A DNA stretch of 64,000 bases from Xiphias gladius (Eukaryota; Chordata; Actinopteri; Istiophoriformes; Xiphiidae), in the NCBI RefSeq assembly GCF_016859285.1, contig NC_053404.1:18635105-18699104 (forward strand). Reading direction: 5' to 3'. Shown piece by piece: positions 1-64,000 of the stretch; position 1 is the first letter of the stretch, and every line of letters begins with the position of its first letter. Both the position numbers and the translations under genes were made by a program. The notes beneath the pieces were generated by a model. The model saw nothing but the letters and a program-made list of their open reading frames with translations, had not been told where the DNA came from and searched no databases.

Positions 1-29
1 ACGTCCTTCAGCTGAGACTGGTTGATCTG

Positions 30-420
30 TCATAGAAGTGGTAGAAGAAGAAGTAGAGCGCCTATCAGTACACCTAGTAGTAGTAGTGGTAGTAGTAGTG
101 GTAGTAGTTGCAAAATAGTAGTAGGCGTAGTAGCAGTTACAAAATGGCAGCATGTGATATTATATCATTTTATTAGTGAAAGTCACGGGAGTAGTACTAA
201 CAGTAGTAAGACCTAGTCGACGCAGGAGCAGCAGTACTACTACCCCTGGGGGTTAGTAGTCGTAGTAGTAGTAGTATCGTTGGCACAGTACAAGTAACAG
301 TTGTAATAGTATAGAAGTAGAAGAACTACTAGGGGTAGTGAGAGGATAGTAATAGTAGACTAAGCACCTACGGTTTTAGTAGCAGCGGTAGTGATACTAA
401 TTGTAACTTGCTGATTATTA
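30..420. repeat. Degenerate AGT/TAG trinucleotide tract
   Basis: Repeated TAG, TAGTAG and GTAGTAG units dominate, broken by unrelated bases. It is a decayed trinucleotide microsatellite. The short open frame across it is Ser/Arg-rich only because of the repeat. Confidence 0.8.
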
Positions 421-1212
421 TAACAATCATTAGAATATGCAAGAATATTTCATATACAGTTCCAATGGAAGTAAATTTTTCTGACAAATACAACAATAGC
501 TATCATACAGATCCAGTTCAGCCGTGCAGGTCTTTCCCTTCTCCGTGTTAGGAGTCCTGCAGGCCTCGCGCTCCCCTGGATAAACGTAGTGTACTTAGTA
601 TACTCGCCGGTTCCACACGTATACTTAAAGTCTACTACATTTCCCCAGGGCGCCGCAGATCAAACGGGCGTGCTGCGTGAAACACGGCACCCGCGTACAT
701 CTCATTACATCATCATAGCGAGCACTTTCCTCCAGCATGTTTCTCTCCTTTTGAAAAAAGTGGCATCCAGCGACTGACATGACAGATGGGAGCAGTTTGC
801 GGTGCCTTTTAACTAAGATGCTTAAGCAGCTGGCTGACAATTCATCATATATGAGCCAATTAATTTCTGTTTCCCCCGAGGAAATTGTTCAGCTTTCAGA
901 ATTAGCTCTCCGTTTTACATCTTCTAGTGTCTCAAATCCCAGTGTATTAATCTGCTGGAGAGCCGTGCTCGGGTTAAAAAGAAAAAAACGACATGTTGGT
1001 ATAAAAGCAAAACCCCAGAGGGAACAAAAAGGATGGATGTGCAAAGTGGAGGTGGGAAGTGTGAAGGAGAAAGGGATGTCGGAGGTGTACGAAGGAAAAA
1101 AAAAAAAAAAGAGGGGAATGGAGGAACGGGGCAAGCTGACATCATGAGGGATTATAGCTAAAATCAGGCACAGATTGGATTTTAAGACTGAGGAGTGATC
1201 AAATCTTCACCT

Positions 1213-1250
1213 GCCAGTGCATATCTGCGTGTGTGTGTGTGTGTGTGTGT
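1213..1250. repeat. TG microsatellite
   Basis: Run of TG dinucleotides following GCATATCTGCG. Typical fish simple repeat. Confidence 0.85.
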
Positions 1251-1395
1251 CTTTGTGTCTTTAAGGCAAACAGATATGTGATAGAACTCTCTCCCCGTTC
1301 ACGTCCAGAAAAAATACTCTTCCTGGTGCATGTCAACAGCTTCTCTATCACCACAGGGGCTGATAATTTTACTTCCTCTTAGAAAACAGCTTTCG

Positions 1396-1590
1396 GACCA
1401 GTGGTTACCAATCATCACCGGATGATTTATAAGAGAGGAAATACAAACAAACAAAGCATATTTCTGCTGCACAAAGTTATGTTTATTTTTTTAGACTTTC
1501 CTCTATTTTTTTGTTGTTGTTGTTGCCATTTTTCTGCTGAATTACTGGACAGCTTTACCCCTTCAGGCGTCTAAAAATAAAATAAAGGAA
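1396..1590. repeat. Dispersed repeat family E copy 1 (CCAGTGGTT type)
   Basis: Begins ACCAGTGGTTACCAA and ends near TTCAGGCGTCTAAAAA, with GAATTACTGGA between. The same landmarks recur at 29745-29940 and 37460-37650. It is a non-coding interspersed element whose class I cannot name. Confidence 0.55.
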
Positions 1591-2040
1591 AAAAGATCAC
1601 TCACTGCATGGTTGCATCCACGGAGGAGCAAAGTAGACATTTCTTCATTTTAAAGCTGTCACACAGTTTTAGACCTTCATGGTGGGAAAGTCTGGGAATT
1701 TATTAAACTTGGAAGAAATATCTGCATTAATAGAAAACTTTATGGACCTTTCTGTTACGGAAAATAATTTGCAGTAGTGGGGGGATGCCTGGGCAAAATC
1801 TGCCTAGAGGGCCCTGGGTATAATTATAATTATTAAACTTAAACTTACCAAAAATTAAAGCATTAATCAGTACTGATATTTTATCTTTGGATTATAATTA
1901 CTGACGCATCCATGTGTACATCGATTTCATTTTGCAGCTGGTAAAAGTGGCGCTAACTAACTGGCATCTTAATCTATGATAAAAAAAAACAACATTATTT
2001 ATGGGTTGATTATATTTATATTAATAATCTGAATCTGTAA

Positions 2041-2180
2041 AGTAACTGGTAACTAGGGCTGTCAGATAAAGGAGGTAGAGTAGAAGCATAAAGTAGCATA
2101 AAGCAAAGCAGAGCAACGCACCTCATAATTGTGCCTAAGTTAGGTACTTGAGTAAATGTACTCAGTTAATTTAAACCCCT
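2041..2180. repeat. Dispersed repeat family D copy (TTGAGTAAATGTACT type)
   Basis: Contains AGTAGAAGCATAAAGTAG and TACTTGAGTAAATGTACTC, a very common fish intronic repeat. Related pieces occur near 7436-7870, 27235-27300 and 28330-28400. Confidence 0.55.
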
Positions 2181-3963
2181 GATTTCTCTTGAATATAGTC
2201 ACATGATAGGTAAGTGATGGAAACATGCAATGATTCCCATTTTATTTTGCTGAAACTTAAGAGATTTGCTGAAAACATTTCACAACATTTTACAACAACA
2301 CAGCGACAGCATCGTTTCTTGTTTCCATTAGAGGAAGAGCCTGACCAGTTCGAAATCTATTACTTTGTGCAGAAAAGGTGTAAATTGTTCGATGGCAGCT
2401 CAGGTCCAGGGCGTGAATCTGCACAGCGCTTGAAGTCTTCAACTCGCCTCAACACACTGCTGCCATAGTTATGGGCTGGGAGGAACTGAAGACTGAAAGC
2501 GCCACGCAGCGCGGCCTCCAGAGCGTCTATCGGTGACCCTGAAAGTTCAGTTAGCATCCGTTAGCTTAGCCGTCACACACACACACACGCGCGCGCGAAA
2601 CTTCACTCTGACACCACCAGACAGAGCGCTGTCGTAACAAGTCAGTCATCAAACAGAGTTAAATGTCTCACAAGCTCAAAAGTGACAGATGGAAAAAAAA
2701 AAAAAAAAACACCCGAAAGACAGACTGAGGTAGAAGCTGATAAAAAAAAGAGACAGAGACAGATTAAAAGAGTTTGTGAGAGAAGAGGGAAAGGTCAGCG
2801 CCACAGTGTGTCGTTCCCTGATAGTAACATCACATGCTAATCAAAATCAAAGCTACGTTACCTTTTGGAGATTAAACAGATCCCCCCCCCCTTCACCATT
2901 CTTTTTCCTACCTGTCTTTCATCTTTGTGTCCTTCCTTTAATCCGTTTTTTCACCCGTTGCTACATTCCTGTTTGCCTTTTCCTTTCTGCTGTCTTGTCC
3001 TGCTTTCTTCAGTACCTCTTCCCTCTACTTTCCCTCGTCTCTTCGTGCAAACTCTCTTAGAATCTGTTTTTTTTCCCTTTCTATATTTACCTTTGTCTTT
3101 ACTTCCTCCTTTCCTACCAACATCTTTCCTCCTGCCTTAACTTCACCTTTACCTCCAGTCTTCCCACCTGCTATATTTTCTTTCCGTCGCTCCTCTCACC
3201 ATCCATCTTCTTTGTCTTTCCTCTCATACAGATTTCTGTCCTCCCGCCTTGCTTGCTTTCTTTTCATACTTTCCTTTCTCTCTTTTTCTGTTTTTTGCTC
3301 TTTCCCTTTACTTTCCTCCTTCCTCACAAATTTTTTTTTCTAATTCCTTGATGACAGAGGAGTCATTGTCTGACTTGACTCTGCCTGTGTCCGTTTTAAA
3401 GAGCAAGAATAACCTCGTGTTATGAAAGTGTTTTTTTTTTTCTTTCCTTGCTGTGTCCTTGAAGAACAGCGATGTGTATCACAACTTCACAGGGGGTGGG
3501 GTGTGTGTGTGTGTGTGTGTGGGAGGGGGGGGTGTAATGCGTTGATGCTGTTATGGCTTTGACACCACGATAATAATGTTGTGTAATCTGCGCGTCTGTG
3601 CTATACGTCTTAGTGTGTGTGTGTTGTGTCTGAGGGTGTAAATGAGGAGCCGGCAGATGGAGAGTGGAGGTCTGCTCGTACCTACATTAACCTCCCCTGG
3701 GTGCGAATCTCATATAACATCAATTACTGGCCTGGGTGTCTGGACTGTTTGCTTAAATAAGGGAGAGCAGATAATTAGTCTGATCTAAGCTGACTCCAGT
3801 CTACAGCAGTTTAGTTCAGTGTAGTTTAGTTTAGGATATCTGTGGAAAATTCCACAGATACGCACGCATAGCAGGAAGGCGGAGAGGTGGTGATGGAAGG
3901 GGAAACAGGCAGTGCGACGAATCAAGACGAAGAGCAGAGAAACAGTGACGGATCACACTTCAC

Positions 3964-4197
3964 CTGTTTGTTCATGAATATATAAATAAAAGGGTTGATG
4001 ACTGTGGAGAACTTGGCCAGCAGGGATGGCGTGATGCTGGCCACTGGCGTTATAAGGTCACGGGGCCCAAAGGTCGCGAGCAGGGCCGCCACCCCGTACG
4101 GCAGCCAGCAGACCAGGTAGCACACCACCATGGTGACGACCATCACCAGCACCCGCTGCTCTCGGCGACGGTTCACCACCGAACTCACACTGCGGAC
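3964..4197 (-). CDS. tmtops: tmtops exon: ICL3, TM6, TM7
   Basis: 234 nt, 78 codons, phase 0 at both ends. The acceptor is a CCCTCAG and the donor is CAG|GTGAAG. It starts VRSVSSVVNRRREQRV, then TM6 with CWLPYG, then TM7 with the retinal lysine (LLAKFSTV) and NPFIYIFMNKQ. The break after NKQ is the usual place for the last intron of TMT opsins. Confidence 0.9.
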
Positions 4198-7100
4198 CTG
4201 AGGGAAAGAGAGAGGAAAAACTCTATTGGTGCGCTGCCATGAAACAGGCGGTAGCTCAACATCTAGGCGAGCAACGTGCCCCCCCCCCCAGGCTGAGAGT
4301 CATCATATCAGTGAAAACGACTGAAAATCCGTTTATCTCCAAGTAGTAGAGCTCGAAAAAACCCGGATTATGAAACAGTCTGCGGTGGCGCTCACCTGTC
4401 GGACTCAAGCACAACCAAGCGCCCGAGTGACAAGCAAGAGAGACATATCGTAGTTCAGTGAATCTACTGATAGATCTGAGCTAAATCTAAATCTAAATTT
4501 CCATCGCCATTTAAACCCACACAATCAGATCCTCCTCTGCCAACACTAAAAAAACTGCATTCAGAAACTCATAAAATATTCATAAATATGGTCAAATCAA
4601 TTTAAAGTCAGAAATAAACCGGGGGGAGATGACAGAGTCGGAGAGAGGCAGAACGAGAAAGATTCAAGCTCTGAGTTTGGGCCGTGTAGCTTTGTTTAAG
4701 TTAATCATTTGGACTCATGCATCAAAGGCACACTCCGAGCCAGGAGTCACAAGATGAGACATGCCCACTGATGCCAACTCTCTTCTCGTGAAAATAGCTA
4801 CTTGGCTGTTTAAACAGTCAACAAATATCACGTGCGGTTTTGCACTTCTCGTTTTTCATGCAAATACTCACATTTACATGACTCTGCTGTGTGTGGTCTT
4901 GGAGTAACTTAAATAGACTTGTATCGTTTCCTACAACCTATTGCTGCTAACAGTTTATGAATTTAGAGGGTCACAGTGTTGGTGTTGCATGTTTCAACCC
5001 TTTTTTGTACCATTACTTTCTGGTACAAAGACCCTGAAACACGGGATGGACAATCCATTGTAGAATTACTTGTCTTTACCTCTTAGCCAAAATTACATTG
5101 TTTGTATGATTGCAATTGTGACAGGGGTTTCATTCTCAAAACTCTCACTCTTGGTAATGAATTCAAAGGTTCCATATCACCGACCTGATGTTGTTTGCTG
5201 CATCATATCAACAATCTTTAGTACGAAAACTTATGGTCAAAGAAGCAAACTCCAACAAGAGTTTCCTCCAAACTCCAAAGAGTACCTGAATGCGACTTTA
5301 TTATTACAAGACAGCGCTGCAGTGTAGGTGACAAAAAAAACCAAAGGCGTCTAAAATGTTTGCTGTGATGATTTTAACCGTCGGAAGAAAGTTTCAGGTC
5401 TCGGCGAGCTGATTCTCACGCCAACAGTGAGACGAATTTCATCCAAAAGGCTGCCTGGAAATCAGTCCAAGAAATTAATGGTGTGCTTTGGAAAATGCTC
5501 AGCAGTGTTTGTGGAGCCAAAACCTAAACTGACGTGGTTTAATTCTTTATTTAATAAGAAACAGATTAAATGTGATAAATGTGAAAGTAGGGGCCAAAAT
5601 GTGTCCTGACAGAGTAGCTGTCAGCTTTTCCTTAAAGTTCTTCACATTTGAGCTGCCACCTTTTGAACAATGACTTACTACACTAAATCATCCTGTCCAT
5701 GTTACTCTGAGCAAACTGCACCCTCTAGATCCTGGTGACAGCTGCTGCGTCAGCTGGATGTGGGGGGTGTTGAGGGCGTTTTAAGAATATTTCAGACCTC
5801 TACCACCCACCGCCTGGGGTCGTTCTTACTGCCAGAGAACAGAGGACGCGGCAGAAACTACAATATGACATGTGACGGCGTCAGGTCAATAATGGACCAG
5901 ACACTGTCACATGATCAAGGACGTGCTCCGTCATCTAGCTGGTTTTCCAGACATCAGTGACGCTGCACATGGGACCATCAGGGTACCAGGAGCAGCGTGA
6001 ATAAAAAGAAAAAGGGGATAAGACTTCATATTACAACCTGCAATTCACATTGTACTTTTGTTGTAGGAATCAGGTACCAATAAAATACTGAGCGGCTCAG
6101 ACTGATGCTGAAAAGTAGGCGCAGTGGCAGAAAACAATAATTGGTTTAGGAGAGATAAAGTAAACCGTAAGTACTTTTGTAAATACTCGTGGGTAAAGTT
6201 TAAATCACGGGATGTAGAACTGTTTGTCCTGGAGACATGGCTTTAAAAAGTGCAAAAAAAAAAACAAAACAAAAAAAACAGTCAGAGGGGATTTGTAGAA
6301 AGGCAAGTCCGTTGAAGGAAGAGTTTGACATTTTGGGAAATATGCTTATACGCATCCTTGTCGAGATTTAGACGAAAAGATCGACACCACTCTCGTGTCT
6401 GTAGGGTAAATATCAAGCTGGACACAGCAGGTGACTAGCCTAGCTTAGCTGAAAGACGTTTTTACACTCCGGTTTTTCTACAGATTAAATAAACAAGATA
6501 TAACCTGTTTATTATTATTGAGCCTTAAAAGAGCTGGTGCGAAGATTTTGTTACCTTTTGGACAGAGCCAGGCTACCTGTGTCCCTGTGTTTCCAGTCTT
6601 TATGCTAAGCTAAGCTAACCGCTTGCTGTCTCTAGCTTCATATTCAACATACAGACATAAGAGTTGTATCTATCCTCTCATCTTAAATCTTAAATCTAAA
6701 TATCTTTAATATGAGGCACGCTGTCATTACCAAACCTATTTTATGATAAGATATAATAGGATGGACGGATTGATATTTACATAGATTATCTTTCAAATCC
6801 TTTAAAATGTAGTTTGATAATTTCTTCAAAGTGAAAACTTTTGTGTGTTTTGTTTGCCCAGTTGTACCAAGGCCAAATCTACAAATCTGTCTCCCTGTGC
6901 AGTCGCTCGAAAACAAAACAAATTTTAAAAAAAGCAGTCTATGCATCAGCGGTAAGACCCGAATAGGTGGAAAGTCTATGGCCAGATTTTCCATCATACT
7001 GACAGGAAGGACAGAGGAGGCAGAGATTGTACTACTCTGTACAGGAACGAACGCTCAAAGTGCACCCTGAATTACACCTTATCGAAGGGAGGGGGGGGGC

Positions 7101-8609
7101 AGCAGGAGGTAAGATGTCACTTGCAAAGGCAGTCAGAATGTCATAAAAGCAAAACTTCAGTTATTAGCTGCATCCATGCTCGGTTGAACTGACCTTGGGT
7201 GAACTCACCCAACAGCTTTGATTGTCCAACTAAAGCCAAAGTTCGAACGGTTTTGGCTGTTTCGCCTGAAAAATTGCAGTATTACTTTTTTGACTCTTTG
7301 CTCCTCTCACTGGTTTGAAGAGGAAGGAACTCAGTTGGAAAAAAAAAAAAAAAAAGTCACATAATTACATGTACCAATCAGGACCATGCAATATTTGAAT
7401 CAAACTATGAAGAAAGTTGTGGGGTTTAGCTTAAATAATAGTACAGAAGTATTAGCAACAAAATGTACTGAAAGAATTAAAGTAAAAGTACTCATTATGC
7501 AAATTGGCTTCTATCAGTGTTATATTATTGGATCAGCATCAGTGTGTTAATGTGTAAGCTGCACTTTAATGTGGTTGTTGAGCAAGCCGGAACTAATTTG
7601 AATTATTTCATACTTCATTCATATTCTGTTGGGCAGTTTGATCTATAATGATGCATCATGTTTCCTGAACTGATTACATGTTTTTGATCCGAAACACAAC
7701 AACTAACTGAAGCTGTTAAATAAACGTGGCGGCGTAAGAAAGTACAATATGTCTTTGGGAAATGTAGTGGAGTAGAAGTACGAAGCAGCAGAAACTGAAA
7801 ACGCTAGCACAACTTCCTCAAGTTTGTACCCAAGTACAGTGTTAGGTGAAAGTATGTAGTTACTTTCCCCCACAGGAAATCACAGACCTATCGTTTTTAA
7901 AAAATATTCCAAGTTTCAACTGGTAAATCTGTCACGGTCATCATTGTAAACTGCAGTATATTTTTAAAAAGACTGTACTTTGATAAATGTTTCCACAAGT
8001 TTGTAACCAGGGATTTCCTTCACCTAACATGTGCAATTTTATGGAAGATTCAAGTATCTGCCTGTGGAATTGGTACCATTCATATGGTTGATACAATGGT
8101 TCATTTACTCTTCAGATTAAACACTCTAGAAAAGCTGTTACGGAGAAGAGGAAACAGTGCTGCGGTTGTATTACAAGATGTGATGCAGATGTAATCTCTC
8201 TTGCAAATATGAGCTATTAGCCTTATATCTGTGATATGAAAAAAAGGAACAAATCATACTGTTCAAAAAGAAATATGCAGATGCATGCACAACTGCATCG
8301 CAGCGTAGATGGATGCTCAAATACTTTAAACAAAGCGCTGTGAGATGTGTTAATAGCAATAAAATGATTATGGATATCAAGTAAAACCAAATAAAGGTCA
8401 CACAGAGGAAGTACTTGCCTCTCTCTCCCTCACTGTCTCCGATTTCAAAATACAGCGCACGCGAGATTTAATCACATTCTGCAAAACCCGGGAAAGAGTT
8501 TAGTGTATGTGTGTGTTTGCCCTGCAAGTGAGAAAAAGCAGGGGGATTATCGCCCCTCAGGTAACTTCACACCTACGCTGCCGAGAGACAACAGTTCACA
8601 CATGAAACC

Positions 8610-8650
<41 letters not shown>

Positions 8651-11600
8651 CCCTGCATCCGTATATATATATTTTGCAGACAGCAGAGCAATATTAAACA
8701 CACTCACCGCTTGATGCCAATCTCGATCACCTTGAGCATTTTATCCTGTCTTTCTCCACACAAAGTTGAATTTCTGTTGTGGTTAAGTAACATATTTGCC
8801 AAAGATCTTCACACAACATTAGATCACAAAAATCATGAAAATGATTAGGACAGTTGTCAGTTCATTTGCTGAAGAGATTATCTACGGTTCTCGTTTTCAG
8901 ATTCTGTCGACGGGTTTGCTTTAATGAGCTGAATCACTTATCAGTTTGGTCATTTGGAGGATAGTTTAATAACCTGAACTGGGCTTGCTGACAACTCTGC
9001 AAAAATTGGACTCTATCAAGCTATGAATTCACAAAAACCTTTCTCAACCTTCCCTCAGTGCCATTATGTGACACCATAACTGTATACTGCTCTCATTTTT
9101 TTAATTTTTTTTTTTTACTTGGCTGTTCATTTGATGTAGTAAAAAGAAATGACAAAATGTGACTGAAGGAATTTGATCAACGGACCCAAAACAATGAGCT
9201 AAAAGACCAATGGCCAAAAAGGTTCAAAATATAGAATAATCCCATAAAAAGGAAAAGAACTGAGGTACTTCGTGAGTAAAACAGGTTGACAAGGATTTAC
9301 AGTCACATGGCCACACAGAAAGCACTGCTCCACTTTCTCATCAGGCACCCAAAGGGTTTAAGAGTCATTATGTCTTTATTAATAGTTACTAATATTTTAT
9401 AGATCATTTATAAGCGATCAATAAGAGCCATTTTTGAGTTTCTAGGTTCTAAAATAATCTCTCTCTCTTGCTGGCATCTTATCTAAAGTCTAAAGGTCAA
9501 AAATTCAGGCTGCAGTGGAGAAGAGCATCCCAATCTTACCGAGTGGAAATTGCTCTGATTAATGTGAGATGTCTGGCGTGGTCACCGAGAGGAAAATCAT
9601 CTTGTGTGTGAGGACTTTTAAAAGAGAGCAAAAAATTCATTACTGCTGGTTGAACCAGCCGCTGAGGTGTTTTCCTTTCATAATCTCTCTTGGGTCCCAT
9701 GAATGAGTTTCAGGGCTCCTGCTCATGCGTTTTCTTACACGTTTCCCTTGCGGTGACCTAAATGTGACTCTTCATTTGGACCCTGTTCCATGCGACTGTC
9801 ACAAAATATCTCAAACACACCTACAATGGTGCTAGAAGTTAGTGAATTCGTTGAATCTCCGTCAGTAATCAGGATTCCTGAAGATAAGAAATGGTCCTCT
9901 AGAGATCTGGAGAGAGTTTATGAAACAAGCACACATGTTGCTTTTAGCTAAATGCTCATGTTGGTATGCTAACAAGTTCACATGACAATAATAACTGATG
10001 CTGATGTTAAGTAGGTGTAACGTTTACCATGTTCACCCTCTTAAGGTCGACCCTGCCCCCATCATCCTCAGCAGCCGGTGAGGGTGATGGGAGTGTTATT
10101 AATTCTGCAGGCGGTTGGTCATAAACCAAAAGTCGGGGATCACCAAAGTGACTGCGGTTCATTCTGAGGAGGACATGGATGGCTGCACCAAATTTCGTGG
10201 CAATCCATCCAATAGTTGTTGAGAGATTTCACTGGGAACCACAAATGGAAACCTCGTGGTGACGCTACAGAAAAAGTCAAAGTAATTAAAGATTATCAAA
10301 GTAAGTAGTTGTATGAATGAATGACTGAAAACTTTTCCTCCACTAGCAGGTCAAATTCAGGGAATCACTAAAGTCACCTGGGCAACATGTAATGTCTGAA
10401 CCAAATTTAATGGAAATCCATCCAGTAGCTGTTGAGATATTTCAGTCAAATGACATTACCATCCCTGGAGCCACGCCGCTAAAATGGCTAGAAATGATCA
10501 ATATTGTTAGTAGTGCAAGTTAAAGTGTTTGCACAGCTGATGTGGGTCATGCTCATCTGTGGAATACCGGACCTGACCCAGCAAAGGGTGTGGCAAAGGA
10601 AGATTCTTGTGCAAACGGCGTCAACACATCAAAACACAGAACCCACAGAAACGAGCCGAGTGCGGTCCATGGCCGCGAACAAACACGTTTTACCCATCAG
10701 ACACAAAGCTAGAGGGAGACATATGAAGCGCGACCAAACAGTGAGGCAAGCCTAATTCCTAGACACACTCTGTACGTGCGTAGCTGCCGAACGGCTTCGC
10801 CTCATGCAAATGCGAGCAGTCAAACTTGCAGATCAACAAAGCTCACACGCCTGCCAATCGCAGTCATCCGCGCACTAACGCGCAGATATACAGCCAGGAC
10901 TTCTGACATACTATGTCCAAAAAAATCGGCAGCCCAACCCAGCAATCTTATCTTTTGACATTTACTTACTCATTCAACTGATCACTTCATTGTTTTGTAA
11001 CTTTTATCTCCCAGCATGATGCTGTTTCAAACCCTTCGCAACAGTATTTATGCCTAAAAAACAGTCAACGTCTGAGATACTGGAGACATCAGGCCTCACG
11101 CCAGAACACTTTAACATCGGGCTTGATGTTACATAACGTCATTCTAAGGCACAGCGGCCCGTCCCTAGTACGAGAGGCGGTCAAGTGACAGTCACAGAGG
11201 TATTAGATATATGGATAATAATAGCCTACGTTCAGAGAGAGAGAATTTTCCTAGAAACTACTGTAAGTTGCTGTATTGAAATGTGCTAATAAATAAATAA
11301 AATCTTTAAAAAAAAAAAAAACTCAGTAAATTTGCAAGCCATAATGATATTGACATGATGACTAGAAAATGTATTTTGCACTAACTCTGCCTTAGTTATA
11401 TATTTTATTTTAGTTCATTTTGGTATCATATTTAAACTCCAAACGGATTCAGATTAAGGTTTTGCTGTTTGATTTCAGGCGAATGGCTTGCTTCTTGCCC
11501 CGTGGAGAAAGAGGGAGAGACGGGCTGTCCGCACACGATTCGTTCAACGGGTCTGAACCACTCGTGATTGCTCTTCATACCTAAGAGAAACTAAGTAGAA

Positions 11601-11884
11601 AAGGAAAAAAATTGGTAGACGTTACAAATTCTCTTAAATCGCTCGTGCGTGCCACAAGAACAAATCTGTCCGTACAAGTGGTTTCTTACATGAGCCCCAT
11701 TGAGCGTATAAGTATCATCATCATCATCAACTTTCAAAACCCGCTGTGTATATTTTGTGTGTAATTGTGGAACATAAACTCCTCCTCGGGTCACTTAAAC
11801 ACCCACGTTCCCTGAAACAATATGAAGGCATGCTCTTGCTCTCCCTCTCTGTGTGTCATCAGTGGTAGTTACAGTCCTGGTACG

Positions 11885-11953
<69 letters not shown>

Positions 11954-14164
11954 CACACACACGTAGCTCATCTGCGCAGCTATCCTTGTTAGGACATTGC
12001 ATAGACTTCCATTCATCGTAGACCGCCTGACTGTAACCCTAGTCCTAACCTTAAAGTTGACCCAACCTCAACTCACGCCTTACCCCAAACCATAACCAGG
12101 ACCTCGGACATGACGTTTTGCGATCATTAGGACCGGGCTTTGGTCCCCATGAGGACTACTGGTCCCAACAAAGGTCGGTGTTTATACCGGAAAGGGTCCC
12201 AAAGAGGTGACTAAAACGTGGACACACAAACACACGCACACACACACACACACACACGCACACACACGCACACACACGCACACCACTAAATGAATGAGTT
12301 TTTGTCTACTGTGATTAGCTGACAGTGGGTGTGAAGGTCTGGAGCCCTGAGGTTTAAAGAAGCGCCTCAGCGGAGTCTAATCAGGGTAGTCGTCTATAAT
12401 CCTGTCATTACCACCAGCCTGCAGTGAGAACCCTTGCGCTGCTCTCTACTCCCGTTCCTAACTGCTGTTTTCAGCTCTTTAACTTTGACTCTTTGAAATT
12501 CTCCCAGCATCCACTGGAAAGTACCACTCTCCACTTTCCTCTAACCTACTCCCACCTGGTTCTCTCAAAACCTACGAGAGCCTGACGTTTATAAAATCCG
12601 TTTTTAAACAAGGGGGACCTGATTCAAAGGCAGACCCAGACTGAACAGACCAATTAGACCTGATTCAAAATGTGGCCCACCACAACAAACACTAACAGAG
12701 TACAAACACAAATATGAAAAAGACAACAATATAATAATAATTTCCTCAGAAACGAATGTGAATTAAAATAAATTCCAAAAATATTTGTTGCCTCAAAGAC
12801 GATTTTCATCTCCTATGATAGATACAGAAGATAATAATTTTCTAATCAATTTAATATCTTTGAATCAAATTTAAAAAAGTGATCGTTATTTAAAAGCATC
12901 ATTTATAAAAAAAAATATAATAGCTTACTGATATCCTACAATATCCTCGCCCTCGGTGATTATGATATAAAACGTGATCAGCGCTGATACCGAGTACACT
13001 CGGCTGTGGGACATATCCGGAGACCGTATCCGATAACACTGACTGTAATTTGGACCCAGTCTGGACCCAGATCTGGGCTTCTCAGAAAAGAGAGGACCTC
13101 TGGAGACCCAAATAATGCCCTTGGTTCTCTCAAAACTAAGCTTTGGTGAGGACAGAATATACTTCTTGTTTTACTTTCAGTAAAAACGTGACAGGAGCAG
13201 ATACCGCACTTTACCAGCTCAGCGGCGATACCTGGATGCAAATTACTGCTGTCATCCAGAAATCCGGTCATGTCTTAGCCTCTCTTGCGCCTACTGTTCC
13301 TGCGTGAAGGCGTAAATTATGTTCTTGCATAGAGGAGATGGCCTCTGAAAAATCCCACCGTGGCCGCTTCCCTCAGCAGTCAGCGATGGCATAAAGCAGA
13401 GGACAAGAGAATAAATTAGTGTCGGCAGCTTTAATGGACGATGTTGAGATGCCAAACCTGACTGGAGCCTGTCGAGATCAAATAATACATGGGTTCATTA
13501 CTCAGCTTTCAAACTCAAGTCTTTGAAATGTATGGAGTCATATTCTTGACGGTCGTCAACTCTGCAGCCCCAGAATGAGCATTCAGATTGCCTGGGGGCG
13601 TTTGATGCGGTCATGGATCAGTTATGCTGGTATGCATTTGAATCACTCATAAACACACTTTCCTTCTGGTATCGTATCCGAAATCTACCTTGAAGTGCTT
13701 TCACTTCCTCATATCCAGACAGCTGGAAGTTGTTTTGATACAGAACACCCTGCTCTGCAATTTACAACTCAAAGGCTAATTTCCTCACTTTGGAGCAAAC
13801 TCCCTTATATTACGTTTACATTTGCAGAATCGTACCTGTCTGATGGCATGCAGCAGTTTGCCATAGGAGTAGAGGATGACGCTGAACGGCAGGAGCAGGC
13901 AGAAGGTGAACAGGCAGACGATGTAGGAGATATTGTTTGGCGTCTGGGTCCTCCAGTCAACCGAGCAGGTGGTGCCGGGACCCTCGGGACCGTATTTGCT
14001 CCAGCCCAGCAGCGGAGGAACAGTCCAGGCCACGGAGTACAGCCAGGAGAAGCAGATCCCTGCCAGCACTGGGCGGTAGTCTCGGCCGTCGGCCATAGTG
14101 GGCGCCATCATGGTGCAGTAGCGCTCGTAGGACAGAACGGCCAGGGAAATCAGGGAGACAATGC
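3964..14164 (-). CDS. tmtops: TMT (teleost multiple-tissue) opsin, partial gene
   Basis: A seven-transmembrane, retinal-binding GPCR of the encephalopsin/TMT class, thought to act in non-visual light sensing. Two coding exons are seen: 13836-14164 and 3964-4197, separated by a 9.6-kb intron. They splice in phase (RQ|VRS) and encode TM3 end through TM7. Landmarks are SYERY (the E/DRY region), GPEGPGTTC with the second extracellular-loop glutamate and cysteine, CWLPYG in TM6, the retinal Schiff-base lysine in LLAKFS, and NPFIY in TM7. ISLAVLSYERY, CLFTFCLLLPF and MVVTMVVCYLVCWLPYG fit TMT opsins better than OPN3. The first exon (TM1-TM3 start) and the C-terminal tail exon are not visible. The former may be in the gap at 18501-19000, the latter left of base 1. 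I cannot assign the paralogue (tmtops1/2/3). Confidence 0.88.
6316..6650. repeat. Fold-back repeat family B copy 1
   Basis: Contains GAGTTTGACATTTTGGGAAAT, then CCTAGCTTAGCTGAAAGACG, and 130-160 bp later CAGTCTTTATGCTAAGCTAAG. The two ends are partly inverse complements, so the element can fold on itself. Related copies: 19925-20110, 25138-25450, 36475-36780. Confidence 0.6.
7436..7870. repeat. Dispersed repeat family D copy
   Basis: Carries AAAGTACTCATTATGCA, GTAGTGGAGTAGAAGTA and TACCCAAGTACAGTGTTAG, the recurring motifs of a common fish intronic repeat. Non-coding. Confidence 0.5.
8613..8648. repeat. CA microsatellite
   Basis: Uninterrupted AC dinucleotides of about 36 bases. Confidence 0.9.
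10085..10270. repeat. Dispersed repeat family C copy 1
   Basis: Carries CACCAAATTTCGTGGCAATC followed by CATCCAATAGTTGTTGAGA. A second copy lies just downstream (10330-10470) and an inverted one near 39030-39200. Very common in percomorph fish DNA; class unknown to me. Confidence 0.6.
10330..10470. repeat. Dispersed repeat family C copy 2
   Basis: Shares CCAAATTTAATGGAAATCC and CATCCAGTAGCTGTTGAGAT with the copy at 10085-10270, same orientation, so the pair is a local direct duplication or a nested double insertion. Confidence 0.6.
11885..11951. repeat. Long CA microsatellite (about 33 units)
   Basis: Nearly perfect AC run of about 67 bases. Confidence 0.93.
11985..12285. repeat. Repeat with TAACCCTAGTCCTAACC core and CA tail
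   Basis: Begins AGGACATTGCATAGACTTCC, passes through TAACCCTAGTCCTAACC, then GGTCCCCATGAGGACTACTG, and ends in a CA run (12232-12283). This arrangement is typical of a common fish interspersed repeat and is not a telomere tract. Confidence 0.6.
13836..14164 (-). CDS. tmtops: tmtops exon: TM3 end to TM5
   Basis: 329 nt, enters in phase 1 (needs one base, giving Gly) and leaves in phase 0. The acceptor is TTCCTCAG and the donor is CAG|GTACGA. Encodes IVSLISLAVLSYERY (TM3 end), TM4 with WTVPPLLGW, extracellular loop 2 with PEGPGTTC, and TM5 ending at LLHAIRQ. Confidence 0.92.
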
Positions 14165-15385
14165 CTGAGGAAGGGGAAGTACAGAACAAGTGGTTAAAAT
14201 CCACTTTTGGATTTGCAAAACTCTTATTTTAATGAGGAAAGCAAAAAAAAAAAGGCAAGGAGGAAATGGACGAACCATTTCCTCCATACAGACTGTAATA
14301 GACCAGGACTAGCTTCAAAAACCCTTACACTTAGACAACAAGTAGACTCAAGTAACTGTTTGAAAACACAAAGAGAGGGAAATTCCCCATCAAGACCACA
14401 TCAGAACAGGTCTAGATCACAAACCACCTAGACTTGTCAAATCTGGACTAGATAAACAGGGACAGTTTAAAGACTGCGACTTGTGAAACCTTTATTCTAG
14501 TTGTGAAAATTCTTGTTAATCAAGCGCTGGTTTGATTTGGGTAAATGTGTGGGTTTTTTAAGCTGGACTGGGTCAACTGTTGTCTAGATGGAGAAAAAGC
14601 AGTGAATTTGTTTTGTTTTTTTCATTTTTATTCATTTATGTGGTTTAAAATAAATTCAAGGTTTCCCAAATCTGAAAGCAAGTGGCGTACCCCGGAGCAG
14701 CAATTTTTTTCAAAACTGGAGCATCTGCGTTCTCTTCCGCTCCAAGGCTGAGGGCGAGCTGCATTTGAAGTAAAACTTCTGCCTGTTTCGATCACTGGAA
14801 GGGCTCTTCCGTTTGCACCTCTAGGGCACAAACGTCCGATGGACAACACGACCGACATTTGCTGTGCTAACGAGCCGCAACTATGTGCGACCGGTCAACA
14901 GTCCGATTTACAAACTCAACAGGAACGTATCTTACTTCCCTCCGGACACTCTTCTGTCTGCTTCTGCCTGTATATTTGTATGCTCATAAAACTCAGAATT
15001 ACCATAAGGTTTCATTCAAGTTTGAACTTTTTCATCTCAGGCAGATGTGCCCCTGAATCAGCTCGCAGCGTGTTAAACAAATCCGCTTCTTTTTTTTTTC
15101 TTTGTATCTTTTCATATTCTTTGTTTGCATTAATAGTGCCACTACACATCCCTTTGGATTAAAAAATACTGGGATTATTCATCAAATTCGCTTCAATATC
15201 TGGTAATTGTGGCCAGCTAATGTGTTTTGAGAAGTTTGTTTTTAAACTTTGTGAAGATATCCTATCCAGACGTTTTCTTTTAATTCTGTACAGTTTATTG
15301 ATTTAATTAGTTTACTGTATTATCATTTGCATTTTGAACCAAAACCTATTCAGCCTAGTCAAAAACTATTACAAAACATTGAATT

Positions 15386-15926
15386 AGAGGGCTACAACTA
15401 CTGTTATTTTAATCACTGATTAATCAGCCATTTACTCTCCTGTTTAATCTATTCTATTTTTAATCTTCTGATGTATTTTACTCATCTTAAAACCTGTTTA
15501 TGTGTCTCTTTTTATATTATCTTGTTATATTGCCTTATTTTTATTATATTTTGTCTTGATGCTTTGTATGTCTTATGTAAAGCTCTCTGAATTGCCTTGT
15601 TGTTCAAAGGTGCTATACAAATAAACTTGCCCCGCCTTCCCTTGATTAATTGATTGGTCTGTAAAACTACAGAAAACAATAATAGTAAAAAAAAAAAAAA
15701 AAATACCAATCACAGTTCCATAGAGCTTCAGGTAATGTAATAAAATGTCTTGTTTTGTCCGACCAACGGTCTGAAATAAAAAGAGAATCAAATTAATATA
15801 ATGTAAAATAAGGAAAAGCATCAAATTCTCACAACCGCGAACTTGGACCCATCAAACTTTTTGCATTTATGCTTGAAATTTTTTTGTTGATTCATAAATT
15901 GATTAATCAACTAACCACTGTAGCTT
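15386..15926. mobile_element. TIR-type repeat family A copy carrying an inserted LINE tail
   Basis: The left part (15386-15435) starts GGGCTACAACTACTG and contains ACTGATTAATCAGCC. The right part (about 15640-15926) resumes with CCTTGATTAATTGATTGGTC and ends TTAATCAACTAACCACTG. Between them lies an L2-like 3' tail. This looks like a nested insertion. Confidence 0.5.
15436..15635 (+). mobile_element. L2-type LINE 3' tail
   Basis: Ends GGTGCTATACAAATAAAC after TGTAAAGCTCTCTGAATTGC, the characteristic 3' end of fish L2-like LINEs. No coding part is visible; it is a 5'-truncated copy. Confidence 0.6.
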
Positions 15927-16338
15927 TCATGAATTCTGAAATTTAAAAAGTGTTTTTGTACATTTTATATGAAATAAATAAGGCATTTTTCCTACTTCCA
16001 GCTTATTTTCAGTCAAACCTTGGATCGAACCCTGAGCTCTCTGTTGTGACTCAACCTAAATCACGAGCTACTTGTATCATTACATCCTCAGTGGCCAGGA
16101 AATTCATCATTATAACCTGTTCACACTAAACAAACGCGAACGGAAACTCCCATTAAAGCAAAGGCAGACAGCAGCACAGCCGTGCGGAATCTTGTTCTAC
16201 GTGTTAATTGCTAATTGATGAACATGTGCTACTGGATTAAATCACTGCTAAAGTCTTAAATCAGAGCTAATCAGCACATGCGAGCTAAAGTGCTGGGCCA
16301 GGGGCACTTTACCTCCATTACACTGAGTCTCAGTCTCT

Positions 16339-16340
<2 letters not shown>

Positions 16341-16378
<38 letters not shown>
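16341..16378. repeat. TG microsatellite
   Basis: Uninterrupted GT run after CTCTCTCTGT. Confidence 0.9.
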
Positions 16379-16381
<3 letters not shown>

Positions 16382-18500
16382 TGCAGGTGGATTAGGAGGG
16401 CTCTCGCTATTCATTACTGATGCACTCTGGTCAGATAAAGCATGTTGACTTCACAGGTCTAACCTTATGAGTTAAACAGTTAATTAACATATTGAACTGA
16501 AATAATAAAAGATTACAGTATATAACAGGGGATGTTTAATTAAAAAAAAAAATCAACAATATAATACCTAAAACTGAGTCGTAAACGGATATTGAGAAAA
16601 AAAAAAAGGTGTACATGTCTATCAATGTCCGTACGCGGAGAATTTCCGTATAATTTCAGTATCTCCGATTATTGTGGTTGAATAAATTGCAGTTCGCTGG
16701 TATGTTGCAGGTGCAGGCTAAAGAAGTGCTTTTGAACACGGACACCCCCCTAAGGACTTGTAGGACGATTAAGAAGTTTGGAAAGAAGAAAAAAACATAT
16801 CTGTAGTGCCCAAAATGGTCTTTTTTTCCCTTTTTTTTTTTACTCAATTGTAATCTTTGCATTTTCCTGTAAAATTTCCCTCTACATGCCTCTAAAAACT
16901 AAATTAAACAATTTGAATTGAACAATTTAGGATGGGGACATCACTCTTTTGTTAAACTGCTTTCAGCTCATAGACATAAGTAACCCGTGAAGAGGGGTCT
17001 ATAGCCAAGTAAGTAGAGATGGCTTGGCTATAGAGGGTCAGTAAGGAAAACTGTGTCACATCAATTATCATATGCACAGTAGATGTAGGTGCAAGGCTAT
17101 TTGAAACCGTCACTGATGAAAAGAGTAACGTCTGCACACTGACTCTAAACCCTTAGATTTATTAAAGTAAACAACGTTTCCAACCCAGTCGGATCTTTGT
17201 CAGGTCAAAATCTATTGACTGATTGTAAATTATATATGGGGGTACTTACTGTGAAGCTGCATTCAATGAGTTTAAGCTACTTGGGGGCACTGGAACAAGA
17301 GGAATATCAGACGCTTTGACATATCACCACTTTGTGAAGTTGATAAAGCTACAACGTTAGCAAACAGCTGCCTATTTACACATCCAACAGAAGACGGTAT
17401 CATTCCCTTGGGGTCAGTGCTTCTGTTTACCTGATGAAACCAGCTGTCTGCCGCTGCACGAAACAGGGTTGATCGGAGCCAGCCCATTCCAGCCAAAATC
17501 CAAAAACAATGCGCTAAAAGGGGCTAAAAAGCTTCGTGGAGCCTAGGAGAGCTGCAGTTTTATATTCTAAATCTCTGTAGGTCCATCACAACAAACACCA
17601 TCTTTCACACTAGACATAGTCATTTGATCCATTATTAATATAACAAATATTGATTAGCGCAGCTTCAATGTTTTGCTCTCCTGTCTGCCAAATGAATAAT
17701 TCAATAATTGCCAATGTGATCAGAAAAATAAGTGTGTCGTGATCTTACAACAACACCACAATCATTATTTTTGCCTCATTGTGTTAACGTCTATAGTCAG
17801 CAGAAAAACATCGGTCTAATCTAAAGTTGATTATTTTAAATGAACTGTTGATGACCAAAGGCACACTATTAATTACTTGCAGGCTTTGCAGAGGCAAGAA
17901 AAAAAATAAAGTGTTGAGATTGTCAAATAATTATGTAACCACGGGTGAACAAATCTGAAAAATGAGAACGCCCATGGCGTTTCCTGTCTACTACAGTGGG
18001 TTCTTTTAAAATGAATGGTCTGCTGCCTCAGCAACAAGGCATCTTCTCTTACCAGTGCCCATTTTTCCGTTCATTTCCTGTAATGATTGCACGGTCTCTA
18101 CTCTGAGCCTGGTGGTGATTCAGGGAGCAAATCAGTCCCTAACGTTGGCTTTGATTCAAACGGGGCCCACTTTGATTCTCCAGCATGCATTTTAATGGGT
18201 TTTTCACCTGCGGCCAGATTCTTCTCCACCCAGCTCCGCAGTGGTGTGGAAGAGATTTAAGGTAAAATGAATGACCCACTGTCCCAGGCCTGAGTCAGCA
18301 CAGGAGCGAATCACCTTTCCATGTTTCTTGAGTTTGCGTTCTCTCTCTCTCGCTCTCTCTTCATCTCATCTCAGTCTTTTTCTGTGTCTCTTGTTTCTCT
18401 TTCTGTCTTTCTCAATCTGTAACAAACTCTCGCTCTCCCTCGCTGCATCCTTCTCTCTCTCTGTTACTTTCTATCTCACCTCTGACTCCCTCTTGTTCCC

Positions 18501-19000
18501 NNNNNNNNNNNNNNNNNNNNNNNNNNNNNNNNNNNNNNNNNNNNNNNNNNNNNNNNNNNNNNNNNNNNNNNNNNNNNNNNNNNNNNNNNNNNNNNNNNNN
18601 NNNNNNNNNNNNNNNNNNNNNNNNNNNNNNNNNNNNNNNNNNNNNNNNNNNNNNNNNNNNNNNNNNNNNNNNNNNNNNNNNNNNNNNNNNNNNNNNNNNN
18701 NNNNNNNNNNNNNNNNNNNNNNNNNNNNNNNNNNNNNNNNNNNNNNNNNNNNNNNNNNNNNNNNNNNNNNNNNNNNNNNNNNNNNNNNNNNNNNNNNNNN
18801 NNNNNNNNNNNNNNNNNNNNNNNNNNNNNNNNNNNNNNNNNNNNNNNNNNNNNNNNNNNNNNNNNNNNNNNNNNNNNNNNNNNNNNNNNNNNNNNNNNNN
18901 NNNNNNNNNNNNNNNNNNNNNNNNNNNNNNNNNNNNNNNNNNNNNNNNNNNNNNNNNNNNNNNNNNNNNNNNNNNNNNNNNNNNNNNNNNNNNNNNNNNN
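18501..19000. other. Assembly gap (500 N)
   Basis: Exactly 500 unknown bases, the usual size for a gap of unknown length. It is flanked on the left by a CT-rich simple repeat. The missing opsin first exon could lie here. Confidence 0.99.
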
Positions 19001-19924
19001 TGTGTATGACACAGGTAGTAGCAGGTATTCACAGTACATAAAGTGAGGCACATACAGTATACTGCCTTATTTATCTCCATTCATTAAAAAGCATCACCGC
19101 GTCTCGAGTCCTTGGAGCGATGAGTCATCCGAGCAGTTGAGTATCGGCGAGTTGATCCAAATGACATCAGGGGCACGTCAGCAGTTGACTGCTGCTCAGC
19201 GTGTCCTCCTGCTGTCACTTCCTGAGAGGCAGACAGAGAGGGAGTTGATGTCACAAGTACCTGGTTATTAACAAATCTGTGATGTAACTGCAAATCCTTT
19301 ACTGAATAGTTTAAGGAAAAATGAAAATATAGATTTCTCCCCCCGAAATTTAGGATGCTGTAAAAGAAGAAACTTTAAAAGCTGCACTAATAAAGAAAAT
19401 GTTTATATTATCAATGGAACAAATTAATGCATTTAATGTGAAAATAGTCCCATATTGTGATGTACCCACAGAAAACTATCATCAAATCTGTAGTACGTCT
19501 TTTGGCTTATTGTTTCGTGTTTGCGTATGCAAACTCTGCTTCATCAACCTTGGTTTCAGTCGCAGCAGGCAGCCGTTTTGACCCAAGAAGCTTTGATAAA
19601 CCGACCGTACACCGACTACCCAGCACCAAACATCAGACAAAGTTATCAGCAGCTTATAACAGCTGAAGAGCTGGAGATTTTCCCCAAGTGTTGGTGGGGT
19701 CCAAAACAGCTCTAAACGGAGAGTAAAGATTGAAGACTTACATTCATCTGGTGGTTAAAAACAGAACGCGAAACGAATGCTAATGCTGCACCATTTCTAC
19801 TACATGTGTAAATGCAAAAAAAAAAAAAAAAAAAAAAAGGAAATTAGCAAATGTGGCTTTAATAATAATAGCAGCTTTGATAATAAGAGTGATAGTAAAA
19901 CATAAAAAATAATAATAATAAACT

Positions 19925-20110
19925 CATTCATCGTCAGAGCCTGGCTGTTTCCTCCTGCCTCCAGTCTTCATGCTAAACTAACCTAACCATCTCCTGGCTC
20001 CAGTGAAACACTTAGCACCGAAACATGAGAGTGGAACCATCTTCTCATGTAATTCAGTGAGAAGCAAATAATCATGTGTCCCAACTCTAACTGTCCAACT
20101 ATTCCTTTAA
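19925..20110. repeat. Fold-back repeat family B, partial copy
   Basis: Contains CAGTCTTCATGCTAAACTAAC and CAACTATTCCTTTAATGTGG, matching the right half of the copies at 6316-6650 and 36475-36780. Confidence 0.5.
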
Positions 20111-20909
20111 TGTGGATCAAATTTAAATGAATTCAGTTACTGTAAAACTGTACTGTAAAAGTAAAATAATGTAAAGTACAAGAAATAAAAGTAAAACTCA
20201 AGTGAAATCAGCAAAGGAATAATTTAAAAAAAAGAGTTACATTAGCATAATGGTGATAAGAAATGCCATGTCTACAGATAATGTGACCCAAGATGTATAA
20301 AATTAACAAAAGTGGTCCCAACATTGAACCCTGAGACACACCATAACTGACTCGTCAAAATGAAAATGTAACATGAGGAAATTACTTGAGAAATGGTGCT
20401 GGCTCACTGAGTTAAAGGAAATTTAACGTCTCCTAGGGGGTCAGACGGCATGTTGGCACTCAAACCGGGTGTCTTAACAGTGGTAGGAGCACCAGACGGA
20501 CAGGCAAGCGGTGGAAGAGGAGCAGATGGAGTGACATTGTCATCGCATGTGTGGTTGTACGGTTGAAGGAACTCGGACGGGGTTTGTAACTATTGCTGCA
20601 TCATCATGTTTTGAAACTCAGCAACACATTAATCATAAACACAGTCGATATAATGAAGAATGCACGGAGGTATACACTTGGGAGAGAAAACAGCTGCGGC
20701 ATACTGTACAGTGCTGACTCGCTTACTGTTCATTTTTCACACCTAGTACAAAAGACTTTAATAAGAACCTTAACAAGGGAAAAAAATGTCTTTTCTATTT
20801 TTGTATGTTCTATTATTCACAAATTTTTAACTGAGGCACATTATAACAAAGGTTTTGAAAAGTGTATTCCAAAGTTTCACTTGCTTAGTTTTACTTACTG
20901 AGTTTTTTC

Positions 20910-38065
<17,156 letters not shown>

Positions 38066-38096
38066 ACCGTGGCGGCTCCTCTCGTCCTTCGCCTTG

Positions 38097-38129
<33 letters not shown>

Positions 38130-39029
38130 GCTCTCCCTTTTTTTTCCGTCTAGCTGCTATTCTGAAGAGGCGTTAGCTCTATCGCCGCGCTCGTGCTAAT
38201 CTCCTCTCAGCTCCGTGACCTTCTCCGCTCGAATCGATGCGCGCATGCACACACAAACACACCGGGAAGCATTTGACGCCACTCCGTCCAGTTGTATCAC
38301 CTACAGCTATCTAACAACTCTCTCTGTCTTCCCTCCCACTGGTTCTTTCTCTCCCTGCTGACTCACGACTTCCTGCAGCGTCGGACACCTCCATACTTCC
38401 AAGCTCCCTCTCCATCTTTTCCTCACCTCCTCTCCTCTCCTCTCCTCTCTAGCTCTCTTTCCCCACCTCCTTCTGGCTCCGTAGCCGAGCCCCCTGTCTG
38501 ACGTTAAATAATTCAGCAGCTCCTAACTGGAGGATGAGACAGAGAGAAGGGGATCTTGGAGGAGGGAGGGCAGTAAAATGTAGATGCGAATGGGGTTGAC
38601 ATATGGATGGGTAAATGGATGGATGGTCAGGCCAAAGTAATAAATATCAGGGAGACAGTTCCCAGCATGTGTTTGATAGACGCAGATGGCGTTTAAGCTT
38701 GACATCAACCCAAACAAGCTCAACATTAGTGAAGGATGGATGGATAATGATGTAAAATCAGCTTTGGGCGCCGGTTTGAAGCGATTTCAGGATTCGGGAT
38801 TTCCCAGCTTCTCAAATGTGCGGACTTGCTGGGAATGAAATATTCTTGTTGGGTTTGGGGCTGCACGTTTAAAGATGTCACACTGGGCTCTGGGAAATTC
38901 GGATTGGCAATTTTTCATAACATTCTGAAATTTTATAAACTAAATCACTGATCGATTGAGGTCAAGCAATAGTGAAAACAGGGCCCTTTTTTTTTGGGCC
39001 GTGCCGGTGGACGCCAGTGTCCGTCTGTC

Positions 39030-39200
39030 CGCCGATCCAATGAAATCTTGTACAGACATTCAAGGTTCCCAGGGGATGAATTCTACTGACTTTGGTGATC
39101 GCCAAAGCGTGAGGCTCCGAGGGAAATTTTCCAGACAACAATTAGATTGGCAGTTTTATGGCCATGGAATTTAGTACAGGCATGCATGTCCCCTTTCATC
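39030..39200. repeat. Dispersed repeat family C, inverted copy
   Basis: Contains CCAATGAAATCTTGTACAGA and TGACTTTGGTGATCGCCAAA, the inverse of the copies at 10085-10470. Confidence 0.5.
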
Positions 39201-40034
39201 CGTGGCACTCCCACGCCCCTAACTAGCTCCGTCATCGGGTCTAAATTTTACTTCTCCAGCACTTTGGTTTTGCGTTCCCTCATCAGCCTCCCGTCCTCCC
39301 TTTTTTGTTTAATCCATAAACATTTTAACAGTGGCTGGTGGTCTCTTAAACATTTCTTCATGGGGTCTAGCTGGGAACGTTTGGCCTCATGAGCTCAGTA
39401 TTTCTAAAATCCTGGATATCAGGACCATCTTCGGGTACTCACTGCGCAGCTCTGCTCGTAGCAGCCGTATGGACAAGCGCCCAGTATTCTCTTTAGCTGC
39501 ATCTTGTCCAAACTAATAATGGGTGACAGCTGACACCTACTAGGAGAACACCCGAATGTTTTCCTTTTGATTTATTAATCACATATTTAACTTCAGGGCG
39601 GTTGCAGGGCTTTGACGGGGCTTTTGACTGGGGATGCACAGACAAATGTGATCAACCGTTGACAGCAAAGGCAGGCCAACTGGTGCATGAAGTGCTGCAG
39701 CAAGGGTAGTGTGTGTGAAAATTTCCTGTACGCCTGCACATTTCATGTGCGCGTGTACGTGCATCTGTGGCCTAAATGAGCGCAAAGTAAGAATCGAGGG
39801 CGAGGCTCTAAAAATAGAAACGCTAAATTTAGCCTACATTCACTCGCGTGCAGGGTGAAGTGGCGTGAACGGAGCGGCCTCACTTTCCTCTCATCTCAGC
39901 GTCAAGTGCCTGGCACTCAGGTCAGCAGATTACACTGATGTCTCCCTGTGTGATGCGGAGGAGGAGTCATCCTCCGACCTCAGGTCACTGCCCTTCGCTT
40001 TGACCGCTGGCTAATTACAGACGCCGGGAAACGG

Positions 40035-40065
40035 ATGTGCCCTCTCCAAGATGGAGAGGGCACAT
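40035..40065. other. Perfect 14-bp hairpin with 3-nt loop
   Basis: ATGTGCCCTCTCCA, loop AGA, then the exact inverse complement. No U-tract follows on either strand. Function unknown. The loop is too small for a typical microRNA precursor. Confidence 0.8.
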
Positions 40066-41734
40066 TCAACAGGGGGTGGGAGGCAAATGTTAGGAAAAAA
40101 ATAAATGAAAATAAAAAAATTGTGGAACAAAACACTTCCACGTGTTATATATGCCAAAGAAAAACAGCAGATCGTCCCATTTCAGGGGCTGGAACCTGAG
40201 AAAGTTGAATTTTTTTTGCTTGAAAAGATTCATCGATCCAGAAATGGATCAACTGACTAATCACCAGAGCTCCAATAAGCCACTGAACTGCAATACTGCC
40301 ATAGAAACAACAAGAAAATAAAAGTCCTGAACATTATCTGGCCAGTAGTAACAAATTAGTGCATTTATAACATGGAGAAAATTCTTAGTCATTTTTTTTT
40401 TTCTTTTCATCAGGACTCAAACACTCTGCTTCTAGACAAAAACATGTTTATGTTGTCCAGAGGTCTGTTCGTGGATTTTTTTTTCTGTTCAGGAAATTTC
40501 AAATCTGCTGATCAGACAAAAAAAAAACCAACAAACTTATGAGTAATATTCAGGATACACTATTGTGGCCACTAAAGACTTGTGATTCCCCACAGTGGAA
40601 CAAAAACAAAACTGATACTGTGGCTCAGGGTAACGTTTTTTTTTTTTTTTCCCTTCTGGCCAGGGTGAAACACAGAACAGGGATTGCTTGGTATTTTCGA
40701 GATACGGATCCAAGTCCGCGTTGCCGTGCCCGGGGAGGCCGGAACTGCGCGTCACCTCGGTGTTGCAGGACCGTCGTGCCCATATTAAGGCGGGTCAAAA
40801 GGCAAGAGTCAGTACTGTTACAGTGAATTGCTGAACTGAAAGCGGCAAACCACAACTTTCTGAGATTCCTGTGTTATTTCTGTAACTGACACTCTGCGGC
40901 TTAAATCTCTCTGTAATCTTTTAATCTGTTACACGGCAGCCCGGCACAGCAAACCCCAAAACCGTCCCTTACTTTAAACTAATTATCTTATCTGATCTTA
41001 ACTCAGTTTAAGTATTTCATTGAGTGCGGGTGTGGCTACTTTTTTTCCCCCTTCATATCGATTACATCAAGCATTAAAGACTGCGACAAACATGCACAAA
41101 ACCGTGAAATTCCGCATTAAGGTTCGGAGTTCACATAAGTCCCCTGCAACCGCCTCATACGGTGTGTTTGTTCGAGCGGTCTCACCCTGTCTCCCGGCGG
41201 ATCGGGGATTTAAAGCTGCAGTCAGGAGCGACTGAGGTCACTGGAGGTCACCTGGAGAAGGCCATGGATGGAGGGACCCCCTCATCTAGACACAGACACA
41301 GACACACACACACGTGATGAAAAAGAAAGAGTCATTCAGCATTTGGTTCCTGAAACATACACAAGGCCGGCGTCGCTTGAAATGGGTGAACTGAGAGGGA
41401 GACAGAAAAGGACAGGGAGGACCAGGAAACTAAATTTAATCCCGTGCAACCAAATGATCTAAATAAACCAAAACAATGCTCAGCCGGGAAAACAAAAAAC
41501 CCTCAAAGCCGACTTGAGTTCCATGTGTTACCGCAAAGAGAGCAGCAGGATGATTCACAGCCGTGACAGACTGAGGGAGAGAGAGGAAAAAAAACTAAAA
41601 AAAAATGGAAGAAGACCGCGACAGCAAACACACACACTCGGCCTGGCCCAAGAAACAACAGGCCGACGCAGGCAGACCTGGCGACCCAGCGAGACCAGGC
41701 TGTGTCCACAGTACCGCTGTGTGATAACCCTCAC

Positions 41735-41820
41735 CTGTTGCTCCTGCGGAGGTTTCTGAATCAAGGGGTTGAAAGACGGACGGGGTTGTATTGGCAGATT
41801 CATGGTTGGTGATATTCGGT
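41735..41820 (-). CDS. tnk2: Possible alternative tnk2 5' coding exon
   Basis: Bounded by an acceptor-like GGCTGCAG and a donor CAACAG|GTGAGG. An ATG at 41803 in good context (CACCAACCATGA) opens 23 codons, MNLPIQPRPSFNPLIQKPPQ then EQQ. They end in phase 0 and could join the MQCEEG exon in frame. I do not recognise the peptide; it could equally be non-coding. Confidence 0.35.
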
Positions 41821-42839
41821 CTGCAGCCAATAAACGTCACTTGACGTGGGCAGAATTCAGCATTTTGCCTCTTTCTACAGTGTTTGGAGGCCACTGTGGC
41901 AGAAAACCGACCGATTTTTGGAGGCACCCGTCCTCTTTGCTGCCATTGATTTGAGAAATACCCGATTCCGCTGCACGTTGCTTGAAAATGAGCAGAGATA
42001 TTTAATTTTTCACCACTTATAGACCAAAAAAAAAAAAAAAAAAAAAATCTACAGAGCCCATAAAGTCCTGTTAGGTCTCTATGATTTAGTATCTGTACAA
42101 TGAAATGTGCAGAAGGCTTTGACTTTATATCTACAGTGTCTTAATGCTGTAAAATGATATTTACTGATAACATAATTGAACTAGTAACTGAATAAAGTGT
42201 GAAAAGTTTCTATAAAATCCAAACACCTCACAGAACACATGCAAGACTTTATTTTGTTTTTGTCGTTTAAAATAGGAAAAATATGACTGTTTGAAACACT
42301 GACCAATAAAAGGCCCAGGTACACGGACAGCGTGTACCTGCAGGAGTTTTGTTTTTTGTTTTTTTTAACATTTGGACTAATGTTATCTAAGTTAGCACTA
42401 AGTCAGACGAGGACAGACAAAAGCAGAGGGACGCGGAGAAAGAGAGAGAGACTGAGGAAAAGCAGAGGGGGGAAAAAAACGAAGAAAAAAAAAAAGGGTG
42501 TTGTTTCCGTAATGAGTAGAGCAGAACACATTTTAATAAATAAAGGCTGTCGCTCCGCACACTTGTCAGTCTAAAGCTGATTAGCCTGCCCCAGTCGCGT
42601 TAGGTGGACACCTGCCTGTCCGTCACGGAGAACATCCCACCACTTCAGCTTCGCCTTCAACTACCACACTTACAACTTGATTTCACTTGTGTGTTATTTT
42701 TATTTATTCATTTATTTTTTGGTTTGTTTGTTTTTTTTAAGATTTCCATCTTCCAGACAGAGACATTAACAAGAGGCTCCGGAGGAAAAAAAAAAAAAAA
42801 TAACCCCGGTATACCGACCTATGAAGACGGGCTTTGTGG

Positions 42840-43080
42840 GGGTGGGGGGCCTCGCTCCGTGCGCCGCCGTCAGATGCTGGCTGCCCGGCGGGACGCCGCG
42901 CTGTTTTTCCGGGAATCGGTTAAATCCGGCGGATCCGTTATCCCTCGCCCTTCCCCGTTAATTCCGGGACGCACGCCCCAGTGCGCCTGCCGGAGTTTAT
43001 GGGCGTCACCGTGCGTAGCCTCGGCACGCACACTCGGTGGGGGCTGGCTCCGGTTAACGCTGGCCCGGAAATGTCAAAAT
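42840..43080 (-). promoter_or_regulatory. CpG-rich island, candidate tnk2 promoter
   Basis: CpG-dense (e.g. CGCTCCGTGCGCCGCCGTC, CGGCGGGACGCCGCG) in otherwise AT-rich DNA, about 5 kb upstream of tnk2 coding exon 1. No TATA box seen. The promoter role is inferred from composition and position only. Confidence 0.4.
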
Positions 43081-43305
43081 AAAGGCACTTCCTGTCTGGA
43101 GGAGCGGGCTTCAAAATATAAGCGCAGGTTTGAGGTCTTTTCAGCACAGGCATCAAAACAATCAAACTTTCAAATTGTTATTTTTAATTTTGATCTAATT
43201 CGTAATTTGTAGTTCGATTTTATTTATAACTTTATTTTAAATTTGATATGTATATGTAATAAATGTCAAGTTAAACTAGTAATGCTGTTAAAAATCCAAT
43301 ATTAG

Positions 43306-43577
43306 CACTGCAACTAACAATTTCCATTATATATATTAATCGGCATATTATTGTCTAGAGACATTAATTATTCATTTTTTCTATAAAATATCAGGGTCAC
43401 ATGTTTTGCCTGACCAATAGTCCACAACCCAAAGATACTCAGTTTACTATTATGTATGACAAATAAATAAAATGAATAAAATAAAGCATCAAATCCTATC
43501 ATTTGAAAATCAAATGTTTGGCATTTTTCTTCTTCTGATTTTGCTCTTGATTAATCAGCTAATCATTGCAGCTCTAT
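43306..43577. mobile_element. TIR-type repeat family A copy
   Basis: Starts GCACTGCAACTAACAATTTC and ends TAATCATTGCAGCTCTATAC; carries TTGATTAATCAGCTAATC. Inverted ends. Confidence 0.6.
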
Positions 43578-46301
43578 ACAATACCATTCAATATTTTTAT
43601 CTATATTATAGAACATAAAAGGAAATTATATTACCATTTGAAAGGACACTTATCTTTATTTGCTCCTAAAAATGTACATTTACTAAAGAAAAGACCTCAA
43701 AATATTAAGTGTCTGGCTAATATTAGTAAAGCACCATTAAACCATGGACTTTGACGTGGGCACACAGGATCTTTGAAACAATAGATTTCGTACAGCAAGT
43801 GACTGAGCCCGGTACTTGTGGACTAAAGCAAAACAACAGTTTTTTATTTGGAGAAATGGTGGAAAATTTGCTAACACAACCACAAATTTTCACCCGTTGT
43901 ACTATTGTTTTTTTTCTTGTGTCAAATGGCATAGCCTGTGTAAAAAAATAAATAAATAAATAAAAATAAAGTGCTTTTAATCTGAAAAGCACAGTAACGG
44001 AAGTCTAAAAATGTTGTTTGAATGGAGAGTGGCATTCACATGAAAGGGCACTGTTGAGACATTGGACTGGAGATACCATTTGTTCCCACCCAGATTCCCA
44101 GAGGCGTTTAAAAGCTGAGGGATGCACACTCTTGATTGTGCCCTTGACATTTGCTGTAACACAAGATTTAAAAAAAAAACAACAACAAAAAAAACAAAAA
44201 AGTAGGACTCCGACAAAAATGCTAAGAATGATGAAAATGGGATCTAAAAACCATTAGGGACAGAAAACAGTCTAAACAACCTGAGCGGCCTCTGCAGGGA
44301 ATCTCAGGCAGTTTTTTGTTCTGCACTATAATAAAAACTATGAACTGAGACATGGTGGATGCTAAACCAGAGGATTTATTTCTCTTTTCTGCTAAACATG
44401 GAGATCACAGAAACAATATTTCAGAAACTTTTCCAAGTACAGAAATCATACTGAACAGGTTTTGATATGCTACAGTTGCCCGCTGAGCAACACAGTGAGC
44501 GGGGAGATCCACTTCCTAGTTACCCATTTTCCACCTCTGGATACAGAAATTTTCCTTTAATCCTTGTAGCAGATGTAGAAAAGTAAAAACAGTAACAAGC
44601 TCAACAGAACTGACGTGGTTCCAATTTGAGTAATGAAACATGGACATTTTGTTAGTTCTTATGCGTATGTTCGAATAAAATAAAGCAGGTTTTAAATGCA
44701 GTCCACATTAGAGTCTCAATGGGTTTGATGACGTACCCATCTTTTAACATGTTTACTACCGAGTGGACCCAGGTTCCTTGCTGATTAAAGCTAAATCAAG
44801 CTTTAGCTAAAAACCTGTGATAACATTTACCTTTTTTTTAAAATTCTGGTTTTCGGTTTAATATTTTATGCTGTTATGTTCCTCTTAACGGCGTTTTAGA
44901 GGCCTGACGATAAAACTCTGGTGAAAACACTGATTATCCATCTTTTTTTTAAACGGAGAAAATAGTCAAATAAAATATCGGCCATGGGCTCATAGACAGA
45001 AGAACATTGTTTTGTATCAGTGAAGACAGAACGTATTGGTTGGGCCCCAATTTGAGGAAAAGAAATGTTTGACATATGGTCCAGGTCTGTTGAGCTACAC
45101 CTCAGTAAAGCAATACGATAACATGCGGTTAAGTGGAAATACGCCGCTGAAACACATGCGAAGAGAGTTATGGCTTATGGAGTGAATTCATGTGTAGTAA
45201 AGCATTTGTGGCAAAGTCACTAACACAAAGAAACACGAGCAAGGTTTGGATATAATTAGGCTGAGACCAGGTTTGTTGCTAACTATAATATACGAAGTGC
45301 ATTTAAATATTTTTCCGTGCGCTAGTGTAGTATATTGAGCTCCTTGATTGCAAAACAAAGCTGTAATCTAAAGCACCCTCCGGGGTGCATTTATTTCTTT
45401 TAAGGGGAGGTGGGGTGATTTTAAAATTACCTGCACAGGTCAGTGATTTTTAATCCAGTCCGGAGAGCAAACGGGGGTCATTTTTCACCCCACGCCAGTG
45501 ATAATTAAAGACGCAATTATCTACCGTTTTGTTGGGGGGGACCCTCTGGTCCCCCCTGTAATTTAAATCCTGTCCAGAGCAACGCGAAATGTGACTTTTG
45601 TCCGAAAATTTTGTCCCTACATTTGTTTAGGTTCTGGCGAACTGGTGCCATTAAAAGTACACCGAACTAACTATTAGCAGTTCCTGTTTGAAATGTACCC
45701 AAGAATGTACAGACAACTACTGAGATACCGACGAAAACTTAACAATGCAATGATTTTCAGCCAGGTTCTGAGTCGTCTTTCTTCTACGATTTCCAAGCGG
45801 GTTTATGGACGTTAATCTGAGATGGACATGGGAGACAAAAATTTCCTCGGGAAGTGTAGGTCACTCTGAATGGTATCGATGTGTGTTTCATGTCGGTGCG
45901 TTCAGATTTGACTGAGTTATGACAAGGAGGAGTACGATTTTTGACTTTAATTCACCCCTCAGAGATCTTGGCCCCCCTGCCGGCAGAGGCTTTTGGCTTT
46001 GTCCTGCTGAATGTCCATTTCCATTACAGACCACATGCTGTAATTTCCAGATGGTACAAATTTCCATCCAGGACAACGTGTGACATTAACGATTAGCCCA
46101 GTGTAATGTTAATCCCGCCGGAATGGGGCTCACCAGACTCTACTGTGTTACGACCATAGTATGCGTCAGAAATTTAAGCACAAGGAAAACAGAAGAAATC
46201 AGAAGGACACACACTCTACAGGTCAGGAGGACTTTGCCTTCGTGTATACACACCCACACAAAAAAATAAAGACAAAAACAAATAAATATGTCAAGTATAA
46301 A

Positions 46302-46329
46302 ACTCTGGGAAACACTGTCCCCGATAAGT
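46302..46329 (-). promoter_or_regulatory. IRE 8 (3'-most), weak lower stem
   Basis: mRNA strand: bulged C, upper stem GGGGA/UUCCC (one G-U), loop CAGUGU. The lower stem pairs poorly (A-G mismatch two positions below the bulge). Upper stem and loop are canonical, so moderate confidence. Confidence 0.65.
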
Positions 46330-46347
46330 TGTTCCACCCGTCAAGTG

Positions 46348-46376
46348 AAATATGAGAGACACTGCTCCCGATAAAT
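46348..46376 (-). promoter_or_regulatory. IRE 7
   Basis: mRNA strand: UUUAUC bulge, upper stem GGGAG/CUCUC (one G-U), loop CAGUGU, three A-U pairs below the bulge and then U-U mismatches. Canonical loop and bulge. Confidence 0.78.
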
Positions 46377-46443
46377 ACACACGTACTGTAAAACACGCAC
46401 ACAATCACACACTGGTAGGCAAAAACTACCATCACTGCTTGTC

Positions 46444-46470
46444 ATTATGGAAGACGCTGCTTCCGATAAC
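46444..46470 (-). promoter_or_regulatory. IRE 6 with variant CAGCG loop
   Basis: mRNA strand GUUAUCGGAAG, loop CAGCGU, CUUCCAUAAU. All ten stem pairs and the bulged C are intact, but loop position 4 is C where IREs have U. The loop contacts IRP directly, so binding may be weaker or altered. Confidence 0.75.
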
Positions 46471-46478
46471 GGGTTTTA

Positions 46479-46505
46479 ATTATGGAAGGCACTGCTCCCG
46501 ATAAC
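46479..46505 (-). promoter_or_regulatory. IRE 5 (IRE-C type)
   Basis: mRNA strand GUUAUCGGGAG, loop CAGUGC, CUUCCAUAAU. Bulged C, five-pair upper stem (one G-U) and five-pair lower stem. Canonical. Confidence 0.95.
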
Positions 46506-47136
46506 TTTATCACATTATTAAGTGCTCCAAAGTAGACTGTGCAACATAAATGGCTTTCTTGCAAATATTGTAACCAATCAGCTCAGTTGTTAATTTCAGT
46601 AAAAAGGGGATTTGATAATAATGTCGTTAGTTTCTCAATGAATTTTGTGCATTTTTTTTTTTTTTTTTTTCAGTCTAGCATTCATCCTTCCATCAAGCAG
46701 AGAATAAATCAAGTTCAACACTTAATGTATCTCCGGGCTTGTGGTATGCAAATAAAAATTTCCATGTATTCAGACACTTTTAGTTTTCTTTTTGCTCCTA
46801 GTTTACTTTTTGGCAGACAAATCACGATAGTACCTGACACCAAATCAGGAAAACTTCTTTTCTAACCTTAATTTCTCCCTTTACGGTTTTTAAAATAACC
46901 GTTTGACGACAGAGAGTGAAGCACCACAGATGTAGCCCACTTGGCCAAAAGTAATGCGATAAAATTACTGTTTCAATGGTGCATACTCTCTTTGACACAA
47001 ATCAATCTCCACATGAAAGGAAGAAAGAAAGGCCAGAAAAGAAAAAGATCTAACTTTACTCCATTTTGTAAGCAACAGTTGAGGAGTCATTTGTGTAGCA
47101 GATGCTGCCGTGAGATCAGACAGTATAACCGTCATA

Positions 47137-47163
47137 ATTATGGAAGGCACTGCTTCCGATAAC
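47137..47163 (-). promoter_or_regulatory. IRE 4 (duplicate junction, B-type)
   Basis: mRNA strand GUUAUCGGAAG, loop CAGUGC, CUUCCAUAAU; fully paired stems. It sits between linker copies 2 and 1. The low-coordinate flank CCGTCATA is the same as at IRE 2. Confidence 0.95.
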
Positions 47164-47797
47164 TTTATCACATTATTAAGTGCTCCAAAGTAGACTGTGC
47201 AACATAAATGGCTTTCTTGCAAATATTGTAACCAATCAGCTCAGTTGTTAATTTCAGTAAAAAGGGGATTTGATAATAATGTCGTTAGTTTCTCAATGAA
47301 TTTTGTGCATTTTTTTTTTTTTTTTTTTCAGTCTAGCATTCATCCTTCCATCAAGCAGAGAATAAATCAAGTTCAACACTTAATGTATCTCCGGGCTTGT
47401 GGTATGCAAATAAAAATTTCCATGTATTCAGACACTTTTAGTTTTCTTTTTGCTCCTAGTTTACTTTTTGGCAGACAAATCACGATAGTACCTGACACCA
47501 AATCAGGAAAACTTCTTTTCTAACCTTAATTTCTCCCTTTACGGTTTTTAAAATAACCGTTTGACGACAGAGAGTGAAGCACCACAGATGTAGCCCACTT
47601 GGCCAAAAAGTAATGCGATAAAAATTACTGTTTCAATGGTGCACACTCTCTTTGACACAAATCAATCTCCACACGAAAGGAAGAAAGAAAGGCCAGAAAA
47701 GAAAAAGATCTAACTTTACTCCATTTTGTAAGCAACAGTTGAGGAGTCATTTGTGTAGCAGATGCTGCCGTAGGATCAGACAGTATAACGGGTTTTA

Positions 47798-47824
47798 ATT
47801 ATGGAAGGCACTGCTCCCGATAAC
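47798..47824 (-). promoter_or_regulatory. IRE 3 (duplicate junction, C-type)
   Basis: mRNA strand GUUAUCGGGAG, loop CAGUGC, CUUCCAUAAU. It sits between linker copies 3 and 2. The low-coordinate flank CGGGTTTTA is the same as at IRE 5. Confidence 0.95.
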
Positions 47825-48458
47825 TTTATCACATTATTAAGTGCTCCAAAGTAGACTGTGCAACATAAATGGCTTTCTTGCAAATATTGTAACCAATCAG
47901 CTCAGTTGTTAATTTCAGTAAAAAGGGGATTTGATAATAATGTCGTTAGTTTCTCAATGAATTTTGTGCATTTTTTTTTTTTTTTTTTTCAGTCTAGCAT
48001 TCATCCTTCCATCAAGCAGAGAATAAATCAAGTTCAACACTTAATGTATCTCCGGGCTTGTGGTATGCAAATAAAAATTTCCATGTATTCAGACACTTTT
48101 AGTTTTCTTTTTGCTCCTAGTTTACTTTTTGGCAGACAAATCACGATAGTACCTGACACCAAATCAGGAAAACTTCTTTTCTAACCTTAATTTCTCCCTT
48201 TACGGTTTTTAAAATAACCGTTTCGACGACAGAGAGTGAAGCACCACAGATGTAGCCCACTTGGCCAAAAAGTAATGCGATAAAAATTACTGTTTCAATG
48301 GTGCATACTCTCTTTGACACAAATCAATCTCCACATGAAAGGAAGAAAGAAAGGCCAGAAAAGAAAAAGATCTAACTTTACTCCATTTTGTAAGCAACAG
48401 TTGAGGAGTCATTTGTGTAGCAGATGCTGCCGTAGGATCAGACAGTATAACCGTCATA

Positions 48459-48485
48459 ATTATGGAAGGCACTGCTTCCGATAAC
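48459..48485 (-). promoter_or_regulatory. IRE 2 (IRE-B)
   Basis: mRNA strand GUUAUCGGAAG, loop CAGUGC, CUUCCAUAAU, all stem pairs intact. 25 nt downstream of IRE 1, like the mammalian A-B pair. Confidence 0.96.
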
Positions 48486-48510
48486 GTCGTATAAAAAGAC
48501 AAACAATAAC

Positions 48511-48537
48511 TTTATAGTGGACACTGCCACTGATAAA
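48511..48537 (-). promoter_or_regulatory. IRE 1 (IRE-A)
   Basis: mRNA strand UUUAUCAGUGG, loop CAGUGU, CCACUAUAAA. Ten perfect pairs and bulged C. The stem matches human TFRC IRE-A (UUUAUCAGUGA...), with a CAGUGU loop. Confidence 0.96.
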
Positions 48538-48898
48538 AAAACAAACAAAAAAAAACAAATAACATAAGTGTAAATAAGGTTTCTCAGTGTTTTGATGGCA
48601 AGAGGTCACAGCTAAAGCTTGGACAGGTGTGATGTGTTAGGGTGGAGCCAGGAGGAGGCGATTTGTCTGAAGCATCTAACTTCTTCAAGTATTTGGTGCT
48701 GGTTCACTTCTTTTTCTTTTTTTTTTGTGATACTTTTAATTACTTTTCTATCTCCTCCTGGCTCTTTGTGGGACAGAAGGTCTGTTCCCCACATAAAAAC
48801 TTGATTATAAGCCTGTATATAAAGGGTGGGACCTCTGATTGACAGTTTGTGCTTGAGTGCTGACATTGGAGCTCCTCACTCTGCTCTACAATTCATCT

Positions 48899-48931
<33 letters not shown>
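48899..48931. repeat. CA microsatellite in tfrc 3'UTR
   Basis: AC run about 40-70 bp past the stop codon; TG on the mRNA strand. Confidence 0.9.
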
Positions 48932-48933
<2 letters not shown>

Positions 48934-48969
48934 CATACCCCGGGTTTTCACATCTCTGTACCCCCCCTT

Positions 48970-49182
48970 TTAGATTTCGTTGTCGATGTCCCAGATGTTT
49001 CCCACCATGGCGTTGGCACACCCCTGCAGGTTCCAGGTGGCCAGGGCCAGCTGGGTGCGGAGCCGCTCCATGTCGGTGGCCTCAGCGATGGATGCCAAAG
49101 TGTGGGAGCCCCGGCCCAGCACGAGGTGACGGAAGGGAGTCTCAATGGGGGACACATATGGAGAGAGGAGGGTGTGCTCAAC
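48970..49182 (-). CDS. tfrc: tfrc coding exon 18: helical domain end and stop
   Basis: 213 nt, phase 0, TAA stop. Encodes [48 protein letters not shown] and [10 protein letters not shown]. The mammalian loop with the Asn727 glycosylation site is shortened and has no sequon here. Confidence 0.97.
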   Translation of the reverse strand, partial: VEHTLLSPYVSPIETPFRHLVLGRGSHTLASIAEATDMERLRTQLALATWNLQGCANAMVGNIWDIDNEI

Positions 49183-52100
49183 CTGGAATGAATGAAAAAA
49201 AAAAAAAAAATCATAATACATTTGTGAGGTTTTCAGAAAAATGTTTAACAGAATCAGTAACGGCAGGATTATTCCCCTGATGTTTAAAAGTGTCTTGTAG
49301 TTTCAGAAAAAACATTGTATTGAAAGCTGGCATTGAATGCTTGTTCAGATTTGTAGACGTTTTTTGTTTATAAACTTATTTGTCAATGATACAGTTTTAG
49401 ATGGCAAGATGACGCATGTTATTTAGGTAGAGTCCTTGTACAGCTGCTGTAGCCTGGACAATATGTAGCATTTTGTTACATGAAGTGTTGGTTTAGTATC
49501 GGTACAGAAATTCAGGATTTGTCTCAGCACTATCATCATGCCGTTCCAGACAACAACCGTCCCTAGCGTCCTTGCTAAAGAGTCTTGCTAACAGAAATGT
49601 TCATAGATTATCATCATTATAAAACTAGGTTATGTAATTCAGTAGAAAGAGTGGAAGGGAAAAAAAAAATGTATGCAAATCTTCTGCTGTAGCTTCAGTT
49701 ATTATACAGCCATGAGAGCAGAGAGCCAAAGCAGACCTAGGATCAGCAAACCCTAACAAGGAATCAAGGGGGCCTTAAATATAAATGGATTAAAAAAAAA
49801 AAAATTAGTAATTTGATTATTAATCATCAGTTAATTTAGCAAAAAAAGAAAAACACACACATTCCCAGGTTGAGGGCACTTAGTATTTTATTTATTTATT
49901 GTTCCTCCTGGGCTCCATGGGGAAGTGTTGCTATTAACCCCGCTTTTAAAAAGGCAGTTCGATGGAGACAATTTTTAAATATTCAGGTGACTACGCAGCA
50001 GAGGTGTCACAGTATGCGTCTTACCCTCATGATCCTGTCATTGATGATCCGGCAGGCCTCCTTGTCATTTAAGTCAGTGTTGACGACGGCTCTGTTGATG
50101 CTGTCAGCAGCTCGGTAGAAGGAGCCTCGTGCACGGTTCAGCCAGCTGGGACTCACGTCCTTCAGCTGACCAGACTACAAATACAAAAAATAAAATAAAA
50201 TTTTAAAATAAATCAATTAATTAAAAAACTCAAATACACATCAACATATTCAAATTTCTTGGGACGAAATTAGTCTGGTCCATACGTCAAATTCATAGCC
50301 TGCTCAAGAAAAATACACGTTCCCTCTAATACCCAGAGAAACCTAACTGTTTCGTGTACAGCATCGACGTTTATGTGCCAGGCCATCCAGAGGCTGTATG
50401 TAAACCAGAACACTGAATCAACCCATCGCAGAGAGACACATTTCCAAACTATTAATATACATCCACACAGAAAAGAGCGGAGAAAGTGTGAGAGACGGCG
50501 AGACCGACCCGTAAGAGCTGGTTGATGCGTTTGTAGATCTGGGCCACAGCCGTGGTGAGGATGCTGCTGTAGCGGCTCACGTCCAGACTGAGCAGGTGGT
50601 CGTGGACCAGTCGCACGGCCATCTGGCCGGCAAACTGCGCCGCCACCGCCGTCATTTCGCTGGTGCAGTGGTTGGTTTGGTAATCCAGGTGATCCATGTT
50701 GTCCAGGCTGGTGCCATAGTAAGTGTAGGACTCAGTCTTCGGACACAAACATGCATAGATGCACATATGAGCTAGGAACCAACTAGATGTCAGCAAACTG
50801 CACACAGATAGCAATATTTTTTTTTTTTTACCAAACAGGCTGTTCTGCCAGTTAATGTCTTTTTCTTTACTTTTTTAAAATTGTGTTGAGACAGCAGATC
50901 CAGAAGCAGTGGGCAGTATGTTTGATTGTAGATTTCTAATCCGATTATTTCAACCAAGACGAAGGTAACGTGCATGTTTGCATTCACAGTTTGTTGTGTA
51001 TAAACCCAAATATGAAAAATATTACTGCTAATAATCAGTAGAATTCCACATTTTAATTGGCCTTAAAACTCACATCGGGGGACATGAAGTGGAACGAGAT
51101 GGAGGGAATTCCAGAGAAGGCCAGGAAGGGATAGGCAGGGTCGTCTATCGACATTGGCTTCAGTCTGTCAACATGATAATGTAAAGTTATTTTCCCAAGC
51201 TATTGGCAAAAAAAACAAAAACAAAAAACAAAAACTTATAACTCTTTCTATGGCAAAAAGATGGTTGGTTCAAGTAAATTTCTATGGGCCTGGGTATCGA
51301 ACCTCAAAATGATCTTTGGTAGCAAATGCGTCTGCAGCACTGAGTATCGGAAATTGTCAGGTACTGAAAGCTGGCTTGAATGCCTGGTCCGATTGATCAT
51401 TTTCTTTATTTATTCTAAAATCAGGCAGTTCCTGATTTAAATTAGAACTTGCCAATTTTAAACTGTATTTCGTTTAGGTAAAGCACTTGTGCAGCTGCTC
51501 GTGTTTAAACAACGGTGATATTTGAGAATTAAGCTTATTTTGGAAATGGAAAACATAGGTTCTCAAAGTAAGGTATCTATAATCGGTACCGAAAATCAAG
51601 TATTGTATCGTAAAACACTGAAGAATTGCTGGCAGCAAGACCTAGATTTCTGTGGTTTTGGATTTACTATTCACAGTATTTGAGGCGTTTCATTTCTAAA
51701 GACTAAAAAACGTAAAAACATGAAAACTATCCTCACAAAAATGATGGAAATATAAACAGTAGGTAATTTTAAACTTTCTCTAATGCACAATTAAAAAAAA
51801 AAAAAAAACAAAACCTGTAAAAAGCAAGGATTTACAAACTGGTTCCCTACTTACGTATTGGCCTCCCAGTTTTTCCTCCCCACCATGTCGTACACAGTGC
51901 CAGAACCAAGAGGACTCTTCACCTGTATAGACGAGGCAGATAACCGTCACTACAAACTGCAGGCTGGTTTGCAAAGGAGCCGGATCACCGTGAGGTGGTG
52001 AGTTGTTACCTCTTTCATTGTGCGCTCAATGAGGCTGAAGAGCAGCGGACTAGCTGAGGCCATAAAGCTACCCCGACCTTGTGAAAAAAAAAAAAATATA

Positions 52101-53679
52101 TATATATATACTCAGACAACTGACAACCTTTACTATTGGAGAACTGAGATATACTATGTGTGTGTACATACCCATAACTGCTCCATCCAGGCTTATGTAG
52201 GTGAAAACGCTTTTGTCAATAGAGGACATATAACCCTAAAAAGCAAAGTCACATGAAAGGACACTTGTGGTACAGCATATATTTTATTCTATGGTGCGTC
52301 TTCATCACAGTCTTGTAGTTCTTACCTCCAACCACTCAGTGGCGCCAACATTTCCATACTCTCCAGCAGTCCAGCTTGCAAACACAAGGCTTCTCCTCGG
52401 CCTGAATCCATCTAAATAGATAACACACGTGAATTATATCATTGATGTCATGCAGACAAACAAACGCATATTTATTTGTAATCATTTAAGATAAGAGTCT
52501 AACCAGATTGACAAATCCTAACACCATGATTCCAAGACAAGCCTCTCTACTACTAAGAGTAAAATTAAAATTGCAAATTACAAGAATATAAGGGGTGAAC
52601 ACACGCCAAGGAGGTTTATAAACAGGTTTATAAACAGGAGGACTCTGGGAAGAGTGGACTCAAACAAAACTAAAGCAGATCACAAGAGCATTCTTTTCCT
52701 TAACAACAGTGTCTGTTTTTCAGTGTCTGTGCGATATACAACTACTTGACAAGGAATCAGGAACAGGCATCAACTGTAGCGAGCTGAGAGTTGTCACAAA
52801 CCACCAGAGGAGTCGAAGACTGTAACTTTGCTTCTTCATCATCCTTTGTAAAACAAATAAACCGCTCTTTTCTGTGTTGTGACAATGTTAAAATTATACA
52901 TTAAAGTAACAGAAATATCAGAAAGTGAGCCTTTGAATTGTCACTCTTCCAACACGCTGGGATCTCCCTCCCAAGCACTGCTAAATTCCTCTCCACAGTC
53001 ATGGCTCTACGTCTGGTAGGGTCACTTAGGGCAGCGATACCCAAGCAGGGAGGTACTTGTGCAGTTGCCAGAGGGTACGCGGAAAGACGGTGGAGTAGCT
53101 CAGCCAATTCGAAACAGCAGAAATTATGACTTGAAATAGATTTTAAAAATATATTAGTGCCCACATATTTGTGTTCATGAGAAAAATAAAAACAAATGTG
53201 TGGGCAAACTAATTCACCGTCAAGCAGAGAAGTCAATATAGACAGCGAAGAGTAACGGATGAACTGGTGAATCCGGCCTCTTCAAGTGGCAGCAGCATGA
53301 AAGCAAACCTGACAAAATCCACTGGAAAGTACGGAAGTATGAAAAACTAGTGTGACAATAAATAATGCTGAAAAACATCCAGTTTAAAGCAAATTAAAGA
53401 GAAGACGTGTGGAACATGACGTGTGGTCACTGAGTTCATCTGACAAGGTTGTGGGGGTAGAGAAGACAAAAAAGGCTACACACTGTGTTTCCAGGACACT
53501 GATCACATACACTCCCCCCCTGTTCATTGTGTTCATCAAATAAGCATTGTTACCGTTCTCCACCATCTCGTGAACAGCCTTGGCCAGCTCCAACAGTATG
53601 GAGCTGCCAACAGTGGCCCGGGCATAGCCTTTACCCCAGGCGTCTCTCTGAGCTCCCAGTACAACGTAGCGATCTGCAG

Positions 53680-53718
<39 letters not shown>

Positions 53719-55611
53719 TTAGATGTACAAAGAAGAAAAAAGAAAAAAGAAATCCTACCGTGGATGATTACAGTAAAAAACTGTTAGGTCCTACCAGGAT
53801 CAGAGAATCCTTTGATGACCCCAAACACATTGTGGATCTCCCTGTTCACCAGCACGTTGTTCACCTCAACAGTGATGTTCTCGATGCCTCCAAGTCTGTA
53901 AGACACTGACCTGAAGCCGCCCTTAAAACCGCTGCTCGCATCTGATTCAGGGCCGTAGATTTTCCTGGAGAGGAAGACAAGGACAGGCGGAACTGGTGAA
54001 TGACCCTGAACTGTGCCAGAGAGTCTACCGCTGTGGCCAGTTTTCCAGTTTCCACATTTATTCAGCCGATTTAGCAGATTTACTTAAAGAGCGAGTCAGC
54101 TTTCAAATATTAAAAAAAAAAAATTCTTGCTGTGACCAAAGTTGAGTCTGTGGAGTCAAAGATCTCATGAAGAAAAACCTTTCCGAAAAAAGTGTGCTTA
54201 CAGTGCAGTAATGTCAACCAAGTTTGAACTCTACACTCTACATTCAAGTCTTTTTATTTCCAGTAAATGTCTGCAAACAATCAGAAAATAACAGACTGGT
54301 ATCTGGTAAATACATATACAGGGTTTCTTCAGTGTTCACTGAATTAAATTGAAGGCTTCTACAATTTCTTGACATGTATATCACATTTTTTGTCAGTACT
54401 TCCCAGGTGTATGTAACAGTAATAATATAATTCATCCATTAATGTGACCTGTACACATGTGTTGTATGAGCAGGGGCCCAGGGGGGAGCTAGGGGGGGGG
54501 AGAGGTAGGGAGGCCCCAGAGCCAGGTCTCTGTATAAAGTCACTTAATAATAGTTAATAGTTATTATGTATTGAGTGAAAGTCACAGAGCTCAATTAAAA
54601 GACTACGAATAGAAAAAAACCCCAGCAATTACAAAATAAAATGATTAATTTGTTAATTTAAGTTTTTAATTGACACTTGTCCACTCATCTCCGGACAGCT
54701 AAAGGTTCTAACTCATGTTAAGGTCTACGGCAGGCAAGAAAAAAAATAATCATGACCTTTGTAAAATGAAACTTAACCTCCCAACATCAAACAAGAGAAG
54801 TTCACAGTCATGTTATGTCCAGCAAACTTGACTGAAGGTTTCAGTAAACATGATACTTCTGGTTAATGCTGTTGTCCAAAGCGCAACAATGAATGTACAT
54901 ATTCATTGTGCCTGTGTCTAACCATTGGATCCGCGAAAGGCTGTTTGCCTCTGATGTGTTTGTGTGTGTATTCGTGTTACAGGCTGTCTTACTGTAGAAG
55001 AGTAGATGCCATGTTGGCGGTGATAGTCTGGGCTGGGATTTTGGGGAGGCCAGACGACTGGGTTGGGGGGAACTGGGTGTGGTTGAAGGAGGGGAATCCA
55101 GGCGTGTAAGGGTCGCCTGAACCCAGATGGACCTGAAGGCGACATGAAAACAAAGATCAGGGCCAAGTAGTTTCAAAATGAGACTCTACTTGTTTGCTTG
55201 GTTAATTGGCTTTTACAGCATTCTACAAAAAATGTGTGTGTGCAAACTTACATGTCCGTACAGCGCTGTGTCCGCTTGATACTTGTAATCTTGACTGTCA
55301 GGGTAGATTAGAACGGCAGAGGCCCCCTTTGTTGCAGCATTATCCACCTGAAGAACCATAATAGGAAACAACAGAAACATTAAAAAAAAAAAAAAAAAAA
55401 ACCAAGATGAGATTGAGCAGCTCCAGAAATCAAGAAATTGCTGCAACTGATTTGTGGCATACGAGGGCATGAAATCAGCACATGCCTGCTCTGCAAAACT
55501 GATCTTTCCGCTCCGGAGCAGCAGTACACTGTCTTTCAGCTCGACGTTCTTCTTCTGCAGAACATCCAGATCCTCCTGACGACCGTAGTTGCCATACACC
55601 AGCTTGCCCTA

Positions 55612-55685
<74 letters not shown>

Positions 55686-58600
55686 TAAATAGGTCCCAAC
55701 ATTAAACATACAGCTAAAAAATTATTCTAGCAACAAATCCCCTTTTAACAAACTCTAAGACAGGGCAATTTTATTTGTATAGCACGAAGGCAATTCAAAG
55801 TTCTTTATGTTATGCATGAAAAACGTTTTAAAAAAATGGAAAAACAGACTAAACACATTAAAATGCAAACTAAAAGAATAGGACCTGTAAATTTACAAGT
55901 TAAGAACATTATAAGTTTATGTTTCATTATAAGTCCTGGATGACACAAGGATATCATGCACTTGAACTCAGACCCAAGGCCTAAATTTAAGTAACAAACA
56001 TGAACTTTTTTAAAACTTTTGACTTTGGGAGTGTCAACTGTATATATATAAAAATCGACCCACCTGCACTTTCCCAGGAGCACTGTAGGCCAGGTACCCC
56101 ACAGGCTCGAAGACATTTGACCCAAAAAGGACACGGTTTGGGCGATTGCTGCCAACAAAAAAGAAGCTTGTTACGATATCCATATTGTGTTTCTGTTTCC
56201 TGTAAAACTTTACTTTACAGCTCTGTAACTTCCTGCTACCTTTCTAATAATTTTCTAGTAAGTTAGAGTTTATTTTGTTGACTATTTACTGTAAACTTTA
56301 GTTTGGTGTATATTTGTTCTCAGTTGCTATTTGTACTTGCCTCTGTCTTTATTTTATTACTATAATTACACCTATACTTGTAATTAGTACCAAATTACAA
56401 TCTTCTGTATGGGAAATTGTTGAGGAAATTATATGAAAATTCGTATTTGGAAATTTTAGGCCAGTTAAAAGAAAAAAGGAAAAAACGAAAAAATGATTAG
56501 AACTTAGATCCAGGGGCTTTTACAGTCAAATGATTAAAAGGCCAACAGTCTGACAAAATGTTCCTGTGCCTCTGGGATGGTCATGGAAATGTTTTGAAAT
56601 GTTTTAAAATTTCCATGAATGAATAAGGCACCTAATCAGCAATTCAGGAGGGTGCATTTGACCTTGAGTTACAGCGCCCCCAACAGGCCAACAAGAATAG
56701 AGACGTTGAAACGCTGCTTAAAACTTTGGACTCGATTTATATCACCACCCTCAGACAAAACTGTGACATGATAAAGAAATGTCCCTAAAAAAAAAATAAT
56801 CAGAATCAATTCATTTATTAAATAGGTGTTGTATTGACCTGTCGGGCATCTGCAGCTGAACATAGTGTCTGTCGGTCCAGGGATCCATCTCCAGCCTCTT
56901 GAATTCATCAAAGATGCGGTTTGCCAGATTCATATCTTCTGCACTTCCTGCCGAGCGCCTGGGCAGATCGAAATCCCTGCAAAGGGAACAAAATCATTTC
57001 TTCCTGCCAACTTGGTCTGAGTTCTGTCTTCTGAGAAGACTTGTGTACAGTTAAACCGCTTCTGAGAAAAGATGACTCATGAGCTTTTTTAGAAGACACA
57101 ACATACTTTGTTGTGAGCCTTTGTCTTTGAAGGAAACTAGAAAAAAAAAGGAAGACGCGGTACAGGGTTTTGGAATGAAAGTGTTTTCAAAATGTCAAGG
57201 CTGAGCCGATTTCAAGGCTTGAGGAAATACCGCTGTCGTTAGGCTGTGATTACCAGTATGGTGTACGGGGGACGCTCTGCAGATCAGTTTGCTGAAGGCT
57301 TGGTGACAATTGTGAGACAATCTAGTGAGTTTAAAAAAGGAGTTTTCATGCCCAAGCCTTAGAAAAAGGAGAATGATTTTTTTGTATCTAACTTTAGGCA
57401 GGATCTGGAAAAATTAAAGACCTGCAGTTCATGGCAATAGTAAGAACTTTTAATATTCACATAGCTTAGATAGAAAACTACAAAGACAGGCAAAACTATC
57501 CCGTAGAGACAGAAAACGACAGAAGAAAAAGAAAAAAGACACAAAACCACTAGAAAGAGACATAAAAACCAATAAAAAAACAGACAAAAAATGACTACAA
57601 AGAGATTCAAAACAGAAAAAAATTATGGATTCATTAACCAATTAAAAACATATTAAATTAATTAGTTAATTTAGGTTTTTGCTAAAATTCACATCTCTAT
57701 TATGAGCTGAAGGCTATTAAGACCAACTGACATTTTAACACAGGATTTACTTTGGAGAGACTATTTTAATTGTGTTTTTCCACCTGGGATCATTTACTTG
57801 TTAGTTTATTATTTGGCAACAGGTCTGTTTTTGAATTGTTCGCCGTTTGCATGGTAAGATGTGTTCTTTCCTGGCTTCACCCTCAGCATAACAACATTAA
57901 CCTGAGCGTGGTTTGAGGGCATGCACATTAAAACTTTACCTCAGTGTCTTGTCAAAGGCCTGGCTGGTGAGTTTCTGCGTGAGGAGTTCGGTGATGTCCT
58001 TCCAGTCCAAGTGAAATTCTGGAGCTGGTGCAAAATCCGCAGGCGGCGTCACCGGCTCCGCGTTCCCCGGCTCCGCGTTCCCCGGCTCCACTCGAGGTTT
58101 ACGGTGGCTGATGTAACCAACCAGGTAGCCTCAAAGACACCAAGTACAGAGACACCAACGCTGTTTTAAAATAGAGCCTGACCAATAAATCAGTCGATTT
58201 AAGTTAATGTAAGTAACAAGAAAATAAAATGATTGAAAGAAAAGACAGGTGCTTGAGCTATCTTATTACCAGTGTTAGTACCTGTTGTTAAATTAGCTAG
58301 CCACGAAGCCAGCTAATGCCATGGCTTGTCAGTGGAAGACAGCAAATGAGCCGCTAACTTATACTCGTTATACTCACTCTGCCTAAATGACGTAATAAGG
58401 TAAATATATCCACGACTTGAATGTCAGTACAATCACAGTCTGAGGATTGATATTATACAGTTAGTTTGTCTCAAAGGTTTAAAGCTAAGACACAGTGCCT
58501 TTTCAGAAATAACACTCAGCAACTTAGCTAATGTCCAACTATCCCTTTTCAAAACAGCTGGCTAGAACTGGTAATATTCGAGGGATTATTAGACCAGCAG

Positions 58601-60602
58601 GAAAACACCAGAAGTAAACGTGTGCACATTGAGACAAGTAAATGACAGTGAAAGCTGATTCAGATAAAGTCTACATTAAGAAGGTAGAAAAGTTTAGAGC
58701 AGCTTTCCGACACTGCTGCTAGAGAGTGCTGGAGAGACCAGGGACGTGGATCACATCACTCCAGTTCTCGGGTCTCTGCGCTGGTTTCCTGTGTGTCAAT
58801 GAATTAACTTTAAAATACTACTGTTGGATTTATAGAGCACTGAATGATCCAGGGCCAAAATACATCTCTAATCTGCTCTAAGGAAGGTGTAAGTTCACTG
58901 CATGTCACACGGTGCGAGAGGGGTCCACTAAAATCTTTGCAATCGTTGCAATCTTTCTCAGATTATAAGATGAACACGTGTTATATCGCAGCATTATGAT
59001 GTAAACAGATAATGTTTTTTAAAATGCAGCAAAACAATGGACACGCTTTGGCCATAGTGCTGACACATCGCAAGGTATTCTTCTTTGCCCATAAATGTTT
59101 TTTTTTTTGTTTTGTTTTTTTAAATTAAATAAAAACGCACCCTCTTAAACTTTATCAGAAATCGCATTGTGTAAAGGAGCCTTTTATGTCTCCAGAGTCA
59201 AAACAAAATTTGCATCATTTATCTGGAACAAACTCTAAGAAAACTTGAGGTCTTCTCAAAATCTCTTAAAATCGAGGCTTAAATTGTTTCTGTTTGGAGC
59301 TGCCTTTTAAAAAAAAAATAAATGAAGGATGGTCTTGCACTGCAAAGCAATTTTAATACTCCTATTAATCCATTTGATTCAATATTTAATTCTATTTATG
59401 TACGTCATTTTTATATTCCCTCGTGTTTCTTTTATATCTTGTATTAATGCCTTTATGTGTTTTATGTACAGTTCTTGTTGCCTTGTTGTCAAAAAGTCCT
59501 ACATCCTACTTCACTAGGAGGAGTAAGTTTTAACTAGTATGGTATGGTACTAGTAATGCTTAAATATGAGAAACAGCATCACTGGAATGCAATGGAGTCC
59601 AATTTTTCAGGCTGGTCCCAAATTATGTCATTTATTTACAATAATTCTTCCAAAGTTTCTGCGTTTATTTTCAAAATCATACCGTGTATTGTATTGTGTG
59701 CATCATCTGAAATGAACTGTCGATTTACCCATTAGACAGCAACAATTTTAACAACCGATTAATTGTTTAAGTAACTTTTTAGGTGAAAATGTCAAAACAA
59801 TTCGTCGGTACCAGGTTCTGAATGTGAAAATTTAATAATAATGACTGTTTTGTTAGTTAACTTAATATTTTTGGATTCTGGACTGTTGTTTGAACAAAAC
59901 AAGACATCTAAAGCTAGTAACGCAGGTTTGGAGAAATTGTAATGGGCCTCTTCATACACTAAACAATCAATCAAGAAAATAACTGGCAAATTAAATCAGA
60001 AATAGAGATAATTGTTAGTTGCAGGCCTAAAATCATGACTGGTTGTCATAAAAACACACATAAAAGATGACAATGAGCATGACCTACCAGTAACAAATAT
60101 CATCAGGATTCCCAGGGCCAGGTAGCAAATATTACGCCAGTTCTGATGCAGAAGTGCTGGCCTGTAGCTCGGAGAGCCCCCCGCCTGCCCCTCGACCTCC
60201 ACGGCATCATCTGTGGCATCGTCGGAAAGTTTGACCTCAACGTGGCTCTCGCCGTCATCCATCGGCTGCAGGGTGAACCTGCTGTACCGCTCGCTTTTAA
60301 TCTGGAGTGAGAAAAACAAAGATAGTGGAAGATACGAGTGAAAACTATAAAACAGAAGCTGCAGGGGAAGATGGGCGGGTAAGTCCTTACTAAAGGACCA
60401 AATTTATTTTGAATTGTTACAGTTTTTAGTTTCAGCTACTGCAAAATGGATCAAGACATTGTACTGTCTACTCTACCTGCTCAATCACATAATAAACAAC
60501 ATGTAAAAATGCGTAAAACATCACCTCAAAATGTGAATAGCAAACACTCACCACGTTGTTAAACGCGGACCTCACTCGATCCATTGTTGCTGTAGTTGTC
60601 AT
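48970..60602 (-). CDS. tfrc: Transferrin receptor 1, complete
   Basis: Type II membrane homodimer that imports iron-loaded transferrin by clathrin endocytosis. The 18 coding exons are 60552-60602, 60088-60301, 57940-58129, 56839-56976, 56064-56148, 55486-55608, 55252-55347, 54993-55132, 53795-53964, 53554-53673, 52326-52411, 52172-52235, 52010-52077, 51855-51922, 51074-51164, 50509-50736, 50025-50174 and 48970-49182. They sum to 2295 nt, 764 aa plus TAA (human 760 aa), with all phases consistent. Layout: cytoplasmic tail with internalisation motif YSRF (23-26), one transmembrane helix (about 74-95), stalk, apical (PA) domain, M28-peptidase-like domain, and helical dimerisation domain ending [10 protein letters not shown]. 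Sequons at Asn316 (NHT) and Asn375 (NIT). Odd points: RGS (660-662) replaces human RGD, and the stalk has no cysteine. Start: [14 protein letters not shown]; Met7 aligns with human MDQARSAF, so either Met could serve. Expression is likely iron-regulated through the 3'UTR IREs. Teleosts have tfr1a/tfr1b; I cannot tell which this is. Confidence 0.97.
49290..49540. repeat. Dispersed repeat family F copy 1 (tfrc intron)
   Basis: Contains GAAAGCTGGCATTGAATGCT, TAGGTAGAGTCCTTGTACAG and TTAGTATCGGTACAGAAATT, matched by the copy at 51285-51620. Class unknown. Confidence 0.55.
50025..50174 (-). CDS. tfrc: tfrc coding exon 17: transferrin-binding helical region
   Basis: 150 nt, phase 0-0. Encodes [20 protein letters not shown] then [14 protein letters not shown] aligns with human ARGDFFRA, giving RGS for RGD. 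Ends NDRIMR. Confidence 0.96.
50509..50736 (-). CDS. tfrc: tfrc coding exon 16: start of helical domain
   Basis: 228 nt, phase 0-0, donor CGG|GTCGGT (weak). Encodes [12 protein letters not shown] (human YLGTTMDTYKEL), [16 protein letters not shown] and [10 protein letters not shown]. Confidence 0.94.
51074..51164 (-). CDS. tfrc: tfrc coding exon 15
   Basis: 91 nt, phase 2 to 0. Encodes [20 protein letters not shown] then SISFHF, matching human AAFPFLAYSGIPAVSFCF in the protease-like domain. Confidence 0.95.
51285..51620. repeat. Dispersed repeat family F copy 2 (tfrc intron)
   Basis: Contains GGTACTGAAAGCTGGCTTGA, TTTAGGTAAAGCACTTGTGC and ATCGGTACCGAAAATCAAG. Same family as 49290-49540. Confidence 0.55.
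51855..51922 (-). CDS. tfrc: tfrc coding exon 14
   Basis: 68 nt, phase 0 to 2. Encodes [20 protein letters not shown] then AN. Confidence 0.92.
52010..52077 (-). CDS. tfrc: tfrc coding exon 13
   Basis: 68 nt, phase 1 to 0. Encodes [20 protein letters not shown], equivalent to human NFKVSASPLLYTLIEKTM. Confidence 0.94.
52172..52235 (-). CDS. tfrc: tfrc coding exon 12
   Basis: 64 nt, phase 0 to 1. Encodes [20 protein letters not shown], equivalent to human [20 protein letters not shown]. Confidence 0.94.
52326..52411 (-). CDS. tfrc: tfrc coding exon 11
   Basis: 86 nt, phase 1 to 0. Encodes [20 protein letters not shown] then VGATEWLE, the conserved TfR1 [17 protein letters not shown] block. 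Confidence 0.96.
53554..53673 (-). CDS. tfrc: tfrc coding exon 10, acceptor behind a TG repeat
   Basis: 120 nt, phase 1-1, so it could be skipped in frame. Encodes [19 protein letters not shown] then VHEMVEN (human [19 protein letters not shown]). The acceptor GACTGCAG is preceded by about 32 nt of TG repeat in place of a normal pyrimidine tract. Confidence 0.95.
53682..53714. repeat. CA microsatellite abutting a tfrc acceptor
   Basis: About 16 AC units directly upstream, in transcript sense, of tfrc coding exon 10. Confidence 0.95.
53795..53964 (-). CDS. tfrc: tfrc coding exon 9
   Basis: 170 nt, phase 2 to 1. Encodes [29 protein letters not shown] (NIT sequon) and [15 protein letters not shown], matching human KILNIFGVIKGFVEP. 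Confidence 0.95.
54993..55132 (-). CDS. tfrc: tfrc coding exon 8
   Basis: 140 nt, phase 0 to 2. Encodes [20 protein letters not shown] then FPP-Q-SSGLP-IP-QTI. Very close to the human block, including the NHT glycosylation site (human Asn317). Confidence 0.97.
55252..55347 (-). CDS. tfrc: tfrc coding exon 7
   Basis: 96 nt, phase 0-0. Encodes [20 protein letters not shown] and ALYGH, part of the apical (PA) domain. Confidence 0.95.
55486..55608 (-). CDS. tfrc: tfrc coding exon 6, GC donor and TG-repeat acceptor
   Basis: 123 nt, phase 0-0. Encodes [20 protein letters not shown] and [13 protein letters not shown] (human RAGKITFAEK). The donor is CAG|GCATGT, a GC donor; a GT four bases later would break the frame. 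The acceptor TACGTAG follows about 68 nt of TG repeat. Skipping would delete 41 residues in frame. Confidence 0.93.
55613..55680. repeat. Long CA microsatellite (about 34 units) abutting a tfrc acceptor
   Basis: AC on the plus strand, hence UG in the tfrc pre-mRNA, ending only a few bases before the splice acceptor of coding exon 6. Confidence 0.95.
55742..55812 (-). mobile_element. Short LINE/SINE 3'-tail fragment
   Basis: GCAATTTTATTTGTATAGCAC and AATTCAAAGTTCTTTATG are the inverse of common fish LINE/SINE ends. Only a fragment remains, in a tfrc intron. Confidence 0.45.
56064..56148 (-). CDS. tfrc: tfrc coding exon 5
   Basis: 85 nt, phase 2 to 0. Encodes [20 protein letters not shown] then YSAPGKVQ, matching human GGYVAYSKAATVTGKLV at the apical-domain start. 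Confidence 0.93.
56839..56976 (-). CDS. tfrc: tfrc coding exon 4
   Basis: 138 nt, phase 2-2. Encodes [20 protein letters not shown] and [13 protein letters not shown] (human VWRDQHFVKIQVKD). Confidence 0.93.
57430..57625. repeat. Degenerate short tandem repeat (ACAAAGAGACACAAAA-like)
   Basis: Loose repetition of AGACAnAAAAnnAC(T/C)A units in a tfrc intron. A decayed minisatellite; AT-rich antisense frames over it are not genes. Confidence 0.5.
57940..58129 (-). CDS. tfrc: tfrc coding exon 3: membrane exit and stalk
   Basis: 190 nt, phase 1 to 2. Encodes [20 protein letters not shown] then a second EPGNA copy, [20 protein letters not shown] and LR. The stalk carries no cysteine, unlike human (Cys89/Cys98). 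A 15-bp unit is directly duplicated at 58054-58083. Confidence 0.93.
58690..59510 (+). pseudogene. LINE 3'-end relic (L2-like), interrupted
   Basis: GATCACATCACTCCAGTTC and CTGCGCTGGTTTCCTGTGTG correspond to the H-ITPVL-SL-W-PV motif of LINE ORF2 C-termini, followed by an [12 protein letters not shown] reading. A second block near 59205-59290 reads as F-IWNKL...LK-FLF. Stops and an AT-rich interruption break it. Lies in a tfrc intron, antisense to the gene. Confidence 0.6.
59719..60030. mobile_element. TIR-type repeat family A copy
   Basis: Starts ACAGCAACAATTTTAACAAC and ends GAGATAATTGTTAGTTGCAG; contains ACCGATTAATTGTTTAAG. Intronic in tfrc, opposite orientation to the 35774 copy. Confidence 0.55.
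60088..60301 (-). CDS. tfrc: tfrc coding exon 2: cytoplasmic tail and TM
   Basis: 214 nt, phase 0 to 1. Encodes [20 protein letters not shown] with the YSRF endocytosis signal (human YTRF), an acidic stretch, and [18 protein letters not shown], the signal-anchor helix. Confidence 0.96.
60552..60602 (-). CDS. tfrc: tfrc coding exon 1 (start)
   Basis: 51 nt of CDS. The acceptor TCTTTAG lies one base before the ATG, so the 5'UTR is mostly in an upstream exon. Encodes [17 protein letters not shown]. Donor GTG|GTGAGT. Confidence 0.93.
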
Positions 60603-62465
60603 TCTAAAGACAGAGAGTGAAAGGAGGAAACGAGGTTGTGAGCGGCAAATTAGGAGTGCACCTGCAGAAGGGAAAGATGAAAGCTCTGCTTTTCGGTGAG
60701 CTCTGCAGGGTGGTGTGGGTTTTCACTGTAAACAGGCTTATTTCCTGAGGCAAAAACCTAAACTGGACCGACAGGATTAAAAACCTTATTTTATAAACAG
60801 CACACTGCATGTGTACTGTGTGTGTTAATCTGTGTGTGTTTAGTCTAACATGAGTGATAAGACTGCTATTTTGCTGCACTGTATTAGGGTGTCTCTCCTT
60901 CCAATATCTTCACAAATGTGAAGATTTGCTGGTTTACTTAGTCTTAGAACTGTTGGTCGGAAAAAATCAGGGTGGTTTAACCCCCGGGTAATTTCCTGCG
61001 GGAAACCCTGTGATCATATAATGTATTCATGATACAGTATCATTAACCTTTTAAAATACCATCCCGCCCATGGGATGCGTGGACCCTGGGGGCGCTACTT
61101 AAGGTGTGTTTTCGTCTCTACTAGACTCAACCTTGACGAATTATATGTTCTTTGAAAGCTCAAAGTCTCCTGATTCTGTCTGTCTGTCTCTTTCAGGATC
61201 CCCATATCACCACAACAGCTGTTGACACAGAATGGGTTTAAACTTGTGGCTATTGCTCCAAAGTGTTTTCCACAGAAAAAGGCATAACTACAGGCCGTCT
61301 ATTCCTTTGTTTTTGCCACTGTGACTTTGGTTCAGTAAGACCAGGGTTATGACTGTAATCAAAAGGGTTGAGCAAGCAGGAGCATTTTATTTTGGGTACA
61401 TTACTTTCAGGCTCGTGCACGAAAACAGGAGTGTCTGTTAAGGGGTTAATGGTCAATAAACAATGCTGAATCATCAATTAGGCATACTCCTGACCATTTA
61501 AAAAAAAATTTATGAACTGGGCAACAAATGCAGGCAACTAAATCTAAAAAACTAAATTTTTAAATGTCTCAAATGACATCAAATAACTGGACTTCACCTT
61601 CACTTGACACATACGTACTCACTGATCACAACACAGATATTACCCGGTAAGCATGACCTTTCCACCTAACAAATAATGTTTACTTTTTGGTTCATTTATA
61701 AACATGCCAGATCAACGTTCATTGTCGTTTCAGGTGCGACTGCTTCCTTATACTGTAGATGGAGACTGGTGCAACGTGCACTAAGCCTGCCAGTTAATCA
61801 TACTGCATCCTTATTACTGAAATGAAGCAGGAGACAGCTATTGTTTCTTCCTTCCTTAAAAAGATTTTTTTTATATATTTATTTATTTTATTTTTTAAAA
61901 TATATATATTTATATATATTTATATAGGGAAATTGCAAAACCGGAGAAGTGAAACCAGTTTGTCAACGCTATGATTCACCGTGGCAACAGATAAATAAAG
62001 AGCAGAGCCTCCATTATAATCCTGTGAAACTAGAAATATTAATGTGTGACAATGCACATTTATCTTTAAACACCGGCAGCTGCAGTGAAAGAGCCCGAGT
62101 TAGGGTTAACACTATCACATTCGATTCAGCTTAGGCGCAGACTTGAATTTCCTTAATGGGTGATGAAGCTGGAATCCTACTGCAGCTATGTTACACTAAA
62201 TTTTAAATTATATTTTTTCAGCAGTAACATGATGGGGACAAAGTGTTGTTGGCAGCAGGAGATGAAATCAAACAGTTAAGACTTAAGTTTATTAATAGAC
62301 ATATGACTGTAACATATAGTTTAATTTTTAGACGTCTATTTTACATTTAAAAAACTTGCTCAACAGCATGTTTTATATAATATATATTGTGTTATAGTTC
62401 AAAATGTAGTCAATTTAAAACATAGTAACTGAAATGTTGTTAAAACAAGTTAGGAATACACTCAC

Positions 62466-62560
62466 CAAGGCCAAACTGGTTTCATTTAGATGACAGCGAG
62501 CTCCGTGCACTCCGTGTGGTCTCCCCAGTCAGCAGATCTGGATCCAGTAGAACGTCCACA
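62466..62560 (-). promoter_or_regulatory. Possible alternative tfrc first exon
   Basis: mRNA-strand sequence ends GGCCTTG followed by GTGAGTGT, and a TTTATAAC box lies just upstream near 62570-62577. No known homology; purely signal-based. Confidence 0.25.
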
Positions 62561-63581
62561 GAGTCGCAGTGTTATAAAGACAGAAAGTGTATAGACTTTA
62601 TGCTGAGCTGAAGATGAGACAGAGATCGTTGTCTCTGTGTTTACACGTCCTGTTCCTGGAACAGGAAAATCTGGGTTTCCCCTCGACTCAGGGTTAAGAA
62701 AACTCAAGAGTTTTCACTAAACCTGCTTTCTACAATACAGCCCAGAGCCTTAAAAGCTCAGTCATGCCACGTCTCTCAAAAGACTTGTTTTTCTTAGTTG
62801 AACAGGATCAAAAACACTTCCTTGTGGAGTTTTTGCTATTTACAGCCATCGGGCAGGGCAGTATTAGCTATATGAGAGGCAACAAGAAATTTCAGTACAG
62901 ATATTTAAGGGATCCTTATTGAAAACGTTTGTTCACGCTGAAGGCTTTAAATATTGTAAATATCACAAATATATATTTGTACGTTTTTTTTTAAGACCCT
63001 ATCAGTATCGACCTCAAAAATCCAGTACCAGTCGAGTTCCATTACTGATCCTTTTAGTCACCATGTGGGCCAGTCATACTACTCAATAAAACGTTACAAG
63101 TTACATTTCTATCAAGTGCAAAACCTATTTACTACCTGTCATTTATTTGAAAACTTAAAAATAAATGAATGAATAGTGTTTAAACGGGGCTAAATAAACC
63201 TTTGGGGAGTGGTTACACGACGTTGCATCATGCCATGACTCCACATGAAAACTCTCCCTCGATTAGAAAGGTGCAATTCACATTTAGAGTTTTTACATGT
63301 CTGACCAGATACTATTATTATTATTATTATTATTAACAACATTATTTTAGCTTAGAGGGGAGAATTTAGTATTTGGGGGTAAGAATACTGCTCCATACTC
63401 ACTCATTTGCAAACCAGGAGACGAAGCAAGAAAAAAAAAAACCCAGAAATTTTATATTGAAACAAACAGTCAAACATGTCGCCGATAAATAACTATAATG
63501 TGGATTTTTTTTTTCTTTCTTTCTTTCTTTAGACGAAACGCGGTTTCATATGTTACGGGCGGAAGAACAGGGGGGTCATTA

Positions 63582-63603
63582 GTAGCATCATTAATGATGC
63601 TAC
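63582..63603. other. Perfect 22-bp palindrome
   Basis: GTAGCATCATT followed by its exact inverse complement, with no loop. Lies about 180 bp into tfrc intron 1, close to the CpG-rich 5' region. Could be a dimeric homeodomain-type site (ATTAAT centre); function unknown. Confidence 0.8.
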
Positions 63604-63660
63604 AAATCTAGTAAGCTAGTAGGCAAAGCGTCCCTCCCTCGTTTCTGCTCCGCCGCGACT

Positions 63661-64000
63661 CGATGGGGTGGGGGGGGGGGGGGGGTAGAACTGGCCTAGA
63701 GGTCAAAGCAGCCAAACAACAGGACACGACAAGCTAAACTGTTGCGGGGCAAATGCGCGGCGGACGGCGGACAACTCACCTTGCCGTTCTCGCACCTGTC
63801 TGCCCGGCTCACTCGGCGTCCATATAACGTTCGTAGCGCTTCCGCCCTCCCGTGATTGCGCCGTCGGCCACGTGACTCCAAAGGTAACACCCACCCGCTC
63901 GTGAGGATTCGGTCGTTCGGGGGCGGGCGAGGCGACCCCGAGCAACGGGACTCCGGTGTGCGTCACCGTCGCCCTTCCTCTAATGTCATAAGCAGCGCTG
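63661..64000 (-). promoter_or_regulatory. tfrc: CpG-rich region: likely tfrc promoter and 5'UTR exon
   Basis: CpG-dense and continuing to the window edge. A strong donor GGCAAG|GTGAGTTG on the minus strand at 63780 ends a plausible 5'UTR exon in the position expected for tfrc. An ETS-like GGCGGAAGCG lies at about 63837-63846 and an E-box CACGTG at 63869-63874; mammalian TFRC is a MYC and HIF target, which fits but does not prove use. The TSS is not determined. Confidence 0.55.

Follow-up and report, generated by a model that had tools for sequence, protein, structure and literature searches.

A tandemly repeated IRE B unit in the 3'UTR of a swordfish tfrc gene that carries eight IRE-type hairpins as assembled

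To our knowledge, the reason why the transferrin receptor 1 (TfR1) messenger has several IREs is not settled, and mammalian TFRC also has non-IRE hairpins between its IREs. What has been described in mammals is that IRPs bind the IREs of TfR1 mRNA under iron deficiency and block its endonucleolytic decay, that at least three IREs are required for iron control, that the mammalian IREs number five, and that TfR1 mRNA was, in 2014, the sole multi-IRE transcript (PMC4112806). With regard to decay, TFRC emerged from a CDE-based search for Roquin targets and was named there among targets already associated with Regnase-1 (PMC6294493). TfR1 mRNA is destabilised by Regnase-1 (PMC12982082), and the decay factors against which bound IRPs are said to guard it are named as Regnase-1 and Roquin-1 (PMC13148413). 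In fish, IREs have been reported in two salmon tfrc paralogues (PMC8544657). Among the matches listed in a search of open-licence papers, with subscription papers mostly outside its scope, neither a TFRC carrying over five IREs nor a tandem IRE unit was reported; the 'eight IREs' mentioned in PMC7034838 are coding-region motifs of sponge mRNAs.

The tfrc gene in the 64-kb stretch of swordfish DNA analysed here (the window) shares with mammalian TFRC the gene itself, the location of the hairpins in the 3'UTR, the Rfam family IRE_II and, via a sister gene in the same genome, the A-E layout. In contrast to the mammalian messenger, it has IRE B four times and the hairpins and linker that follow IRE B three times, which makes eight IREs and not five; furthermore, the loop of IRE C is changed and IREs D and E are weakened. 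IRP/IRE control of TFRC is the known part of this system, and what appears to be new is the amplification of a module within it. All positions given below are those of the window, and tfrc and the features of its 3'UTR are on the minus strand.

The first-pass annotation had assigned the hairpins to tfrc, and this assignment holds, as the peptide encoded by the last exon matches TFRC chains in the PDB (best E 2.5e-18). The coding region is multi-exon and spans 48970..60300, the upstream limit being approximate, with the stop codon at 48972-48970 and a 5' exon in which a transmembrane-like stretch was seen by eye within 59996-60403. Comparison by tblastx with the sister gene on C14, in which minus-frame pieces of at least 20 aa and at least 30% identity were kept, gave 18 pieces with a total of 634 aa and 58% identity, 16 of them upstream of the stop codon and two in the 3'UTR. 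We saw no sign of a pseudogene in these pieces, which do not amount to a complete gene model and of which the coding ones align in order along the gene; the tfrc of the window is apparently intact. One piece ends at a stop, where an exon probably ends. Pfam returned only two sub-cutoff matches for eight ORF pieces of tfrc, to PA and to DUF2760, the latter of which we take as chance. A genome-wide search for the Pfam family TFR_dimer gave three matches, none of them in the window tfrc, and the tfr loci of the genome were found instead with the last-exon peptide as query. A SAM domain of the TNK type is located approximately 14 kb from tfrc, together with part of a kinase that matches activated CDC42 kinase 1 (9 of the 10 chains listed); a PDB search with the tnk2 peptide returned nothing, and no Pfam family was found for the tnk2 kinase ORF. 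In human, TFRC and TNK2 are neighbours. The scaffold contains a 500-N gap at 18501-19000 of the window.

The last-exon search of the 690.8-Mb assembly (1298 contigs) returned two further loci, one on C14 (60%) and one on C12 (54%). On C14, a tnk2-like exon, 93% identical, is located about 57 kb from tfrc, and given that tnk2-like exons lie near both tfrc copies, the window gene (on C5) and the C14 gene are most simply read as the two copies of a single tfrc-tnk2 block that was duplicated in teleosts. Five stretches of the assembly were fetched, of which all were scanned with the hairpin pattern and three with Rfam. The sister gene has five IREs in the order A-E, four of them above the Rfam gathering score and D just under it (29.4 vs 30), with an AGU triplet in four of the five; its IRE A has the loop CAGGGU, which the pattern scan does not cover, and was detected by Rfam. 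The figure of five that the annotation had given for mammals agrees with the literature (PMC4112806) and is also that of the sister gene. Since the sister gene has five IREs, five is the likely ancestral state here, and the eight of the window gene are likely to be a gain in the window copy.

The correspondence between the two genes can be followed hairpin by hairpin. When the 3'UTRs were aligned by blastn (E <= 1e-3), four kinds of shared block were found, namely A, B together with two small non-IRE hairpins that we have named SL1 and SL2, C together with a third that we have named SL3, and D-E; what else matched was a poly-A tract and, crosswise, B IREs with C IREs. The blocks identify the eight hairpins as A, B1, B2, B3, B4, C, D and E, that is, one A, four B, one C, one D and one E. 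All five positional counterparts are present in the window tfrc, with a total of eight as assembled in place of five, and we therefore regard the array as a variant of the TFRC 3'UTR control region and not as a separate system. The sister gene has the tnk2-like exon, the A-E array and SL1, SL2 and SL3 (identical over 17 nt in the case of SL3) in common with the window gene, but differs from it in having a single B, a distance of 300 nt between B and C, and better paired IREs C, D and E.

Eight C-bulge hairpins on the tfrc mRNA strand had been annotated, seven with CAGUGN loops and one with CAGCGU, and each was recovered in place with its loop (CAGUGU in A, D and E, CAGUGC in B1-B4, CAGCGU in C). 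The array has a GC content of 0.36 and begins 434 nt 3' of the stop codon with IRE A (48510..48538; Rfam 39.6 bits), which lies within the block common with IRE A of the sister gene. IREs B1 (48458..48486; 39.7 bits), B2 (47797..47825; 40.0 bits) and B3 (47136..47164; 41.1 bits) stand at the starts of units 1, 2 and 3, respectively, of a tandem repeat, while B4 (46478..46506; 40.0 bits) belongs to a truncated fourth repeat placed 35 nt before C. IRE C (46443..46471; 37.9 bits), in which U17 has become C, is in a block common with IRE C and SL3 of the sister gene, 87.5% identical over 64 columns. The last two hairpins are D (46348..46376, Rfam span 46347-46377; 23.3 bits) and E (46301..46329, Rfam span 46300-46330; 22.7 bits). 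The covariance model (Rfam RF02253 IRE_II, gathering score 30) thus bore out six of the eight, at 37.9-41.1 bits, and D and E fell below its gathering score.

These hairpins are not a product of chance. Under a strict rule, which asks for a CAGYGN loop, a C bulge, five upper pairs and at least two adjoining lower pairs, the minus strand of the window has seven matches among 136 CAGYGN sites, all within the tfrc array, against a mean of 0.017 and a maximum of 1 in 60 simulated sequences (first-order Markov, 64 kb each), which rules out chance hairpins; scaled to a stretch as long as the array, about 0.0007 strict matches would be expected. IRE E passes a loose rule only, as does one unrelated site on the minus strand (16231-16259), and this loose rule is matched by chance 0.73 times per 64 kb (maximum 4). 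The plus strand of the window, with 140 CAGYGN sites, had no match to either rule. A scan of the genome with IRE_II gave eight matches at E <= 0.001 among the best 87 of 179,762 candidates, five of them here and three at the C14 tfrc.

The reading of this array as eight IREs instead of the mammalian five was right as to the gene, the type of hairpin and the number as assembled, but it was incomplete, in that the gain is one of IRE B specifically, carried by a 660-nt unit copied in tandem. The repeated linkers that had also been pointed out belong to three units of 661, 661 and 658 nt: unit 1 (47825..48485) consists of IRE B1, SL1, SL2 and linker, unit 2 (47164..47824) of IRE B2, a broken SL1, SL2 and linker, and unit 3 (46506..47163) of IRE B3, SL1, SL2 and linker. 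Pairwise, the units are 98.8-99.7% identical, with mismatches at 6 of 660 positions between units 1 and 2, 2 of 658 between 1 and 3 and 8 of 658 between 2 and 3, and 2, 3 and 3 gap columns, respectively. The 12 differing columns all lie within the first 263 of 662, and since the final 399 are identical in the three units, the copies are young or have recently been homogenised. Detectable conservation with the sister gene is confined to the first ~70 nt of the unit, which comprise IRE B, SL1 and SL2 and end ~40 nt past the IRE.

The borders of the units bear on how they arose. A 30-nt upstream flank is common to B2, B3 and B4 and differs at B1, similarity to B1 starting at GTTATCGG, in the 5' arm of the IRE. 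Directly 3' of the hairpin, B2 and B4 have a variant in common, and B1 and B3 are alike; what comes after the variant is linker in the case of B2 and IRE C in that of B4, GTTAT occurring in both. Such borders would fit an exchange in which the IREs served as short homologous sites. In the 690.8-Mb assembly, a search that skips very common words and scores the best candidates found the unit nowhere else besides the short B block of the sister gene, and with the unit at one locus apart from that conserved block, a mobile element is ruled out as the source of the repeat. The pattern of IRE B followed by SL1 had no match in viral contigs or in genome contigs, as expected for an animal gene.

What the bare count of eight leaves aside is that the hairpins are unequal in quality. 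We tested them for IRE features 1-5 of Volz 2021 (PMC8466369). The cross-loop pair between nucleotides C14 and G18 (read from the loop sequence), U or C at position 19, the bulged C8 and a five-bp upper helix, with G-U pairs allowed, are found in all eight, and the AGU triplet at 15-17 in seven (A, B1-B4, D and E). IRE C has AGC instead, and for this reason we do not file it as a classic IRE. Its CAGCGU also departs from CAGWGH, the SIREs 3.0 loop (PMC12230718), and as a structural review expects only U at loop position 17 of functional IREs, the loop of C is expected to be non-regulating (PMC8466369). According to the same review, human TFRC IRE A, the loop of which has A there, is not an IRP1 interaction site (PMC8466369); the fish IRE A has U where the human one has A, and it may be that A does not count despite its canonical loop.

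The lower stems of D and E have decayed, that of D being weak (fold -4.7 kcal/mol, z -0.96) and that of E mispaired; in the IRE form their energies are -2.8 and -2.2 kcal/mol, respectively, vs -8.5 and -11.3 kcal/mol in the sister gene. Folded singly with short flanks, six of the eight hairpins reach z <= -2, B1 (-1.33) and D being the exceptions. B4 and C, being near-copies so close to one another, can adopt a joint alternative fold of -19.3 kcal/mol, vs -7.6 and -9.7 kcal/mol as separate hairpins. In local folding, the upper-stem probabilities of the IREs are 0.10-0.67 here vs 0.25-1.0 in the sister gene; a global fold of the full 3'UTR, in which they were low except for B1, was discarded as unreliable for RNA of this length in favour of local folding, and neither favours eight hairpins simultaneously. 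The well-paired canonical subset, with an AGU triplet and at least five lower pairs, consists of the five hairpins A and B1-B4, and the effective number of IREs is probably lowered by the loop of C, the lower stems of D and E and the joint fold of B4 and C.

It had further been proposed that more IREs should raise IRP occupancy and could shift the iron threshold or range. The argument from occupancy leaves out half of the copied material, as each unit also has conserved non-IRE hairpins of the decay-recruiting kind. SL1 of unit 1 (48441..48455) has a 6-bp stem with one G-U pair and a UAU triloop, with pair probabilities of 0.92-0.96 for the five outer pairs and 0.74 for the loop-closing one, and is conserved in the sister gene; SL1 of unit 3 (47119..47133) has 0.92-0.95 for its five outer pairs, and at the corresponding position of unit 2 (47779..47793) the stem is destroyed (0-0.01) and SL1 is absent from the fold. 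SL2, GCAG-CAU-CUGC, is present in unit 1 (48420..48430; probability 0.34-0.37), unit 2 (47758..47768; 0.48-0.53) and unit 3 (47098..47108; 0.50-0.54). SL3, GGUAG-UUUUUGC-CUACC, lies between C and D (46414..46430; 0.61-0.76).

The UAU and CAU triloops of SL1 and SL2 fit the YRN triloop of the Roquin CDE (PMC6294493) and also the pyrimidine-purine-pyrimidine rule for Regnase-1 stem-loops quoted in PMC12982082. Unlike the Roquin CDE, for which the search rule is a stem of 6-8 bp without G-U and a YRN triloop (PMC6294493), SL1 contains a G-U pair, and the stem of SL2 is 5 bp long and includes an outer G-U, so that both fall short of this rule. Applied to the window 3'UTR, the rule gave no hairpin without G-U and, with one G-U allowed, two, which are the SL1 of units 1 and 3, while SL1 of the sister gene lies within the strict rule; it is possible that SL1 here still acts like a CDE. 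By count, CDE-like hairpins are weakly in excess: with at most one G-U and at least 6 bp there are 2 vs 0.77 in shuffles (sister gene 1 vs 0.53), and with at least 5 bp there are 7 vs 2.4, a figure inflated by the repeat and by overlapping alternatives (sister gene 3 vs 1.4). The predicted folds of the SL1-SL2 stretches are hardly more stable than those of shuffles (z -1.35 and -1.22, and 0.07 in unit 2), and we single out SL1 and SL2 because they have been kept between two old duplicates amid otherwise unalignable sequence. Regnase-family PIN domains are encoded in the swordfish genome, the paralogue not being distinguished. One unit would thus be a combined module of a stabiliser and, probably, a destabiliser.

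Taking these observations as a whole, we consider it fairly probable that a module of IRE B and decay hairpins was copied in tandem within an A-E array and that the range of mRNA stability is likely to have become wider or steeper. The starting point would be the ordinary five-IRE layout A-E that is still present in the sister gene. IRE B, its attached hairpins and the linker would then have been copied in tandem to give A, four B, C, D and E; unequal exchange among IREs of near-identical sequence is the probable route, first between B and C and then between copies. With each full copy, the messenger would gain one IRE, and with it an IRP site, as well as one or two small adjacent hairpins that have a YRN triloop like those of Roquin/Regnase-1 targets. 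When a cell is short of iron, A and all four B copies would be occupied by IRPs, and D and E to a lesser degree, such that the decay hairpins would be shielded and the mRNA stable. In iron-rich cells, the departure of the IRPs would expose SL1 twice, SL2 three times and SL3 once, where the ordinary layout would expose each a single time. The outcome would be a larger or steeper iron-dependent change in stability, beyond a mere shift of threshold. The exchange mechanism, the binding of IRPs and of Roquin/Regnase-1, the extent of the transcript and the effect are what we infer from the directly established sequence, predicted folds, conservation and repeat structure.

The four B-type IREs of the window gene, set against one in the sister gene of the same animal, amount to a natural experiment on why the messenger needs several, and make testable the question of whether the number of modules sets the threshold, the range or neither. 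They also show that joint multiplication of IREs and probable decay hairpins is possible, and that there is turnover among the positions of IREs. A bolder generalisation, which we think quite unlikely, is that the TFRC 3'UTR evolves by changes in the copy number of the module of IRE B and decay hairpins because its IREs serve as recombination substrates for one another; copy number would then be a dial for the iron range that varies by individual or species, and it would have been turned up in one sister while C-E were being lost.

Other explanations deserve consideration; they are not all mutually exclusive, and the odds that we give them need not sum to one. The main rival, which is possible if on the unlikely side, is a neutral expansion, that is, a recent minisatellite-like duplication in the 3'UTR that was tolerated since extra IREs saturate, with little or no change in iron regulation. 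The copies are indeed young or recently homogenised, and the decay of several hairpins points in the same direction, in that one unit has already lost its SL1, the loop of C is no longer canonical and both D and E fall short of their counterparts in the sister gene, as they would be under relaxed constraint; at least three IREs are, moreover, already enough (PMC4112806). Against neutrality, all four B copies still pair fully in the upper stem and retain CAGUGC as the loop, although this says little in copies so young.

The length of the array is known from one assembly, and we regard it as unlikely that the third unit stems from the merging of haplotypes, in which each allele would have two linkers (seven IREs) and a middle copy of either the B2 or the B3 type and the two would have been chained, or that the copy number is otherwise wrong. 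The alternation of unit types just after the hairpin (B1 like B3, B2 like B4) could be obtained from two merged alleles, unit 3 lacks a single base at two places in T runs, as could follow from residual errors in the reads, and the 500-N gap is in the same scaffold. However, the junctions from B2 into the linker and from the linker into B3 are both new and must occur in actual molecules, which would make at least one of the extra units genuine unless the reads are chimeric, and among the candidates scored in the search of the 690.8-Mb assembly there was neither a further copy of the unit elsewhere nor a haplotig left over from it.

It is very unlikely that the mRNA includes only part of the array, with upstream polyadenylation giving isoforms with fewer IREs, the number of which is set by the choice of 3' end, since the ATTAAA hexamers on which this would depend (at 48740, at 47799 in B2 and at 46480 in B4, the latter two a product of the AATTAAAACCC variant, which overlaps the lower stem of the IRE) are common by chance in sequence as AT-rich as this, and the conservation of C with SL3 and of D-E with the sister gene implies that the distal array is transcribed. 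ATTAAA is, in addition, a weaker polyadenylation signal than AATAAA. The first AATAAA 3' of the array, a candidate signal, is at 45390..45395, and ATTAAA is also found at 45951 and 45454.

The third tfr-like locus, on C12, is probably of a different kind. In 9.9 kb around and beyond its last exon, Rfam found no IRE, and a scan of the C12 stretch with the hairpin pattern yielded a single weak hit, on the strand opposite the gene. Absence of IREs is expected of TfR2 (PMC12045970), and we infer that the C12 gene is probably tfr2. A third SAM match is also located on C12, distant from this tfr-like gene.

The two tfrc duplicates of this genome, the window gene and its sister on contig C14, are altered in different IREs. 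The loop of IRE A is canonical in the window gene and reads CAGGGU in the sister gene (3595-3623 of L016, the stretch carrying that gene), while the loop of IRE C is CAGCGU in the window gene and canonical in its sister.

In the window gene, IRE B4 and IRE C are near-copies of one another, spaced 35 nt apart, and RNA folding predicted a joint B4 and C structure at 46436-46512 (-19.3 kcal/mol, z -2.46) in which both IRE hairpins are absent. Based on this prediction, the B4-C region could switch between the joint fold and separate hairpins upon IRP binding. The 3' arm of IRE B4 is also overlapped by an ATTAAA polyadenylation-like hexamer (46475-46480), as is that of IRE B2 (47794-47799), owing to a variant common to B2 and B4; unlike these two, IREs B1 and B3 have no ATTAAA overlapping the 3' arm.

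Elsewhere in the assembly, a genome scan with IRE_I (RF00037), in which 82 of 361,786 candidates were scored, listed two matches at E <= 0.001, both strong, on C3 (636910-636944, 47.9 bits) and C1 (22195425-22195460, 46.8 bits). The Regnase-family PIN domain (PF11977) was found, Regnase paralogues taken together, at 20 places on eight contigs (C4, C8, C12, C13, C16, C17, C22, and C24), with some matches interrupted by stops in the read-through frame.

Among the neighbours of tfrc in the window are tnk2-like exons (34080-35436; SAM_TNK, 1.7e-21, plus part of a kinase that matches activated CDC42 kinase 1), and a second tnk2-like copy lies close to the C14 tfrc. Rhodopsin-family 7tm exons (Pfam 7tm_1) at 13785-14228 and 3922-4299 look opsin-like by eye. 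The window also holds a scaffold gap of exactly 500 consecutive N (18501-19000) and a match to the mir-728 precursor family (580-642, minus strand, 75.5 bits).
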